In this document: in pieces, positions 1 through 64,000 of the stretch
Layout: each line of letters opens with the position of its first letter
Position numbering within the stretch: position 1 is the first letter of the stretch
Assembly (NCBI GenBank): GCA_019637855.1
Contig: JAHBUX010000009.1
Location: forward strand, 80,153-144,152
From: Bdellovibrionales bacterium
GTDB taxonomy: Bacteria > Bdellovibrionota > Bdellovibrionia > Bdellovibrionales > UBA1609
Reading direction: 5' to 3'
Length of the DNA: 64,000 nucleotides
Position numbers and translations under genes: made by a program
The notes under the pieces: model-generated
Told to the model about the DNA's origin: nothing
What the model saw: only the letters and a program-made list of their open reading frames with translations
The model's database searches: none

Positions 1-369
1 GGCAAAGTGACGCGGGAGGAAGTTCCGGTCCCTCAAATCCAGTTCGATGCAGTTCTCGAACAGGGGCCGGCTGCGGCCGAATCCGTGTTTTTGACCTCCC
101 CCGCCATTTCTGACTGCCTGCGTGAGGCGCATGCACCGGTTCAGGTGCACTTAAAGGGCCGCTTGAATGCGGGCGGCAGGCTCACTGCGCCCCAGGTCGA
201 GGGGGGCTCGGAGCCGCTCCGGGCGTGCCTGCGCCAGGCTTTATCCACCTTGGAGTTTGAGCGCGGCCTAAGTGGCTCGGTACTTATGCACTTCTCCCTC
301 GGAACCAAGCCCTGTAAGCCCGCTAAACCCTTTGTGATCGACCTAAAACGGGTCAAAAAGTTCGAGTAG
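1..369 (+). CDS. AgmX/PglI (TonB)-type C-terminal domain protein, 5'-partial
   Basis: The reading frame is open from the left edge, so this is probably the end of a longer protein; the GTG at 7 need not be its start. The visible part has a pattern typical of the AgmX/PglI or TonB C-terminal fold: a Cys in SDCLREAH, a strand pair around VQVHLKGRLNAGGRLT, a second Cys in LRACLRQAL, and a closing strand SVLMHFSLG. In this family the domain sits at the end of proteins that work in the envelope (gliding or energy-transducing complexes). The tail after it is basic (KRVKKFE). The domain call is by pattern only; the N-terminal part and partners lie outside the window. Confidence 0.45.
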   Translation, partial: GKVTREEVPVPQIQFDAVLEQGPAAAESVFLTSPAISDCLREAHAPVQVHLKGRLNAGGRLTAPQVEGGSEPLRACLRQALSTLEFERGLSGSVLMHFSLGTKPCKPAKPFVIDLKRVKKFE

Positions 370-372
370 CTC

Positions 373-401
373 TTGACGGTTCCCGGCGAAAGCTTTAACT
401 A
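373..401 (+). promoter_or_regulatory. Possible sigma70-type promoter for rpsN
   Basis: TTGACG at 373-378 is a good -35 match. Seventeen bases later lies TAACTA, a weak -10. It is in the short gap before rpsN. The poor -10 keeps this tentative. Confidence 0.3.
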
Positions 402-431
402 TTCGGATTCTGAACTAAAAAGGCAGGATGA

Positions 432-737
432 ATGGCTAAACTGAGTTCCGTTTTGAAGAACAACCGCCGTCGCGCATTGGCTGAGAAATATGGCCGCTAC
501 CGGACTGAGCTTCGCAACAAAGCAAACAACATCAATCTTCCCGATGAAGAGCGCGCTGCCGCCCGCTTGAAGCTGGCTAAATTGCCGCGTGACACCTCGC
601 CGATCCGTACGACTGTTCGTTGTTCGTTGACGGGCCGTCCCCGCGGTAACTATCGCAAATTCGGTTTGTCCCGTATGGCGTTCCGTCAGCTGGCTCACAA
701 AGGCCTGCTTCCCGGCGTGACCAAAGCGAGCTGGTAA
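432..737 (+). CDS. rpsN: 30S ribosomal protein S14 (zinc-free type)
   Basis: The 101-residue product is a full-length bacterial S14 that binds 16S rRNA in the 30S head. The C-terminal signature [19 protein letters not shown] is intact. There is only one cysteine (in VRCSLTGRP), so the four-Cys zinc site of short S14 proteins is missing; this is the long 'C-minus' form. In many bacteria S14 lies in the S10/spc ribosomal cluster. Here it stands alone between an envelope-type protein and a phosphatase lipoprotein. Such relocation is known for zinc-independent S14 copies made under zinc starvation, but whether another rpsN exists in this genome cannot be seen. Confidence 0.95.
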
Positions 738-768
738 TCTCCAGCTCGTTCCGTTAACATTCCCGGCG

Positions 769-2193
769 ATGAAACATTTCTTTGTAGTTCTCACGTTCGT
801 CATCGCCGGCTGTTCCACTGGCAGCAAACATCTCGCTGCCTTCGACCAAGCCCTGACAAAAATCCAGTCCTCCGCCTCTGAGAAGGGGAGGGAAGAGCTG
901 CAAGTCCTGTGTGACAAGGGCTTAACCGGTCCATGCGCTTTGCTTGGTAAGCCTGCGGAGGCCCGAGCGCCTTTATCAGTGCTGCAAAGTGTGACCTCCG
1001 ACCAGCAAAGCCGCTTTGTGGTGGTCTTGCCGAAATCAGAAAAGCCTTTGTACTTCATTCGCCGAGCTGAGTTTATCGCGCGACTTACGCCTGAACGATT
1101 CACCCATGGGGCGTCGCGCTTTGTGACGGAACAGATCGAAGCTTTCGCTCTTTCTCCCAAAGAGAAATACGAGCTCTTGATCACCACACCGGGTGGAGAG
1201 CTACTCGACAAACGCCAGTTTCGCGCGTTGGACGTCAAACGCAAACGCGTGCGCCTGGCCTTAATCAGCTGTGCCGACGATAAGCTTATGGATGTGGCGA
1301 CCAAGATGTGGCCGCAGCTGATGGCGCAAAAACCCGATGCAATGCTATGGCTGGGGGACAATGTCTACGCCGATCGCGTCGGCGACAAATGGCAGGAGCC
1401 CAATCCGGATTCTATTTGGGAGCGTTACGTGCAGACACGCAACGCTCTGCCCGTGTTCAAGTCCGCGGAGTTGATTCCGGTGTTCGCCACCTGGGACGAC
1501 CATGACTACGGCCGCAATGATCGCGACCGGACCTTTGAGTACAAAGCTCAGTCCCTCGACATCTTCTTTAGCTTTTTCGCCCAACGCAAACCAGCCCCTG
1601 GATTTGAGCGTGGTCCAGGCGTGGCCTCTTGGTGGACGGCCTTTGGCGTGCAGATCGCATTGCTCGATGACCGCTACTTTCGCTCACCCAATCGTCTAGA
1701 CGTTCCCGATCAAACGCATTTTGGCGTCGATCAAGAGAAGTGGATTGTGGCGTCTTTAAGTGCGGCGCGGGTGCCGGTGCTCTTGGCCAGTGGCGATCAG
1801 TTTTTCGGCGGCTATCAGAAGTTTGAGTCCTATGAAGGCAATCATCCAGCCAGCTTCAAAACTCAGTTGGCCGAATGGCGTAAGGCGGCCAAGGTGCCGC
1901 TGCTTTTGATCAGCGGTGATCGGCATTTAACCGAGATCATCAAAGTGCCGGATTCTGTATTCGGTTATCCCACCTTTGAGATCACTTCGAGCCCGATCCA
2001 CGCCAAAGTTTTTGCCAACGCTCTTAAAGACGAGCCTAGCCCCAATCAGCTGGTAGGGATGGCAGGCGTCTATAATTACTCGATTCTCGAGCTGATGCGG
2101 GCTGAGCGCGGATTGCTGCAAGCTTCGGTGCAAGCCTTCACTTTGGACAATAAACTCCTTTATCAAAAAACGCTGACGGTGAAACGCCCATGA
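769..2193 (+). CDS. PhoD-like metallophosphatase lipoprotein
   Basis: The 474-residue product starts with a lipoprotein signal (lipobox IAGC, Cys15), so the mature enzyme should be membrane-anchored in the envelope. The core matches the PhoD/alkaline phosphatase D metallophosphatase family: ISCADD, LGDN with Asp197, WDDHDYGRND at 242-252, and a late SGDRH with His386, which together supply the metal ligands. The usual substrates are phosphomonoesters or phosphodiesters; the exact one is unknown. It is the first gene of an operon in which the next three genes overlap by 4 bp each, and the FMN reductase ATG at 2190 overlaps its stop. Confidence 0.85.
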   Translation: MKHFFVVLTFVIAGCSTGSKHLAAFDQALTKIQSSASEKGREELQVLCDKGLTGPCALLGKPAEARAPLSVLQSVTSDQQSRFVVVLPKSEKPLYFIRRAEFIARLTPERFTHGASRFVTEQIEAFALSPKEKYELLITTPGGELLDKRQFRALDVKRKRVRLALISCADDKLMDVATKMWPQLMAQKPDAMLWLGDNVYADRVGDKWQEPNPDSIWERYVQTRNALPVFKSAELIPVFATWDDHDYGRNDRDRTFEYKAQSLDIFFSFFAQRKPAPGFERGPGVASWWTAFGVQIALLDDRYFRSPNRLDVPDQTHFGVDQEKWIVASLSAARVPVLLASGDQFFGGYQKFESYEGNHPASFKTQLAEWRKAAKVPLLLISGDRHLTEIIKVPDSVFGYPTFEITSSPIHAKVFANALKDEPSPNQLVGMAGVYNYSILELMRAERGLLQASVQAFTLDNKLLYQKTLTVKRP

Positions 2194-2768
2194 TTGAAAT
2201 CATCTCTGGAACTGATCGTCCCAACTCGCGCACGCTAACAGTGGCCAAGCACCTGCTGGACCTTTATCGCGGACTCAAGGCCGACGTGAACCTTATCGAT
2301 TTAAACCAGCTGAATCTGGCTGATTTGGCCAGCGGGGAGTACTACAAAGGACCCGGTGAGAGCTATAAAAACGCCGTAGCACGGGTGACCGAAGCGCAAG
2401 GCATTGTCTTGGTTGTGCCCGAGTACAATGGCTCCTATCCTGGTATATTAAAACTGTTTATAGACTATTGGCGCTATCCGGAGACTTTTGAACATCGACC
2501 AATCGCCATGGTCGGCTTAGGCACTCGCTGGGGCGGATTACGTCCGGTCGAGCACCTGCAGCAAGCCCTGGGCTATCGCAATGCCTATGTATACCCCAAT
2601 CGCGTGTTCTTAAGTCATATTAAAGAGCTCTTGAAAGACGGCAGTCTCAAGGATCAAAGTTTATTGGATCTGCTTGATGTACAGGCGCGTGGCTTTATGA
2701 AGTACATCCATGCTCTAGAGCAACAGCATATGGATGCAAACTCCATTCGTAAAAACAAACCCTCATGA
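2190..2768 (+). CDS. NADPH-dependent FMN reductase family flavoprotein
   Basis: The 192-residue product has the flavodoxin-like fold of the NADPH:FMN reductase/azoreductase family. The N-terminal strand and phosphate loop are IISGTDRPNSRT (residues 4-15), and the flavin-ring loop is PEYNGSYPG at 77-85. Members use NAD(P)H to reduce FMN, quinones or other acceptors in the cytosol. It overlaps the upstream phosphatase and the downstream pcp gene by 4 bp (ATGA), so the three are probably translationally coupled. The substrate cannot be read from the sequence. Confidence 0.85.
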   Translation: MIEIISGTDRPNSRTLTVAKHLLDLYRGLKADVNLIDLNQLNLADLASGEYYKGPGESYKNAVARVTEAQGIVLVVPEYNGSYPGILKLFIDYWRYPETFEHRPIAMVGLGTRWGGLRPVEHLQQALGYRNAYVYPNRVFLSHIKELLKDGSLKDQSLLDLLDVQARGFMKYIHALEQQHMDANSIRKNKPS

Positions 2769-3355
2769 AGTGGTTGGTGACCGCCTTTGAGCCTTTTGGC
2801 GGGGCACAAAGTAACTCTTCACAGATCGTGCTTAAGGCTTTGCAAACTATGGATTGGCAGGGCCACGTCGAGTTCTTCCCCTCCGTCCCGGTGCAATTCA
2901 CCACGGCCTGGACAGTGGTAAAGGGCGTGCGGGCGCGCCTTGCGGATGTGCAGGGTGTGTTGGCTTTGGGGCAAGCCGAGCGCCGCACACGCTTAAGTTT
3001 AGAGCGAGTGGCGGTCAATTGGGTGGATGCCGCGATGGCCGACAACTCGGGATTTAAACCTGCGCAAGGCCGCATTGATCGCGGTGCCGATGGTTTGTTC
3101 ACGACGATCCCATGGGAACGCCTCGAAGACTCTCCATTGTGGGAGCGCTCCTATACGGCCGGAACATTTGTGTGCAACACACTCATGTATCAAATGCTAA
3201 AAGACGGAGCCCTGGAGGCTGCAGGTTTCGTACATATTCCCTTGCTGGAATCACAGGCGGACCCACTCTTTGCGGGGGCGGCGCGTATGGCAGACGAGCA
3301 GGCGATTTCGGCCATGGAGCGCATCTTGAAGTTCTTGGTGGACTTAAAGAAATGA
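2765..3355 (+). CDS. pcp: Pyrrolidone-carboxylate peptidase (pyroglutamyl peptidase I)
   Basis: This C15 cysteine peptidase removes N-terminal pyroglutamate from peptides in the cytosol. The 196-residue length is slightly short for the family (about 215). The catalytic triad is visible: Glu80 in SLERVAVN, Cys137 in TFVCNTLMY and His157 in FVHIPLL. The N-terminus (TAFEPFGG) is the family hallmark. It lies inside the overlapping 769-3756 operon and suits a peptide-scavenging organism. Confidence 0.92.
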   Translation: MKWLVTAFEPFGGAQSNSSQIVLKALQTMDWQGHVEFFPSVPVQFTTAWTVVKGVRARLADVQGVLALGQAERRTRLSLERVAVNWVDAAMADNSGFKPAQGRIDRGADGLFTTIPWERLEDSPLWERSYTAGTFVCNTLMYQMLKDGALEAAGFVHIPLLESQADPLFAGAARMADEQAISAMERILKFLVDLKK

Positions 3356-3756
3356 TCGACGTTGTTTCGGGCATCATCGAAGACAGAGAAGGACGGGTGC
3401 TTTTAGCCGAACGCCCCCCAGGTAAAAGGCTTGCGGGCTTTTGGGAATTTCCTGGCGGCAAGATTGAGCCTGCAGAGAGCGCAGAAGCCGCCTTAAAACG
3501 CGAACTCCGTGAAGAGCTTGAGCTAGACATCCGTCTTGAACGCCACCTGGGCGTGTTTCCTTACACCTATGATTGGGGCGCGATTCGGCTTCATGTGTTT
3601 GTGGTGACCGCTTTAAACACGCCACAACCTACGCGTGACGTCCAGGTCTTCCGCTGGATAGAACCGCGGGATATTGATCATGCGGTCCTGGCGGCTGCCG
3701 ATATCGAGCCGCTTGTTCAGTATATTCAACAACAATCCGGACCTTCAAAGCGCTGA
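3352..3756 (+). CDS. mutT: MutT-like Nudix hydrolase
   Basis: The true start is the ATG at 3352, which overlaps the pcp stop; a longer frame reaching back to 3112 lies inside pcp and is not used. The 134-residue product carries a Nudix box: Gly36, Glu42, then REL.EE at 50-55. The conserved glycine near the end of the box is Glu57. WEFPGGKIE before the box is typical of MutT-type 8-oxo-dGTP or (d)CTP pyrophosphatases, which clean the nucleotide pool. The specificity is uncertain, hence the cautious symbol. Confidence 0.85.
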   Translation: MIDVVSGIIEDREGRVLLAERPPGKRLAGFWEFPGGKIEPAESAEAALKRELREELELDIRLERHLGVFPYTYDWGAIRLHVFVVTALNTPQPTRDVQVFRWIEPRDIDHAVLAAADIEPLVQYIQQQSGPSKR

Positions 3757-3777
3757 ATTCTACCGATAAGAAATGAG

Positions 3778-3799
3778 CGGTTTTCGGCTATGAAAACCG
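3778..3799 (+). terminator. Hairpin after the mutT operon
   Basis: A perfect 8-bp inverted repeat (CGGTTTTC and GAAAACCG) with a 6-base loop lies between mutT and the cNMP gene. There is no clear T-run after it, so it may be a weak terminator or an RNA-processing stem. Confidence 0.35.
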
Positions 3800-3815
3800 G
3801 CTTTGTCGGGGGCGG

Positions 3816-4358
3816 ATGATGTCCATGCGCAAGATGATCGCTGAAAAGGTTTTGTGGGAGACGCTCAAGCGCTGGAAGAAGCTGTCGCCCGAGCTCGGTC
3901 GCATTCAATTTCTAAAAACAGTTCCCATTTTCAATGAGCTTTCGACGTGGCAGTTGAAAAAGGTCGGCGGCATCGTGTTTGAGCGCACCTATGACGTTGG
4001 CGAATTGATCTTTGAGGAAGGGCAGCCCGGCGCCGCTTTGTTTCTTATCATCGAAGGGCAAGTGTCCGTCGAAATCTTGAAAGAGAAGTTCACCGCCAAG
4101 CTCGCCGTTTTGGAAAAAGGGGCGTTCTTTGGTGAGATGGCCTTGCTCGATGAATCTCCACGCTCAGCTTCGGCCCGGGTGATGGAGCCGACGCGCACCT
4201 TGGCGCTTTATCGCAACGACCTACACCGCCTGATTCAAACCGATCCCGAGACCGCTTGTCAGATCTATAAGGCTTTGGCCCGCATCGTGGGCGATCGTCT
4301 GCGTTCAACCAATGATATGGTCCAAGCCGAGGGGCCGGCGGAGAAAATAGCCGCATGA
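3816..4358 (+). CDS. Cyclic nucleotide-binding domain protein
   Basis: The 180-residue soluble protein is essentially one CNB (Crp-like) domain at about residues 30-150. Visible marks are VPIFNELSTWQL, a beta-barrel segment (YDVGELIFEEGQPGAALFLIIEG), and the phosphate-binding cassette region FFGEMALLDESPRSASARV, whose FGEMALL and PRSA match real cNMP binders. No HTH follows, so it is a sensor or partner protein and not a Crp regulator. It ends in an ATGA overlap with the AI-2E-type permease, which suggests a joint function. A second ATG at 3825 could also be used. Confidence 0.8.
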   Translation: MMSMRKMIAEKVLWETLKRWKKLSPELGRIQFLKTVPIFNELSTWQLKKVGGIVFERTYDVGELIFEEGQPGAALFLIIEGQVSVEILKEKFTAKLAVLEKGAFFGEMALLDESPRSASARVMEPTRTLALYRNDLHRLIQTDPETACQIYKALARIVGDRLRSTNDMVQAEGPAEKIAA

Positions 4359-5641
4359 GCCGTAATGCCGACTTCGAACGCAAAGAGCTTGAACGCAAGT
4401 TTCGCCGCCAGGTATTTCACAGCGTATTTATCACGCTGACGTTGATCTTAAGTGGCCTGTTGTTTTGGAAGCTGCGCAGTTTGCTTTTGCCTATTATGGT
4501 CGGCGCCTTGCTGGCCTACCTGTTTCGTCCCTTAAAAGATCGTTTTCAAATTCCGTGGCTGCATCACGAGCTGCGCGTGCTGACTCTGTTCGCCTTTATT
4601 GGCCTGATTATATTTGTAGGGATCAGCAGCCTACGCAAGCAGATGCCCAATGAGCGACAAAAGCTAGAGCTGCAGGTGCGCCTGAAATACAAGTTGAATG
4701 AGAAGTTTCAACAGGTCGTGGGCTCTAAGGATGGCTCGAATCCCGTCGGCAAAATGATCGCCAAAGAGGCGGGGCCGATGATGGATCAAATCAACCATCT
4801 CTTAGATTTGACGCCCTATGAAGTGGATCTGTTCAAGCGCTATCGCGAAGGTCACAATGGCGAGCCGCCGATCAACGATCGTTACTTCGATTATTTTCAA
4901 GCCAATCAGACCACGAGCGATTATACGGCCATGTCTCGCGACACCGCGGCTGTGGGTTCACACGCTAAGGATGAAGCTTTAGGCGGGGAGCCAAAGACCA
5001 AAAAGGCGAGCCTAATGGAAGGGCTTTCGATATGGATGCTGTGCCCGATTATCTTTATCTTTCTTGGATTCGATAATGGACAGATGCGCCGCTACTTCAT
5101 TGGTCTAGTGCCAAATCGCTACTTCGAGCTGGCTCTGACCGTGGTGGATGAACTAGACGATGCCATTGGTGCTTATTTGCGCGGAACTTTGTTGGAGTGC
5201 GCGCTGGTCGGCCTGACTTTGGCGATTGGCTTTGTACTTATCGGCATCCCTTTATCTGTAGCGATTGCCATCGGCGTGATCTCAGGTCTTGTGAATGCGA
5301 TCCCATTCTTAGGAACCGTGATCGGAATGGTTATTGGCTTAGGCTATGCGCTGATCGCAGAGAGCGTGGTACCGATTTTACCAGGCTTAAACGCCAACGA
5401 TCTGGCCATTTATGTGGTGATTTTGGTGGTCTTAGCCCATGTTCTGGACAACGTTTTATTTCAACCCTTTGTGCTAGGAAGCGCTGTAAACCTACATCCT
5501 TTAGTCGTCGTGGTAGCCATTATCAGTGGCTCTTTACTGATGGGTGTTTGGGGAATGCTGTTTGCCATTCCTTCAGTGGTGGTCGTTAACACTGCGGTAC
5601 AAACGCTGTTTAAAGAGCTGAAGGCTTATCGAATCATATAG
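4355..5641 (+). CDS. AI-2E/PerM family permease
   Basis: The 428-residue integral membrane protein has N-terminal helices at about residues 20-95, a charged extracytoplasmic or cytosolic insert, and a cluster of C-terminal helices. The C-terminus has the family pattern IGVISGLVNAIPFLG and GVWGMLFAIPSVVVV. Members include AI-2 exporters and Na+/H+ antiporters, so the substrate is open. The region at about residues 100-220 is hydrophilic and longer than usual. It is coupled to the upstream cNMP-binding protein, which may gate it; that link is inferred from the overlap only. Confidence 0.8.
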   Translation: MSRNADFERKELERKFRRQVFHSVFITLTLILSGLLFWKLRSLLLPIMVGALLAYLFRPLKDRFQIPWLHHELRVLTLFAFIGLIIFVGISSLRKQMPNERQKLELQVRLKYKLNEKFQQVVGSKDGSNPVGKMIAKEAGPMMDQINHLLDLTPYEVDLFKRYREGHNGEPPINDRYFDYFQANQTTSDYTAMSRDTAAVGSHAKDEALGGEPKTKKASLMEGLSIWMLCPIIFIFLGFDNGQMRRYFIGLVPNRYFELALTVVDELDDAIGAYLRGTLLECALVGLTLAIGFVLIGIPLSVAIAIGVISGLVNAIPFLGTVIGMVIGLGYALIAESVVPILPGLNANDLAIYVVILVVLAHVLDNVLFQPFVLGSAVNLHPLVVVVAIISGSLLMGVWGMLFAIPSVVVVNTAVQTLFKELKAYRII

Positions 5642-5811
5642 TTTAGGAGATCACAGATCTGCCAAACTATAGTCCTGCTGTAACATAATATAACTTATCG
5701 GATAATTAGGCGACGACTGCAAAGTCGCGCCTGTCCTACATTTTATTGAATAGATCGTTTGTTAGCTGAAGAAAAAAGTAACGGGTCTTTCAGATCTTGC
5801 TCGATTTGATT

Positions 5812-6390
5812 TTACTTTTTGCTCAAGCCGACAAAATAGGTCTCAAAGCTCCCCTTACGTACTGCCTCTGGCTTAAACCGCTGCACCTTCTCAAATGCCT
5901 TCTGCATACGCTTCGCAATTTGCTCAGCATCCGGCCCCTCAAACAGCTTCATCACACAATGGCCCTTAGGCACCAGATACTGATCCGCTATGTTTAAAAC
6001 TTGATGACATAGCTCCAGGCTACGAGCCTGATCGACACTGCGAATTCCTGTCGTGTTATGAGCCATGTCACTCAACAGACAATTCACCTGACGGCCCTCC
6101 AGGATCTCCGGATCAAATTGAAAGGCGTCCATCACATAGAACTTGGCGTTGGGCGCCTTAAAGCCATCGATGACCTTAAGGTCTAGACCGACCACACGGC
6201 CTTGTGGACCGACCACTTTCACGGCGATCTGACTCCAAGCCCCTGGAGCCGCACCTAAATCCAACACCAGGTCACCCGCTCTGATCAGGCGATATTTCTT
6301 CTGAAGTTCGTCGAGCTTATAGGCCGAACGTGCCAAAAAGCCTTCCGCTTTCGCTTTGTGAAAGAATCGATCTTTGCGCTCAAATGCCAT
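5812..6390 (-). CDS. rlmE: 23S rRNA (uridine-2'-O)-methyltransferase RlmE/FtsJ
   Basis: The 192-residue product is a full-length RlmE that methylates U2552 in the 23S A-loop during late 50S assembly. The SAM motif is VLDLGAAPGAWSQ. The K-D-K-E catalytic set is visible: Lys in SAYKLDELQ, Asp in LLSDMAHNTTG, Lys in VMKLFEG and Glu in SFETYFVG. It is convergent with the AI-2E permease and divergent from the PilZ operon. The 170-bp gap at its 3' side holds only an inverted pair (AAAAAGTAA and TTACTTTTT) with a long loop and no convincing terminator. Confidence 0.95.
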   Translation of the reverse strand: MAFERKDRFFHKAKAEGFLARSAYKLDELQKKYRLIRAGDLVLDLGAAPGAWSQIAVKVVGPQGRVVGLDLKVIDGFKAPNAKFYVMDAFQFDPEILEGRQVNCLLSDMAHNTTGIRSVDQARSLELCHQVLNIADQYLVPKGHCVMKLFEGPDAEQIAKRMQKAFEKVQRFKPEAVRKGSFETYFVGLSKK

Positions 6391-6494
6391 GCAACTAGCC
6401 TTCTAGCCAGTCCTCTGCCGAAAGTCCATGAATTGCCGCGGATCTCAACGTGCAGACATGAAAAACCGATGTAATAACGGGGGTGTGTTCTTCT

Positions 6495-7187
6495 ATGGAA
6501 CCGCTTTGGAGCTTGTACAACCAGCTTGAAAAATTGCGCATCGATGCTCTGAAGACAGAGCATGTGCGAATCATTTTGCTGGCCATTCCCACCCGTCGCA
6601 TGGGGCAATGGTACGCTTGTCGCGAAGGCGATATGACCTGGCTCCCCATCTCTGAAATCGCCGAATTCTATGAAGATGTACGTGCAATGAAAGGTCTTGC
6701 GCCCGCGGGCGAAGCCGCTTCTGATAAAGAGCTCGCCGCCGCCGTACAGCGCGCTGACGTGCCTTCCGATGAGCGGCGCAAAACCAGCGTAAAAACTGAA
6801 AGGCCGCCGGCCGCTTTTCATGAACGTCGTCCGCTGTTCGAAGAGGCGCCGGCGGAAGAGGCCGAAACCGTTGATTTGAAGACCTCAACCGGTATTGTGG
6901 CAGCCCCCGTAAAAGAGCGGCGCGCCGCTCGCCGTTATCCGCGCGAATTGGAATTCAAAGTGCGCGGCAAAGAGGAGAGTTTTGTCTGCGAGACCCAAGA
7001 TATATCCCTAAACGGAATTGCCCTTAAACGCCCGCTGCCGAAATGGGTGCCAAAAACCTTCAAGGCTAAACTGAGCAGCGGCGATGTTTCCGTGCGCATT
7101 CTGTGCGGTAAAGTCAGTGATTCAAGTTTACGTATTATGGAAGTTGAGAGTTGGGAAATACTGCGCAAGTGGATTGTGAAGTGGTAG
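6495..7187 (+). CDS. GYF_2/PilZ domain protein
   Basis: The ATG at 6495 is preferred over an in-frame GTG four codons upstream. The 230-residue product begins with a short module (QWYACREGDMTWLPISEI) resembling the GYF_2/DUF4339 domain, followed by a charged, Pro/Ala-rich linker. It ends in a PilZ domain with the c-di-GMP-binding RRxxR segment (RRAARRYPRELEF) and DISLNGIAL, a version of the D/NxSxxG motif. It should bind c-di-GMP in the cytosol. It directly abuts a second PilZ gene, and the unit ends with a cNMP-domain membrane protein. Confidence 0.75.
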   Translation: MEPLWSLYNQLEKLRIDALKTEHVRIILLAIPTRRMGQWYACREGDMTWLPISEIAEFYEDVRAMKGLAPAGEAASDKELAAAVQRADVPSDERRKTSVKTERPPAAFHERRPLFEEAPAEEAETVDLKTSTGIVAAPVKERRAARRYPRELEFKVRGKEESFVCETQDISLNGIALKRPLPKWVPKTFKAKLSSGDVSVRILCGKVSDSSLRIMEVESWEILRKWIVKW

Positions 7188-7901
7188 ATGATGTTGTGGC
7201 GTAAAAAACGAATCGCGCAAGCGGCGGATGAACGGTTTTCCTCGGTCCAGGCCTTGGCCCGTCAACTCGGCGTTCAACGCCGAATGAATGCTCGCATTCT
7301 CTATCCCCGACGTATCACCGGGCCACTCCCTTCCGTGAGCTTTTCTGGCCAACCCATACAGATCGCCGACATCAGCGTCGGTGGTTGCTGTTTGATCGAT
7401 CCGTTTGAAATTTTAGGCAAGGACGTGGGCAATGAGCTCACTCTCACATTGCACTTTGGTGACACCCAAGTGCGCGTCCTCAGTCGATTGGTCGGTCGGG
7501 TTGAGCACCGGCGCCACATTCAGTTTTTGAATCTGCCACAGCCGCGCCTCGAGTCCCTGCGCTTAGTTATCGCCGAAGCCGTAGGCGGCGCGGCCATGAA
7601 GCAAAACTGGCCGTCTGAGAAGAATGGTCCACAGATCAGCGTGCGCGAAATGTGGAGTTCGCTCATCGGTGACAGCCTGGCGCTCACCGATGAGGTGCAC
7701 AAGACGGCACAACTCACTTTGAACGGTCGTACCTACGATCTGCATAAAAATGCCTGGCCAACCCGAGCCGGCGGTGAACGCGTGACCCGGGCCAAATTTA
7801 TGGCCATGCTTTTGTTTCTGGCCAACATTCCCCATCCCAGTGCCGGAGTGCAGATACTACTGGCCGAACTGGAAGCGCTGGCGCTTGAGGAGTCGCGATG
7901 A
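7188..7901 (+). CDS. PilZ-like domain protein
   Basis: The 237-residue product has an N-terminal PilZ-like barrel: RRMNARILYPRRI and IADISVGGCCLIDP, the latter matching DxSxGG. The RRxxR motif is imperfect, so c-di-GMP binding is less certain than for the neighbour. The C-terminal half (residues about 130-237) is not recognised. Its start follows the neighbour's stop immediately, and its stop overlaps the start of the membrane cNMP protein (ATGA at 7898), so the three genes form one operon. Confidence 0.65.
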   Translation: MMLWRKKRIAQAADERFSSVQALARQLGVQRRMNARILYPRRITGPLPSVSFSGQPIQIADISVGGCCLIDPFEILGKDVGNELTLTLHFGDTQVRVLSRLVGRVEHRRHIQFLNLPQPRLESLRLVIAEAVGGAAMKQNWPSEKNGPQISVREMWSSLIGDSLALTDEVHKTAQLTLNGRTYDLHKNAWPTRAGGERVTRAKFMAMLLFLANIPHPSAGVQILLAELEALALEESR

Positions 7902-9958
7902 CTCCCAATCTCGAAAGCTTCCGACCGAAACTCAGAACCGGCCGAGTCATTCCACAGGGTTCGCGCATTATTTTTGAAACTGAAAATCCGTACAATCAGA
8001 TCGTCTTGCCCATGGCCCTGGCGGATTTGGTTCTCTTGTGCTCCGGTCAATTCAGCGTGCGTGAGATCGTCGACAAGGTTTACAAAAAACAAGGCGCTGT
8101 TCCGTTTCGCTCCATGCTGACCGCCATCCATCTTCTGCACCAAGGCGGCTTTTTTGAAAATGGCGATCAACTTGCACTGAGCCCGCACCTTCAATCTTGG
8201 ATGGAGCCGCGGCGCAGCCGCTGGCATCTGTCGTGGCGCTTTGGCCAACGCATAGCCGCCGCCCATCGCTCGCCTTTGGCTTTTTACTTTTTGACCCTCG
8301 GCCTTCTACTGACCTCGATCTTTGGTCTGCAGTTTTTCCCCGGCAATATTTTTGCCGACGCCCAAAGCTGGAGCAGTGAGAGAAGCTGGACGGAACTGAT
8401 GCTCGCACTGCTGGCGGCGAGTTCGGTGCTACAGACTTGGCGCTATCTGCTGTGCGGGATTCAGCTCCTACTCCTGACGTCCAAAGCCTACAACATGTCA
8501 CTGCGTTTGAGTCCTTGGGGCGTACATCTGCATGTGGGTGATGAGGCCAATGACCTATTCGAGAATCGCCTTTACACCTCGATGTTTCATATCAGCCAGA
8601 TCTTGGCCAGCTGGTCCCTGATCTTGATCGCCAGCCCCTTTGTTTCGAGTGATATCCTCCAGCCTTTGATTCTGACTGGCTCCCTGATTTCGTTTTGGGA
8701 ACTCAATCCGTTTCGTAGTAGTGAGGGCCGAAAACTGGTACGAGCGCTTTTGATTCCCACCGACCGTGACGTCATTTCTTGGCACTTCGACGCCGGTAAT
8801 CTTTTGCATTCCATCAATCCCGAAGGCGGCCGCAAAGACCAGGACTTTGCGCGCCTGTGCGCCATCTGGGGCGTGGTGTGGCTAAGTGGCTCATTCTTCC
8901 TCTTGTATCAGATTGCCAAGCAGTTCGGTGCCGGTGTTCTGGGACAGCTCACGCATGATTCCGACCATACTCTCGGCGCGTGGCTAGCCGTCGGAGCCTG
9001 GCTCGCCACTCTCTACTACTCCGTGCAGGCGATGGTTGAGATCCTGTTTCTCTCTGTGGTGCAACCCTACTGGGATGCGCTCATCGGAAGGATCAAGCGC
9101 CTGGCATTCCGCCCGCGCAAAGAATGGTCACAAGCTGAGGTGTTAAAAAACATCGAAGGCCTGCCTTTGTTTTCCCACTTTCACGAGCAATTCTTAGAGA
9201 AGATCGTGACCCACTCGCAAGTCGTTGAATACAACGACGGTCAAACCATCCTCCGCCAAGGCGATGCCGCTCGCGAACTCTACGTTTTACTCGAAGGTGA
9301 TGTCGAAGTGATCCGTCGCACCTCAAGCCTTACGGAAGACTGGGTCTCCATTATCTCGGCTCTTTCGGTTTTCGGTGAAGGTGCCCTGGTGGACGATACC
9401 CCGCGCGCAGCCCAGATCCTTGCGCGCCGTCGAGTCACAGTCCTTTGCGTTCCCGTTCATGCCATCCGTCAAGTGGCGTTGGAATCGCAATCCGTACGTC
9501 AACTGGAAGTGTTCCGTAACGCCATTATGGTGAATCAGTTCTTCGCCTCCTCACCGGTCTTTCGTAGCCTTTCAGTCTCGTCGATCGAGTTCCTATGTAG
9601 CCGCGGTACGCTCGAATATTTCGACGAGCAACAAACTGTGTTCAAACAGGGCGAGCGTGGCGACAGCCTGTATCTCATCTTGCGCGGAAGCGTGGATGTC
9701 GAGGTGCATGGCATGAACATCAAACGCCTGCGCCAAGGTAGTTTCTTTGGCGAGATCGCCCTGATTGCCAATATTCCTCGCACAGCCTCAATCATTGCCG
9801 CCGAACCATCAGTGTTTTTTAAGATCTCGTCGGACGCATTCTGGGAGGTCTTGGTCGAGCATATGGATCTCGGGGTCTTTATCGAAACCGTATCTGAAAC
9901 TCGATTGAAAGAAGACTTGGCCCTTGCCCCGCTCAAACGGGCCAGCGGTGACTCATAG
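7898..9958 (+). CDS. PqqD / decayed M50-like membrane protein with two cNMP-binding domains
   Basis: The 686-residue product has three parts. Residues about 1-95 resemble a PqqD-like peptide-binding module. Residues about 110-400 are hydrophobic and resemble the M50 'peptide zinc metalloprotease' core that normally follows a PqqD region, but the helix that should hold HExxH reads LLCGIQLLLLTSKAYN and has no His or Glu. The C-terminus has two CNB domains (about 425-540 and 548-660) with FGEGALVDDTPRAAQ and FFGEIALIANIPRTAS. The protein is therefore likely a non-proteolytic membrane receptor for cyclic nucleotides, ending the PilZ-PilZ operon. The M50 relation is inferred from layout and topology. 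Confidence 0.6.
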   Translation: MTPNLESFRPKLRTGRVIPQGSRIIFETENPYNQIVLPMALADLVLLCSGQFSVREIVDKVYKKQGAVPFRSMLTAIHLLHQGGFFENGDQLALSPHLQSWMEPRRSRWHLSWRFGQRIAAAHRSPLAFYFLTLGLLLTSIFGLQFFPGNIFADAQSWSSERSWTELMLALLAASSVLQTWRYLLCGIQLLLLTSKAYNMSLRLSPWGVHLHVGDEANDLFENRLYTSMFHISQILASWSLILIASPFVSSDILQPLILTGSLISFWELNPFRSSEGRKLVRALLIPTDRDVISWHFDAGNLLHSINPEGGRKDQDFARLCAIWGVVWLSGSFFLLYQIAKQFGAGVLGQLTHDSDHTLGAWLAVGAWLATLYYSVQAMVEILFLSVVQPYWDALIGRIKRLAFRPRKEWSQAEVLKNIEGLPLFSHFHEQFLEKIVTHSQVVEYNDGQTILRQGDAARELYVLLEGDVEVIRRTSSLTEDWVSIISALSVFGEGALVDDTPRAAQILARRRVTVLCVPVHAIRQVALESQSVRQLEVFRNAIMVNQFFASSPVFRSLSVSSIEFLCSRGTLEYFDEQQTVFKQGERGDSLYLILRGSVDVEVHGMNIKRLRQGSFFGEIALIANIPRTASIIAAEPSVFFKISSDAFWEVLVEHMDLGVFIETVSETRLKEDLALAPLKRASGDS

Positions 9959-10046
9959 TGAGACAGACCATTTCTCCACGCAAGCTTTTCACGCTCCAAT
10001 TCGGTACTCTGAAAAGAGTCACCCCCGCCGGTGAAGGAGCCCACGA

Positions 10047-11645
10047 GTGAAACGAAGCGTCCTGCGTTTTGCTTTGCCGATCACAGTCCTGATCGCGCTG
10101 CCAATGTCTTTCAACTCCTGCCAAGGCGGACTGCTCGGCAATGGCTTTATGGCCAAACAATCCTGCAAAGTCGGTCTAGAAAAAGGCATCGTCACCAAGA
10201 TGGCCTTCGATAGCAATATCACGCCACAACCCTTTGCCGCGGGCAAAGTAAACTTGGGCCCATCGTCCTCATCAGCCAACGGCAGTTTAAGCAAAGCCAC
10301 CGCGGCTCCTGATCTAAGTGCGGGTCGTCGGCTGGCTGTGATCTTAGACAACTCCTGCTTGGATCGCAGCCAGGCGACCGTCATCAGTCAGATGGCTATC
10401 GCTTCCGGGGAGCGCATGAGTGCTCTGAATCGCCAAGCCTATGAATGGAAATTAGAGCGCGCTTACACAGAAGAAGAGCTGAACACGCTTGCGGCCGCTG
10501 ATAGCTGTGTGGTGGGCGTGTCGTGGAACAAAGATTATAAGATCGCCGCCCTCACCTTTAACGACTCCAGCTTCTCGAACCAAGCCCATTTTCCCTCTGT
10601 GCGCGCGCAAGAAGCCTATAGCCTTTTTTATGGCAATGGGGGAGCCATGTCGACCACCACCGGAAATCCGGTCGTGATCGCTGTGGTGGATACGGGTATC
10701 GATTGGATGCACCCGGATTTGAAAAACAATCTGTGGGTACACTCGCAGGGCGTGGGCATTGACATCACCACATTGGGGACATCACTGGTGGACTTCAATC
10801 CCTTTGACGTCTCTGACTTCGGTCACGGAACACACGTCGCCGGATTGATCGCCGCTATCGCCAACAACAGTCAGGGCACTGTCGGCTTGATGCCCTATCG
10901 GGCCAAGCTCATGGCTATCAAAGTTTTTAAAAGAGAATCGAATGGAGATCTCTCGACCACCTCCAACTTCTTTTTCAATGCTCTGCAGTTCGCCTATTTG
11001 AACAATGCCGATGTGATCAATCTGAGCCTAGGTTCAGTGACTTCAGGCTCTGCCTCCGACCCTGTAGCCGAATCCGGCCTGGACGAAGCCCTTCAGCGTG
11101 GCGTGACGGTCACCACCGTGATCGGTAACGCCGATACCGGCAATGGCCAAAACATCGATGGCAATACCATGACCTCAATTCCCGGTATTTATGCGAGCAA
11201 AGCGGGCGTGGTGGGCGTCGGTTCTTATGATGTAGCCAGCGGCGGCAAGAGTTACTTCAGTCACTATAGCACCACCTATGCCGAGATCGCCGCTCCAGGC
11301 GCGGAGTCGTCTGGCACAGGCATCTATTCGACTTTGCCCACCGCTCAAGGCTCCTATGGCCGCCTTTCAGGCACCAGTCAGTCGGCACCGCTTGTTGCCG
11401 CCGCTGCCGGCTTGACTATCGGTTTGATTCGCAACGCGTATGGGATTGATCCGACTCCAGCCGAAGTTGAGCGTTTGCTTCTCACTTCAGCGGTTAAGAG
11501 CACAGCACTCACCACCTACTTTAAGAATGGCAATCGTTTGGACTTGCTGAACCTCGCGCAAAAGATCAATACGGATTACCCCAACACGCGCGTCACCAGC
11601 ACAGCGGGTCCACCGCAGCTTGGCGCCAATTCACCTTGTCCATAA
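10047..11645 (+). CDS. Subtilisin-like S8 serine protease, secreted or lipoprotein
   Basis: The start is the GTG at 10047, with GGAG 5-10 bases upstream. The 532-residue product has an N-terminal signal ending at FNSC, which could be a lipobox. The peptidase domain has Asp215 in VVDTGID, His260 in GHGTHVAG, an oxyanion Asn in VIGNAD, and Ser444 in SGTSQSAP, so it looks active. A prodomain-like stretch lies at about 30-190. It is one of two S8 proteases in the window and would act outside the cytoplasm. Its last 15 bases overlap the convergent pterin-synthase-like gene. Confidence 0.9.
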   Translation: MKRSVLRFALPITVLIALPMSFNSCQGGLLGNGFMAKQSCKVGLEKGIVTKMAFDSNITPQPFAAGKVNLGPSSSSANGSLSKATAAPDLSAGRRLAVILDNSCLDRSQATVISQMAIASGERMSALNRQAYEWKLERAYTEEELNTLAAADSCVVGVSWNKDYKIAALTFNDSSFSNQAHFPSVRAQEAYSLFYGNGGAMSTTTGNPVVIAVVDTGIDWMHPDLKNNLWVHSQGVGIDITTLGTSLVDFNPFDVSDFGHGTHVAGLIAAIANNSQGTVGLMPYRAKLMAIKVFKRESNGDLSTTSNFFFNALQFAYLNNADVINLSLGSVTSGSASDPVAESGLDEALQRGVTVTTVIGNADTGNGQNIDGNTMTSIPGIYASKAGVVGVGSYDVASGGKSYFSHYSTTYAEIAAPGAESSGTGIYSTLPTAQGSYGRLSGTSQSAPLVAAAAGLTIGLIRNAYGIDPTPAEVERLLLTSAVKSTALTTYFKNGNRLDLLNLAQKINTDYPNTRVTSTAGPPQLGANSPCP

Positions 11646-11963
11646 GACGCTGTAACCGTCACCGCGACTGAGACGCACACGCGTCAGCGCGTGCACCCCC
11701 GCCGTGATCAACTCTTCCGCCAACCACTCCGCTAAGGCGGGAAGCGTAGGCGCGATTCCCAAATCCACGTCTACTCCTACAGCTCGATGATCAATGCGGT
11801 CGACGATCTGGCGAATGAGTTTTTTAATCTCCGGGTCAGCAGCGGACGAGTCCGCACGGCAGTAGGCCTCGACCACACAATTAAAACCCTGGCCGTAAGG
11901 CGCAGTCGTGGCCGGCCCTAGAGCCAAAGAGATATGAAATTTCTGGCCAATTTCCGGTGTCAT
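11631..11963 (-). CDS. 6-pyruvoyl-tetrahydropterin synthase/QueD-like protein, zinc ligands lost
   Basis: The ATG at 11963 is preferred to a TTG at 12011, which has no ribosome site. The 110-residue product follows the PTPS/QueD fold: FHISLALG, a strand (FNCVVEAYC), a helix ending in VDRIDHRAVG that keeps the Asp-His pair, and PTLPALAEWLAEEL in the place of the family's PTAEN helix. The zinc site is gone: the family's HGHNY position reads YGQGFNC, and the late catalytic Glu is absent. It is therefore probably a pseudo-enzyme or a member with a changed reaction. It lies between two secreted peptidases and has no obvious pathway partners. Confidence 0.55.
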   Translation of the reverse strand: MTPEIGQKFHISLALGPATTAPYGQGFNCVVEAYCRADSSAADPEIKKLIRQIVDRIDHRAVGVDVDLGIAPTLPALAEWLAEELITAGVHALTRVRLSRGDGYSVLWTR

Positions 11964-12016
11964 CCACCGCGTGCTATCACGAGGTTTGACTAGGGTAAAG
12001 AGCTCCCCCAATATAG

Positions 12017-12898
12017 ATGTATATGCATTCTTTTTTATTTCTCCTAGCCCTGAGTTTCGGGGTCTATGCGACGGACAAGACGCCCGAGGTCGCAGCCCCT
12101 GTGCCGCCGGTCACCACGGTCCCGACTCTGGCCGAGACGTGTCTCGCCCATATGAAGTCCATTCCGGGCTCTTATTCTATCGAAGAAATGAAAGGCGTCT
12201 GCGCCAAGATCAAACAGATGGATGGCTGCGAGAGCGTAAAGGGCGCACCGATCTACTACTACGAACGCATCGGTTCGAACAAAAATCCAAAACGCATTTT
12301 CGCAAAATCTCTAATTCATGGCGATGAAACTTTGGCCGGCACCGTGGCCCGCGCCTGGATGCTGCGCTTGGAAAAGATCGAGCCGCGCAATTCGTGGCGC
12401 GTGATTCCGGTGGCCAATCCGGATGGCTGGAAGGCCAAGACTCGCACCAATGCGCACGGCGTGGACTTGAACCGCAATTTCCCCACCAAGAACTGGGACG
12501 TTGAGGCCTTAGGTTATTGGAAAAAGAAGATGCGTAGCGACCCTCGCCGCAATCCAGGCCCCGAATCCGCAAGCGAACCTGAAACCAAGTGCTTGATCAA
12601 AAACTTTGAAGAGTTCAACCCGGACTTCATCATCTCCGTGCATACTCCGCTTGGAGTTTTGGATTTGGACGGACCTAAGCTCGCCCCACCCGCCTTCCGC
12701 CCCTTACCCTGGACTTCGTTGGGCAATTTCCCCGGAAGCCTTGGCCGCTATATGTGGGCAGACAAGAAAGTTCCGGTGTTGACGATTGAGCTTAAAGGCA
12801 ATGAGGACGTGGATAAGCTCGAAGCTTTTGATCGTCTGCAGGATATTTCGGGCACAATCGCCATTCAGGCGGATCAGGTAAAGAATAAGAAAAATTAA
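12017..12898 (+). CDS. Secreted M14 zinc carboxypeptidase (murein tripeptide amidase-like)
   Basis: The 293-residue product has a signal peptide (about residues 1-19) and an M14 domain. Zinc ligands are His101 and Glu104 (HGDE) and His209 (SVHTP). NPDG at 134-137 and Arg153 in GVDLNRNF bind substrate, and the catalytic Glu258 is in VLTIELKG. This short HGDE-type group is closest to MpaA/Csd4-like enzymes that trim peptidoglycan stem peptides, so a wall-remodelling role is likely. Start could also be the ATG at 12023. It is divergent from the pterin-synthase-like gene and ends at apt. Confidence 0.85.
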   Translation: MYMHSFLFLLALSFGVYATDKTPEVAAPVPPVTTVPTLAETCLAHMKSIPGSYSIEEMKGVCAKIKQMDGCESVKGAPIYYYERIGSNKNPKRIFAKSLIHGDETLAGTVARAWMLRLEKIEPRNSWRVIPVANPDGWKAKTRTNAHGVDLNRNFPTKNWDVEALGYWKKKMRSDPRRNPGPESASEPETKCLIKNFEEFNPDFIISVHTPLGVLDLDGPKLAPPAFRPLPWTSLGNFPGSLGRYMWADKKVPVLTIELKGNEDVDKLEAFDRLQDISGTIAIQADQVKNKKN

Positions 12899-13416
12899 AG
12901 GCGAATCAGGGCGTCCGCAGAACTCTTCAGTTTCTGACGCCCATTCAAGAACCCCAGCTCCAACAAAAACACCGAGCCAGTCACCGTTGCGCCGGTTTCC
13001 GTGCACAGCACTTCCGCGGCTGCAGCGGTGCCTCCGGTGGCCAACACATCATCGACAATGCACACGCGATCCTCATTTGATAGAGCATCCACGTGAATCT
13101 GCAAAGTGTCGCGGCCGTACTCAAGATCATAGGAGTGCGAGAAGGTTGAGTAAGGCAGCTTACCGGGCTTGCGAATCAACACCAGGCCCAAGCCCCGCCG
13201 CATGGCCACCGCCGCGCCCAATAAAAAACCACGGCTTTCAATGGACGCAAGTTTCGTGGTACCTGCAGGAATTCGCTCAGCCAGATGATCCGCCAACGAA
13301 GCAAAGGCCGCCGCATCAGACAAAACGGGAGTGATATCTTTAAACAGAATTCCTGGTTTAGGGAAATCGGGGACATCGCGGATCAGACTGTGGATTTGCT
13401 CCACACTCAGCTTCAC
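12895..13416 (-). CDS. apt: Adenine phosphoribosyltransferase
   Basis: The 173-residue product is a full-length APRT that salvages adenine to AMP with PRPP in the cytosol. The PRPP-binding loop is VCIVDDVLATGGTAAAA at about residues 117-133, and FPKPGILFKDITPVL near the N-terminus is the family signature. It is the last gene of a minus-strand run (leucine dehydrogenase, yfgM-like, bamB-like, lipoprotein, apt) and overlaps the small lipoprotein gene before it by 4 bp. Its end overlaps the convergent M14 gene by 4 bp. Confidence 0.95.
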   Translation of the reverse strand: MKLSVEQIHSLIRDVPDFPKPGILFKDITPVLSDAAAFASLADHLAERIPAGTTKLASIESRGFLLGAAVAMRRGLGLVLIRKPGKLPYSTFSHSYDLEYGRDTLQIHVDALSNEDRVCIVDDVLATGGTAAAAEVLCTETGATVTGSVFLLELGFLNGRQKLKSSADALIRL

Positions 13417-13802
13417 TCAAAGCTCCACTTTTTAAAGCCCTTGCTCTCGGCCTTCTTCAAATCCTTCGATGGGATCTCATAGACATTGGCTATACCGGTG
13501 GCCGATCCACACACCTGAATGTGCATCAAACCGTCGGGCTTTTTCACGGACGAGAAGATCGTAATTCCTTGCAGCTCTTTAGCCATCACTTCAACCGCTA
13601 CAGGCTTGCCCATCTTACACTGCAAACTGCCGTCATACTTATAGACAAAAACGCGGTCACCAGCGACCGCAGGCGTTTGCGTGACATCGGTCGCTTCGAG
13701 CGGTTTGGCTTCCGCCGGAGGCGTGGCCGGGTGCCGACAATGTCCCTGCGCGCAGCCCAACAATCCCACCAGCATAAAAAATGAAAGAGACTTTACTGCC
13801 AT
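13413..13802 (-). CDS. Small unknown lipoprotein
   Basis: The start chosen is the ATG at 13802, because AAGGA lies 8 bases upstream; a longer frame to 13829 lacks such a site. The 129-residue product has a lipoprotein signal with lipobox LLGC, then CAQGHC, a Pro/Ala-rich spacer, and a compact domain with two further Cys (SLQCKMG and IQVCGSA) that could form a disulfide. I do not recognise the family. It overlaps the bamB-like gene by 10 bp, so it may be a BAM-associated lipoprotein; that is inference from position. Confidence 0.6.
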   Translation of the reverse strand: MAVKSLSFFMLVGLLGCAQGHCRHPATPPAEAKPLEATDVTQTPAVAGDRVFVYKYDGSLQCKMGKPVAVEVMAKELQGITIFSSVKKPDGLMHIQVCGSATGIANVYEIPSKDLKKAESKGFKKWSFE

Positions 13803-14920
13803 GGCCAATCCTTCGCGTAACGTTTCCAATTCACCTGCAATGCAAACAGGTTGGCATCGGTCGACATAAAGTAAACCTCGCTGCTCTTAGTATCCACAGT
13901 GACGCGCGAGGTGACACCACGGCCAGGAGCGAACTCGCCCAAAAAGTCGCCAGTGCGCGGATCTAGAAAGCGCAGAGCACCATCCATTTCACCCACCATC
14001 AAGACACCCTTGAACAAGGTGGGCGAAGTGGCGATACCGAGCGGGTTGTCTTTTTGCCAGATGACTTTCCCAGTAGCTTTTTCGACCGCCATGGTCTTGC
14101 CCGAACTGGAGGAGTAGTAAAGCGTTCCACCTTCACGCAAAACTTCGTCGTAACCGCCATCATCCAAGTTCCACACCACTTTGCCGTCGGCCGCATTCAC
14201 CGCATAGAGAGAGCCGTCATAGCTCGACACGTAGGCCGTGTCGCCATCGATCACCGGACTAGCGTCCACGTCACGAAAGCGCTTGTTGCGATTCAAATTG
14301 GTTTCCCATACCAAACTACCGGAAGACTTATTCAAGCCCACCAAGGAGCCATCAGAAAATCCAATCAACACCAAATCACCGTAGAGTGCCGGCATAGAAC
14401 CGCCACGTACGGAGAGGTTTCCAGCCTCGCGGCGGTTGTATAGCCACAAGAGCTTGCCGGATTTTGCGTTGAGGGCATGCGCTACATTGTTACCACCGAG
14501 CACATAGAGAACGCCGCCGTAAACTAGCGGACGAGCCAAACCCTCGGCTTTTAAAGGGTAAGTCCACAGCACGCGACCCGAGTCCGGATAAACCGCGTAG
14601 AGCTGACCATCACCGGCACCAAAATAAAGGATGTCGTCGGCGATAAAGGCGCCGCCTTCGCAACCGCCGTGGATATTCAAACGCCAACGCTCATTGCCGT
14701 TGGCGCGATCATAAGCCACCACACCATCAATAGAATTGCCGGTGATAATGAGCTTTTCCGTGAGAATGGGGGCAAAACGGTGAATCAGACGTCCGCCCAG
14801 ATACTCCTCGTTCAAAGTGCTACGAGCCCACTTGCGCTCAATCACCAGTTGATTGGGCTTGCTTTGCACCATCGAACACGCGCTGAGACTGATCGTAAGC
14901 AGACAGAAAAGTATCCGCAT
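13793..14920 (-). CDS. bamB: BamB-like PQQ-repeat beta-propeller lipoprotein
   Basis: The ATG at 14920 begins a clear lipoprotein signal (lipobox LSAC); the longer frame upstream lies inside yfgM. The 375-residue product has a run of PQQ-type blades with motifs such as GRVLWTYPL, GKLLWLYN, GSLVWETN, GKVVWNLD and GKVIWQKD, which match an eight-bladed propeller. BamB is the outer-membrane lipoprotein that helps BamA fold beta-barrel proteins. The upstream yfgM-like neighbour is the same partner found beside bamB in E. coli, which strengthens the call. Confidence 0.85.
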   Translation of the reverse strand: MRILFCLLTISLSACSMVQSKPNQLVIERKWARSTLNEEYLGGRLIHRFAPILTEKLIITGNSIDGVVAYDRANGNERWRLNIHGGCEGGAFIADDILYFGAGDGQLYAVYPDSGRVLWTYPLKAEGLARPLVYGGVLYVLGGNNVAHALNAKSGKLLWLYNRREAGNLSVRGGSMPALYGDLVLIGFSDGSLVGLNKSSGSLVWETNLNRNKRFRDVDASPVIDGDTAYVSSYDGSLYAVNAADGKVVWNLDDGGYDEVLREGGTLYYSSSSGKTMAVEKATGKVIWQKDNPLGIATSPTLFKGVLMVGEMDGALRFLDPRTGDFLGEFAPGRGVTSRVTVDTKSSEVYFMSTDANLFALQVNWKRYAKDWPWQ

Positions 14921-14921
14921 C

Positions 14922-15719
14922 TTATCCCTGTTGTGGTTTGAGTTCGAGCAAGCGTAGGTACTGTTGCGCGCTAGTCGAAGCTTCGCTGCCCGGGAAGTCA
15001 CGGCCCACTTTCTCATAAGTCTGCTTGGCTTTGTCAGCCTGACCTTTGAGTTCGTAAGCCACGCCCAGCTTCAACATCGCTTCCGGATGAAAGGCGCCTA
15101 AGTTCTTAGCGTCCACTACGCTCTGATAGGCTTTGGCTGCATCGTCGTACTTTTGGTTCTCCATAAACACCAAACCCTGGTGCATCAGATAAAAACCCCC
15201 GAGAATATCGCGATAGCTGGGCTTATAGCTGACCAGCTCTAGGACTGTCAGCGCTTCCGGGTACTGCTTCTGCTGCAGGAGAAACGACGATAGATTCATA
15301 GCCGACATCAGTCCGGCTTTGGTGCCGCCCTGGCGCTTCACTTCACTTTTTAGCTTCTCTACCAAGGGAGCAAAGTCCTTGGCGTAGTCGACCGGGCGAA
15401 CGGACTCGGGCTTAGCCACGCTCTTCGCTTTAGTCGACAGCCCCGCAAGCTCTTGCATAGCTTTGGCGCGCTCTTCACGAACAGAGGTTTCGGCCTTTCT
15501 AAGCTCCGCTTCCGGCGCATACAGGGCCTCCGCCGCTTTGCTTTCCACATGACTTTGGTAGTAACCGTAAGCCACCCAAACCACACCGACGACGATCAAA
15601 ACACCAAATAAGGCGCCCACAGCGCCGGCGTTCTTCTCGATCCAATGAAACGCGCGATCGCTCACGGAATGAAACAAATCCGGTCCCTTGAGTTCTTTTT
15701 TATCCATTTTCACTGCCAT
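14922..15719 (-). CDS. YfgM-like membrane-anchored TPR protein
   Basis: The 265-residue product has a cytosolic start, one transmembrane helix at about residues 31-53 (VGALFGVLIVVGVVWVAYGYY), and a periplasmic part rich in helical TPR-like repeats (AEALYAPEAELRKAE, YDDAAKAYQSVV, FHPEAMLKLGVAYELKGQADKA). This layout matches YfgM, a Sec-translocon-associated periplasmic chaperone partner. Its stop is one base from the bamB-like start, and leucine dehydrogenase lies 6 bp upstream. Confidence 0.75.
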   Translation of the reverse strand: MAVKMDKKELKGPDLFHSVSDRAFHWIEKNAGAVGALFGVLIVVGVVWVAYGYYQSHVESKAAEALYAPEAELRKAETSVREERAKAMQELAGLSTKAKSVAKPESVRPVDYAKDFAPLVEKLKSEVKRQGGTKAGLMSAMNLSSFLLQQKQYPEALTVLELVSYKPSYRDILGGFYLMHQGLVFMENQKYDDAAKAYQSVVDAKNLGAFHPEAMLKLGVAYELKGQADKAKQTYEKVGRDFPGSEASTSAQQYLRLLELKPQQG

Positions 15720-15725
15720 CCACTC

Positions 15726-16847
15726 CTACTTCTGCCGACTGGTCATTTCTTTTAAGGTCGAAAACGGGCGCGCCATACGACCATGATGGTGCTGACGCAG
15801 ATTCGCGATCGACTTGATGCGCTTTTCCGCCAAACGATCCGCCGCCCGATGGGTGGCGATGTTCTCTTCGCGTGAAATGCGATAAACTTGCATGAGATTG
15901 TCATACACCTGCGTGGTTTTTTCAAAGGCGCGATCACGCGAATAGCCTTCGAGCTCCACAAAAACGTTCATGAGCCCGCCCGCATTAATCACATAGTCGG
16001 GAGCGTAAAGCACTCCCATCTCGAGCAAAGCGTCGCCGTGCCGGTGTTCAGCCAACTGATTGTTAGCGCCACCCGCCACGATCTTGCATTTGAGCTTGGA
16101 TATAGTTTGATCGTTGATGCCTGCACCCAAAGCACAAGGAGCAAAAACATCACATTCGCTGGTCACGATCTGCTCCGGATCCACCGCGCTGAGACCGAAC
16201 TTGTCGCAGACGCTCTTCACCTTGTCTTTGTCGATATCAGCCACCGTCACCTGGGCACCCTCTTTAACCAAGTACTCGACCAGATGATGCCCAACGTTGC
16301 CTAGACCCTGTACGGCTACGCGCACGCCTTTGAGCGAATCCGATTTTAGCTTCTCTTTCACTGAAGCCTTAATACCCATCAAAACACCGTGGGCGGTGAA
16401 TGGCGAGGGATCGCCTGAACCACCGAAAGACACCGGAATACCGGTGACATAGGGGGTTTCCATAAACACATAGGCCATATCATGCACCGTGGTACCGACA
16501 TCTTCGGCGGTGATGTACTTGCCATTCAACGAGTTCACATAGGCACCGAAGGTACGAAACAACGCTTCGGTCTTGTCCTTTTTAGGATCACCGATGATCA
16601 CAGCTTTACCACCGCCTAGGTTAAGACCTGCGGCCGAGGCCTTGTAGGTCATACCTTTGGACAAACGCAACACGTCCACCAAGGCGTCCTCTTCGCTCTT
16701 GTAGGGCCACATCCGGGTACCACCAAGAGCCGGTCCAAGAGTCGTGTTATGAACAGCGATAATCGCCTTTAAACCACAGTCTTTATCATGGCAGTACACG
16801 ATCTGTTCGTGCTCGCCGTGCTTTTCTAGAAGCTCAAACGTAAGCAA
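15726..16847 (-). CDS. ldh: Leucine dehydrogenase (Glu/Leu/Phe/Val dehydrogenase family)
   Basis: The 373-residue product is full length for NAD-dependent leucine/branched-chain amino acid dehydrogenases, which deaminate Leu, Val and Ile to 2-oxo acids. GGGKAVI with the catalytic lysine lies near residue 80, and the Rossmann loop is VAVQGLGNVGHHL. NLGGGKAVIIGDP is the usual family signature. A strong GGAGGGA ribosome site precedes the ATG. Branched-chain amino acid breakdown fits a protein-eating lifestyle and can supply branched acyl primers. Leu against Phe or Val preference cannot be settled here. Confidence 0.88.
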   Translation of the reverse strand: MLTFELLEKHGEHEQIVYCHDKDCGLKAIIAVHNTTLGPALGGTRMWPYKSEEDALVDVLRLSKGMTYKASAAGLNLGGGKAVIIGDPKKDKTEALFRTFGAYVNSLNGKYITAEDVGTTVHDMAYVFMETPYVTGIPVSFGGSGDPSPFTAHGVLMGIKASVKEKLKSDSLKGVRVAVQGLGNVGHHLVEYLVKEGAQVTVADIDKDKVKSVCDKFGLSAVDPEQIVTSECDVFAPCALGAGINDQTISKLKCKIVAGGANNQLAEHRHGDALLEMGVLYAPDYVINAGGLMNVFVELEGYSRDRAFEKTTQVYDNLMQVYRISREENIATHRAADRLAEKRIKSIANLRQHHHGRMARPFSTLKEMTSRQK

Positions 16848-16961
16848 AGGAAGTCCCTCCGAATTTTTTTGGCTCGAGTGAGAATAAAGGCTCTAAAATG
16901 CTGAGCCAAGCAAAAAGGCAGCGGGCCGATGGCGCGGACCATCATTAAAAAACCCATGGAT

Positions 16962-16980
16962 TTGCCTTATTTAGAGGCAA
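16962..16980. promoter_or_regulatory. Inverted repeat between leucine dehydrogenase and desaturase genes
   Basis: TTGCCT and AGGCAA face each other across 7 bases, in the 224-bp gap between two divergent genes. It could be an operator for either gene. No regulator is known. Confidence 0.3.
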
Positions 16981-17071
16981 CGTCGGGCGGCTGCCGCGGG
17001 AGGTCAACAGGGCTCTGTTAGGGAAATGTCGAAGCTGTAAACAATATTAGATCTAATTCCGATAAGAGATC

Positions 17072-18016
17072 ATGCGCAATACTCAGCTGAACTTCCGCCG
17101 CAATCCCGTGATTCCCCTTCTCGCCATCACTGCCAACTGGGCGATCATCGCCGGCTGCATCGCTCTCTCGCTGTATACGCAGAGTTGGACCATCTACATG
17201 CTCAGCGTGATCGTGATCGGAGCAAGGCAACACGCGCTGTTCATCATGGTGCACGAAGCGACACACATGCATATCGCTCAGAACAAGCGTCTGAATGATT
17301 GGATCTCCGATCTGTTTTGCGCCCTTCCCCTGCTGTTCGACACGGGAGTGTATCGCAAAAACCATCTCTCGCATCACCGCAACCTGAATAGCGAGCAAGA
17401 TCCCGATTGGATTCGTAAGCAAGGTCGCCCTGGCTGGAAGTTTCCGGTCTCCGGCGCGCGCCTGGCGTTGCAAATTCCGCTCTACGTGGCCTTCTTAGGT
17501 CCCTTAGAGATCCTCGCCGTGTTCTGGGGGTTTTCTGGCTTCGGCGATAAAAAACGCTGGCAGAGTGAAGCTCCTTTCCTGCTCTTTAAACTGACCTATT
17601 TCGTTGGTGTCTTTGGCTTTCTAATCAGCCAGGGCTTCGCCGCTCACCTGGCGATGTTCTGGGCCGTACCTATGCTCTTCGTCCTCCCGTTTGTGACCCG
17701 TGTGCGCAATTTATCCGAACACTGGGCCGTCAGTTACGCCGATGAAATGACCTCAACGCGAGAGGTACGCGCGCCTTGGCTTGAGGGCTTCTTGCTGACC
17801 CCGCACAACGTGAACTATCATCTGACTCACCATCTATTTCCCCACATTCCATTTTACCGAGTGCGCGAAGCTCATAGGAAGCTGATCGAGACTGGGGCCT
17901 ATGACGGTGCGCAGATCAACAGCTCGTACTTCTTTCCATATGGCGATTCGGTTTTGCGAGACGTAATTCATGGCCCAAAACCCAAAGCTGTGGCCAGTGT
18001 AGAAAAGGCGGCGTAG
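17072..18016 (+). CDS. Fatty-acid-desaturase-superfamily membrane protein 1
   Basis: The 314-residue di-iron membrane enzyme has the three His boxes: HEATH (61-65), HLSHH (98-102) and NYHLTHH near residue 250. Hydrophobic stretches flank them. Members introduce double bonds or hydroxyl groups into acyl chains or carotenoids at the inner membrane, using O2. It heads a cluster with a second desaturase 2 bp downstream and a FAD oxidoreductase. It ends in ...VEKAA, a tail shared with three cluster neighbours. The substrate is unknown. Confidence 0.85.
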   Translation: MRNTQLNFRRNPVIPLLAITANWAIIAGCIALSLYTQSWTIYMLSVIVIGARQHALFIMVHEATHMHIAQNKRLNDWISDLFCALPLLFDTGVYRKNHLSHHRNLNSEQDPDWIRKQGRPGWKFPVSGARLALQIPLYVAFLGPLEILAVFWGFSGFGDKKRWQSEAPFLLFKLTYFVGVFGFLISQGFAAHLAMFWAVPMLFVLPFVTRVRNLSEHWAVSYADEMTSTREVRAPWLEGFLLTPHNVNYHLTHHLFPHIPFYRVREAHRKLIETGAYDGAQINSSYFFPYGDSVLRDVIHGPKPKAVASVEKAA

Positions 18017-18017
18017 C

Positions 18018-19010
18018 GTGACCAAAGAGCAATATATAAAGGTCCGCGCCAATCTGGATTTCAAACTGCGCTATGCCTGGCTGATCGGACATGTGCTTGG
18101 CGACGTTTTGCTTGTGGCTTTACCGTTTGCGCTTTTGTGGAACCGTGAATTGACTTGGCAGTGGGATTGGACAACGGCGGGTTTAAGCCTTCTCGGCGCC
18201 TCCAGCTTAGCCATTTTTTATTTTCGCGCCTTCTCAATGATGCACGAAGCGGTGCATGGATTGTTAGCGACCAAGCGGCGCTACAACGATTGGGGTGGCC
18301 TGTTTTACGGCGCCGTCTGCTTTCTGCCCTTTGAACAGTGGCGCGAGATTCATCTGCTACACCATCAATGGGCGGGCAATATCGAAAAAGATCCGGTACG
18401 CAAGCTGGTTCTAGTCTTTAAACAACCGCCCACACCCATGCGCGGTTTTCTGTCAGCCATGTGGCGCTCGTGGTTTCCCATTCTGGCTCTGCTGCAAAAC
18501 TATGTGTTCTGGTATGAGAGTCTCACCCGCTTCTGGAAAAAGCGCTCGCTGGCCAGCTTCCTTGGCCTGGCCGTTCCACTTTTAGCTTGGGGCACAGTCT
18601 TCGTTTTGGCCGGCCCTAAGCTCTGCGCCTTTGTGATCGTGCCGTCGATTCTGCTCTATTTGGCTTTGGTGGAGGTAGTGAACTTCCCTCACCATATGGA
18701 TCTGCCGCAGTATGAGGGCGACGTGAAACTAACGCTTTGGGAGCAATATAAAATCGCGCGCAGCTGCTTTTACCCGAAGGCGTTTGAGCGTTTTGTTCTA
18801 CTGAATTTCAACTATCACACCGAGCACCATCTCTATCCCACGCTGCCTTGGTATCGCCTTGAGGAGCTGAGCTTGCGCCTGCGCCACGAGCTGCATGGCT
18901 ATAACTTTTCGGTCGGCCATGCTTGGATCAGACGCAATCGCAGCAAGCCCTTAGCCGATGTCTGTTTATCGACCAGCGAAGATGACTCCTCCACCAGGAA
19001 AGCCGCATGA
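18018..19010 (+). CDS. Fatty-acid-desaturase-superfamily membrane protein 2
   Basis: A GTG start at 18018 follows the previous stop by one base. The 330-residue product has His boxes HEAVH (76-80), HLLHH (112-116) and NYHTEHH near residue 275, followed by LYPTLPWYR. The overall shape also fits carotenoid hydroxylase/ketolase relatives, so an acyl-lipid or terpenoid substrate is possible. It is only distantly similar to the gene before it, so this is not a recent tandem copy. It overlaps the FAD oxidoreductase by 4 bp and ends in ...TRKAA. Confidence 0.82.
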   Translation: MTKEQYIKVRANLDFKLRYAWLIGHVLGDVLLVALPFALLWNRELTWQWDWTTAGLSLLGASSLAIFYFRAFSMMHEAVHGLLATKRRYNDWGGLFYGAVCFLPFEQWREIHLLHHQWAGNIEKDPVRKLVLVFKQPPTPMRGFLSAMWRSWFPILALLQNYVFWYESLTRFWKKRSLASFLGLAVPLLAWGTVFVLAGPKLCAFVIVPSILLYLALVEVVNFPHHMDLPQYEGDVKLTLWEQYKIARSCFYPKAFERFVLLNFNYHTEHHLYPTLPWYRLEELSLRLRHELHGYNFSVGHAWIRRNRSKPLADVCLSTSEDDSSTRKAA

Positions 19011-20392
19011 ACCGACGCACACACGCCTTAGTGATCGGAAGTGGAGCCGCGGGCTGCCTAGCCGCGCGCGTACTGAGCGACAGCTTTGCCCAAGTGACGA
19101 TTGTGGAGCGCGATCCCGCGCCCAGCGATGAACGCACTTTGCGCAAAGGCATTCCGCAAGCGGCCCATGTGCACAACGTTTTGCTGCAAGGCAATCGTCA
19201 ACTCGAGCACTTTTTCCCTAACCTGTTTGGTAAAGAGTTCGATCGTGCCGCCAGTCCCCTAATCGAAGTCAGTCAGGATCAACGCATGTATGGTCCTTTT
19301 GGCTGGAACCCTGTGTACCCGACGGGCTGGCACTTTCGCGGCTATAGCCGACACCTATTGGATCGCACCCTCTCGGCGCAAACCGCTGCTCTTCAAAACG
19401 TACGCATACTCTATAGCCACGAAGTGAGCGAGCTGGTTGCCGACAACGGCCGTGTTACTGGCGTGAGAACCAAGCAAGGTGAGGTTTTGAACGCCGATCT
19501 GGTGGTCGAAACCAGCGGCCGCAGCTCTCGCTTGGAGACTTGGCTCAGTGCCATCGGGGTGAGCGAAATTCCCACACGCCGCGTGCCCACGACCGATGGT
19601 TACGCCACCCGCACTTTCCGTTGGCGGGGAGCACCTCTGCCCTATAAGCAGTTTGCGATTCTACGTAAGCCCCCGGAACGCCCACGCGGAGCCTATCTGC
19701 TTGAAATCGAAGGGGGACGTTGGATCGTCACTTTGGTCGGAGCACAGGGCGACTTCCCCCCGCATGATGAGGCTGGATTTCTGGCCTTTGCACAAAGCTT
19801 AGCTACAGCCGATGTGGCCGATTTTATCACTCAGGCTGAGCCCGAAGGTGGCATTCACCTTTACCGCAAAATGGAGAACGTCTGCCGTTTTGCGGACCGC
19901 GTGCCGAACTGGCCTGCCGGTTTAATCGTTCTGGGCGACGCCGTCTGCACATTCAATCCTGTTTACGGACAGGGAATCACTACCGCAACCGTCAGCGCCG
20001 AATATTTGCAGCGCCTATTGAAAACCAATAGAGAGGGTTGGGAGCGCCAGTTTCACCGCGGCCTCGTGCAGATTCTAGCTGGGCCCTGGCTACTCTCCGT
20101 GCGTGAAGATTTGATCATTTTTGCAGGTACCTCGGCCCTCTATAAAAGCTGGGCCGCTCTTCGCCACCGCTTTCGGGTCACCCTTCTCAGGCATTTGCAG
20201 CAAGCGGCACCTAAAGATCGCGCCATCCACCTGCGGCTATACCAGGTGCAGAACCTGATGCGTCCTCTAAGCTCGCTCTATAGCCCTATGCTTTTTGCCC
20301 GCGCCCTATGGGCCAAATTTCGTCTCCCTCCTCCGGCTCCTCTGGCCAGTCGTCTCAATACTGTTCCCTCAGGGTCCAAGAAAGCGGCCTAA
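19007..20392 (+). CDS. FAD-dependent oxidoreductase (UbiH/geranylgeranyl-reductase-like)
   Basis: The 461-residue product has an N-terminal FAD-binding fold with the dinucleotide motif GSGAAG at 11-16, and the second FAD motif LIVLGDAVCTFNPVYGQGI at about 305-323. This pattern is shared by aromatic hydroxylases, halogenases and geranylgeranyl reductases. The ATG at 19007 overlaps the desaturase stop. With two desaturases upstream it probably modifies the same lipid or polyene. It ends in ...SKKAA. Confidence 0.75.
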   Translation: MNRRTHALVIGSGAAGCLAARVLSDSFAQVTIVERDPAPSDERTLRKGIPQAAHVHNVLLQGNRQLEHFFPNLFGKEFDRAASPLIEVSQDQRMYGPFGWNPVYPTGWHFRGYSRHLLDRTLSAQTAALQNVRILYSHEVSELVADNGRVTGVRTKQGEVLNADLVVETSGRSSRLETWLSAIGVSEIPTRRVPTTDGYATRTFRWRGAPLPYKQFAILRKPPERPRGAYLLEIEGGRWIVTLVGAQGDFPPHDEAGFLAFAQSLATADVADFITQAEPEGGIHLYRKMENVCRFADRVPNWPAGLIVLGDAVCTFNPVYGQGITTATVSAEYLQRLLKTNREGWERQFHRGLVQILAGPWLLSVREDLIIFAGTSALYKSWAALRHRFRVTLLRHLQQAAPKDRAIHLRLYQVQNLMRPLSSLYSPMLFARALWAKFRLPPPAPLASRLNTVPSGSKKAA

Positions 20393-20423
20393 AAACTGCA
20401 TTTTCATCACGCAGCAGAGCAAA

Positions 20424-20441
20424 GGCCTTGGCTATTAGGCC
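20424..20441 (+). terminator. Weak hairpin after the FAD oxidoreductase
   Basis: A 5-bp stem (GGCCT and AGGCC) with an 8-base loop is followed by ACTTTTGTTT. It may partly end transcription before the next gene, which has its own strong ribosome site. Confidence 0.35.
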
Positions 20442-20482
20442 ACTTTTGTTTAGATGTGGATTGTTACATCCCAGGAGGAACC

Positions 20483-21184
20483 ATGGACTCAATGCTCGCT
20501 AACGCGCCTGTGAACCGTCCAGATATTAGAAAGCTAATGGAGATCGAAAACATTTTGATCGACGTGGCTTCGCGCTTTTCGCTGAGTTTATTGCGGGCCC
20601 CGCATAGCGCCTACTTGCATCTTTCGAAAAGCAACCCGAGTGTAACTGCCACGGCCACTAAAAATCTTTCCGAACTGACTGAGTCGCTGCTTACCTGTGC
20701 CGCCGAAGACAAGAACCCGTGGGATGATGCTGAATTTTTCCGCATCAGCATGCGGCGCATGGGCTTGAGCTATCCGCCCGATTTTCTCGATCACGTTCAG
20801 CAAGGCGATCTGATCGAAGGCTACGACATGAACCGCATTCAGATATTCCGCAACATGACGTTTATGCAAAAATCCGGATATTCGTTGATCGAAATCATGT
20901 GCTACGACTGGCCCACTTTGTTTGATCGCTCATCAGCCATCACCAACAAAATGCTAAGCTATTGCGACGAAATCCTGTGGCAAGCCAATCGCACCATCCC
21001 GTTTGAAATCCCCCACCATTTCCAGCGTGAACGCCAGTCGGGTGAGCGTCTGATGTGGGAAGTGCAGTTCCGCCACCTGGCCCCACTTTTTTCCGGACCA
21101 AATAATCCCTTTGGCCTTCTGGGCACCTGCCGCGTTAAACCTATCGATGCATCGAACCCCCTGGAAAAGGTCACGTTCGTCTAG
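20483..21184 (+). CDS. Unknown cytosolic protein of the desaturase cluster
   Basis: The ATG at 20483 is chosen because AGGAGGAA sits 3-10 bases upstream, the strongest ribosome site in the cluster. The 233-residue product has no signal peptide or membrane helix. It reads as an alpha-beta protein with an N-terminal helical part (RKLMEIENILIDVASRFS) and a C-terminal part that resembles a PAS- or sensor-like sheet (IEIMCYDWPTLFDR, MWEVQFRHLAPLF), but I cannot assign a family. It lies between the FAD oxidoreductase and a GNAT-like gene, on the same strand. Confidence 0.55.
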   Translation: MDSMLANAPVNRPDIRKLMEIENILIDVASRFSLSLLRAPHSAYLHLSKSNPSVTATATKNLSELTESLLTCAAEDKNPWDDAEFFRISMRRMGLSYPPDFLDHVQQGDLIEGYDMNRIQIFRNMTFMQKSGYSLIEIMCYDWPTLFDRSSAITNKMLSYCDEILWQANRTIPFEIPHHFQRERQSGERLMWEVQFRHLAPLFSGPNNPFGLLGTCRVKPIDASNPLEKVTFV

Positions 21185-21243
21185 ATCTATTTAGTTTAGC
21201 GTTCAATTAATTAAGATGTCTAAATATGTCTGGAAATCTTGTT

Positions 21244-21268
21244 TTCCCCCTCGATTTTTACGGGGGAA
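21244..21268 (+). terminator. Hairpin before the GNAT-like gene
   Basis: TTCCCCC and GGGGGAA form a perfect 7-bp stem around an 11-base loop. The T-rich stretch is inside the loop rather than after the stem, so termination is uncertain; it sits 22 bases before the next ATG and could control its translation. Confidence 0.35.
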
Positions 21269-21289
21269 TACCGATCTTATTTATAACAT

Positions 21290-21976
21290 ATGATTAGTTT
21301 AGACGAACGCCGATTGAAGCTTGCCATGTTGCCCCTAAACTTTCGCGACCGCCAGTATAGCAGTCTTTACCGGCAGGCCATGAGCTGCTGGGAGCAGGTC
21401 TGGGGAGATCTATTCCTGAGACATAATGTGGAGCACCCACTGTTCCTGGACCAGCTGTTTCGCCAAGACGAGGCGGCCTGTATCTACTCCGGCGAGCGCT
21501 GCGCGGCCCTTATCTTGTTTCGCACCTACGACTTTGAGTTTATCGACTATCGCCACGATTCCTATTTCAAAGAATGGAACGAGGGCGATCTCGAAGTACT
21601 CTTACGCCACGGCAAGAAGGTCTTTGCCACCACCTATCTAACGGTGCACCCGGACTTCCGCAGCTTTAACGATGAGTTGAAGTTCAAAGAGGTCCTGCTC
21701 AATCTGATGATTAAGCGCTTTAAAGACAGCGATGCGGATGTGATCTCGGGAGTGACCCGACGCGACCGTGGCATTCACGACGAATCCTATAAGCTCGGCG
21801 CCCGTTTAGTGCGCGAGAATGTACCCTACTTGGGTGGACGCTTTAATATCGACCTGGTGGCCTTTTATAAGCACGAAGTGAATGAGTCGCAAAATCCCAC
21901 CGTCCGTGAGATCTGCGATCGTCTGTGGGCCAGCAAGATCGATTTAGCTCCGAATACGGCTCAAAAAGCCGCCTAA
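21290..21976 (+). CDS. GNAT-like acyltransferase protein
   Basis: The 228-residue product resembles the N-acyl synthase/GNAT fold: TTYLTVHPDFRS, a helix KFKEVLLNLMIKRFKDSDADVISG, and a closing GARLVRENVPYLGGRFNIDLVAF. A clear acyl-CoA pyrophosphate loop (Q/RxxGxG/A) is not seen, so activity is unproven. Start is the ATG at 21290, after AT-rich DNA. It ends in ...AQKAA like three neighbours. In the context of desaturases, attachment of an acyl chain to a small molecule is a fair guess. Confidence 0.5.
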   Translation: MISLDERRLKLAMLPLNFRDRQYSSLYRQAMSCWEQVWGDLFLRHNVEHPLFLDQLFRQDEAACIYSGERCAALILFRTYDFEFIDYRHDSYFKEWNEGDLEVLLRHGKKVFATTYLTVHPDFRSFNDELKFKEVLLNLMIKRFKDSDADVISGVTRRDRGIHDESYKLGARLVRENVPYLGGRFNIDLVAFYKHEVNESQNPTVREICDRLWASKIDLAPNTAQKAA

Positions 21977-22432
21977 CTAGCGCAAAACCAGCATCAAAAT
22001 AGCTCCGCCAATAGCGCCCACCAGAAAAACGGCGGCCATCAGGCCGGCGCGGGCTTTGGCCATCTGCTGGATACCTGTTTCCAGCATCTGAAAGCGATCT
22101 TCGAACAAATTGGAAGACCAGGTCCCAATGGGCATTAGAGCCCGAGGGTCTTTTTCGATCAAAAGCAGATACCACTCCAAAGCTCTATATATATGGGGCG
22201 GGGCCTGGCCTCCGGAAGACGTCCAACGCGTCCAAGCTGACGGGTCGACCAGAAGCAGCTGGCAAATCTTGCGACGAGTAAGACCCAATTTAGCCCGAAT
22301 ATCTTCGAGATTTCCGACCCTCGCCCGAATCACTCGGATTTCGGCATCATATCGCATGCGATTTGGGGACTTCTTCTTATCCGGCGGGGTGACCTGGTCG
22401 AAGCGAAGAGGGCGATCCGTCTCGATGTTCAT
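21977..22432 (-). CDS. Membrane-anchored HTH regulator
   Basis: The 151-residue product has a helix-turn-helix-like region at about residues 38-75 (NLEDIRAKLGLTRRKICQLL followed by DPSAWTRWT), where the Trp-rich recognition helix resembles phage or XRE-type regulators. It ends in one transmembrane helix (GLMAAVFLVGAIGGAILMLVL). It is therefore probably a membrane-tethered DNA-binding protein. Its start is next to a twin palindrome at 22451-22485, likely its own operator. It is convergent with the GNAT-like gene, whose stop is directly adjacent. Confidence 0.6.
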   Translation of the reverse strand: MNIETDRPLRFDQVTPPDKKKSPNRMRYDAEIRVIRARVGNLEDIRAKLGLTRRKICQLLLVDPSAWTRWTSSGGQAPPHIYRALEWYLLLIEKDPRALMPIGTWSSNLFEDRFQMLETGIQQMAKARAGLMAAVFLVGAIGGAILMLVLR

Positions 22433-22759
22433 GGCTTATCTCCTCGATGCATTGTGATTCACATATTTAAATTGTGAATCACAATATTATTAGTTGTGTA
22501 GTACAATTATAGAGAGTCCAGTTTTATATCTACACTTATGTATCAATGACACTATTCTTTCATTGGTATGCGAACCTAGGTAATTTCAAAATCGACTATG
22601 GCTTATAACTATAAGTCACATCACTAAGTTATTGACTTAACTCGCATTGAACCTTGAAAATTAACCGTAAAGGTCGATATAGGCGTGGATTTCTTTAATG
22701 ACTCGTCACGGCTAAATTGATTTTATATACATATTTCCCACACGCGAGATTGATGCACC
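22433..22759. other. AT-rich divergent intergenic region
   Basis: This 327-bp gap between the HTH regulator and the recombinase is much more AT-rich than its surroundings. It contains the twin palindrome at 22451-22485, a 14-bp dyad (CTTATA AC TATAAG) at 22602-22615, and a weaker TAAGT/ACTTA pair just after. No open frame is convincing. It could hold promoters and recombinase binding sites. Confidence 0.6.
22451..22485. promoter_or_regulatory. Twin palindromic operator
   Basis: TGTGATTCACA at 22453-22463 and TGTGAATCACA at 22473-22483 are both palindromes. Their centres are 20 bp apart, two turns of B-DNA, and together with flanking bases they form a perfect 13-bp inverted repeat. The site lies 19 bp upstream of the HTH gene start, which suggests autoregulation. 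Confidence 0.65.
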
Positions 22760-23296
22760 ATGGCTAATTCTTCGGCGCGCTACGCTCTCAATAAAAACAA
22801 ATATCTCCTCGAACCCGAGGTCGATCGACTCGAATACATTTTGAAATCCTTCGCCAATAAGGATCCCCGCAACTGTACCCTGCTATGGACCTGCCTACAT
22901 TCAGGCGCGCGGGCCCAAGAGGTTTTAAATGTGCGGGTTGAAGACCTAAACACCTACGATGAAACGGTGTTTTTTCGTGGCTTAAAGGGCAGTAACGATC
23001 GCGAACTCCCCCTACCTTCATGGCTCTTCCAAAGGCTAGTGCAGGAGATTCCGAGCGCACGCGAAGATATCCTCTTTCCGATCACCTACAACCGCCTACG
23101 CCAGATTTGGGATCATTACAGACCGGTACACAAGAAGCTGCATGCCCTCAGGCATACGTTCGCGATTCGACTGTATAAGAAGACGAAGGATTTACGCCTG
23201 GTTCAGGTCGCCCTTGGTCACAGAAATATTACAAATACTATGGTTTATGCCGATTACGTCTACTCACAGCAGGAGCTGCGCAAATTGATCCTCTAA
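22760..23296 (+). CDS. Minimal tyrosine recombinase
   Basis: The 178-residue product is a catalytic domain only, like the short FimB/FimE-type invertases and small XerH-like enzymes. The active-site set is complete: Arg51 in HSGARAQEVL, Lys76 in RGLKGSND, His128 and Arg131 in HALRHTF, His154 in LGHRNITNT and Tyr163 or Tyr166 in MVYADYVY. The usual N-terminal arm-binding domain is missing. It lies in an AT-rich stretch beside a small regulator, so it may invert a local promoter or be the remnant of a mobile element. Confidence 0.88.
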   Translation: MANSSARYALNKNKYLLEPEVDRLEYILKSFANKDPRNCTLLWTCLHSGARAQEVLNVRVEDLNTYDETVFFRGLKGSNDRELPLPSWLFQRLVQEIPSAREDILFPITYNRLRQIWDHYRPVHKKLHALRHTFAIRLYKKTKDLRLVQVALGHRNITNTMVYADYVYSQQELRKLIL

Positions 23297-23608
23297 TCAC
23301 TGAGTTCACGCGCGCACGACTTATTAGTTACATGACGAATCATTATGTCACCATGCGACAATCGCACCGCATGATGAGCCCCTGAAAAATCTCCTCATAC
23401 ATACAACATTCAACTGCACATGCAGATGATTTTGTTTTCATCCGATACGCACCAGTAACTCCCACGTTCTTTTTCAAAAGAGATGAAATTAGTACGCATT
23501 GTGAGGTTTTTGGGTGGTTCCAATTTGGATTTTGTTTTTGACGAAACAAATATGGCGTCCTTACATCACCCATCTTCAAAGAAAGAAATCCTATAAGGGG
23601 GGCCTTCA
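23297..23608 (+). promoter_or_regulatory. Upstream region of the exported AAA operon
   Basis: This 312-bp gap has no convincing gene. TTTGTTT and AAACAAA form a 7-bp inverted repeat at 23531-23550 around TTGACG, which could itself be a -35 with a weak TTACAT -10 at 23561-23566. A motif GGTTCCAAT lies at 23516. A G-rich ribosome site (AAGGGGGG) precedes the ATG at 23609. Confidence 0.4.
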
Positions 23609-26116
23609 ATGGCTAGATTCGGTCAACTATTGGTATCCATTCTTCTCGCCTCAACGTCTATCCTCACCATGAACGCTTGGGCCAAAGACGATGAGAAGGC
23701 GATTAAAATCATAGATGATTCGGATAGCCGCTCTTGTGAGGACCTTCTTGACGATGTCATCGCCAGCTTTGAAGCCAAGAGCGCAGGTACAGAGAGCCTC
23801 TATATTGATCAAATCATCGCGAACGACAGGCCATCGTTTAGCTCTCTGATTGATCCCGATCCCGAAAAAAACTTGTTCGCACGCGCACCTTTGAACGCCA
23901 TGAACGCCGGCCAGCGCATTTTGAGCTTCGTGCTCAGCGGTGGTGTCGAAAAACGTAAAATCGGTTTCTTAAAAGAGCCCGTCACCGTTTACCCGTTCCT
24001 CTCGGACGGCACCGATTTAACCAAAGGCTATCGCGTTGAAGGCAACTGGGAAGCCCTACAAGAATGGGTGAGCTTCATGACCTCGGCCGCGGAGGGCCAT
24101 CGCTCTGGCCGTACCGTCCCGATTCTCTACGGCCCCGGTGGTACCGGTAAATCAGAAACCCGCACCGTCTTGGAAAAAGGCGGCGAAGTTTTGACCGTTC
24201 AAGATCCCCGCTTCTTCTTGTACTCGTTTGACTGGGTCGGAATGAGCAAGCTGCCGGAAATAGTCAAGCGCTGGGGACCGGATGTCGATGTCATTCCGGC
24301 TCCGCAAAACACCTCCCCAATTGCCATCCTACCCCCTTCGCTGCAGGAACAAGCTCTGAAGATGGCCAGCATCAAAGGCCAAGACATGCTGGACGGGATC
24401 CGTCCTGCCGGCCTGCTGACGCCCGACTACTGGTCACAAAACATTTTGCGCATCATTATTGAGAAATACACAGCCGATAAAGGTTCGCCGCTAACTCTTA
24501 AAGAAACCCTGCAAGCCTTAAGCAAACACGTTCAACTGCGCCGCTACGCCATTGCCGCCAGCTACCGTCAGATGCCCGTAATCAACGTTCAAGGCATTGA
24601 TTCGGACCAAACGCAGCTGTTCGTGAGCTCAATGCCGGTCGTTCAAGCGATCAGCCCGCAAGGTAAACGTGATCCGTTCGCCTACTCATACTCGGGCATT
24701 TTCTTCGACGGCATGATGAACGCCACTTTTATGGAAGAAGCGTTCCGCTCGGATCCGAAGTTCTTAGAGAAGATCATGGACGGACTTGAGTCGCGTGAAT
24801 TCCAAGCCAGTGGTGCCGCCAAGGTTCCATGGGATTCTTTCGTGACCATGATCTCGAATAAAGAGAGCTACGACTTGATGCTGCAAAAGCCCGGCCTTGG
24901 CGCTCTTATGCAGCGCTTGCAGAAGATCGAAATGGTTCAACCCGTGCAATCGCAATTGATTGCTCGCACGCTGCTCTATGAATTCAAAGACAGCCTGTTC
25001 ATGCAGCCCGTGGGTGACGAAAGTGCTCCCTGGGTCAAAGGTGACGTCGACAAACTGTTCCCTATTCCTGAAAAGCTCGAGCCCGGCTACGTTGTCGGCC
25101 CCGAGCGCCGCTACCGCATGCGTATCGGCGAAGGCAAAGCCGCGATTGAAATTGCTCCGCACGCTTTGCGTTTCGTGGCGCACATCATGGCCACCACGCG
25201 TTTATCCACGGACAAAGACAAAGCATTCCAACTGGTCCCGACGCGTATGACTCACGACCATATCTTCACCGACCCCATCCAGCGTATGCGCTACTGGGAT
25301 GGAAAGCTGACAGATGTTCAGCCAGAGGAACGTCGCACACTGGACGAAATGACCAACAAGCTGGACGAAGGCCATCACGGTATCTTCCATCGCTGGGGCC
25401 GCGGCTGGTTACGCAAAGCTCTTAGCGTCGTGAAAAACGATGCTCAGTTTGAAAACACCCTGACTGCTTCGGTCTTGTTGAAAGTGTATGAAGAGTACGG
25501 CTTCCGCGCCGACGGCTTTATCCAGATCGAAGGCGATCGCAAGAAAGAAGCCGAGTACAAGCGTTTGGGACGCTTGGTCTTGAAAGAGCTTTTGATCCCT
25601 ACCGTTGAAGAAGACATCAACTTCGCGATCGGTTCGGAAACGGCTTCGATCTCGCAGATTTACGACGACGTTCTGCAAGAGCTCGTTGAGACCGGCAAGA
25701 ACGAAAACGCCACGACCTACGTTTCGAAACGCACGAATAAAGTGACGAACATCAATAAAGAGCGCGTCGCCTTTATTCGTCAACACTACAAAAAGAACAA
25801 CAGCCACGACTTGGATATGACCCAAGTGCTGTTTTTCCATATGAACCAGCTGTCGCAAGGCGAGAAGAACGTCACACCCAGCCCTGAAATCACAGCTGGC
25901 CTGTCGGCTTACTTGGCTAAGAAGACTGTAGAACTGGCGAAAGCTGCGGGCTACGGCGAGATCGCCCGCGATGAGGGCACCGGCTCCAAGGAAGAAAAAG
26001 CCCGCGTGAACGCACTAGTGAAACAGCTGGAAGGTATCGGCTACAACCGAGCCGCGGCTTTGGATGCTTTCGATCTGCATGAGCTGACCAAGCAGCCGAC
26101 GGAAGCCGTTCAATAG
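23609..26116 (+). CDS. Exported PrkA (YeaG)-family AAA protein
   Basis: The 835-residue product has a Sec signal peptide with a cleavage site after AWA (residue 25), then a PrkA-type body. Walker A is GPGGTGKS at 175-182; SPIAILPP matches the PrkA segment after the nucleotide loop; RRYRMRIGEGKAAIEIAPHALRF leads into the C-terminal region, and the end (LVKQLEGIGYNRAAALDAF) matches the PrkA C-terminal helix. Cytosolic PrkA is about 640 residues and is described as a Ser/Thr kinase or ATP-dependent protease acting with YeaH and YcgB. Here it is longer and carries an export signal. Its only Cys is Cys43 in CEDLL, just after the signal. It heads a run of four exported giants. Confidence 0.82.
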   Translation: MARFGQLLVSILLASTSILTMNAWAKDDEKAIKIIDDSDSRSCEDLLDDVIASFEAKSAGTESLYIDQIIANDRPSFSSLIDPDPEKNLFARAPLNAMNAGQRILSFVLSGGVEKRKIGFLKEPVTVYPFLSDGTDLTKGYRVEGNWEALQEWVSFMTSAAEGHRSGRTVPILYGPGGTGKSETRTVLEKGGEVLTVQDPRFFLYSFDWVGMSKLPEIVKRWGPDVDVIPAPQNTSPIAILPPSLQEQALKMASIKGQDMLDGIRPAGLLTPDYWSQNILRIIIEKYTADKGSPLTLKETLQALSKHVQLRRYAIAASYRQMPVINVQGIDSDQTQLFVSSMPVVQAISPQGKRDPFAYSYSGIFFDGMMNATFMEEAFRSDPKFLEKIMDGLESREFQASGAAKVPWDSFVTMISNKESYDLMLQKPGLGALMQRLQKIEMVQPVQSQLIARTLLYEFKDSLFMQPVGDESAPWVKGDVDKLFPIPEKLEPGYVVGPERRYRMRIGEGKAAIEIAPHALRFVAHIMATTRLSTDKDKAFQLVPTRMTHDHIFTDPIQRMRYWDGKLTDVQPEERRTLDEMTNKLDEGHHGIFHRWGRGWLRKALSVVKNDAQFENTLTASVLLKVYEEYGFRADGFIQIEGDRKKEAEYKRLGRLVLKELLIPTVEEDINFAIGSETASISQIYDDVLQELVETGKNENATTYVSKRTNKVTNINKERVAFIRQHYKKNNSHDLDMTQVLFFHMNQLSQGEKNVTPSPEITAGLSAYLAKKTVELAKAAGYGEIARDEGTGSKEEKARVNALVKQLEGIGYNRAAALDAFDLHELTKQPTEAVQ

Positions 26117-26134
26117 ACTATCCGTTTCTTCATA

Positions 26135-26168
26135 GATGAGCCTGCGTTCGGGGGAGGGCGGGCTCATC
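26135..26168 (+). promoter_or_regulatory. Intercistronic hairpin in the exported AAA operon
   Basis: GATGAGCC and GGCTCATC form a perfect 8-bp stem around a G-rich loop, between the PrkA-like gene and the next gene. There is no T-run after it. It may protect the upstream message end or reduce read-through. Confidence 0.45.
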
Positions 26169-26193
26169 GTAAATGTGAGCTTTGGAGTTTGCC

Positions 26194-29100
26194 ATGAGAC
26201 TGTCATTCATTTCCCCCGCACTCGTGATTCTGATGACGGCAAGCTCCGCCTTCGCCAATCGCGAAGAACCGATCATCTCTGCGCAAACGGGTGGCCAGCC
26301 CTATCTGTTGGTCCTCAAAGACTCGACTAAAAAAAGCAAACGCGAACCGGGCATCTATGTCCGCAATCAGGACACCGGGGACTGGACGCTACTTTTTCCT
26401 GGCGCCGTTTTAGTCGATAAGCAACGTGGCGCTTCGACGAACATGCTGAAGCTGCAAGAGGTCGACAACCGCATGCCGATTATGGCGGTGATCGACGGCC
26501 AAATCCGCATTTGGAGTTTAATGTCGACCGCGGCAGATTCCAAAAGCTTTATCGCTTTGGGGCCTGAACCGATCACCGACATTGGTTCCGGCACGCGCTG
26601 GGAGTTACCTGCAATTACTTCGGCTGACCAACTCGCAGTCGCCCAATTTTTGACTCCAGATCGCAAGGCTATGCTGCTCTTGGTTTCGATCAAGAATCCA
26701 TCACCTTCGCAAATCGCGCAAAGTGACGGATTGACCATCGCCCTGACCTTAGAGGCCGGCGATGGCAAAGCACTCGCGTTGCGCAAAGACCGCGCATTCG
26801 TCATCGATCAAAAATTCCGCCCCGTTCAGCAGTTAAACGATCTGGCTAAGGTCGATGCGGAACACGGACTCACCATCTTTAGTGAATCGCTTGAGCAGGC
26901 GACACTGAACCAATGGGACATGATGGATTATCACGATTACAACACCAAGGTTCGCAACCTTGTGTCGGGAAAGCGCTACGCGCTCCTTATGAACGCCCCT
27001 TTCTTTAAACCCACGGTGGCCCGCTGGAGCGTCGACAAACAGAAAGCCATATACGACGATTTGTTGCAATTCGATCTAGAAACGATCACGGGCGCCCATC
27101 TGATGCAAAGATGGAATCTGTTAAGCGGAAACCCCGAGGTCGATATCACGGACCCGAAAATAGCTTCGCAATTTCTAATACAACTCAACGGCCGCCTACG
27201 CGTGGATACAAATGGCGAAGTTTGGACCGTGCTCGATACCGAATCCAAGTCTTCCGTATTCGCGATAGAACAAGACTTTTTTATTGCAACCCGGATCAAA
27301 GACTACAAACGTCATCTCAAACTCGGAAAGTTCCGCCCTAACGCAAAAATTCCCGACCGTTCATCTCTTTTGGTGTTCGAACGCGACGGCCGCGTTTATG
27401 TACTCATGAGCTACGGCTATCTACGTGAGGGAATCTCCGCGATCGCGGTCCCGCCACCTGAATATTTCCGCGCGGGGCGTACGGAGCTGTATGTCTTTAC
27501 GTCGCAAGATGGTCCGGAGTTGCACTTTGAGCGCAGTATGTCTCTTTCGGATGCTTTCTATGACAGCAACGAACTGCGTGCGCGTGTGATCGAAGAGGTC
27601 GATGACAAAGCGTCTCTGATTATCGACGTAAAGACGCCCCCCATGGGCGGGGCCCCTCATTACCACCAAGCACATAAAGGCACTTCTCCCTACCTCGACT
27701 TGCTTCGTTCGACCGATGGCATCAAGCGTTTTGTCTACACGGTACCAATCCATTCGGAGCGGTTAACGAACAATTTGATATATCGTGAGTTTGAGTTCTC
27801 GGACGGTAAAAATCCGAATGGGATTTACGAGATCAACGACTCCGGCGAAGCAGTGGCCTTCACCTCCGGTGAACTCTTGCAGCGGCAAGGTTTCGAAGGG
27901 TTTGAGATCCTCGGTCGCTCGGCTCCCTATCAAAGCGAGACGTTAGGTTCTTTTACCGCCAGCGGATTTTTCATAGATCCCACTTTTCGCGAAGGGAAAC
28001 ACGGATTTCAAACACTGCTCGATTTGCGGGGCACGAAAGATACCACTGCTTGGAGGGCCAGCGTAATTATCGCTAGCAATACTGCCGATCTGCACTCGAA
28101 CATTGTCGACCTGCGCTTGCTTAACGGAACCCGTAAGCATGCGTCGGATATGTGGATGCTGCAGTTCTATCCAAACACCGTTTGGATAGGAACCTTTTCG
28201 ATCGTCAAATCGGACAAGGGTCTTACGGCCAGCGCGGTCAAAGGGATCACTCAAAAATATGACGGCGATCCACAAAAGTTTATGGAACGTGTGGTGTATT
28301 CGTCAAACGGCGACCCGTACCTGATCGAGACACCGGAAATCTCACCGGATTCGCGCGAATTCCAGATGCGCAGCCTTCGCACAGGACAGAGTATTTTCCC
28401 AAAACGGCTCTACGGAAATGATGCGATTACATTCGATTTCAATATCAATGCCGGCGATCTATTTCAGTCATTCAATGAAAATTCAGCGTTCAGCTGGAAA
28501 GTCCAGCCTTTCCGACAACTCGAGGAAAAGCGCAATGGTTCTGTCGCCGCTCTGGTGAAAAACCAGCTATTCGCGAAGTTCTCGCAGTACTTAAGCGAGG
28601 CCGCCGACCCTCAGCAGCCTAAACGTCGTCGCATTCTGATTGTGCCGGACGAGCTAAAGGCACTGGCAGACGACTTTGTGCGCGAGTCCTATTTGATCCC
28701 GCAGCGGAAAGACGCGCCAAAAGATTCTCTGTTCCACCGCTTTAACCGTAAGCTGGGTCTGTACTTGTTCAATCGCGATCAGGCGACTCCCGATGCCGTC
28801 TTCGAAAATTTCGAAATGGCCGCACGTAAAAAAGATGAAGCTTCGGTGATCGTGGCAAGCCTTGAGGACCTCATTGAAGTCAACCGCCCCGTCACCGACG
28901 ACGACAATACCTTCTTGCTGAAAATCCCCGAATCCGTATCCGACGACGAAGGCCAGGCGCGGATGTATTTCGAGGAAATCACGCCGCACATCTTCTATCT
29001 GATGGCAGCCGGTGCACCGGTTGAATTTGAGGAGTTTCGCAAAAAGGCGCCCGCGCCGCGCGCCACGACCCTATTGATCGGTACGCGCGACGAACTCGTT

Positions 29101-31533
29101 CAACTGCAGGAGGACGCCGCGTCCGAGATGGCTGCTGGTCTAGTAGACGCTTTCGAGGTCATCGAACTTCCACAGCCGACTTTGGACTCAAAAGCGGCGA
29201 TCCTCGAGGAAGTCATGAACCGTCCTGAAATCAAAGGATTGGGTTTTGACTATGACGCGAGCGAAATTTTGGAGATGCCCAGTGAAAGCAAGGACGAGCA
29301 GCGCCGCAAGCTCTTTGAATACGCGATCACCCGCATCGATGCGCTGACCGCGGAACGTGGTAAAAATTCATATTCCAAGTTCGCCGAATTTGAAACTCTG
29401 TACCGAGAGCGCATTATCTCGGATCCGATCGTACGCACCACGCGTCTGATCGACCGAGCCTTTATCGAACGCATACTGAAAACACAGTTCAATTTAGCTC
29501 TGAACCTGGCTGACCTCCCCGAAAACGATCACCGCAAGATTTTGAGCCGCGCAGATGCGATCATTCGCCTTCATCGTTCAGGCATGCTGGGCGAGTTTGA
29601 ACTGAAAGCTCAACTCATTCGCGTCATCTTGTCTCAGATGACCCACGATCCCGCTCGCAATATAGCAGCAAGCCTGATCTTTGCCGGTGAACCCGGCACC
29701 GGAAAGTCCCAGGCCTGGTGGGCGCTTGTCGAAGCATTGGATCTGAAGCTCTATAAACCAGGGCTGAAGAACAATGACGCCAACGCGTTCTATTTGGATA
29801 CGGTGAATGTAAAGAAGGGTGATCCCGAGGCTCGTAAGCGCGTGCTACGCGAACTCAATGAGTTCGTGACTAGCGAAAAAGGCTCGACCGGATTTATCTT
29901 CATCGATGACTTGAGCTTCGCCGACGACGATCTAGGTAAGGACATTGTCCAGTGGATACGCGCCCTGCAACAAGCTGAAGGCGGCGTTTATCGTTATACG
30001 AACGAAGAAAAATCCACCTTCAGCGTTTCAGTGCGCAACCTCTTCATTGGTTTGGCGATGAACTTCACGGACAATAAAAGCACACTTAGCCAATACTCCG
30101 GCGACGACGTGAACGGCTTAGTCTCGAAAATCGTGGCAACCGGTAGCCGTTACGGAATGGATAAGTCTTTCGTCGACCGCTTCGGAGCGGTCTTCAATTT
30201 CGACAAGTTCCATCAAAGCGTAAAAGAACCGGCGCTTAACAACGCTCTCTTAAATGGCGCTCAGTCCAAAATGACCCGGGCCGGCCAATACGTTGTGGCC
30301 GATCCCGAGCTGGTTCGCGAAGCCTCAAAAGCCTTTCCAGACTTAGGCGCACGTCCCTTCTTATCGAAGGTTACGGAAGCAATCCTCAGCCAGCCCGATC
30401 AATTGCAGGGGAGCCGCTCGAAGATCTTTGCCATTATCCCCAAGACCCAAGAGGAAAGGGCCCTAGCCGAAAATGTGGGAACCGCTGTTACAACCGGCGC
30501 CTGGGGCGAACAATCCTCCGAGGTAAAAGCTTGGGTTAATAAAAATGCACGAGTGATCGAAATCGACCAAAGCCAAACGGCAGCTCTTATGTTGATGCGC
30601 TTGATGGTCCCCTCGTTCCGCTCGCCCATCATCGAATCGCTTGTCTTCGCGATCCAGACGGATCCACGCTACAACTCGGATCGCCTAGCGCAAAACTACT
30701 TCTTGTCACCAGCACTTCTGGCCGTGGTCGACCATATGAACCGCGCCGAAACGATTCCACTTAAAGACATAAAGATGGATGAGTCCCTGTTCGGCATTAA
30801 GACACGCGAGGATCGCGAAGAGTTCGGCAAACTTTTGGAAGAAATGTCCGTCGGGCAAACGCCGTTCGTTGTCCCTCTCGGCGAATCACGCGACCGCTTA
30901 AGCTTGTGGGCGGAACTCGGTGTAAATGGTACCCGTGCGAACCCGATGAACTCGCGAAACAGCGTTATCCGTACCTATCGCGGAAAAATCGAGGAGCTGC
31001 TAGAGAAGCACTTGCTGCGCACCTTAAACGTTCATGACTTGAGTGTTTTAGACAATCCCGAGGACTGGTTGCGTGGCCTGCCCGAAAAGGTTCCGGATCA
31101 CACGGACGAGCTGGGTCGCGAACTGAACAACTTGCTGTTCGCTTTTGCACGCGAGTTCCAAGCTTCGGATCTACGCGAAGCCATGGGCGAAAACTCCCCG
31201 AAGCTCGATCCTTACGTATCTGCGCGTTTCTTCTTGATGACACTCGACCAAGCGATCTCGCGCCTGCCGTGGACTCGACTGTCACAAAAGATGATGGTGG
31301 CCCTAGAGGCCGCAACTCATGACTTGGTTTTGGGCCAGTCCGTGAGCGTGAAAAACTGGCTCTTCAATCCTAAGGACCGCGTGTCTTTATTGAAGCCGGT
31401 TACGACAAACCTGATCCGTGAAATCGTCGAATTCAATTCGTCCGTGCGCGAAGTCAGTCAGGACGAACGCAGCCGTAAGGACACCGCCTTCACCACGAAC
31501 TGCGAGAAGTATCTAGACAAGGGGACACAGTGA
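26194..31533 (+). CDS. Exported giant AAA ATPase of unknown family
   Basis: The ATG at 26194 is preferred to a TTG at 26182, because GGAG lies 7 bases upstream of it. The 1779-residue product has a signal peptide with a SAFA site near residue 21. The first 1,100 residues look strand-rich and propeller-like in places (GDWTLLFPG, GRVYVLMSYG) and are not recognised. An AAA module follows: Walker A GEPGTGKS at 1165-1172, Walker B FIFIDD ending at Asp1238-Asp1239, and a sensor-1-like GLAMNF. About 400 helical residues close the protein. The single Cys is Cys1770 in CEKYL, nine residues from the end. Its stop overlaps the SpoVR-YeaH gene start. Confidence 0.75.
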   Translation: MRLSFISPALVILMTASSAFANREEPIISAQTGGQPYLLVLKDSTKKSKREPGIYVRNQDTGDWTLLFPGAVLVDKQRGASTNMLKLQEVDNRMPIMAVIDGQIRIWSLMSTAADSKSFIALGPEPITDIGSGTRWELPAITSADQLAVAQFLTPDRKAMLLLVSIKNPSPSQIAQSDGLTIALTLEAGDGKALALRKDRAFVIDQKFRPVQQLNDLAKVDAEHGLTIFSESLEQATLNQWDMMDYHDYNTKVRNLVSGKRYALLMNAPFFKPTVARWSVDKQKAIYDDLLQFDLETITGAHLMQRWNLLSGNPEVDITDPKIASQFLIQLNGRLRVDTNGEVWTVLDTESKSSVFAIEQDFFIATRIKDYKRHLKLGKFRPNAKIPDRSSLLVFERDGRVYVLMSYGYLREGISAIAVPPPEYFRAGRTELYVFTSQDGPELHFERSMSLSDAFYDSNELRARVIEEVDDKASLIIDVKTPPMGGAPHYHQAHKGTSPYLDLLRSTDGIKRFVYTVPIHSERLTNNLIYREFEFSDGKNPNGIYEINDSGEAVAFTSGELLQRQGFEGFEILGRSAPYQSETLGSFTASGFFIDPTFREGKHGFQTLLDLRGTKDTTAWRASVIIASNTADLHSNIVDLRLLNGTRKHASDMWMLQFYPNTVWIGTFSIVKSDKGLTASAVKGITQKYDGDPQKFMERVVYSSNGDPYLIETPEISPDSREFQMRSLRTGQSIFPKRLYGNDAITFDFNINAGDLFQSFNENSAFSWKVQPFRQLEEKRNGSVAALVKNQLFAKFSQYLSEAADPQQPKRRRILIVPDELKALADDFVRESYLIPQRKDAPKDSLFHRFNRKLGLYLFNRDQATPDAVFENFEMAARKKDEASVIVASLEDLIEVNRPVTDDDNTFLLKIPESVSDDEGQARMYFEEITPHIFYLMAAGAPVEFEEFRKKAPAPRATTLLIGTRDELVQLQEDAASEMAAGLVDAFEVIELPQPTLDSKAAILEEVMNRPEIKGLGFDYDASEILEMPSESKDEQRRKLFEYAITRIDALTAERGKNSYSKFAEFETLYRERIISDPIVRTTRLIDRAFIERILKTQFNLALNLADLPENDHRKILSRADAIIRLHRSGMLGEFELKAQLIRVILSQMTHDPARNIAASLIFAGEPGTGKSQAWWALVEALDLKLYKPGLKNNDANAFYLDTVNVKKGDPEARKRVLRELNEFVTSEKGSTGFIFIDDLSFADDDLGKDIVQWIRALQQAEGGVYRYTNEEKSTFSVSVRNLFIGLAMNFTDNKSTLSQYSGDDVNGLVSKIVATGSRYGMDKSFVDRFGAVFNFDKFHQSVKEPALNNALLNGAQSKMTRAGQYVVADPELVREASKAFPDLGARPFLSKVTEAILSQPDQLQGSRSKIFAIIPKTQEERALAENVGTAVTTGAWGEQSSEVKAWVNKNARVIEIDQSQTAALMLMRLMVPSFRSPIIESLVFAIQTDPRYNSDRLAQNYFLSPALLAVVDHMNRAETIPLKDIKMDESLFGIKTREDREEFGKLLEEMSVGQTPFVVPLGESRDRLSLWAELGVNGTRANPMNSRNSVIRTYRGKIEELLEKHLLRTLNVHDLSVLDNPEDWLRGLPEKVPDHTDELGRELNNLLFAFAREFQASDLREAMGENSPKLDPYVSARFFLMTLDQAISRLPWTRLSQKMMVALEAATHDLVLGQSVSVKNWLFNPKDRVSLLKPVTTNLIREIVEFNSSVREVSQDERSRKDTAFTTNCEKYLDKGTQ

Positions 31534-34500
31534 GAACCTTAATTTCGCTTTTAATCGCTCTTACGTCGGTATCACCGGCGTGGGCGAACGACGACGACGC
31601 CGGTGCCGCCCGCAGCAAATTCATCTGTGAGGAAGCCCTAAGCGTGCAAAAAGGTACGGTTCGCGTACACGGCGATGGTCTTTCCAGCGCCTATGCGGAA
31701 CAGGGCCAGCGCGAGGCTGAAGAGGCACGGGAAGTTTTAAACAAACTTGGCGTGCCCACCCCCCCACACCAGATTATCTTTGCGCCCGAACAACAGTTGA
31801 ACGTATTGGCCGCAACCGGGGCTCTTCCGATGCCACACGCGATTTCGGGCGCTGAAATCTACCGTGCCCTTTCGACCGGCAGCACAATGGGTATTCTTGA
31901 GTTCGCTCAGCCGGGTGGCGCGCCCTTAAAGCACTCCGGATGCGCGACTTGCCGCTCGTACTACTCAAACATGACAGCCATTCGCGATCAGCGCCCCATC
32001 TACTTTCACGTTGGCGGCCACAACCATGTCTTCCAACGTTCACTTCTGGCTCGTGCCCGCAACGTCGATCCCATTGCCGCCAGCGCCGTGATGGCTAAGG
32101 ACATGGAAGAACAATACAAGAAGCACGGCCAGGAACCGATCAGCCTCTTTTATCATTACTTGCACGCCATGATGGAGCTGCAGGACTTCACGGGTGGAAC
32201 CTTTGACTCGCCTGACAAGCTGACCCCGGGAGCGAGCGCCATTCAAGAGATCAAAGTCAAGAAAGACGGCGGCAACTGGGACTTCTTGACGCCAGAGAAA
32301 AAAATCAAAGAAGTGCCGTGGACAAAGACTCCGTCCGTACTGCAGTTCATGACAGCCAACCTTCCCCCGCATATCACCGGCTATAAGCGCGAGATGCTCG
32401 AGAAGTATGAGCTCACCGTTCGCACCTACCCGTCCGTTGCCAGTCAAAAGTTTGTGCACGAGGGCTGGGCAACATTCTTGATGATGCTGGGCCAGAAGCA
32501 CTCGAACTGGAACTCAGACCGCGACGTGTTCGACTTTGCCCGTATCGTCTCAGGCGCCGTCGGCAAGCAGCTCAACGTGCAGCAGCCGTACTCGTTCGGC
32601 GTGCACGGCTTCCATCATCTGTACATGAAGTTCAAGCGTCGTCCCGAGTTGAAGGGCTTGACCGAACTCGCACAAGACGTTGAGTTTGTGAAGTACATCG
32701 ACGGAATTCTACCGACGATGATCGACGCGGTCTTCGTCAACATGGTCATCGACGAAGAGTTTGTAAACCGTCACAATCTGGCCCTTCTGCGCGGCGGTAC
32801 GGAAGAAGAGCTAGGCCCGATCCACGAGAAATTAAAAGCGCGAGGCGTTCCCGACGACCAGTTGCCCAACGCCGTGATCGTCTCAAAGAGCGCCGAGCGT
32901 TTACGCAAGGCGATCATGCGCCGTGTGGGCGTGAAGCACATGCCGCAGATGGTGGCCGTCAATTCCGCGATCACCAATCCGTTCCAGCTAAATCTGGAGC
33001 AAAAGAACCTCGAAGACGCTCCCCTTGAACCGGTTTCGGCCGCCCAGATTTTCTTTGCCGCGACCCAAGTGATGGAGCAGCCCGTTTCGGCGACGATCCT
33101 GATGTCGTCGCGCCACTTCCTCGCCGAAGGTGCCAAAGCCGAAGGCCCATTGACGACCGTTCCCGTTCGCATGGAAGTGCGTCCTGACGGAAAAGTAAGA
33201 GTCTTCAAACGCGCCACCCTTGACTCTCAAGCGAAAGGTGTCGCCGAAGAAGAACTGCCGCAAATGGCAGCCGAATTGGAAATGGCCATCGACTACTATC
33301 GCACCGATCAAAGCTTTAGTTTTTCGGACGAACTGGTCGAGGAAGACCGTCAACGCTGGGAGAATATGTTCCCGCGCATGATAAATGAAGAAGTCGCGAA
33401 GTCAGCCACGGCAAAAATGGAGCCATTGGTGGACTATGCACCGGCGGCAGCGCGCGCCATCATGCTTTTTGGCGAGTTGATCAAGAATCGCTTCAATAAA
33501 CAAATGGAAGCGGCTTTCCAAGGTAAGATGAAGCTGAAGTTTGGTCCTCAGGGCGTGAGGCTGCCCATGCTACCAATGACGCCGCATTTGCAGTATGACC
33601 GCGAGCATATCAATGCCGTCAACGCGGCCCTGCCACCGGCGCCGATGGACACGATCGATCAGCGTCTGCTGAACATGAAAACAGCACTGGATGCGAACGT
33701 GGACGATGGCTCGCTTTTAGGCCCCGTACCTGGAGCTTCGGTCGGCGATGCGATTAAGATCCCCGGCAGCGGTAGTGGCCAAGGCAAAAAGAAGCCGGGT
33801 CAAGGCGATGAAGGTGAGTCGGATGAACAAGAGATCACCATTCCCGCTGAACTCTATCGCAAACTCTTGGCAATGCACTTCGATATCCCGAACCCGCGCA
33901 TGACTGAGGGTGAAACGCCGATGGTTCGCGAGATCAAGATGGGCGAACGTCGCGACTCTTCGGAAGAGCCATTGTGGGAAAAGATGGTCGCCGACGCTTT
34001 GGTGAAGTCCATTGTCGCTCGCAAAGCCAAGGGTGAGAGCAATCCGTTCCAAACAACGTCAACAGCTAAGCTCATCCGCGACGGCTTCGGCCTACTGGAC
34101 GAAGACGACTACATTATCCGCTCACGTCGTGAAGTCATGATCCCGTCATTCGACGCGGTCGTGGTTGTAAACGTCGACATTTCGGGCTCGATGCAAGGGC
34201 ACCGTCTGCAATTGACGAAGAACGCCGTCTACAACGTGCGGGAATTGTTTCGGGCCGTGTACCCGAACGTAAAATTCCACTATGTAGGCTTCGACAATAA
34301 GGCCAAAGAATATAAAGAATCGGAAATCTGGGATACGTATCGCGGGGGCTCGACCGAGTTCACACCGGCATTGATAGAAACAGAAAAGATCCTTGCGAAA
34401 TATCCGCGCGCTCAATGGAACCACTATGTCTTGTTCGCGGGTGATTCAGAGCTCTTCGATTTGCAAAAGTTCATGTCCGAATTCGAGCGCCAATCGGCGG

Positions 34501-34691
34501 GCTGGCAGTGGGCGGGCTTTATTGTCTCGCGCGATGAACGAGATCCGCCAGGCATCGACAGCAACGGCTTAAGGGCAGCACTTGATAACTTTAAGACAAA
34601 GTGGAAATGGATCGGCGTAACGCAGATCAACGGAGATGAAGATATTTTTCGCGGCTTGGGCGAACTCTTCCCGAAAACCTCTGCAAAATAG
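31530..34691 (+). CDS. Exported SpoVR(YcgB)-YeaH(VWA) fusion
   Basis: A GTG at 31530 overlaps the previous stop. The 1053-residue product has a signal peptide cleaved after AWA (residue 19). Residues about 150-420 match SpoVR/YcgB: GHNHVFQR (163-170), HEGWATF (310-316) and QPYSFGVHGFHHLY. A Gly/Lys/Gln-rich linker near 745-775 leads into a YeaH/DUF444 part: ITIPAELYRKLLAMHFDIPNP, then a VWA domain with MIDAS DISGS at 883-887, GGSTEF, QWNHYVLFAGDSELF and EDIFRGLGELF at the end. These normally are two cytosolic proteins made with PrkA. Cysteines are only Cys33 (CEEAL) and a CATC pair at 138-141. Confidence 0.85.
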   Translation: MRTLISLLIALTSVSPAWANDDDAGAARSKFICEEALSVQKGTVRVHGDGLSSAYAEQGQREAEEAREVLNKLGVPTPPHQIIFAPEQQLNVLAATGALPMPHAISGAEIYRALSTGSTMGILEFAQPGGAPLKHSGCATCRSYYSNMTAIRDQRPIYFHVGGHNHVFQRSLLARARNVDPIAASAVMAKDMEEQYKKHGQEPISLFYHYLHAMMELQDFTGGTFDSPDKLTPGASAIQEIKVKKDGGNWDFLTPEKKIKEVPWTKTPSVLQFMTANLPPHITGYKREMLEKYELTVRTYPSVASQKFVHEGWATFLMMLGQKHSNWNSDRDVFDFARIVSGAVGKQLNVQQPYSFGVHGFHHLYMKFKRRPELKGLTELAQDVEFVKYIDGILPTMIDAVFVNMVIDEEFVNRHNLALLRGGTEEELGPIHEKLKARGVPDDQLPNAVIVSKSAERLRKAIMRRVGVKHMPQMVAVNSAITNPFQLNLEQKNLEDAPLEPVSAAQIFFAATQVMEQPVSATILMSSRHFLAEGAKAEGPLTTVPVRMEVRPDGKVRVFKRATLDSQAKGVAEEELPQMAAELEMAIDYYRTDQSFSFSDELVEEDRQRWENMFPRMINEEVAKSATAKMEPLVDYAPAAARAIMLFGELIKNRFNKQMEAAFQGKMKLKFGPQGVRLPMLPMTPHLQYDREHINAVNAALPPAPMDTIDQRLLNMKTALDANVDDGSLLGPVPGASVGDAIKIPGSGSGQGKKKPGQGDEGESDEQEITIPAELYRKLLAMHFDIPNPRMTEGETPMVREIKMGERRDSSEEPLWEKMVADALVKSIVARKAKGESNPFQTTSTAKLIRDGFGLLDEDDYIIRSRREVMIPSFDAVVVVNVDISGSMQGHRLQLTKNAVYNVRELFRAVYPNVKFHYVGFDNKAKEYKESEIWDTYRGGSTEFTPALIETEKILAKYPRAQWNHYVLFAGDSELFDLQKFMSEFERQSAGWQWAGFIVSRDERDPPGIDSNGLRAALDNFKTKWKWIGVTQINGDEDIFRGLGELFPKTSAK

Positions 34692-35000
34692 CCTTCTCAG
34701 CGCCGATGAAGGACCCAAATCATCGGCGCTATTCATTATCGTGTGAATAACGATCCATTATAGAAGGCACAGTGCACCTGAAAACGCGAAAAACTTGCCT
34801 GGTTCCAATATTGAACCTCTCTCCGCACTCTCCTATCGCTTTTGAGTAAAATGATCCACCGCATTTAATAGCTGTTCCTACAATATGAGTGAAAATAATA
34901 TCCGCTATAAATCTCGGCACACACATATTTATCCGCACACAAGTTGGAAATGAAAATGCGTTCAGCTACTTCAGATCTCTCACAACAATCAGGGGGAAGC
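34692..35000 (+). other. Intergenic region before the AAA-M41 gene
   Basis: This gap holds a strong hairpin at its start (34699-34730), a GGTTC/GAACC dyad at 34801-34817, and AT-rich DNA that could carry a promoter. No other gene is supported. In-frame TTG and ATG codons at 34944, 34950 and 34956 are possible earlier starts of the next gene. Confidence 0.5.
34699..34730 (+). terminator. Hairpin after the SpoVR-YeaH gene
   Basis: AGCGCCGATGA and TCATCGGCGCT form a perfect 11-bp stem with a 10-base loop, 8 bases after the stop. The following ATTCATTAT is only weakly T-rich, so it may be a terminator or an mRNA-stabilising end. Confidence 0.55.
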
Positions 35001-38000
35001 GTGCGCGAAAGGATCTGGAAGATGGGGCTATTGGGGTTAGTCCTCTCGTTCATCATAAGCAGCAACAGCAGTTTCGCAAAAACCGATGTGATCGAAAAGG
35101 TCTACACGATCAAAGAAATTGCCGGCATGGATCTCGACGAGCTTTTTTCTTTGGGCGAAGAGTTCAATGCCCCTTTGATTCGCGTCAATAAACTCATGAA
35201 ACGCACAGACAATGAAAATGCAGACATCGCGGCGATTGTCGCACTGGCGCGCTTTCCCATTCAGGAGTCGCAACTCACGCTGTACGCCTTACTTCGCTCC
35301 GAGTTCAAAAAGGGCGAGGGCCTCGGTAAGGTGGAGATGCTACCGGAAGTGATCACCGCTGCGTTGGACACCTTGAAAGCCTTCGGTACGGGCCAACCGA
35401 ACGACCTCTTCGACGAGTTGCTCGAGGTGCGCGAAGAGGCCACAAAGCGCCTTAAAGGCGACGACGGCGAAATCGTCGCCGCCATGATCGATGAGGTCTT
35501 GGATGTCATCGGCAAGCGCAAAGACCGTTTAATCCATCTGAACGATCGTATCTCCGCGCGCAAAAAGCAAATGATGCAGACGAACGAGCGCTTGAAACGC
35601 ATCCAAGATTGGATGGAGAAACACTACAAGGGCCAGCCAGAAATCGTCGAAGGCTTTTTAGATCTGGAGTGGCGGCGCGCGCTCTACGGCAAAACCCGCA
35701 ACAAGCCGGATGCCATCTACATGATGGGGCTACCCGGAACTGGGAAAGACACAGGCGCTGAGGTCTTCACCGACGCGATCCATGGTTATAAGGGCGCTCA
35801 TAAGACACATCTTTTCCGCATGCCTCTGATGAAGTCCAAAGCGGACACCTGGCAGGTTTTCGGCTCGGCCACCGGTTACGTTGGCTCGGAATCCTTCCCG
35901 CCATTCCTGGCTTTCTTGGTGCAACACTCCGGCGGCAAATACAAACTTGAAAAAAAGCAAAACAGCCGCGGCGAAGACACCTTTTTCGTAGTCGAAAACA
36001 CCTCTTACAGTGGCGAGACGTTAGAAGGTTACTTTTCACCTGAAAGCGCCGTGGTTTTCGTCAACGAATTCCACAACTGGTCTAAGCAACTCAAAGATGA
36101 TGTCATCAAACAAGCACTCGAAAAAGGCTTGTTCCATATCAATAACCCCAATGGCGGGCTTTCTGAGATTTCCGTGCCCGTACGCTTTGTTCTGGCCTCC
36201 AACGAAGGCATTCGCCTACTCACTTCACGTGAAGCCAATGGTCAGCGCCATGGCAAACAAATGACCTACGAACATATTCTCAACAAATGGGAAGTGAATC
36301 ATAATAACAAGCCAGCACTGAAAAATGAGATCTTGGCCACTAATGGCAGTCGCAATAGTTCCGTAAACGGTGAAGGCGCGCCCGGCATCTCGGAAGAACT
36401 GCTTAATCGCATCCCTGATCGTTTTATCTTCTTGCTGCGCCCACTTTCGCCAGCCGACCTAAAAGACATCGCTGAACTTGGTTTGGTCGAGCTCTCTAAG
36501 AGCATCTCTGATGAGAGCGGCGTTCTCGGCAAAGTGAAACTGGCCTGGTCGCGTAACCTAATCGACCTTATTCAAGAGTATGATTATCTGGCCGAAGAGA
36601 ATGCGCGCCCGATCCTCGGCCACCTCGGCACCATGGTCGAAGATCCTCTGATCGATGCGATTAAATCCGGCAAACTAAAGAATCTTCCGAACGGCACCAC
36701 GGTCGAGTTGGATGTGAAGTTGAACGCCGACAAGACCCGCAGCCTGATCTTCACGGTGAACAAAGGCAAGGGGGCTACCGAGCAGTTCGAACAACAGATT
36801 CGCCAAACGCTGAAGGATATCCCGAAGGAAGCCATCAGCGATTCACGCATCGATCAATTGAGCGGCCTGGAAGAAGCCCTGAGCAGTGTGGTTTTCGGTA
36901 TCGACCCGATCTTGAAGCGCCTTTCGCAGAGAGTGATCAGCATTCAAAACGAAGCCGGCGGCAACAATGCCCGACCGGTGAACGTGATGATGCTTACCGG
37001 GCTATCTTCCACGGGTAAGACAGAAACTGCAAAACAGTTGTCACGTCTGATGTCGGGCTCAAACGACGAGTTGCTGACATTTGACTTCAGCAATATCCAA
37101 ACGCTATCGGCCTTCCAGGAAAAAATCTTGGGCTTGAAAGACGGGCTCGGCAATCCGATCCCTTCTGAGTTCATGAAGTATTACGATCGCAACAATGGTT
37201 GCGTGACCGTGGCCTTTGATGAATTGGCCAACGTGCAAAGTGAAGTTCTGCTGAAGACGCTCTATGATTTCTTCCGCGAGCCTGTGGTCGGAACGTTTTC
37301 TGACGGCAAACCGCGCGGCATGGGCTGCGTAACGGTGATCATCACCGGTAATGCAGGCCAAGAGCTCTACACTCAAGTGCCCAGCTCTATTCCTATGGAA
37401 GCGCAGATGCACGCTTGGAGCGAAATCTTCAAACGCACAGCCAACGATCCGGCCTTACAACGCCGTGTGCTTGAAAAGACCTATCCAGGCCCTCTGGTGA
37501 ATCGCATCGGCATGAACAATATCTTCTTCGTGCCGCCGCACACTTATAAGTCGTTACGCCAGCTGGCTCAGCTGAAGCTGCACTTGGCACTAGAACGGCT
37601 TGCGGACACCAATGGTCGCCGCGGTTGGAACATCACCTTTCCGACGACAGAAGAATACAAAGGATTTGTCACCAACGTGATCAATGAAGGCTTTGATCTG
37701 CGGGCACAAGGGGCCTCGATCGACTCATTTATTCGCGATGATTTCGAAGAGCCGGTCAAATACCTGTTGCTGCGCCACAAAGTCCCATCGGGCAGCCACG
37801 TGGTTCTTAAGTTTAGGAACATGACGGATAACCATGATAACGAAAACCCCGGCTATATCACCTACGACGTGTACGTCGATGGCCAAAGCGAGCCCTTAGA
37901 GTATCAAATCCGGCGCCCTTATAAAAATATGCCGATGGAAAAGGACGAGTCGGGCCAGATCTTCACAGCCTATCACGAGGCCGGCCATAGTCTGGTGCGT

Positions 38001-38831
38001 GAGGCCTTGAACGACGGCGTCTATGAACCCTACGCCATATCGATCATTCCTGGCGTCACCATGATTGGTGCGGATTGGATCTACTATGACGGTATCGCCA
38101 AGCACAGCCAACGCAAAGAAGTGGCTCTAACCCGTGACTGGGTGATCCGCGAGATCGCGGCCCTCGCCGCAGGTGAAACCGCAGAACGCCTGGCCTCACG
38201 TGGTGAGAATCACACAGCTGGCAAAGAGAACGACTTCGCGCGGGCGAGTCGTTTAGCGAAGAACGCCATCTTACGTTACGGTCTCTCGGGCGCTTGGGGT
38301 GTACACTCCGTACCCACCGATCAAACGGAGGAAAAGTACTTGGACAGCCTGTCACAAGAGCGTCGCAATATCTTGGAGAAAGAAGTTGCGGCCATGGTGA
38401 ACGAAGGCCGTGACCTGGCCCAGCAGACTCTGGAAGCGAATTTGGCCGCACTCGGCGAGCTGGCCGTGGCCTTGGCAGAAAAAGGCACGTTGGAAAAAGA
38501 CGATTTGGCCAAGTTCTATAAAGAGCATACGCTGATCAATCCGCGCCAGAGCTCAAGACTCGCGCGCACTATCAACCGCGTACGCACCAAGATCAATCAG
38601 CTCAAGCACCCGCGCCGCAGCCACCAGGTGAACGCCGAAGTGCACCCGGCCTTCCCACAACCCAGACAGATTGCGGACATTGATCAAATGGCGGAAGAGG
38701 CCAAACACCAGCAGTTCGAAGAAGTGGCCTTGCCGGATAAACTACCGGTAGGAACCAACGCTCATTATGACCGTGCTCATTCAGTTGTGGACGTTGAGAG
38801 CTGTGAAGGCGCTTTAGCGCAAGCGATCTAA
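35001..38831 (+). CDS. Exported tandem Clp-like AAA protein fused to FtsH-type M41 protease
   Basis: The GTG at 35001 is chosen for AGGGGGA just upstream and because it leaves a normal signal (RERIWK, hydrophobic core, cut after SFA). The product has 1276 residues. Two AAA modules follow: Walker A GLPGTGKD at 243-250 with VFVNEF (Asp replaced by Asn), and GLSSTGKT at 667-674 with VAFDELAN, both Clp-like in layout. The C-terminus has an M41 zinc protease: HEAGH at 992-996 and the third ligand Asp1078 in GKENDFARAS, with AAGETAERLAS as in FtsH. FtsH normally pairs M41 with one FtsH-type AAA facing the cytosol; here the orientation predicted by the signal is outward. A CEGAL motif lies nine residues from the end. 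Confidence 0.85.
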   Translation: MRERIWKMGLLGLVLSFIISSNSSFAKTDVIEKVYTIKEIAGMDLDELFSLGEEFNAPLIRVNKLMKRTDNENADIAAIVALARFPIQESQLTLYALLRSEFKKGEGLGKVEMLPEVITAALDTLKAFGTGQPNDLFDELLEVREEATKRLKGDDGEIVAAMIDEVLDVIGKRKDRLIHLNDRISARKKQMMQTNERLKRIQDWMEKHYKGQPEIVEGFLDLEWRRALYGKTRNKPDAIYMMGLPGTGKDTGAEVFTDAIHGYKGAHKTHLFRMPLMKSKADTWQVFGSATGYVGSESFPPFLAFLVQHSGGKYKLEKKQNSRGEDTFFVVENTSYSGETLEGYFSPESAVVFVNEFHNWSKQLKDDVIKQALEKGLFHINNPNGGLSEISVPVRFVLASNEGIRLLTSREANGQRHGKQMTYEHILNKWEVNHNNKPALKNEILATNGSRNSSVNGEGAPGISEELLNRIPDRFIFLLRPLSPADLKDIAELGLVELSKSISDESGVLGKVKLAWSRNLIDLIQEYDYLAEENARPILGHLGTMVEDPLIDAIKSGKLKNLPNGTTVELDVKLNADKTRSLIFTVNKGKGATEQFEQQIRQTLKDIPKEAISDSRIDQLSGLEEALSSVVFGIDPILKRLSQRVISIQNEAGGNNARPVNVMMLTGLSSTGKTETAKQLSRLMSGSNDELLTFDFSNIQTLSAFQEKILGLKDGLGNPIPSEFMKYYDRNNGCVTVAFDELANVQSEVLLKTLYDFFREPVVGTFSDGKPRGMGCVTVIITGNAGQELYTQVPSSIPMEAQMHAWSEIFKRTANDPALQRRVLEKTYPGPLVNRIGMNNIFFVPPHTYKSLRQLAQLKLHLALERLADTNGRRGWNITFPTTEEYKGFVTNVINEGFDLRAQGASIDSFIRDDFEEPVKYLLLRHKVPSGSHVVLKFRNMTDNHDNENPGYITYDVYVDGQSEPLEYQIRRPYKNMPMEKDESGQIFTAYHEAGHSLVREALNDGVYEPYAISIIPGVTMIGADWIYYDGIAKHSQRKEVALTRDWVIREIAALAAGETAERLASRGENHTAGKENDFARASRLAKNAILRYGLSGAWGVHSVPTDQTEEKYLDSLSQERRNILEKEVAAMVNEGRDLAQQTLEANLAALGELAVALAEKGTLEKDDLAKFYKEHTLINPRQSSRLARTINRVRTKINQLKHPRRSHQVNAEVHPAFPQPRQIADIDQMAEEAKHQQFEEVALPDKLPVGTNAHYDRAHSVVDVESCEGALAQAI

Positions 38832-38838
38832 AGTTTCC

Positions 38839-38875
38839 CAAAAGAAAAAAGCCGGGCTGGTGGGGACCAGCCGGC
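38839..38875 (-). terminator. Rho-independent terminator of the small secreted protein gene
   Basis: On the minus strand a GC-rich stem (GCCGG.CTGGT with ACCAGCCGGC, GGGG loop, one bulge) is followed by TTTTTTCTTTT. It lies 52 bases after the stop of the gene at 38928-39248 and is a classical terminator for it. Confidence 0.85.
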
Positions 38876-38927
38876 TCGAGTGGGGGTCATCCATAGGGGG
38901 TATGGGGGGTCTATGGAATCTTTAAAT

Positions 38928-39248
38928 TTACAAACCAAGTGTCTTTAAATCGACGACCTGAGCATCGCTAACGCTGTCAAAGCGGCGATCCACAACGGTG
39001 GGAGTTTGGCCGACGCCGATCTCCACGTCGATAAAGTCGATGACCTTATTCTTGTCATCTTTTTTGGCCACAACCTGCTTCTCTGAAGCTGGGGCGGCGA
39101 CTTCCTTCTGCAATTCGTTCTTCACCATATTGTTCTCATCGATCATTTTATTGAAATCGATGCGAACAGCTTTTTTGCCTTCCGAGAAAGCGGTGGAGCT
39201 GAACACAGCTGCCATCACCAAGGCGATGATTTGAATCTGATGTTTCAT
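38928..39248 (-). CDS. Small secreted protein of unknown function
   Basis: The ATG at 39248 has AAGGAG upstream and starts a clear signal peptide (cut after AFS, about residue 22); a longer frame to 39452 runs through palindromic DNA and is rejected. The 106-residue product is mostly charged and probably extended (NELQKEVAAPASEKQVVAKK), with DFIDVEIGVGQTPTVVDRRF near the end. No family is recognised. It has its own terminator and a palindrome-rich upstream region, so it is a single-gene unit. Confidence 0.65.
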   Translation of the reverse strand: MKHQIQIIALVMAAVFSSTAFSEGKKAVRIDFNKMIDENNMVKNELQKEVAAPASEKQVVAKKDDKNKVIDFIDVEIGVGQTPTVVDRRFDSVSDAQVVDLKTLGL

Positions 39249-39694
39249 ATGTGCAACTCCTTTTCTTAAAGTTCTGCTTTGGAGTATTGCAGCGGCCGTG
39301 CCACGCACGCTGCTGGATATTTTGAGAGCATAGGCGCCGGATCTGAACAAAGGTTGAACACGGGGATTGCCACTTTGGGCAGGTGGGGTTTGACCATACA
39401 GTTGTAGCCACAAGCTACAACTGTATGGTTTCTGGTTGCTGGACCTGAGCAAGGGCTCTCTGGATAGCCCCCATAATTGAAAACACCCGTCTCAAAATGA
39501 GACAAGAGCTGGCCTACTTGCCTGTGGTTTTGTCCTCGATATATCGAGAGGGAAACTAGGCTGCCGGAGGCAATATTGTCCGAGAGTTTCGGACGAAAAG
39601 GTGAAGGCCCTTGCTAAGACCCATAAAAAACTTTGGAATCGACGTCCGGTTGGCGGACATGCATCCGCCAACCACACAGTGGTCAGCCAGATCT
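39249..39694. repeat. Palindrome-rich intergenic region
   Basis: This 446-bp gap holds five inverted repeats within 200 bp: a 16-bp perfect stem at 39393-39430 (ACCATACAGTTGTAGC, 5-base loop), GGGCT/AGCCC at 39453-39470, GTCTC/GAGAC at 39489-39503, a CTCGATATATCGAG dyad at 39535-39548, and GTCCGA/TCGGAC at 39578-39594. No gene is supported. They may be terminators, RNA structures or repeat remnants. Confidence 0.6.
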
Positions 39695-40516
39695 CTAAAA
39701 CCAATAGAAAACCGTAGCCCCGGCTTCCATGGAGAAAATCGATTGGTTAAAAAACTCTCCGGCGCGCAACTCAAACGCCGAAGACCAGTTCTCTCCGTGC
39801 ATAAACTGCAGCCCTGTCATAGCATGCAGACCCACATACAAAGGCAAGTCCTCTGATGTGGTCGGCAGATCTAGTGAACCAAGACGGATTTTGATCTTTG
39901 TGGCCCGATCAACCTCGCCCCCTATTCCGACATAGAAGGGGGCGAAACGCTTTAGCGGATTAAACGCCCTTTGCACGCCAAAGGACATCATGGTGTGCTC
40001 TACTTGCAGATCCTGTTGCACCGAACCGGGAATGTCTTTGACCGCCGTCGCTTTGTAGCGAGTCAAGCGCGTGCCGGCGAAAAAACGCCAGAAATTTTTG
40101 CGCGCCACCTGTACCCAGAAAAGGCCAGAAACCATCTGACTCTTATAGTTGCTGGTGGTGTATTCCACCTGATCTTCCGTGTGAAAGCTTTTGCCCTTTT
40201 GATCTAAACTTGAAATTAGCGGGCCAGCACCAATGGCCCACCCGTCTTGCGCATACAGGTCGACCGCCCTTTTGCCATAGAGCTCGGCACTCAGCACATA
40301 GCCGCCATAGATCTTGCCAGAACGCTTAAGGCGGATCCGGGTGTACTCTCCTTCGACCTTGCCAATAGCTACCCGCTCGCCGCGCGTAAGCAGAAAGATT
40401 TGGGCGTAGCCGTCGCCCGGGCCCTTGCGAACCGCAATGCTGCCTGGGGACTCAAGAATGGAGGGGGCGGCCGGGGCTTGCGACCACACAAGAAACAGGG
40501 CCAGAATCCAATGCAT
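39695..40516 (-). CDS. SH3b-domain protein with outer-membrane beta-barrel end
   Basis: The 273-residue product has a signal peptide (cut near PAA, residue 17). Residues about 22-80 look like a bacterial SH3 domain (IAVRKGPGDGYAQIFLLTRGERVAIGKVEGEYTRIRL), a fold that often binds peptidoglycan or peptides. The rest has alternating aromatic strands and ends in GATVFYWF; the C-terminal Phe is the BAM recognition signal of outer-membrane barrels. Small barrel with an N-terminal SH3b is therefore the best description. Function is unknown. Confidence 0.65.
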   Translation of the reverse strand: MHWILALFLVWSQAPAAPSILESPGSIAVRKGPGDGYAQIFLLTRGERVAIGKVEGEYTRIRLKRSGKIYGGYVLSAELYGKRAVDLYAQDGWAIGAGPLISSLDQKGKSFHTEDQVEYTTSNYKSQMVSGLFWVQVARKNFWRFFAGTRLTRYKATAVKDIPGSVQQDLQVEHTMMSFGVQRAFNPLKRFAPFYVGIGGEVDRATKIKIRLGSLDLPTTSEDLPLYVGLHAMTGLQFMHGENWSSAFELRAGEFFNQSIFSMEAGATVFYWF

Positions 40517-40608
40517 ACCCTATGTTAGGAGACATTTACGCGTAGAACAAATGCGGCGCGGATAGGGTCTTGACTGCATCGCGCCATAAAGCATAGATTC
40601 TGCGGGCT

Positions 40609-41190
40609 ATGAAACTACGCTTGAATCCCACTGAAATTGTTTTGAAAGACCTGCCCCCAGAGGGCCGCAACTTTGAATTCACCCAAGAATCCGGTGAGTT
40701 AAACGACGCCCTTAAGGATTTAATTGGCTTGAATGCCTATGATCTGAAATTCCACCTATCCCCCATGGGGAACACCTTTGATCTGAAAGGGCACCTGTCA
40801 ACCAAGATGGATCTGCAGTGCTCTTTGTGCGCCGAGGACTACAAGCAGCCGGTCGAGCTCAACTTACACGAATATATAGTCATCGAGCGTGCGCTCGGAA
40901 AGAACGATCAAGGCGCCAAGTCCAATCACGCGCACGAGTGGGAGTCTGGCGGACCGGATTACATCGTGCTCAATAACGACACGTTTAATGTGGGTGAATA
41001 CGTGCACGAAGCCATCGGCCTAGCCGAACCTATTCGTCCTCTGTGTGCGCCCGAGAAGCCTGAAGGCTGCGCGAATGCAGGCCAACGCATAGAGCGTGAG
41101 TGGCTGTCTTTCAACGATGAGAAAAACCCCAAGTCAGAGATCCGCGCCAATCCCTTTCAAGTGCTGGAAAAACTCAAATTAAAGAGTTGA
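40609..41190 (+). CDS. yceD: YceD/DUF177 family protein
   Basis: The 193-residue product matches DUF177 (YceD), which lies before rpmF in most bacteria and is linked to 23S rRNA/50S assembly. The CSLC pair and the late CAPEKPEGC pair are the family Cys positions. The C-terminal FNDEKNPKSEIRANPFQVLEKLK resembles the usual end 'PR..PLA.L..L'. It stands 55 bp upstream of rpmF, the standard arrangement. Confidence 0.9.
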   Translation: MKLRLNPTEIVLKDLPPEGRNFEFTQESGELNDALKDLIGLNAYDLKFHLSPMGNTFDLKGHLSTKMDLQCSLCAEDYKQPVELNLHEYIVIERALGKNDQGAKSNHAHEWESGGPDYIVLNNDTFNVGEYVHEAIGLAEPIRPLCAPEKPEGCANAGQRIEREWLSFNDEKNPKSEIRANPFQVLEKLKLKS

Positions 41191-41245
41191 TTTCGCTGGC
41201 TTTATAGATGATCTTTGGCGCTTTCGAACATTATTAAGGTGATGT

Positions 41246-41425
41246 ATGCCAACTCCGAAGAAGAAAACCTCGCGTTCCCGCCGTAACATGCGCCGCTCGC
41301 ATGATTTCCTGACGGTTCCGGGTGTGCAAGCTTGCCCCAACTGCGGCGCTCTTGCAAAACCGCACCACGTCTGCGCCTCCTGCGGTTACTACAAAGGTCG
41401 CGAAGTCGTAACGGCTCAAGCATAA
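41246..41425 (+). CDS. rpmF: 50S ribosomal protein L32
   Basis: The 59-residue product starts [19 protein letters not shown], which is diagnostic for L32. The zinc ribbon is complete with CPNC and CASC. AAGGTGATGT precedes the ATG. It follows yceD and is 3 bp from fabH; the usual plsX between rpmF and fabH is absent. Confidence 0.96.
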
Positions 41426-41428
41426 GCC

Positions 41429-42421
41429 ATGACACAATATAGATCGCGGATCGCGGGCACTGGCTCCTTCTTACCCGAAAAGCGTCTATCCAATCACGAT
41501 CTCGAAAAGATGGTCGAAACCAGTGATGCTTGGATTGTCGAGCGCACTGGAATTCGTTATCGCCATTTGGCTGAAGACGGCGTCAACACCAGCGACTTAG
41601 CTTTGCAAGCCGCTCGTAAAGCATTGGACGAAGCCAAGCTCGCGCCCACCGATCTGGACATGATCTTGGTGGCCACAGTTTCCCCCGATATGCCAATGCC
41701 CAATACCGCCTGCATTTTGCAGCACAAACTGGGCGCGCGCGATTGTATGGCTGTCGATATTTCCGCGGCTTGCACAGGCTTTGTTTATGGCCTAACCATT
41801 GCCGATCAATTCATCCGCACCGGCATGTACAAAAACATTCTGGTGGTCGGTGCGGAGATCTTGCATCGCTACGTAAATTACAAAGAGCGTGAAACCTGCA
41901 TCCTGTTTGGTGATGCTGCTGGCGCTGCGGTCCTGACTCGCGCCAAAGATAACGAGGACTCCAAAATCTGGAGCTCGCATCTGCATGCGGACGGCACCAT
42001 TTCGGATTTGTTTGTATTGCAAGCCGGTGGCTCAGCCATCCCCTTCTCGCAGCGTGTGCTCGATGAAAATCTCCAGTACGTAAAGATGAAGGGCCGCGAG
42101 ATCTTTAAGCATGCTGTGCGCACCATGTCCAATGCCTGCGACGAAGCTCTCGCACACAATGACTTGAAAGCCGAAGACGTGAATTGGATCATCCCGCATC
42201 AAGCCAACCTACGTATCATCGAAGCCGTGGCTAAGCACTTCGGTGCGCCGATGGAAAAGGTCGTGGTTGAGATCGCGGAGATGGGAAACACCTCTGCCGC
42301 TACCATCATTGTGGCACTAGACAAAGCCATTCGTGACGGACGCATTCAGCGCGGTCACAATGTGCTACTCACGGCGTTCGGCGCTGGAATCACCAGCGGC
42401 TCTCTTTTACTGAGGTACTAA
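41429..42421 (+). CDS. fabH: 3-oxoacyl-ACP synthase III
   Basis: The 330-residue enzyme starts fatty acid synthesis by joining an acyl-CoA primer with malonyl-ACP. The catalytic triad is visible: Cys115 in SAACTGF, His in IPHQANLR and Asn in GNTSAAT. The substrate could be acetyl or branched primers; the nearby leucine dehydrogenase in this genome would be able to supply precursors for branched ones. It heads the fabH-fabD-fabG-acpP-fabF run with short gaps. Confidence 0.96.
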   Translation: MTQYRSRIAGTGSFLPEKRLSNHDLEKMVETSDAWIVERTGIRYRHLAEDGVNTSDLALQAARKALDEAKLAPTDLDMILVATVSPDMPMPNTACILQHKLGARDCMAVDISAACTGFVYGLTIADQFIRTGMYKNILVVGAEILHRYVNYKERETCILFGDAAGAAVLTRAKDNEDSKIWSSHLHADGTISDLFVLQAGGSAIPFSQRVLDENLQYVKMKGREIFKHAVRTMSNACDEALAHNDLKAEDVNWIIPHQANLRIIEAVAKHFGAPMEKVVVEIAEMGNTSAATIIVALDKAIRDGRIQRGHNVLLTAFGAGITSGSLLLRY

Positions 42422-42423
42422 AT

Positions 42424-43383
42424 ATGTGGAGCGCATTGTTCCCCGGCCAAGGCAGTCAATCTCCGGGCATGGGAAAATTCCTGTGCGAGGAATTCGCAAC
42501 GGCTCGTCGTGCTTTTGAAGAGGCGTCCGACATATTGTCTATCGACTTCAAGAAATTATGTTTCGAAGGCAGCGAGGCCGATTTAGCGCTAACCGAAAAT
42601 ACTCAACCCTGTTTGCTACTGGTCTCAACCGCCACCTACCGTGTGCTGAATGAAGAGTTTGGTTTTGCACCGAAAGCCGCGGCTGGACACTCAGTCGGCG
42701 AATATGCGGCCGTGGTGGCAGCCGGCAGCTTGCCGTTTTCCTCCGCTGTGCGCGCTGTGCGTACGCGTGGTGAAGCTATGCAAAGTGCTGTGCCGCTTGG
42801 CGAAGGTGGAATGACCGCTGTGATGGGCTTAGAACCCGAACAGGTTTTTGAGCTGTGTCGTTGGGCTGAGAAAACTTCGGGCCTGACACCCGTACAACCG
42901 GCCAATATCAATGCTCCTGGACAGATCGTGATCAGCGGGCGCAAAGCGCTTTTGGATTGGATTCCGACAAACTTTAAGTCCGATATGTTTGCGAGCAATC
43001 CCCGCGTAAAGTTCATTCCTCTGAAGGTGTCGGCGCCGTTTCACTGCGCCATGATGAAACCCGCGGAAGAAAAAATGGCCATCGTCCTTGGCGAGATGAC
43101 CTTTGCCGATGCTCGCTTTCCCGTCGTGCAAAATGTGAGCGCTGAACCTGTGACGAGCGGGTCGGACCTGCGCGCCAACCTGATAAAACAAGTTTCAGCT
43201 CCCGTACGCTGGATCGAGTGCACGCAAAAACTGACACAGATGGGTGCGGATCGCGCCATCGAGTGCGGCAGCGGCAAGGTGATTGCCGGCTTGGTTAAAA
43301 AAATCAGTGTGGATGCACTTAAGGTTTTCAACATCAATTCAATGGATGATTTAAAGCTAGCTGAAACGCAGCTGAAGGGTTGA
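42424..43383 (+). CDS. fabD: Malonyl-CoA:ACP transacylase
   Basis: The 319-residue enzyme loads malonyl groups from CoA onto ACP. The N-terminal FPGQGSQ and the GHSVGEYAA motif with Ser90 are intact, and the late SAPFHCAMM holds the catalytic His. It starts 2 bp after fabH and ends 3 bp before fabG, so the three are co-translated. Confidence 0.96.
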   Translation: MWSALFPGQGSQSPGMGKFLCEEFATARRAFEEASDILSIDFKKLCFEGSEADLALTENTQPCLLLVSTATYRVLNEEFGFAPKAAAGHSVGEYAAVVAAGSLPFSSAVRAVRTRGEAMQSAVPLGEGGMTAVMGLEPEQVFELCRWAEKTSGLTPVQPANINAPGQIVISGRKALLDWIPTNFKSDMFASNPRVKFIPLKVSAPFHCAMMKPAEEKMAIVLGEMTFADARFPVVQNVSAEPVTSGSDLRANLIKQVSAPVRWIECTQKLTQMGADRAIECGSGKVIAGLVKKISVDALKVFNINSMDDLKLAETQLKG

Positions 43384-43386
43384 GAG

Positions 43387-44124
43387 ATGGAATTAAAAGG
43401 CAAACGCGTTGTTATCACTGGCTCTAGCCGCGGCATCGGCGCCGGTATCGCCAAGTACATGGCCGCCCAAGGAGCGCGCGTCGCGGTCACTTATAGCAGC
43501 AATCCGGATTCAGCAGAAAAAGTTCTGGCCGAGCTTGAAGGTGATGGCCATATGTTGCTCAAGCTTGACGTGACCTCTTCGGAATCTGTTGAGAAGGGCT
43601 TTGACGAAGTCTTTAAAAAATTCGACGGATTGGATGCTCTGGTCAACAATGCGGGTATCACCCGCGATCAGCTCTTGATGCGTATGAAAGATGAGGATTT
43701 TGACGCCGTGATGGCCACCAATCTGCGTGGCGCCTACCTGTGCTGCAAGGCCGTGATGCGCCCCATGCTGAAGGCCCGTTCAGGTTCGATCGTGAACGTA
43801 TCCAGTGTGGTGGGTCAGATGGGCAATCCGGGTCAAAGCAACTACTCCGCCAGCAAAGCAGGGCTAGAGGGTTTGACTCGCTCCATCGCACTTGAGGTCG
43901 CCTCCCGTGGCATTCGCGTCAACGCGGTGGCTCCGGGCTTTATCGTTACCGATATGACTGACGCGCTCAATGAACAGCAAAAAGAGGCCATCCAAGGTCG
44001 TATTCCACTCGGCCGACTCGGCAGTGTGGACGATATTGCACAGAGCGTAAGCTTCCTAGTGAGCGATATGTCGCTCTACATCACAGGCCAGGTTTTGCAG
44101 GTCAACGGCGGCCTGTACATGTAA
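43387..44124 (+). CDS. fabG: 3-oxoacyl-ACP reductase
   Basis: The 245-residue short-chain dehydrogenase reduces 3-oxoacyl-ACP with NADPH. The cofactor loop is TGSSRGIGAGIA, and the NNAGIT, NVSSVVG and YSASKAG motifs (Ser, Tyr, Lys) are complete. The last segment GQVLQVNGGLYM is typical of FabG. Confidence 0.96.
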   Translation: MELKGKRVVITGSSRGIGAGIAKYMAAQGARVAVTYSSNPDSAEKVLAELEGDGHMLLKLDVTSSESVEKGFDEVFKKFDGLDALVNNAGITRDQLLMRMKDEDFDAVMATNLRGAYLCCKAVMRPMLKARSGSIVNVSSVVGQMGNPGQSNYSASKAGLEGLTRSIALEVASRGIRVNAVAPGFIVTDMTDALNEQQKEAIQGRIPLGRLGSVDDIAQSVSFLVSDMSLYITGQVLQVNGGLYM

Positions 44125-44131
44125 GCGCGTT

Positions 44132-44145
44132 TCGCCTTTGGGCGA
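44132..44145 (+). terminator. Small hairpin between fabG and acpP
   Basis: TCGCC and GGCGA form a 5-bp stem with a 4-base loop just after fabG. There is no T-run. It may slightly separate the highly expressed acpP from the upstream genes. Confidence 0.3.
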
Positions 44146-44211
44146 CATGCTGAATTCTGTACACATGCAATTTAATTAAGATATAACAATTTACTCAAAA
44201 AAGGAGAGTAC

Positions 44212-44448
44212 ATGTCTTTGCAACCTAAGGTGTTGAAAATTATTGAAGAGCAATTGGGTGTGGATCCCGAGCGCGTAAAACCCGAATCCTCATTTATCGA
44301 CGACCTGGGTGCAGATAGCCTCGATATCGTTGAATTGGTGATGGCGATGGAAGAAGAATTCGAAATCGAAATCCCCGATGAAGATGCCGAGAAGCTGCGC
44401 ACCGTTCAAGACGTGATGAAGTATCTCGAAACCAAAGGCAAAAACTAG
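44212..44448 (+). CDS. acpP: Acyl carrier protein
   Basis: The 78-residue acidic protein carries acyl chains on 4'-phosphopantetheine attached to Ser36 in [11 protein letters not shown] strong ribosome site (AAGGAGAG) and AT-rich DNA upstream suggest a separate, strong promoter, usual for acpP. fabF follows after 10 bp. Confidence 0.97.
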
Positions 44449-44458
44449 AGGTCAAGCG

Positions 44459-45727
44459 TTGAGCACCAACATCTTTGTACGCCAAACCAATCCCCAGCGC
44501 CGTGTGGTTGTCACCGGCATGGGTATGATGACTCCGCTCGGTCTGACGCTGAATGAATCATGGCAAGGATTGATCAACGGGAAATCGGGCATCGGCACGA
44601 TCACCATGTTTGATCCTTCCGCGTACGACGCCAAGATCGCCGGCGAAATCAAAGGGTTTAATCCCGATGATTGGATTCACAAAAAAGAACAAAAGAAAAT
44701 GGATCGCTTTATCCAACTTTCTTTGGCGGCAACTAAGATGGCGCTCGACGATTCTGGTCTCGAAGTACGCGAAGAGGATAAACCCCGCGTCGGCACCATC
44801 ATTGGTGTGGGCATGGGTGGTTTACCTGTCATCGAAGCACAAAATGATATTTTGAAATCGCGCGGCCCCGGAAGGGTGTCGCCGTTCTTTATCCCGGCCG
44901 TCATCACCAACCTGGCTTCCGGTCAAGTTAGCATGGCCTACGGTTTTAAAGGCCCGAACTACGCCGTAACTTCAGCCTGTGCTTCCGGCGCCCATGCAAT
45001 CGGCGAAGCTACCGAGTTTATCCGCTCCGGACGTTGCGATGTGATGATCGCCGGCGGCTCCGAAGCGGTGGTGACGCCCATGGCGATCGCCGGCTTCGCT
45101 TCGATGCGCGCACTCAGCACGCGTAACGACAATCCGCAAGCGGCTAGCCGCCCGTGGGATCGTGATCGCGATGGTTTTGTTCTCTCTGAAGGTTGCGCGG
45201 TTTTGGTTCTTGAGGACTATGAACACGCCTCTCAGCGTGGAGCCCGTATTTACGCCGAAGTGTGTGGCTACGGAACCTCGTCGGACGCCTACCATATGAC
45301 TTCACCGTCGCCTGGTGGAGCGGGTGCCTCAGCCTCCATGCAGTACTGTCTGGACGACGCTCGCTTGCGGCCGGAACAGATCGACTATGTGAATGCGCAC
45401 GGTACTAGCACTCCGGCCGGTGACGAGCTCGAGACCGAGGCCATCAAACGCACCTTCGGCGACCACGCCAAGAAACTATGGGTCTCGTCCACCAAAAGTA
45501 TGATTGGGCACACGTTGGGTGCAGCCGGCGCGGTCGAGAGCGTGATTTGTATTCAGGCGATGGCTACAAGCACGGTCCCACCTACAATCAACTTAGATAA
45601 TCCCAGTGCAGACTGTGATTTAGACTACGTGCCTAAGGTGGCGCGTGAAAAGAAACTCAACTACGTTCTGAACAATAGCTTTGGGTTTGGTGGTACAAAC
45701 TGTAGCGTCTTGTTTGGACGGATTTGA
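44459..45727 (+). CDS. fabF: 3-oxoacyl-ACP synthase II
   Basis: The start is a TTG at 44459; it is needed to keep the N-terminal RRVVVTGMGMMTPLG strand intact, and AGAGG precedes it. The 422-residue condensing enzyme extends acyl-ACP chains. The active-site Cys is in TSACASGAHAIG, and the two His are in NAHGTSTPAGD and SMIGHTLGAAG. It overlaps rpiB by 4 bp. Confidence 0.96.
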   Translation: MSTNIFVRQTNPQRRVVVTGMGMMTPLGLTLNESWQGLINGKSGIGTITMFDPSAYDAKIAGEIKGFNPDDWIHKKEQKKMDRFIQLSLAATKMALDDSGLEVREEDKPRVGTIIGVGMGGLPVIEAQNDILKSRGPGRVSPFFIPAVITNLASGQVSMAYGFKGPNYAVTSACASGAHAIGEATEFIRSGRCDVMIAGGSEAVVTPMAIAGFASMRALSTRNDNPQAASRPWDRDRDGFVLSEGCAVLVLEDYEHASQRGARIYAEVCGYGTSSDAYHMTSPSPGGAGASASMQYCLDDARLRPEQIDYVNAHGTSTPAGDELETEAIKRTFGDHAKKLWVSSTKSMIGHTLGAAGAVESVICIQAMATSTVPPTINLDNPSADCDLDYVPKVAREKKLNYVLNNSFGFGGTNCSVLFGRI

Positions 45728-46185
45728 TGATTTCAGAGAAGAACGAACGCTTTCCTTTTAAAACTATCTACGTGGCCAGTGATCATGCTGGCCTTGAATT
45801 GAAACAACATTTGATCGGTCGCTTTCCGTTTTTACCGTGGAAAGATCTTGGCACTCACGATGGTGCCTCCGTCGACTATCCCGATTTCGCCGCCAAACTA
45901 TGTGGTGAAATGGAACATAATTTAAAAGATTCCCTCGGCGTTTTAGTGTGTGGCAGTGGTCAGGGCATGGCCATGCGAGCCAATCGCTTCCCATTTATTC
46001 GTGCAGCCCTGTGCTGGAATGAAGAAGTAGCCAAACTGGCGCGCCAACACAATGATGCCAATGTTTTGTGTTTGGGCGGCCGATTGACGGTATTCCCTAT
46101 CGCCGAACGTATTTTAGATGTCTTTTTGAAAACCCCTTTTGAAGGCGGCCGGCACCAGGGACGGGTCGATAAGCTTTCTTGTTAA
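45724..46185 (+). CDS. rpiB: Ribose-5-phosphate isomerase B
   Basis: The 153-residue sugar-phosphate isomerase (LacAB/RpiB family) interconverts ribose-5-phosphate and ribulose-5-phosphate. YVASDHAGLELK at the N-terminus and the GVLVCGSGQGMAM segment with the catalytic Cys are intact. Position between fabF and glyA is common in this lineage. Confidence 0.92.
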   Translation: MMISEKNERFPFKTIYVASDHAGLELKQHLIGRFPFLPWKDLGTHDGASVDYPDFAAKLCGEMEHNLKDSLGVLVCGSGQGMAMRANRFPFIRAALCWNEEVAKLARQHNDANVLCLGGRLTVFPIAERILDVFLKTPFEGGRHQGRVDKLSC

Positions 46186-46200
46186 GAAAGGTCCTCCCAA

Positions 46201-47439
46201 ATGTATCTGGAAAAAAATGATCCGCAAATCGCTAAGCTTTTAGCTCAAGAGACCGAGCGCCAAGAGTACGGCCTGGAAATGATCGCTTCTGAAAACTACG
46301 CTTCGCGCGCGGTGATGGAGGCCCAGGGCACAATTCTAACCAACAAGTACGCCGAAGGTTATCCGGGCAAGCGCTATTATGGTGGTTGCGAATATGTCGA
46401 TGGCATCGAGCAGTTAGCCATTGATCGCGCCCGTCAGCTGTTTGGCTGCGAGCACGCCAATGTGCAACCGCACTCCGGAAGTCAGGCCAATATGGCTGTC
46501 TACTTGGCCACCATGAAGGCTGGCGACACGGTGCTGGGCATGGATCTGGCGCATGGCGGACATTTGACTCACGGAAGCCCGGTCAACTTCAGTGGCTTTT
46601 TGTTCAAAGCCACGCACTACGGATTAGACCCCAAGACCGGGCGCTTGAACTACGATCAGATTCGTGACACCGCCAAATCGACTAAACCTAAATTATTGAT
46701 CGCAGGCTATAGCGCCTATCCGCGCACCTTGGATTTCTCTTTGTTCCGCCAGATTGCCGATGAAGTCGGCGCCACTTTGTTGGTGGATATGGCGCACTTC
46801 GCCGGCCTTGTGGCAGGCCACCAGCACGCATCTCCAGTTCCCTACGCTGATTACGTGACGACCACCACACATAAAACTTTGCGTGGTCCACGCGGCGGGA
46901 TGATCTTATGTAACAACGAGCGTGCGAAAGCTTTGAACTCCAAAATTTTCCCCGGTATTCAAGGTGGACCACTTGAGCATGTGATTGCCGCCAAAGCGGT
47001 TTCGTTTGCGGAAGCTTTAAAACCTGAGTTTAAAACCTACGCCGCCCAGGTCGTGAAAAACGCGGCGGCTTTAGCCAAAGGCATGCTGGATCAAGGTTTC
47101 GACTTAGTCACCGGCGGCACCGACAATCACTTGATCTTGGTCGACCTGTCCACTCGCGAGATCACCGGCAAAGACGCCGAAATCGCACTCGACCATGCCG
47201 GCATCACCGTAAACAAAAATACTGTACCAAATGAAAAACGTTCGCCTTTCGTAACTAGCGGCGTGCGTATTGGCACCCCGGCGCTCACCACTCGTGGTAT
47301 GAAGGAAGCCGACATGACTTTGATCGCAGGCTGGATCGCCGACGTCCTAAAAGACCACACCAACGAAACCCTGCTAAAAAAGATCAAAGCCCAGGTAAAA
47401 GAGCTCTGCTTGAAGTTCCCAATCTACGAGGTAAAATAA
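46201..47439 (+). CDS. glyA: Serine hydroxymethyltransferase
   Basis: The 412-residue PLP enzyme converts serine and tetrahydrofolate to glycine and 5,10-methylene-THF. The PLP lysine lies in [15 protein letters not shown], and the N-terminal [13 protein letters not shown] and YPGKRYYGG are diagnostic. It is the last gene of the fatty-acid/rpiB run and follows rpiB by 15 bp. Confidence 0.97.
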
Positions 47440-47485
47440 AAGGTACCAGCTTCCTTTTCGTCAAGCACCGCGTAAGGGCACATGG

Positions 47486-48067
47486 ATGTGTATCCGGACT
47501 TTAAAATTTATACTTCTGTCGACGGCATTGTCGCTCACCGCCTGCTCAAGCTTGCGTGTGGGCGGTGGCTACCCCAGCTTCGGCTCTTCCTTTAGAACCT
47601 CTTCCGACTATGCTTCGGACAGCCTGCGCGCACCGGCCTCAGCCTCTAAATCCTATGCGCCTAGGGGTGATTTTAAACTTTTCTGGCCTGTGAATGAGAT
47701 TCGTTTAAGCCGTGGTTTCAAAGAAAGCCATGGTCGGCCGCATCAAGGCCTAGATCTGGGAGGTGCAATGGGCGCCCCCATTCTCGCTGCTCATGAAGGT
47801 GTAGTGATTTATACCGGGCGCGACTTTCGGGGTTTCGGCAACATGGTGTTGATCGAGTACGATCGGCGCTGGGCCACGTTGTATGGTCACCTCAGTCAAA
47901 TCGGTGTGCGCGAAGGACAAACGGTTTTGCCAGGGGACGTGATCGGCAAGATGGGTCGTACCGGACGCGCCAGCGGTGTCCATCTGCATTTTGAGTTGAT
48001 GAAGAACCGCTTGCCCGTGGACCCACTGCCCTACCTCAATCAAGCCGGACAGATTGCTGGTCGCTAA
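47486..48067 (+). CDS. M23 (LytM) peptidase lipoprotein
   Basis: The 193-residue product has a lipoprotein signal with lipobox LTAC (Cys20) and a C-terminal M23 domain. Zinc ligands are His86 and Asp90 (HQGLD) and His168 in GVHLHFE; His135 and His166 are also kept, so it should be an active endopeptidase on peptidoglycan cross-links. It faces the convergent degenerate peptidase-like lipoprotein gene with a 4-bp overlap. Confidence 0.9.
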   Translation: MCIRTLKFILLSTALSLTACSSLRVGGGYPSFGSSFRTSSDYASDSLRAPASASKSYAPRGDFKLFWPVNEIRLSRGFKESHGRPHQGLDLGGAMGAPILAAHEGVVIYTGRDFRGFGNMVLIEYDRRWATLYGHLSQIGVREGQTVLPGDVIGKMGRTGRASGVHLHFELMKNRLPVDPLPYLNQAGQIAGR

Positions 48068-49215
48068 ATTCCCCAGAGAGCTCCACTGATCAACACCGTG
48101 TACTTGCCGTCCATAAAAGCAGCGCTGGCATTGAGGGCCGCATGCTTCGCATCCACAAATGTCGACGTCGCCGTCCACTTACGGGCGTGCTCGAAAAACA
48201 GTCGATCAATATCGGCAGCGCCACCGGCCTCTTCGACTTCCGCCTGCTGACGAAGTTTCCACCATAGAGACGCATACCAAGATCCCATTAAGGTGGTGTA
48301 ACCTTGCGCGCTTGAGCATGCCGCGTATATCTCGGCCTTGGTGCGCACGGCGAGCGATGCCAAGTCTCGTGACATTGTACACAGGGTTTGGCCTGCCGTG
48401 CTTCCACTGACCGCTTCGCCCAAGCGCGGAGTCGTAGGAAACATGATTGCCGTCACATAATCACCAAATGCACTGCCCAAGGCTTGCGCGCAACCACTGG
48501 CGTTCGTGCAACATCCGCGCGGACTTAATCCACAACTCTTATGTTGCGCAGCCGCTCCGGGAAACAGGGTTCTCCCAGAAAGATCATAGGCGAGGGCTTC
48601 ACCCATAAAATGCACGATCACATCACCGCTTAAGGCGCGCGGCACTTGGCCTGTCGTTTTCTCCAGGTGAATGCTATTGCGATTGGCCGCATAACCGGTG
48701 AAACCATCGTCGACATAGATCTTAAGCGGCGTCAGTGGCACAAGAGCAGCGCCCACGCGACCATTTAAATACTCCAACGTACGATTGGCCCAATAATAAG
48801 CGCTGAGCTGTTCAATCTGACTGTTCTCATCCGAAGGCGCGAGTTTAAGCTGAGGACGCCCCGCCACAGACAAACGAGGTGTATTGAGTGTCAATATCTC
48901 AAGCTTGCCGTTGGTCAAATATCCCGTCGCCGTGAGACCGCGCAACTTGACCCCAAAACGTTGAACCGAAGCCAACTCACCGACCGCGATGGCTTTGTTC
49001 TCTTGCGCCACCGGATTTTTTTGAAAGAGACACATATCGAAGGCCGCATCGCCAGTGCAATTGTCAGAGAGCTTGTCAGAGGCGGGCACCAATTCATCTC
49101 CACCGGATTGCATGTACGACGAACTCAAGTTAAGAGCCGACGGCGGCGTTTTCATCGCTGTACAGGCGGAGAGAAGCAAGACCGCTAAACCTAGTGGCGA
49201 CAGCTTAAGGGACAT
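48064..49215 (-). CDS. Cys-rich lipoprotein, possibly a decayed M4-type metalloprotease
   Basis: The 383-residue product has a lipobox LSAC (Cys18). The central part (KIYVDDGFTGYAANRNSIHL, DVIVHFMGEALAYD, and ALGSAFGDYVTAIMF) has the order of thermolysin-family proteins: a strand, the HExxH helix, and the ExxxD helix. The first zinc motif reads HFMGE, not HExxH, and the second helix lacks the Glu, so catalysis is not expected. About eight Cys could form disulfides. The family link is tentative. It overlaps the S8 protease gene by 11 bp. Confidence 0.5.
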   Translation of the reverse strand: MSLKLSPLGLAVLLLSACTAMKTPPSALNLSSSYMQSGGDELVPASDKLSDNCTGDAAFDMCLFQKNPVAQENKAIAVGELASVQRFGVKLRGLTATGYLTNGKLEILTLNTPRLSVAGRPQLKLAPSDENSQIEQLSAYYWANRTLEYLNGRVGAALVPLTPLKIYVDDGFTGYAANRNSIHLEKTTGQVPRALSGDVIVHFMGEALAYDLSGRTLFPGAAAQHKSCGLSPRGCCTNASGCAQALGSAFGDYVTAIMFPTTPRLGEAVSGSTAGQTLCTMSRDLASLAVRTKAEIYAACSSAQGYTTLMGSWYASLWWKLRQQAEVEEAGGAADIDRLFFEHARKWTATSTFVDAKHAALNASAAFMDGKYTVLISGALWGI

Positions 49216-50533
49216 CGAAGCCTCCGGAGCTGTCGATCACCGTTGACTGCAAAAGCAACTGACCTAAACGCTTCACGTTCAAGCGGCGCCCGCCTACAAA
49301 GGATGTACTTAAGCCACTATCTTGTATCGCGGCTTGCTGAATCAAGGCCTCGACTTCCGCCGGCAAGAGCGTACGCTGATTTGATTTCATAAAGGCGATG
49401 GACATCGCCGCCGCCGCACTCACTTGTGGCGCGGCCATCGATGTACCGTCGATAGCGATGTAGCGCGATTGATAGAACGTCGAGAAAATTCCCGCGGTGC
49501 CGGCCGCACCGGGCGCCGAAAGCTCGACATAGGTGGGACTGTAGTTGGAAAAAATCGGGCGCTGAAAAGAGAGTGCATCAAAAGCGCCCACTCCGATCAT
49601 TCCTTGATAGTCTTTGGCGTATCCCACGGGCGTGTAAAGATTGTCCGCCCTGATCTCCTGGCCATTGTTGCCAGAGGCAACCACCACGACGACGTTTTTT
49701 GCCAACGCATATTCAACGGCCTCACGCAAGAAAGGTGCGTCCTCCGTGCCTGCGATCGAGAGATTGATCACATCGGCACCCTTATCAGCGGCCCAACGAA
49801 TACCGTTGACCAAATCGCTCAACAGACCGCCGCCGTCTTTGCTCTGCGTCTTCACCGCCATCAGACGCGAATACTCACCCATCACGCCTGCGCCCCCGAT
49901 GCCATTGCCTTTTTGGGCACCGACCAGGCCAGCTACATGAGTGCCATGGCCATTGTCATCGTCAGGATCTCCGTCGCCGTTGAAGAAGTCATATCCGACC
50001 TCGCCATTTGGCCCCCGCCACATGCGCGAAGCAAGATCCGGGTGTGAAGCTTGAACCCCTGTATCGACGATAGCTACCGTCGCAGGCTGAGTGATCCCAT
50101 AGAGTGGATGAAAGAAGAGACGCTCAGCCCCCTCGACCTCAATCGCGGGACGGAAAAGCTGATCGCCTAAACGCGGATCCACCGGGGCCATTTGTAAGCC
50201 AGTAATATTGAAGCGCGGATTCTCACTCACACCCTTCACGCAAGGATGCGCGGTCACATCGGCTACATCCGTTGCCGACAGCTTTTGTATTGCGGAGACA
50301 GGGACCGCCGCGATTTTTAAGTCCGAAAAACTCTTATGTTGCACAGTCAGTGCGGGGCCAAGCAGAGCTTGTGTGGCTTTGCTGTGCGCGGACGGATTTA
50401 CTCCTAAACAAGATGTATCTACAAGAACCATCAGCTCTTGACCGGCCATGAACGAGCGCGACTCCGCCTCGGCATGGGCTATCGAAAAAATGCAGCAATT
50501 GAAAGTGACACACGCCCACAGAAGTGCTCGCAT
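49205..50533 (-). CDS. Secreted subtilisin-like S8 protease
   Basis: The 442-residue product has a signal peptide ending at about AHAEA (residue 23), a prodomain-like segment, and a full S8 domain: Asp157 (IVDTGV), His196 (GHGTHVAG), Asn289 (ASGNN) and Ser365 (GTSMAAP). It should be active outside the cytoplasm. It differs clearly from the S8 protease at 10047, so the two are not recent copies. The gene is on the minus strand with an uncharacterised lipoprotein after it. Confidence 0.92.
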   Translation of the reverse strand: MRALLWACVTFNCCIFSIAHAEAESRSFMAGQELMVLVDTSCLGVNPSAHSKATQALLGPALTVQHKSFSDLKIAAVPVSAIQKLSATDVADVTAHPCVKGVSENPRFNITGLQMAPVDPRLGDQLFRPAIEVEGAERLFFHPLYGITQPATVAIVDTGVQASHPDLASRMWRGPNGEVGYDFFNGDGDPDDDNGHGTHVAGLVGAQKGNGIGGAGVMGEYSRLMAVKTQSKDGGGLLSDLVNGIRWAADKGADVINLSIAGTEDAPFLREAVEYALAKNVVVVVASGNNGQEIRADNLYTPVGYAKDYQGMIGVGAFDALSFQRPIFSNYSPTYVELSAPGAAGTAGIFSTFYQSRYIAIDGTSMAAPQVSAAAAMSIAFMKSNQRTLLPAEVEALIQQAAIQDSGLSTSFVGGRRLNVKRLGQLLLQSTVIDSSGGFDVP

Positions 50534-50554
50534 GTCTTATATATCGGGAAAAAC

Positions 50555-50971
50555 TTAGCGTGAGCTTGTGCCGCTAGAGGCTAAGCTCTCGTCAGCAGGT
50601 GGATTCGTATCATTTAGAGACGGGGAGTTCGGAGTTTTCGTCGCCATGCTAAACAGCCCGCGCACGACCTGGCCGGATTGCAGACAAAAGAACACGGTCA
50701 AGAATCCAAGGCCGGCCATCAGAGCGAAAATCAGCAGGGGATGTGGTAGGCCTATAAGTCCGGACATGCGCTGAGAGATCAAGCCGAAATTGCGACCGTC
50801 TTGCACATAGGCGAGCGCGGCCCAAGCGACCGCCGCCGCCGAGCAGAAGGCTAAACCTTCACGCCAGCCCATCGGTCTCACCGCTCCCATAGCAAAGCCA
50901 AACACTCCGGCCCACCACCAGGGCAGGTTCCACGACAAGGCCGCAAAGATCGCGAGACTAAAGAAAAACAA
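50555..50971 (-). CDS. Small membrane protein of unknown function
   Basis: The 138-residue product has about four hydrophobic helices (residues 1-20, 18-33, 38-56 and 78-98) and a Ser/Pro/Thr-rich tail. No family is recognised. It starts 3 bp after the S45 acylase stop and the S8 gene follows, so it is probably the middle gene of a small operon. Confidence 0.6.
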   Translation of the reverse strand: MFFFSLAIFAALSWNLPWWWAGVFGFAMGAVRPMGWREGLAFCSAAAVAWAALAYVQDGRNFGLISQRMSGLIGLPHPLLIFALMAGLGFLTVFFCLQSGQVVRGLFSMATKTPNSPSLNDTNPPADESLASSGTSSR

Positions 50972-50974
50972 GGG

Positions 50975-53356
50975 CTATCCTTTCGGGCGCAAGACAATCA
51001 CGCGCTCAGCCTTACTCTTGGCCTCTTCGAGGTTTTGATAAAACTCCACTTCACGCATCTGACCTTCGCTCCACTCTTTTACGAAACGTTCAAACCGCGG
51101 AGAAAATGGATCGCCATCATTGCCGCCCGGCACTTGCATCCACACTCTGGGTTTTTCACCCAGTTCGAAAACGGCCTTATAGACGGGACCATGCCAACCA
51201 TGATTGCCGCGAATGCTGGTGGCACTGCCGTCCATCGGCAACACTTGGCTGCCAAATCCAGGCAAGCGCGCCACGTGGGGAAGCTGCGCATGATTGTAGC
51301 GTGTCCATGTCCAACCCGCAGGATCGGCACCGTACTTAGAAGCCAGAGAGTCCCACGCCGCCTTAAAGGATTTGGTCGCCGCCAGAGGCAGGCCGCCTTT
51401 GATCCAACGGGCATCGCTGTCGTTCGGATTGTCGCTTACTCGCTTCAACATGTAGGCCAGACGCATCGCCTTCGGATAAAAAGGTTTAGAGCCCTGTTTG
51501 TACGTATCGTCAAACAGTTCATGTTTAAAAGCCGAGAACCAGGCGCGAAAAAAGGACGGTTCGGTCAACTCGGCGCGCGCATCAAAGATCCATTCCTGCA
51601 GCCCCTTCAGCATGAGTTTTTGCTCCGATGAAAGGTCTTCGCGTTGCACGTTTTTAAGCAGATAAGGCAAGATATAGGCCGCCTGCACATCGTAGCCATC
51701 GTTCTGCATCTGAATGAATTCTTCCGGGCTAAATTTGTCTTGCGCCTCTAAACGTCGACGAATTGAAATTCCACGGAATGGCTCTTCGAAATCCCAGCCC
51801 AGATAAAATGGATAGTGCGGACCTTCGATCTTCTGATTGGCCGAGAGCACAAACGGAGCGCCCACCACCTGAGGGTGAAAGCTTTCGGGCACAGGCTCCG
51901 TCATAGTCGGGTGCTTTGTGCGCCCATCCATCACAAAACGCCCCTCACCGATCTCGCGGCGCGGAACGAGGCCGGTGTGACGTAGTGAGATGGTTTCTTG
52001 ATCGGCGCAAATAAAATTCTGAATCGGCTGCGCCCAACGCTCAAAGCTTTTGCGACAGGCCACCGCCGAGTCGGCCTGATATAAGCCGCGCAGGGCTTGC
52101 AGCTCTTGCCGGCTCTGATGCCCCAACCACAGCGCCGTTAAGCCATACTTGCCTTCTCGGTGCATGAGATGCCCTAGCTTGGTGAGCGTCACCGGAATTG
52201 CTTCCGTCTGACCATCTTGGCGGGCGATCTTCTCCTCGCGCACGACCGCATCGTACCACTGGCCTTTATGTATATAGCGCAGTGAGGTTTCATTCTCGAA
52301 TTCAATCTCGAACCAATCGAGCACCGGTGTGGTCCCGTTGGTGGGACCCCAAGCGATTTTAGAGTTGTAACCGTTGACGATTCCGGGAATGGCCACCAAG
52401 GCCACACCATACACATTGAAATCAGGACACGAGAGTTGGTTCTCATACCAAATGTTGGGCAAGCTGTAGCCAAGATGCGTGTCGTTGGCCACAAGCGAGC
52501 GCCCGGTCTTCGAACGACTTGGACTCACTGCCCAGTTGTTGCTGCCATTGCTCGGATTGGCCAAAGGAAACGCGGGTATGTCCTTCAGCTGAGTGATGAA
52601 CGGAAACATTTCTGCCGTTTCCGGCGCCCGCCGTTTTCGCCCCTTATCATCGGGTACAACATAGTCTTCGTACGCGTCAGGCAAGAACTCTGGGAACAGA
52701 TCCAACACGGCTTCTGTTCCAATCTGCTGCTGCAAGGAGCTCAAGTTCAAGGCAAAGCTGCGGCCAGAAAGATTAAAGGTCAGCGATTTGTCCATATATA
52801 CAGTGCGCAGAAGATCAAAGGGTTCAGGCCGACGGCCCAGCAGGATGTATTCGGGCGGCAATGCCTTCAATCCAGAGATGTATCCGTTCACGCCTTCCGT
52901 AAAGGCAGTGATCATACGGGCTGTTCCCGGTTCACGCATAAATTCGCGCAAAGTGTTTTCCGCCGATTCGCGCATACCCAGGCGTACGAAGAACCGATCG
53001 TAGGCCATCGTTTTCTCACCTACCCATTCACTCAGACGACCAGCCGCTTGGCGGGTGATCAAATCCATCTGGAATAGGCGCTGGGAAGCCATCACATAGC
53101 CTTGCGCACGATATAGATCGTCTTCATTGGAAGCAAAAAAATGGGGCACACCGTTTTTATCCCAAGCCACATGCACCGGCGACTGCAAACCAGATAGTTC
53201 CGCATCCAGAGGCAGCGAAGAGCGGTGACTCCATACCCCTCGGTGCAAATCAAAAAGCCGCATTAATGGCGGCACTGCCCCCACTCCACGCGCCATCAAC
53301 AGCAACCAAAGCACCGTCAACGGAATCCATAAAATCGCCCAACGTCTCCATGTCAT
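50975..53356 (-). CDS. Penicillin acylase (S45) family amidase
   Basis: The ATG at 53356 is preferred to a TTG at 53395, though neither has a clear ribosome site. The product of 793 residues has an N-terminal membrane anchor or signal (TWRRWAILWIPLTVLWLL). The N-terminal-nucleophile Ser is Ser272 in NGSNNWAVSPS, where self-cleavage should make alpha and beta chains. VAWDKNGVPHFFASNEDDLYRAQGY matches the alpha chain. Such enzymes hydrolyse acyl-homoserine lactones or other amides in the periplasm. The substrate cannot be read here. Confidence 0.85.
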   Translation of the reverse strand: MTWRRWAILWIPLTVLWLLLMARGVGAVPPLMRLFDLHRGVWSHRSSLPLDAELSGLQSPVHVAWDKNGVPHFFASNEDDLYRAQGYVMASQRLFQMDLITRQAAGRLSEWVGEKTMAYDRFFVRLGMRESAENTLREFMREPGTARMITAFTEGVNGYISGLKALPPEYILLGRRPEPFDLLRTVYMDKSLTFNLSGRSFALNLSSLQQQIGTEAVLDLFPEFLPDAYEDYVVPDDKGRKRRAPETAEMFPFITQLKDIPAFPLANPSNGSNNWAVSPSRSKTGRSLVANDTHLGYSLPNIWYENQLSCPDFNVYGVALVAIPGIVNGYNSKIAWGPTNGTTPVLDWFEIEFENETSLRYIHKGQWYDAVVREEKIARQDGQTEAIPVTLTKLGHLMHREGKYGLTALWLGHQSRQELQALRGLYQADSAVACRKSFERWAQPIQNFICADQETISLRHTGLVPRREIGEGRFVMDGRTKHPTMTEPVPESFHPQVVGAPFVLSANQKIEGPHYPFYLGWDFEEPFRGISIRRRLEAQDKFSPEEFIQMQNDGYDVQAAYILPYLLKNVQREDLSSEQKLMLKGLQEWIFDARAELTEPSFFRAWFSAFKHELFDDTYKQGSKPFYPKAMRLAYMLKRVSDNPNDSDARWIKGGLPLAATKSFKAAWDSLASKYGADPAGWTWTRYNHAQLPHVARLPGFGSQVLPMDGSATSIRGNHGWHGPVYKAVFELGEKPRVWMQVPGGNDGDPFSPRFERFVKEWSEGQMREVEFYQNLEEAKSKAERVIVLRPKG

Positions 53357-53639
53357 CGCGATAAAAGTATGCGCCGAAGACCTGTAGGAGGGCAAAACGT
53401 TAACGCTTTTGGCGTGCCGCTTTTAGTCCTTTTGATCAGGGTTGCTCTTTGGATAAGCAAGTGTGCGAAAGAGGAGAGGTTTTCTTTTGGTTAAAAAACC
53501 AAGTGTGAGCTGCGCCGACAGTTGACGAACTTCTGCACAGGACAAGGAGGCCAAATACACCGTCCATCCCCCCGTAAAACCGTTCTCAGCCTTGGCCCGA
53601 ATCCGGTGCTTGGCAGGGGCCTTGTAATACCAGGACCTC

Positions 53640-54236
53640 ATGAAGACACTAAAACCCCTCCTCACCCTGGGCATGATATTAGTGGCCCTGCTTTTCACGG
53701 TCTCGCACGCCGAAGCCGCGAAGAAAAAAAGGCAGAGCCGAGCACCACGATGCGCAGGTAAAATAGTAAACTGTTCCAATACTGGTAGCATTGATCATTG
53801 CTTAGCTTGCAATGCGCATCAAGAAGCTGCTTCCGAAGGCCTGCAAGGCATGATTCGCGTAAGCCGTGTTGTTTTGACCCGCGCTAAAAGCGGTCTCTAC
53901 CCGCGCAATGCTTGCTCTGTGATCTTCCAAAAAGCGCAGTTTTCGTGGACCGCCAATCGTCGTGCCGCTTGCGTGAGTGACAAGAGCTGGACTCAAGCTA
54001 AGAAAGCGGCCGAAGTGGCGCTACAAAGTGGGCCAAGTGGCAAACTCTATTTCCACGCCGCTTATGTTAGGCCCCGCTGGGCCCGCTTTTGTGTAGGTCG
54101 TGAGCGTCATGCGGGTGACGATCATATCTATTATAGTAAATGTTTCCGCGACGAACAGCAGATGGCCAGGTACAAACGCACAACCCGCAGCTCGTCACGC
54201 GTCGCCGACGTCAGTGATAGCCGCACTAGCCGATAG
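53640..54236 (+). CDS. SleB-type (Hydrolase_2) cell wall hydrolase
   Basis: The 198-residue product has a signal peptide (cut after AEA, residue 26) and a cell-wall-hydrolase domain. Glu62 in the NAHQEAASEG segment fits the catalytic Glu, and LQGMIRVSRVVLTRAKSGLYPRNACSVIFQKAQFSW and the late PRWARFCV..GDDHIYYS match SleB-like lytic enzymes. Six or more Cys suggest disulfides. The tail is basic and Ser/Arg-rich. It may cut glycan strands of the cell's own or another cell's wall. Confidence 0.8.
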   Translation: MKTLKPLLTLGMILVALLFTVSHAEAAKKKRQSRAPRCAGKIVNCSNTGSIDHCLACNAHQEAASEGLQGMIRVSRVVLTRAKSGLYPRNACSVIFQKAQFSWTANRRAACVSDKSWTQAKKAAEVALQSGPSGKLYFHAAYVRPRWARFCVGRERHAGDDHIYYSKCFRDEQQMARYKRTTRSSSRVADVSDSRTSR

Positions 54237-54244
54237 AGGATGTT

Positions 54245-54901
54245 ATGAAGAACTCTGTATACGTTGCACTGATTCTGTTTAGCGCTCTGGCCAATGCCGA
54301 AGCACCGCGCATCGACAATGTAACGGGAAATTCGGTCGGCACACCGGTCTTGGGCCAAGCAGTAACCAACGCGCTGACTGCCTACAACCCCGAGTTCAAA
54401 TTATTCGAATCCACAGACTATATTCCCTCTACTCAGCGTATGTATAAGGGCTCTCGCAATGAAACTCAGATGGCTATCGTCGGTGACTTCAATGGTGACG
54501 GCATCAATGACGTAGTGGTTATGGGTCATGCAAATAACGAGACCCTGATCCTTGGCGTGATTTCAAAGAAGAACGGCCAATACGAAGTAAAAGAGATCGA
54601 ACGTCAAGAGTTTGAAGACCCTAAGACCGCGCTAAATCCTCCCATGTCGGACAGCGATACCGAATCAGATGAGAGCGAAGGAGATATCCAGCGTGAAAAG
54701 GGATTGTCAAAGATCCTGACCCGTCTACCGAAAGGCATGACTATCGCAGCTGGTAATAAGGATATTGTCCTTTCAACCGATACGGTTCAGGTCGAGATCG
54801 CCTATACGTCCGTGGCGGCCATCTATATGTACAAAGTAGACAAGGCCAACGGCACTGGTTCATTCAAAGAGTTCGTGCCGCCCAAGCGTAAACGCAAATA
54901 A
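54245..54901 (+). CDS. Secreted FG-GAP-like protein
   Basis: The 218-residue product has a signal peptide (cut near ANA, residue 18) and a single FG-GAP/calcium-binding signature IVGDFNGDGINDVVVMG at about residues 78-94, as in integrin-alpha-like propeller blades. An acidic spacer (SDSDTESDESEGD) and a basic end (PPKRKRK) flank a second half that is not recognised. It starts 8 bp after the SleB gene, so the pair is likely co-transcribed. Confidence 0.6.
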   Translation: MKNSVYVALILFSALANAEAPRIDNVTGNSVGTPVLGQAVTNALTAYNPEFKLFESTDYIPSTQRMYKGSRNETQMAIVGDFNGDGINDVVVMGHANNETLILGVISKKNGQYEVKEIERQEFEDPKTALNPPMSDSDTESDESEGDIQREKGLSKILTRLPKGMTIAAGNKDIVLSTDTVQVEIAYTSVAAIYMYKVDKANGTGSFKEFVPPKRKRK

Positions 54902-54902
54902 A

Positions 54903-55493
54903 CTAACGACGAGTGCGAATCAAGTTGGCCTGCAAGGCTTGTTCGCACTCTTGTCTATCGGCCTCTTCAAAACTCAGATAGTTGACCCTGGCACGCTCAA
55001 AAACTTTGAGCATGGCGGGTAACACACCCGCCTGATCGATGGTCGCCAGCGAACCAAAATTAGGCTGCGTGTTTTCCTTGCTCCCATCCATCAAAGAAAC
55101 ATGGATGCGCGGAACAGACTGAACCATACCTTTAAACTCAGTTTTCGCCTCAAACTCCAACGCCTTGTCCGGGCGAAAAACCATTTCCAGAATGGTCGAG
55201 TTCGGCAAAACCCAGCGCAAGACGTAAACCCGCCAGGTCCCGTTGGGATGACGCGAAATCTGAGCCTGGCTAGGGATCGCATCAAACACAAGTGAGGTCA
55301 GGCCCGCGCGCTGAAGGCGAAGGTTATCGCCATCGGAAACCAATCTCATTTCACGAAACAATCCATGCTCGACGAAAAAGCCATGCAGATCCGGTGTCTC
55401 CACGAGTAAACTGTAGAGATCCGCATCGGCAGCCTTGACCGGCGCAGAAAGCGCCGCAAGCGTGAGCATGATGAAATGTAAAAGCGGGCGCAT
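54903..55493 (-). CDS. Unknown secreted protein
   Basis: The ATG at 55493 with GGAGG upstream begins a signal peptide (cut near VKA, residue 21); a longer frame to 55577 runs through the tRNA gene and is rejected. The 196-residue product is strand-rich and contains RHPNGTWRVYVLRWVLPNSTILEMVF and a late LSFEEADRQECEQAL. I recognise no family. Its end is two bases from the convergent FG-GAP gene. Confidence 0.55.
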   Translation of the reverse strand: MRPLLHFIMLTLAALSAPVKAADADLYSLLVETPDLHGFFVEHGLFREMRLVSDGDNLRLQRAGLTSLVFDAIPSQAQISRHPNGTWRVYVLRWVLPNSTILEMVFRPDKALEFEAKTEFKGMVQSVPRIHVSLMDGSKENTQPNFGSLATIDQAGVLPAMLKVFERARVNYLSFEEADRQECEQALQANLIRTRR

Positions 55494-55537
55494 GCGCTGT
55501 GGCCTCCGGGGGAAAGAGACTCTAGTGAAGATAAAAC

Positions 55538-55604
<67 letters not shown>

Positions 55605-55614
<10 letters not shown>

Positions 55615-56261
55615 ACATCCGCTGCAAGTTCCTTAAATTGGGCGAGATTCGAAGCCTTGTCAACCTCGGCGTCAAAGGCCTGAATCCACCGGGCAAATAC
55701 CTCAGGGAGAGAGTATTTTGTAGGCAAATGGTCAAGCGCCGCACCCTCATGACCGCAGGCTCTAATCCATGAAAACGGCCTTAAATCATTATGTATATTG
55801 ATGGCCAAGCCGTGGGTGGATATCCCACCCCTTAAGCGCACGCCCAGGGCCACGACCTTTCCTTGCTCACTATAGAGACCGGGGCGCGCCGGATCCCACC
55901 GAAGTGGCTGCCCTAGGTCACTGGCCAAAACTTGGGTGGCCTTAACAAGAAGGCAAACCCAATCCTTAGCGCCGAGCGGACGCACCTTCAAGACAGGGAA
56001 AATCACCAACTGACCGGGATTATGCAAGGTCGCCTGTCCGCCGCGATCGACCCGTTCCAAAGCAAAACCACGAGCGGCCAAATCGCTTTGTAAGAGATCT
56101 TGCGGACCGGCGCGCACTCCGAGCGTCACCACAGGTTCCGACTCAAAGCCCAACACACAACCGGAGGAGGTGCCTTGTGCCGCCACCAACCGTACACGCT
56201 CTTGCTCTATAAGGGCTTGGCGAAACGGTAGGCGACCTAAATAGCGAGGAGAAGATGTCAC
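55605..56261 (-). CDS. lipB: Octanoyl-ACP:protein N-octanoyltransferase
   Basis: The 218-residue enzyme (GTG start) moves octanoyl groups from ACP to lipoyl domains, the first step of lipoate synthesis. GGQATLHNPGQLV and the Lys in GKVVALGVRLRGGISTHGLAINI match LipB, and the active-site Cys is in IRACGHEG. The stop codon TAG lies inside the downstream tRNA-Val gene. No lipA is seen nearby. Confidence 0.92.
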
Positions 56262-56288
56262 GACCTGCTTATCGCAAATCGATGGCCG

Positions 56289-57218
56289 CTAGTAAAGTTC
56301 GACGCGATCGTTTTCTTGAAAGCCAGAACCGGAGTGAATCACCGCGATGGAACCATCTTTACCGAAGTACGAAACCACCTCAACGGTGCCCTTCAAGCGG
56401 CCCGGGGCGGTTCCGATAAAACGGCCTGAGTCCGGATCATACACGTCATCGCCCTCATCGGTGATTTTTAGGATGTCGCCCACTTGCAAGCCCGACAGCC
56501 GACCCGCATTGATAAAGATGCGCTCACCATTCACCATGGCCACACGCCCCTCCCAGCTCAGCTTCTCCATCGCGCGCGCGATGTTGGGAATACCCCCCAA
56601 GAAAGCCTTACGAATTGCGGCCCGCACCAACTCGGGATCTTCACCCAATGACTTGGTCAGATCACCCTTTTCCGCAACACGGGTCGAGCTGGCTTCCGTG
56701 TCGGCGGAACGCATCTCATTGAGGATCTCTTTGCCGTTCTTACCCGCAAATACGCGAATACGTACCTGAGTAGAGACTTGGGCTTTGAGCTCGCGAATCA
56801 AACCCACCGAATCACCCACGCGACGGGCTTTGATATTCATCACTTTACCTTCGATCACCGCCGAAACACCCATGGCCGACGCCAGTCGCGCGATCTGAAC
56901 CATGTCGTATTCATTTCCCTCTGTAAGATACTTTTTCGGATCATGCGGAAAATCCTCGAGTGCCACCGCAACGAATTGGCGAGTCTTCAAAAGCTCGCGT
57001 ACCACGGTTTGCCGAGCCACATCACTCACCGCCTGCGAACGGTCGAGACGCTCATCCAGAAACGGCAGCACCAGAATACGATGTCGAGGGGCTTCTTCCT
57101 CACCGCGCGCACTATAAGGAACGTCGCGGGTTTCAATGGCGGATTTTTGTTCAGGCGGCTTACTGGACAAACTGCTGCAAGCGCTAAGCATGAGCAGAGC
57201 TGCGGCTAAATATCTCAT
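56289..57218 (-). CDS. CsgG/FlgT-like lipoprotein
   Basis: The 309-residue product has a lipoprotein signal (lipobox LSAC). The N-terminal half follows the CsgG-like fold (ILVLPFLDERLDRS, TVVRELLKTRQFVAVAL, IARLASAMGVSAVIEGKV), and the C-terminus has FlgT-like strands (AGRLSGLQVGDILKI, GTVEVVSYF). CsgG-like proteins form secretion pores or stabilise the flagellar basal body. With the related gene just upstream, an envelope complex is likely; the exact role is open. Confidence 0.65.
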   Translation of the reverse strand: MRYLAAALLMLSACSSLSSKPPEQKSAIETRDVPYSARGEEEAPRHRILVLPFLDERLDRSQAVSDVARQTVVRELLKTRQFVAVALEDFPHDPKKYLTEGNEYDMVQIARLASAMGVSAVIEGKVMNIKARRVGDSVGLIRELKAQVSTQVRIRVFAGKNGKEILNEMRSADTEASSTRVAEKGDLTKSLGEDPELVRAAIRKAFLGGIPNIARAMEKLSWEGRVAMVNGERIFINAGRLSGLQVGDILKITDEGDDVYDPDSGRFIGTAPGRLKGTVEVVSYFGKDGSIAVIHSGSGFQENDRVELY

Positions 57219-57250
57219 ATGTATAAGGTAACCGGTTTGCCTGCTGCGCG

Positions 57251-58414
57251 CTATTGGGCTGAAGTCGCGCGCACGCTTAAAACCAGACCGTTGTCTGGGG
57301 TGTCGTCCACGCCGACTTGAAAGCCGTTGAAGTGCGTGCGCTGTACCGCCTTGGCCAAGTCGTTGCTATTGACCTGGGTCTCGGCCTCATAGGTCACGCG
57401 CGAAGGCTCAAATAGTCGTTCTTTGAGCGCACGAATCTCGCGTACAGCGCTCAACTGCCTCTTGAACTCATTGTTCTGCCGAAAACTGAGGTTGCCATTC
57501 ACAGTGACGCGCAAAACGCCAAGATTCAAATTGCCGCTACCGGCGACTTCCGCAAGCTTCGTAGCCAGCTCGCCAAACACCTTCTTATCGGCTTGATCCA
57601 TCACTGCACTAACGACCTTGGGAACGTCACTGGCCGCAGTCTCTTGGCGGGAAAGCTCCGCGATGCCACGGCCACTTTTAGCCTGCCATAACTCGAGATG
57701 ATAATCGATCTTCTGCTCAGGCCCCTCAGGCCGCACTTTGCTGATATCAACCCGTCCACTTAACACCACATCTGCTTTCAAGTACTGACCTAGCAACGCT
57801 TGGTCTTCCCGCCGCAGTCCCTCAGTGCGGTATGCCGCGGGAACACTCATGCGAAAACTGGCGTTCATGGGGTCCAAGACGTAAACGGATTTGCCTTTAA
57901 ATTGTGCATTCAGCTGCTGAAACAACCGTTTGTGGTAGTCTTGCGCCAACGTTTTTTCTTCGCCGGCATCGGCCCACCATGCGTATTTGGAGCCTTTGCT
58001 CTCACTGACAGTCACCAACGGCAACACCCGAACGCTACCACCAGCGAACAGACCCATTTCACGCAAAAGTGTTTCTAAGTTATCGGGCGACAAGCGCAAC
58101 TGAACCGCCACCTTCGAGCCTTCTGCCGCATCGATAGGAGTTCCAGCTTTTATAAACACGACATAACGGGTCGAATTCTTAAGTATTTTTGCCTTCGCCT
58201 GTGTCCAAGCATGGGCGCCTTTTTCCGGGCCTAGGAGCTCCTCAGTGAGACGTCGCGTACCTTCTTCGGTCGCCTGGTCGATCGCCTCTTGTTTGGCTTC
58301 ACCACCCCGCTTAGCGCTCGAAATTTCGAGGTTCAGATCGCTCAACTCGCGGGCCAAGGAAGTGTAGGTAAACAAAAGATGGAGGATTAAAACGCATAAG
58401 ACTCGGCTGTTCAT
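57251..58414 (-). CDS. FlgT-like/DUF2066-like secreted protein
   Basis: The 387-residue product has a signal peptide (cut near SLA, residue 21). The first domain (AKQEAIDQATEEGTRRLTEELLGPEKGAHAWTQAKAKILK) follows the pattern of DUF2066/FlgT N-terminal parts, and the middle (KADVVLSGRVDISKV) has the CsgG-like binding shape. It is followed by the CsgG-like lipoprotein on the same strand, so the two probably work together in the outer membrane. Assignment is by layout. Confidence 0.5.
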   Translation of the reverse strand: MNSRVLCVLILHLLFTYTSLARELSDLNLEISSAKRGGEAKQEAIDQATEEGTRRLTEELLGPEKGAHAWTQAKAKILKNSTRYVVFIKAGTPIDAAEGSKVAVQLRLSPDNLETLLREMGLFAGGSVRVLPLVTVSESKGSKYAWWADAGEEKTLAQDYHKRLFQQLNAQFKGKSVYVLDPMNASFRMSVPAAYRTEGLRREDQALLGQYLKADVVLSGRVDISKVRPEGPEQKIDYHLELWQAKSGRGIAELSRQETAASDVPKVVSAVMDQADKKVFGELATKLAEVAGSGNLNLGVLRVTVNGNLSFRQNNEFKRQLSAVREIRALKERLFEPSRVTYEAETQVNSNDLAKAVQRTHFNGFQVGVDDTPDNGLVLSVRATSAQ

Positions 58415-58526
58415 AGGGGTATGTTATGCGAAATCGACAAATACAGGCAATTTTTTGTTCCCAGGCATGGGGGAATTGTCATACAACGGCTTGTACAGGA
58501 CATTTGGGCAAGTTAGAGAGGTAAAG

Positions 58527-58793
58527 ATGCTAGAATATGATCGTAAGAAGTTGGGTGCTTATTTGAAGGATGTCCGCGAGCAAGCGGAACTGACTCAAGC
58601 CGATGTCTCCCAAAAACTGGGCTACACTAGTCCTCAATTTATTTCGAATATCGAGCGCGGTATCTCGGTGGCACCGCTGAAGACTTTGGCCCGCATGATT
58701 GGTCTATACAAAGTGAACCCTGAGTCTGTTGTGAAGATCATCCTGGAGAGCCAACGCAAACTTCTGCGCGAAAAGCTAACGCGGAGCAGATAG
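58527..58793 (+). CDS. Small XRE-family transcriptional regulator
   Basis: The ATG at 58527 with GAGAGG upstream is preferred over an earlier frame at 58455. The 88-residue product is a single HTH: LGAYLKDVREQAELTQADVSQKLGYTSPQFISNIERGISVAPLKTLARM, with the recognition helix PQFISNIERG. Such single-domain regulators act on neighbouring genes. A GbsR-like gene follows on the same strand. Confidence 0.85.
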   Translation: MLEYDRKKLGAYLKDVREQAELTQADVSQKLGYTSPQFISNIERGISVAPLKTLARMIGLYKVNPESVVKIILESQRKLLREKLTRSR

Positions 58794-58865
58794 TCCTCTG
58801 CACAAAAACACAGCTTTGTTCCACATTCTCTTGATGTTGACGTTCGATTGTTGCGGCGGTGATGA

Positions 58866-59405
58866 ATGAGTGAACTTGAAGTACTCCCCCCCGAGTTGGA
58901 AGACTTAGCCAACGAGGTCGGGGACTTTATATGTTACTGGGGCTTTAAAAAGATCCATGGGCGCTTATGGACCCATATCTATTTGTCAAATGACCCGCTA
59001 GATGCAGGCCAACTGATGCAGCGTCTGCGGGTTTCCAAAGCCCTCATTAGCCTTTCTCTCAACGACCTTCTTCGCTACGACGTCATCATTGAAAATGGAA
59101 AATCAGCCCGCGGAACACAGACCTATGTGGGCAATCCGGATGTGTTGGACGTGATTTTGAATGTCCTCCGTCGGCGCGAGCGCAAGATGCTGGCAAAGGC
59201 GGAGACCAGTCATCGCATGCTGACCTCCCTGAGCCCCGAACGCCAAAACCGCGCTTCTCTGCATAGCGAGCGCGTAGCGGCTTTGGGTCGCATGATCCAT
59301 CAAGCGCAAAATGCTTTGTCCAGCCTGCTTGAGTTGGCCACTGTGGATTTGAAGTCTTGGGAAGAGATCAACGAGGGGAAAAAGTCCGATCCAGGGCAGA
59401 TTTAA
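58866..59405 (+). CDS. GbsR/MarR-type transcriptional regulator
   Basis: The 179-residue product has a winged-helix region at about residues 18-90: FICYWGFKKIHGRLWTHIYLSNDPLDAGQLMQRLRVSKALISLSLNDLLRYDVI, which fits the GbsR branch of MarR. The C-terminal half is helical. GbsR proteins control compatible-solute genes in Gram-positives; the targets here are unknown. It overlaps the convergent epimerase gene by 38 bp. Confidence 0.8.
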   Translation: MSELEVLPPELEDLANEVGDFICYWGFKKIHGRLWTHIYLSNDPLDAGQLMQRLRVSKALISLSLNDLLRYDVIIENGKSARGTQTYVGNPDVLDVILNVLRRRERKMLAKAETSHRMLTSLSPERQNRASLHSERVAALGRMIHQAQNALSSLLELATVDLKSWEEINEGKKSDPGQI

Positions 59406-60273
59406 AATCTTCATATTCAAAATGCCAGTTCTCCTGCATGAGCTTTCGCGGCTCGGCCCTTTGAGAGCTCAAAAGCGCTTCACTTAATTCTCCGTACATT
59501 ATTTTAAGAGCAAATTTTGGAACTGATGGAGATTTCCAAACACCAAGTTGCCTGCGTAAAATCTCCGTCATCTCCGAATTGCGCAACGGATGAGGCGCGC
59601 AGAGATTGTACGGGCCAGAAAACTTATCGAGCGCATCGGCGAAGAAGCGAACGACATCGATGATCTGCACCCAGGCCAAAAAGTTCTGTCCGTCACCCAG
59701 GCGACTGGCGCCGAACAAACGAAACATGGGGACGATCTTGCCCAAAAAACCTTCGCCTTTGCAAAGTACTGCCCCTAGACGCCCGCACACATGACGACGC
59801 GCGGGAATAAGCTGGGCCGCCTGCTCCCATTCGACACAAAGCTGTGCCAGGAAGTCTCCACCCGCGGCGCGATCTTCGCTTAAAACTTGGTCGCCGCAAT
59901 CACCATAGTAGCCGATACCTGAAGCTGAGATCACGACTTCAAGTGAAACTTGAGGCGAGCTTTTGACTGCCTCAGCCAAGGCCCGCGCACTGAAAACCCG
60001 CGAGTCACGCAGCGCTTTTTTGCGCGCCTTGGTCCAGCGTTGAGCCGCAACGTTTTCTCCCGCCAAGTGAATGATAGCCGTTGCCCCCTGAATGGCCGCA
60101 GCCGGTGGTACCTCTCGTCCCTGCCATTCATAAAGTTCACACTCAAAATCAAGGCGCTCCGCCGCTTTGGTCTTGTCGCGGACGAGCGCGCGCACTTGAT
60201 GCCCACGCCGCACGAGTTCGGGACCAAGATGGGATCCAATAAGTCCTGTGGCTCCAGTTAAAACGACGATCAT
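59368..60273 (-). CDS. TIGR01777-type epimerase (SDR family)
   Basis: The 301-residue extended short-chain dehydrogenase has an NAD(P) loop VVLTGATGLIGSHLGPEL, IHLAGENVAAQRWT and SASGIGYYGD, the hallmarks of the YfcH/SulA-like TIGR01777 group. The reaction is unknown for the family. It overlaps the photolyase gene by 4 bp, an arrangement seen in many bacteria. Confidence 0.9.
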   Translation of the reverse strand: MIVVLTGATGLIGSHLGPELVRRGHQVRALVRDKTKAAERLDFECELYEWQGREVPPAAAIQGATAIIHLAGENVAAQRWTKARKKALRDSRVFSARALAEAVKSSPQVSLEVVISASGIGYYGDCGDQVLSEDRAAGGDFLAQLCVEWEQAAQLIPARRHVCGRLGAVLCKGEGFLGKIVPMFRLFGASRLGDGQNFLAWVQIIDVVRFFADALDKFSGPYNLCAPHPLRNSEMTEILRRQLGVWKSPSVPKFALKIMYGELSEALLSSQRAEPRKLMQENWHFEYEDFKSALDRTFSPR

Positions 60274-61583
60274 TTCTTAAGTCCTTCGTTATAGACCCTA
60301 AGGGCACGCCGACGGGCGAATTCGTGTTCGACCATAGGTTCAGGGTAGCTCTCACTTCGCAGCTCTGGCACCCAACGTTTCACATACTTGCCGTTCGCAT
60401 CGAACTTCTTCTGCTGAAGCGTGGGATTGAAAACGCGAAAGTAAGGTGCAGCGTCGCAGCCACTGCCCGCCGCCCACTGCCAATTGCCCACATTGGCGGC
60501 CATGTCGTAGTCCAAAAGTTTTTCCGCAAAGTAGCGCTCTCCCCAGCGCCAATCGATCAATAGATGCTTACAAAGAAAGCTTGCGGTGATCATGCGCGCA
60601 CGGTTGTGCATAAAACCAGTGGCATTGAGCTCGCGCATTCCAGCATCGACTAAAGGATAACCGGTTTTCCCTAAACACCAGCGCTTGAACTGAGCTTTGT
60701 CATTGCGCCACCGAATGTGTTCGTAGCGGGGATCAAAGGGTGCTTGTGCCGAATGCGGGAAGTGATAAAGGATTTGCATAAAAAATTCGCGCCAGATCAA
60801 CTCGGAGGCAAACGTATCGTCAATCGGTGCGGCAGCTTGAAAAAGCTGGCGCACCGACCGCGTGCCAAAACGTAAATGAATCCCCAGATGAGAGGTTGCG
60901 TCCTCCCCTATCAAATCACGATGACGAGCATAACCGTGAATACGAGAGCTTTTATTTGGGGGAAAAGTCATTCCGGTAGTTTTGAAACCAAGATCACCCA
61001 GTGTTGGCATCTTGTCTCTAGGGGCAGGTGCAATTTTATTTTTAGAGAGAGCTTTCGCAAGCAACGGCGAAGACGCAAAAAGATGCGGCGGATCCTCTTG
61101 ATAGCGAGCCCGCCAGCGTCGAGCGTAGGCCCCATACACCTTGTAGGGAGTACCATCGTCTTTTAAAATCTCTTCGGGCCCAAAGATCACCTGATCTTTG
61201 AAACTCAAAAACTCTGCACCGTTCGCGCGACAGAATTTTGCGACCGCCTGATCACGTCGGCGCGCATAGGGTTCGTAATCCTCATTTGTGAATACGGCAG
61301 AAATATTATGTTGCTCAAAAAGCCGCGCAAACACGGCCTTTGGTTTTCCATACAACACGCGCAAGCGCCCGCAGAATTGCTGATTTAGCGCACGTAGAGC
61401 CTCAAGGATAAACTCCACGCGCGCGTCACGAGCGGGCAAACGCTTGAGAATGTCCTCATCCAGAATAAACACCGGCATGACTTGAGGCTCACGCCGAAGC
61501 GCTTGCCATAAGCCATGATTATCTACCGTGCGCAGATCGCGCCGAAACCAGAACAGACTGACAGGGCCATGCACATTCGGCAT
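60270..61583 (-). CDS. phr: Deoxyribodipyrimidine photolyase
   Basis: The 437-residue product is a class I CPD photolyase of the cryptochrome/photolyase family, which repairs cyclobutane pyrimidine dimers with light. LFWFRRDLRTVDNHGL is the N-terminal signature, and LIWREFFMQILYHFP, WCLGKTGYPLVDAGMREL and FMHNRARMITASFL line the FAD and DNA pocket. The length is normal. CPD against (6-4) specificity is inferred from the family pattern. Confidence 0.93.
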   Translation of the reverse strand: MPNVHGPVSLFWFRRDLRTVDNHGLWQALRREPQVMPVFILDEDILKRLPARDARVEFILEALRALNQQFCGRLRVLYGKPKAVFARLFEQHNISAVFTNEDYEPYARRRDQAVAKFCRANGAEFLSFKDQVIFGPEEILKDDGTPYKVYGAYARRWRARYQEDPPHLFASSPLLAKALSKNKIAPAPRDKMPTLGDLGFKTTGMTFPPNKSSRIHGYARHRDLIGEDATSHLGIHLRFGTRSVRQLFQAAAPIDDTFASELIWREFFMQILYHFPHSAQAPFDPRYEHIRWRNDKAQFKRWCLGKTGYPLVDAGMRELNATGFMHNRARMITASFLCKHLLIDWRWGERYFAEKLLDYDMAANVGNWQWAAGSGCDAAPYFRVFNPTLQQKKFDANGKYVKRWVPELRSESYPEPMVEHEFARRRALRVYNEGLKK

Positions 61584-61635
61584 GGCCCGAATCCATCTCT
61601 GTCAGCGCTATATGTCAAACGGCATCGACCTAGTA

Positions 61636-61866
61636 TTAGTAGCCGTTTGACGGCGGCGTCAAACGACGTTCGATCTCTTGTTCTAGATCGATGCCTAGAA
61701 CCTTAAGAACATTGACCAAATCTGTGGCGCGAATCTCCGAGCGGCCGCGGAAAAAGCGGTTCACCGAGATGCGTGAGATCTCACAGTCTTGCGCAATGCG
61801 TGTTTGCTTAACTTTCAGGCGGCTAGCCAATTCAGCTACGCGTGGCCCGATCAATGATTCGTCCAT
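61636..61866 (-). CDS. Small XRE-like regulator
   Basis: The 76-residue product is a single HTH (VKQTRIAQDCEISRISVNRFFRGRSEIRATDLVNVLKVLGID), similar to short Cro/XRE proteins, with GGGGGGA upstream of its ATG. It lies between phr and a secreted peroxidase. Targets are unknown. Confidence 0.75.
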   Translation of the reverse strand: MDESLIGPRVAELASRLKVKQTRIAQDCEISRISVNRFFRGRSEIRATDLVNVLKVLGIDLEQEIERRLTPPSNGY

Positions 61867-61976
61867 CTTTCCCCCCCTCGTTTGCCTGGTGTACTCATGA
61901 CACCGGGTTAACGTCCTGTAAAGAAGATGAGCAATCGCTGTACCAGGTCAATGCCGTGTACAAGAGACACTACACT

Positions 61977-62543
61977 CTATTTGGGCAGATTCTTTTCAAT
62001 AGCGGCTTTCAAAGCGGTGTCATCCGGTTTCACCTTGGAGTCAAAGCGACCCACGATGCGCCCATCGGGCGACACCAGGAACTTTTCAAAATTCCATTTG
62101 ATTTCACCCTTAGTGGGAGAATTCTGTGTAAGAAAGGTGAATAGGGGCTGTTTAGCTTCGCCCTTTACCGAGCCCTTGGCGAACATAGGAAAATCCACGT
62201 TGAATTTGGTCTGACAGAATCTTTTAATTTCTTCGTTGCTGCCCGGCTCTTGTCCGCCGAAATCGTTGCTAGGAAAGCCTAAGACAAGAAAGCCCTTTTG
62301 CTTATAGTTGGAATAAAGGTTCTGCAGCCCATCATATTGCGGGGTGTATCCGCACTTAGAGGCCGTGTTCACGATCAGTAATGTCTTGCCTTTGTAGTCG
62401 GCAAGGGTGGCGGGCTTGCCGTCGATAGTGGTGAGTTGTTGTGAATAAAGGTCTGAAGGAGTGGCGGCTGTGCTGCCTGTGGTAGCTGGCGCTGCCGTGC
62501 TGGTCATGGTGAGAAATCCTCCGATTAAAAATAGAATCTTCAC
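61977..62543 (-). CDS. Secreted glutathione-peroxidase-family protein
   Basis: The GTG start at 62543 with AAAGGA upstream gives a signal peptide ending near TAAPA. The 188-residue product has the GPx fold with the peroxidatic Cys in NTASKCGYTPQY, FPSNDFGGQEPGSNEEI with Gln, and WNFEKFLVSPDG with Trp-Asn, so the catalytic set is complete. Cys-type GPx usually use thioredoxin. An export signal is less common and would place it in the periplasm against external peroxides. Confidence 0.88.
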   Translation of the reverse strand: MKILFLIGGFLTMTSTAAPATTGSTAATPSDLYSQQLTTIDGKPATLADYKGKTLLIVNTASKCGYTPQYDGLQNLYSNYKQKGFLVLGFPSNDFGGQEPGSNEEIKRFCQTKFNVDFPMFAKGSVKGEAKQPLFTFLTQNSPTKGEIKWNFEKFLVSPDGRIVGRFDSKVKPDDTALKAAIEKNLPK

Positions 62544-63212
62544 AATGTGATCCTTTCGCTGGGAGTGAGCGTGACATATATTGACGGCGCTGTCATCCGC
62601 TCGCTCCCGGCGAAGAGAGCGGCGCGTGACTTCGGCTCTGGTTGCACCTGTTGCGCGACGGGTTCGGGAGATGGTTTAGTGTATGGCGTGAGCGTGTCCG
62701 GACTCGGACGAACGCTTGTTGTGGGGTGCGGGGGTTTGGTGGCGAGAACGAAACACCTTTCAGGGTGATGTCCGGTGATAGATAGATGGTGACGCGTTTT
62801 GAACAGCATTTTGAATGGTGTCGCGTTTTGAGTGTTGTATTAGGTGGTGGCGTGCACTGATGATGTCGTGTCCTGATGGTGGCGTCAGTTGAATCGTGTG
62901 CTGAATAGAGTTGTGAGTTGAATGGTGTCGCGAGCTAAATAGCGGTTCGTGTTAAATAAATAATATTTGATAATTGTTGATAGAACTATTTGACAGGGTT
63001 TTTCTCTAGAATCATGTGCGCACATTGAAAATATAAAGTGCTTCTACAGTAGTGTTCTTTGCTTCAACATTGATCGCTATTCGCTTTGTTTTGATGAAAT
63101 ACTCCCCGCCGTGTTTTCATTTTTAAAATTCAGCGGGGATTATTTATGAAGCGAAATTCTCCTTTTCAAAACCCATGTTAGTGTCCCCTCTAGCAAAAGG
63201 GGGGATCGTCAT
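62544..63212. other. Intergenic region with repeats and palindromes
   Basis: This 669-bp gap carries a decayed copy of the palindrome at 63800-63823 (62644-62666), a run of GGTG-type short repeats at 62786-62932, a TTGACA at 62990-62995, a long-loop inverted repeat at 63103-63139 (TCCCCGC and GCGGGGA), and an 11-codon frame MKRNSPFQNPC at 63146-63181 that could be a leader. No gene is convincing on either strand. Confidence 0.45.
62786..62932 (+). repeat. Degenerate short direct repeats (GGTG array)
   Basis: The core ATGGTG(A/T/G)CGCG recurs at 62786, 62815, 62844 (first base changed), 62876 and 62922, mostly 29-32 bases apart. TTTTGA or TTGA often follows. It looks like an old, decaying tandem array with about 30-bp units. 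Confidence 0.5.
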
Positions 63213-64000
63213 ATGAATTTGAAAAACCTAAGCGATCAGGTGCTGTTAGAGAAAACTTCGGAATTGGCTTATCGGGAACGCTCCACTTTGATCGAACTAT
63301 TGCATCACTTGCGCGAGATCGAAAGACGGCGCTTGTTCTGCACTTTGAAATATCAATCGCTACATGACTATATGATGAAACATCTTAAATATTCAGATGA
63401 CGAAGCTGTTCGGCGTATCTCTGCCATGCGGTTACTTAAAGAACTCCCCGCAGAAGAAGTGGCTCGGGTGGAAGAGAAAATTAGCGAGGGAGAACTAACG
63501 TTAACCAATCTAAGCATGGCTCAGACTCTGTTTAACCATGAGCGTAAGGCTGGTCGAGCCTTGGATGCCGAAGATAAGGCTGAGTTTTTGAGGAAGATTG
63601 AGAATCAAACTACTCGTGAAGCTCAGAAGACGGCGCAATCGGTTTCTCCTGAGTTCCGGGCTAAGAAGAAGCTTGGCTTTTCTGATATTGAAGATGATTT
63701 GCTACGCGAGAAGCTTCTTCGTATCAAGGGGCAGTATGCACATAAGCATCCGGATATGGACTTGATGCAGCTGCTGCACCTGCTTTGTGACCATGAACTC
63801 GCACCCGTTGCGCAACGGGTGCGCAAGAACACGACTAAGGCCAAAGCTGAGAATAAGGCTGGAACTAAGAATAAGACCGAAGCCAAAAATAAGACTGCGA
63901 CTAAGGCTAAAGCTGAGATCGAGATTAAGGCGGAGGTCAAGACTAAGGCTGGGGCCGAGACTATGTCTGAGACTAAGAAAGCTCAGAACAATGACAGGCC
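63213..64000 (+). CDS. HNH-endonuclease-family protein, 3'-partial
   Basis: The frame starts at the ATG at 63213 and is still open at the window edge. The N-terminal 120 residues (LSDQVLLEKTSELAYRERSTLIELLHHLREIERRRLF, LKYSDDEAVRRISAMRLLKELP, EGELTLTNLSMAQTLF) match the helical domain found before the HNH nuclease domain in many Bdellovibrio proteins. The last 65 residues are a Lys/Ala/Thr/Glu low-complexity stretch that would link to the missing C-terminal HNH domain. A 24-bp perfect palindrome lies inside the coding sequence at 63800-63823. Confidence 0.65.
   Translation, partial: MNLKNLSDQVLLEKTSELAYRERSTLIELLHHLREIERRRLFCTLKYQSLHDYMMKHLKYSDDEAVRRISAMRLLKELPAEEVARVEEKISEGELTLTNLSMAQTLFNHERKAGRALDAEDKAEFLRKIENQTTREAQKTAQSVSPEFRAKKKLGFSDIEDDLLREKLLRIKGQYAHKHPDMDLMQLLHLLCDHELAPVAQRVRKNTTKAKAENKAGTKNKTEAKNKTATKAKAEIEIKAEVKTKAGAETMSETKKAQNNDR

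Follow-up and report, generated by a model that had tools for sequence, protein, structure and literature searches.

In this study, which was based on a window of 64,000 nucleotides (the whole stretch of DNA that was analysed) from a Bdellovibrionales bacterium, we asked why a run of AAA+ proteins and their partners, of the kind that is otherwise found in a cytosolic stress module, should begin with what look like export signals, and where such proteins might act.

Organisation and distribution of the locus

Four adjacent same-strand genes with signal-like starts had been reported in an earlier note on this DNA, and both their arrangement and the nature of the encoded proteins were borne out: a PrkA-like AAA protein, an AAA giant, a SpoVR-DUF444 fusion and an AAA-M41 protease were recognised using Pfam, in the case of the giant with an AAA match that was only sub-threshold (Table 1). 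The GTG start of the third gene overlaps the stop of the second by four bases, and a strong hairpin separates the third gene from the fourth; this hairpin was absent from the list of the terminator scan, which had a loop limit of 8.

Table 1. Features of the four-gene locus (positions in the window)
Feature	Position	Strand	Details
P0001, PrkA-like AAA protein, predicted exported	23609..26116	+	835 aa
P0001 signal peptide, residues 1-25	23609..23683	+	
P0001 N-terminal Cys tag CEDLL, C43	23735..23749	+	sole Cys of P0001; invariant in 10 sequences
P0001 Walker A GPGGTGKS	24131..24154	+	kept in 17/17 rows covering the site
P0002 ORF, giant	26182..31533	+	1783 aa
P0002 from likely true start, ATG 26194	26194..31533	+	1779 aa; same as database protein P0025
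P0002 signal peptide	26194..26256	+	
P0002 all-beta part, tandem beta-propeller-like, about residues 26-740	26257..28401	+	AlphaFold2 pLDDT 78, Foldseek list; global TM low
P0002 Clp/Hsp100-like double AAA part, residues 790-1462	28549..30567	+	
P0002 Walker A	29686..29709	+	
P0002 C-terminal Cys tag CEKYL, C1774	31501..31515	+	sole Cys of P0002; invariant in 8 sequences
P0003, SpoVR-DUF444(YeaH) fusion, predicted exported	31530..34691	+	1053 aa
P0003 signal peptide, residues 1-19	31530..31586	+	
P0003 N-terminal Cys tag CEEAL, C33	31626..31640	+	
P0003 SpoVR domain (PF04293)	31950..32807	+	32.2 bits, cut-off 27 (Pfam)
P0003 DUF444/YeaH (PF04285) VWA domain	34053..34676	+	70.6 bits, cut-off 27 (Pfam); MIDAS DxSxS kept
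Strong intergenic hairpin, P0003/P0004	34699..34730	+	-19.1 kcal/mol, z -3.47; no T run behind
P0004, double-AAA (ClpB-like) + M41 zinc protease, predicted exported	34944..38831	+	1295 aa
P0004 N-terminal extension + signal peptide, to residue 45	34944..35078	+	
P0004 second AAA ring, ClpB/ClpA-like	36795..37823	+	
P0004 Peptidase M41 domain, HEAGH + third Asp	37956..38510	+	77.3 bits, cut-off 29.9 (Pfam)
P0004 C-terminal Cys tag CEGAL, C1287	38802..38816	+	

The genome searches covered one phylum, the predator-rich Bdellovibrionota, in which the long SpoVR-DUF444 form was found in 29 of 368 genomes that belong to 13 families. In 12 other genomes whose stretch contains all three core genes, these genes are adjacent; the four-gene order, which the earlier note had suggested looking for in relatives, was therefore conserved as far as its first three members, while the fourth is mostly absent from it. 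Including the fourth gene in the core was rejected: AAA-M41 homologues (E<=1e-100) were present in 25 of the 368 genomes and in nine of the 29 core-bearing ones. Moreover, 14 of these 25 genomes belong to the source genome's own family, so the overlap between the core and AAA-M41 is confounded by phylogeny, and G248 is the sole genome with AAA-M41 genes near the core (two, at most about 14 kb upstream) in the stretches examined, which extended up to 20 kb around it. The fourth gene, which is preceded by the strong hairpin, thus lies outside the conserved set in most relatives; judged by sequence comparison, the conserved core is the first three genes and the fourth is a linked accessory.

A separate cytosolic prkA-yeaH-spoVR set was found elsewhere in the source genome when such copies were looked for, as the earlier note had advised. 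Its view that the cytosolic module had been moved out of the cytoplasm does not hold, since the canonical set is still present. On the other hand, its statement that no exported version of the PrkA/YeaH/SpoVR module is known agrees with our search of open-licence papers, in which none was found.

Features of the encoded proteins

The first protein scored 26.7 bits against AAA_PrkA (PF08298; Pfam cut-off 25) with a match that spans only part of the AAA domain, and weakly matched a solved PrkA-type kinase chain, 9xip, in phmmer (E 0.0022). It passes the PrkA family cut-off but, according to the signal prediction, is not a cytosolic protein free of a signal peptide. Nine relatives with 54-62% identity were obtained in a protein search that, like each of the three performed, scored about 8000 top candidates sharing most words. 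The giant has the double AAA fold of the Clp/Hsp100 proteins, with Skd3 among the fold matches, but no Pfam or NCBIfam family was found above its cut-off, with DUF815/AAA being sub-threshold only. Among the relatives of the third protein, the SpoVR motifs HxxGH and EG[WF] are retained, apart from one HYLGH variant; the canonical operon comprises three separate cytosolic proteins, whereas here SpoVR and DUF444 are fused and the starts are signal-like. The zinc ligands of the AAA-M41 protease (HEXXH and the third Asp) were present in 20 of 20 distinct relatives, and its score of 73 bits against NCBIfam FtsH_fam, with an equivalog cut-off of 600, places it outside FtsH.

Predicted export

All four starts have a basic n-region, a hydrophobic core and a small-residue cut site, as is typical of Sec-type signal peptides, with the predicted cuts at ..TMNAWA^KDD (P0001), ..SSAFA^NRE (P0002), ..SPAWA^NDD (P0003) and ..NSSFA^KTD (P0004). 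At each of the four ORFs, the listed start is the first start codon to follow a stop, which leaves no upstream in-frame cytosolic start. With a strict home-made signal rule, 44 of the 57 intact relatives were positive, compared to none of 62 canonical cytosolic proteins; a laxer rule, in which the start was allowed up to 35 codons in, was positive in 53/57 and 2/62, respectively, and so the predicted export of all four proteins, which the earlier note had proposed, extends to their orthologues. The 57 relatives include P0004 and exclude P0001-P0003; 5'-open ORFs and pieces shorter than 750, 1700, 1000 and 1200 aa were left out of the counts. Allowing starts as far as 110 codons in made 18 of 20 canonical PrkA proteins positive, and that version of the laxer rule was discarded. 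For PrkA, the laxer rule, which is a prediction only, separated the exported relatives (9/10 positive) from the canonical proteins (1/20). Applied to genes one at a time, the strict rule is leaky (positive in 126 of the 328 background genes), and hence the evidence for export lies in conservation and in the canonical controls. Among the relatives, the conserved signal layout has fast-changing letters and cut sites.

The terminal cysteine tag

A terminal cysteine tag, C-x-x-hydrophobic-[L/F], is common to the four families, at the N-terminus in two of them and at the C-terminus in the other two; one giant, in genome G173, is an exception without a terminal Cys. The earlier note made no mention of this tag. 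Counted along the mature protein, the tag Cys is residue 18 of P0001 and residue 14 of P0003, while P0002 and P0004 have it close to the C-terminus; in none of the four is it at the +1 lipobox position of a lipoprotein. The exported families are poor in Cys (mean 2.7, 1.5, 3.2 and 1.8 per 1000 aa) compared to the canonical ones (6.2, 6.5 and 11.2). Within genomes, tag similarity was 0.88 versus 0.08 (sd 0.12) after shuffling (p=0.0002, 55 pairs), and 3.16 versus 1.46 for position +4 alone. One of the shuffle controls, at +6..+10, likewise reached significance (p=0.005), which means that part of this co-variation stems from shared composition or ancestry; in the smallest subset the control gave p=0.24, while the tag was still at p=0.0002. 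The co-variation implies a shared handler.

Genome-wide, the enrichment of the tag was modest (6/14 observed, 2.6 expected). Taken by itself, C[ED]..[LIF] showed no clear enrichment across all Cys of genome G000 (7/118 N-terminal in signal-bearing proteins, 28/725 in the others), and a guessed motif of genome G021, C..[ND]E.Y, had no match at the exported termini of other sampled G021 proteins. Among soluble exported proteins that have no more than three Cys, C...[LF] was found at 13 of 33 terminal Cys, compared to 10 of 72 internal ones (p=0.004); for terminal Cys of cytosolic proteins the figure was 10 of 58 (p=0.019).

The idea that the tag is a module-only feature was rejected, as other exported proteins also bear it. 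In the source genome, a second Leu/Phe-tRNA-protein transferase and a PhoH-PIN protein have a signal-like start and the tag; five such transferases were found in all, along with a tagged ATP-grasp protein in G248 and a Fic protein in G139. The tagged set also includes a solute-binding protein and S41 and M16 peptidases, for which work in the periplasm is possible. Some of the tagged, signal-bearing proteins of the source genome are copies of enzymes that would otherwise be expected only in a cytosol, above all the Leu/Phe transferase. An exported protein resembling the RNA polymerase alpha-CTD was also noticed, although this match may reflect helix-hairpin-helix repeats.

Where the proteins may act

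We propose, with a confidence that falls a little short of even, that the core is a second, predicted-exported machine composed of the PrkA-like protein, the Clp-like giant and the SpoVR-YeaH fusion, whose subunits carry a co-varying terminal Cys tag and which probably remodels proteins inside another cell. Proteins with a Sec signal and the Cys tag would form an effector class, of which the AAA+ set is the likely protein-remodelling arm, likely acting inside prey; to our knowledge, the source organism is not a known predator. The prey direction that the earlier note suggested gains indirect support from the tagged, signal-bearing Leu/Phe transferase and PhoH-PIN protein of the source genome. 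After Sec export, a common carrier or anchor able to read the C-x-x-hydrophobic-L/F motif would bind the tag Cys, probably by a disulfide, and this putative carrier would deliver or display the proteins at a site that offers ATP and charged tRNA; the likeliest such site is the interior of the prey cell after its inner membrane has been breached. There, the PrkA-like AAA would pair with the VWA domain of the SpoVR fusion in the manner of MoxR-type AAA+ and VWA proteins. Unfolding of substrates would fall to the propeller-Clp giant and degradation to the AAA-M41 protease, and some of the degraded proteins might be marked by the exported Leu/Phe transferase.

A broader proposal, which we regard as tentative and less probable, is that an undescribed two-part targeting code of Bdellovibrionota (a Sec signal plus a single terminal C-x-x-hydrophobic-[L/F] Cys that is read by a lineage-specific, co-evolving receptor) sends duplicated cytosolic machines into prey. 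The PrkA/propeller-Clp/SpoVR-YeaH complex, AAA-M41, Leu/Phe transferase, PhoH-PIN, ATP-grasp and Fic proteins would run on prey ATP and tRNA and turn over the prey proteome, including N-end-rule marking.

It is possible, though rather unlikely, that the machine acts in the periplasm or at the surface of its own cell in envelope protein quality control or remodelling, using ATP from lysed or leaking cells, and that the tag anchors it there. The signal peptides and low Cys content suit an oxidising periplasm, the tagged solute-binding protein and S41 and M16 peptidases fit such a location, and torsins and Skd3 offer a eukaryotic precedent for extracytoplasmic AAA+ proteins; however, ATP is normally absent from the periplasm, and a Leu/Phe-tRNA-protein transferase that shares this layout would lack charged tRNA there. 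We consider it improbable that the tag forms direct disulfides between subunits, such as from the PrkA-like N-terminus to the C-terminus of the giant, rather than being a carrier signal. Direct partners would also co-vary, and two families are tagged N-terminally and two C-terminally, but the same type of tag occurs on proteins outside the module, and 16 of the 25 genomes with a strong AAA-M41 match lack the core and yet the AAA-M41 tag persists (e.g., in G238, G250 and G264). That the N-termini do not serve export, and the proteins are second copies of a stress machine in the cytoplasm or held at the inner membrane facing inward, would suit the need of AAA+ and tRNA-dependent enzymes for a cytosol and the leakiness of the strict rule (126/328), but is very improbable given the conserved signal layout (53/57 vs 2/62), the conserved tag with Cys depletion and the cytosolic set already in the genome.

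If the set is delivered into another cell, this would explain how that cell's proteins could be taken over using its own ATP, and the tag would allow effectors to be catalogued for each genome in turn. Action in the periplasm would instead require usable ATP at that site. With one Cys per protein, the question of delivery or periplasm is open to a direct test.

Comparison with known systems

The locus shares the PrkA AAA, DUF444 VWA and SpoVR families with the cytosolic prkA(yeaG)-yeaH/yhbH(DUF444)-ycgB(spoVR) stress and sporulation module, but differs from it in the signal peptides, larger and divergent proteins, the fusion of SpoVR with DUF444, the extra giant and the terminal Cys tag. The C-terminal half of the giant has a fold like that of the Clp/Hsp100 unfoldases (ClpA, ClpC and ClpB), and the rings of P0004 are ClpB-like; unlike in these unfoldases, export is predicted here, the N-terminal half of the giant is beta-propeller-like and an M41 domain is fused in P0004. 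This zinc protease domain is common to P0004 and the AAA-M41 membrane protease FtsH, but the AAA part of P0004 is ClpB-like and double, and a signal-like start replaces the membrane anchors of FtsH. We know of no bacterial AAA+ machine that works outside its own cytoplasm, and none was found in the open-licence literature. Torsins and Skd3/CLPB are eukaryotic AAA+ proteins that work outside the cytosol; these, including human Skd3/CLPB, belong to organelle compartments and have neither a Cys tag nor PrkA/SpoVR partners.

A precedent for shared disulfide attachment comes from the gliding/T9SS system of Bacteroidota, in which PMC12635249 describes short C-tail Cys motifs of SprF and PorG that are disulfide-joined to a shared GldK. 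There, as at this locus, different exported proteins bear short terminal Cys motifs; the tag described here occurs in another phylum, on other proteins and at either end of them.

Results and Discussion

The genome containing the window (3.37 Mb, 26 contigs) is congeneric with G246, one of the Bdellovibrionota genomes compared. In gene order, the module encodes a PrkA AAA domain (PrkA-like), a weak AAA match (giant), SpoVR and DUF444 (YeaH) on a single chain (SpoVR-DUF444) and a double AAA with M41 (AAA-M41); the first three form the core. The second and third genes share a 4-base overlap, and the third and fourth are separated by a strong hairpin that lacks a T run. The signal peptides that the earlier note had read at all four starts are also predicted in the orthologues. 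Using simple home-made criteria, the laxer rule was positive for 53/57 intact relatives (PrkA-like 9/10, giant 11/12, SpoVR-DUF444 18/19, AAA-M41 15/16) versus 2/62 canonical, ordinarily cytosolic PrkA, DUF444 and SpoVR proteins, and the strict rule for 44/57 versus 0/62. Database-deposited starts that were scored with a laxer rule gave 11/11, 9/9 and 6/7 positives. A search for separate cytosolic copies found a set without signal peptides in the window genome. The exported proteins are Cys-poor, with means of 2.7, 1.5, 3.2 and 1.8 Cys per 1000 aa compared with 6.2 (PrkA), 6.5 (DUF444) and 11.2 (SpoVR) in the canonical proteins.

Features of the window and of the compared genomes
Location	Strand	Feature
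Window, 22760-23296	+	178-aa tyrosine recombinase (Phage_integrase) immediately upstream of the module
Window, 23609-38831	+	Module: four genes, large products, every start signal-peptide-like
Window, 39695-48067		Downstream of the module; relatives adjoin the core in G246, G247 and G248, all of the same genus
Window, 54903-55577	-	Small predicted-exported protein; sole mature Cys in C-terminal tag ECEQAL; no Pfam match
Window genome, C1:291-296 kb		Cytosolic set without signal peptides
Window genome, L108:1826-2701 (C1:601826-602701)	-	Leu/Phe-tRNA-protein transferase; signal-peptide-like start; tag SSCEMSL
Window genome, L113:14468-16240 (C26:74621-76393)	+	PIN-PhoH protein, ~27 kb upstream of the module; signal-peptide-like start; tag TTCAEEL
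Window genome, C26, L193:9532-16824		Clustered genes for small exported proteins with Cys tags; in one of them the tag is C-terminal and there is an RNA polymerase alpha-CTD-like match, others lack a Pfam match
G248, L114:4691-5227	+	178-aa tyrosine recombinase (Phage_integrase) immediately upstream of the AAA-M41 gene
G248, L114:9397-18991		Directly upstream of the core: signal-positive tagged ATP-grasp (1065 aa), second AAA-M41 (1324 aa), two unknowns
G139, L146:1250-3559	-	Fic/DOC protein; signal-peptide-like start; tag MCEYVF; genome without core
G021, L167:102-11360	+	Ten tandem paralogues of ~350 aa; all have a signal peptide, and their only Cys lies inside near-identical tag ELCNFSFLA
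G291, L042:2-5590		Exported SpoVR-DUF444 gene duplicated in tandem, tag CEKIL on both

A SpoVR-DUF444 profile matched 338/368 Bdellovibrionota genomes, 29 of them (13/29 families) at E<=1e-50; these 29 have the long form, in some cases truncated at contig ends. The best match below them was 1.8e-26, and among the matches listed there only the DUF444 end was covered. The three core genes, at least in part, are neighbours within stretches of up to 20 kb in 12 other genomes. The PrkA-like gene of G021 lies on the opposite strand from the rest of the core, the giant is in several pieces in G341 and G271, and it is absent between its neighbours in G262 and G258. Despite their related neighbour genes, G247 and G248 have cores that diverge strongly.

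The catalytic motifs are kept. Walker A is intact in 17/17 exported PrkA-like sequences that cover it, and the Walker B position is DE or EE, which differs from the four canonical PrkA sequences compared. HEXXH and a third Asp are present in 20/20 distinct AAA-M41 proteins, the second ring of which has D/E-E (20/20) and the first mostly N-E. The conservation of these motifs argues for ATP hydrolysis at the proteins' site of action, wherever that may be.

The module proteins share a tag, a single terminal Cys motif (C-x-x-hydrophobic-[L/F]), which lies soon after the signal peptide in the PrkA-like and SpoVR-DUF444 proteins and close to the C-terminus in the giants and AAA-M41 proteins. Among 78 tags, position +4 was L in 46, F in 16 and I in 7, and position +1 was E in 25. 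The last 30 residues of the G173 giant have no Cys; seven further tagless sequences are gene pieces. Different proteins of one genome have similar tags: CNDYF, CQVYF and CGSYF in G198; CNVDE, CSNNE and CGNNE in G021; CRDII, CKEIL and CRDII in G358; CQEIH and CSGVH in G173. When tags were permuted among genomes within each family, the mean BLOSUM62 score at +1..+5 over 55 pairs was 0.88 versus 0.08 (sd 0.12) after shuffling (p=0.0002), with p=0.24 and p=0.005 for the control positions -7..-3 and +6..+10. After exclusion of four near-duplicates, of two genomes from the same genus and of a further three (33 pairs), the tag again gave p=0.0002 and both controls were non-significant (p=0.52 and 0.24, respectively).

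The tag also occurs outside the module. In the first samples of single-Cys soluble exported proteins, the Cys was terminal in 5/6 in the window genome (1.3 expected), in 6/6 in G139, which has no core match (1.2 expected), and in 15/18 in G021 (3.5 expected), a count that includes ten tandem paralogues; the cytosolic controls had no such excess (7/23, 3/17 and 3/18, respectively). A larger sample of the window genome with a stricter terminal window gave 6/14 exported proteins versus 2.6 expected, and 9/40 cytosolic proteins versus 10.0 expected. The tagged PIN-PhoH protein (E 1.1e-30) is accompanied by a second PhoH gene on contig C21.

The tagged Leu/Phe-tRNA-protein transferase of the window genome (Pfam E 3.3e-47) likewise has a second gene on C21, without a signal peptide. 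Some transferase match was found in 295/368 genomes; when the starts of the best 10 loci of this search and the C21 copy were compared, five of the 11 (window genome, G246, G248, G212 and G209) had a signal-peptide-like start and tag and the other six did not. The G246 start, negative under the strict rule, looks like a signal peptide to the eye. In G212, the final F of the transferase tag matches that of its AAA-M41 tag. To our knowledge, charged tRNA occurs only inside cells, and therefore a signal-bearing transferase makes sense if it is delivered to another cell's interior, or else if export does not occur. The tag, being shared and co-varying, suggests that the AAA+ proteins take the same route as the tagged transferase.

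PMC5430801 includes the canonical Bdellovibrio operon bd0228-bd0231, which encodes a kinase, an uncharacterised protein and SpoVR, in its discussion of putative attack-phase core genes. In agreement with the earlier note, no exported version of the PrkA/YeaH/SpoVR module was found in the literature searched, which consisted mostly of papers outside subscription, in the portions available. Bdellovibrio secretion is termed largely unexplored in a 2025 toolbox paper (PMC12622784). In Bacteroidota, exported proteins have short Cys motifs that are disulfide-joined to one partner, GldK (PMC12635249). By analogy, a carrier is proposed for the tagged proteins described here, and the likeness to the GldK system would lie in a single disulfide partner for short Cys motifs.
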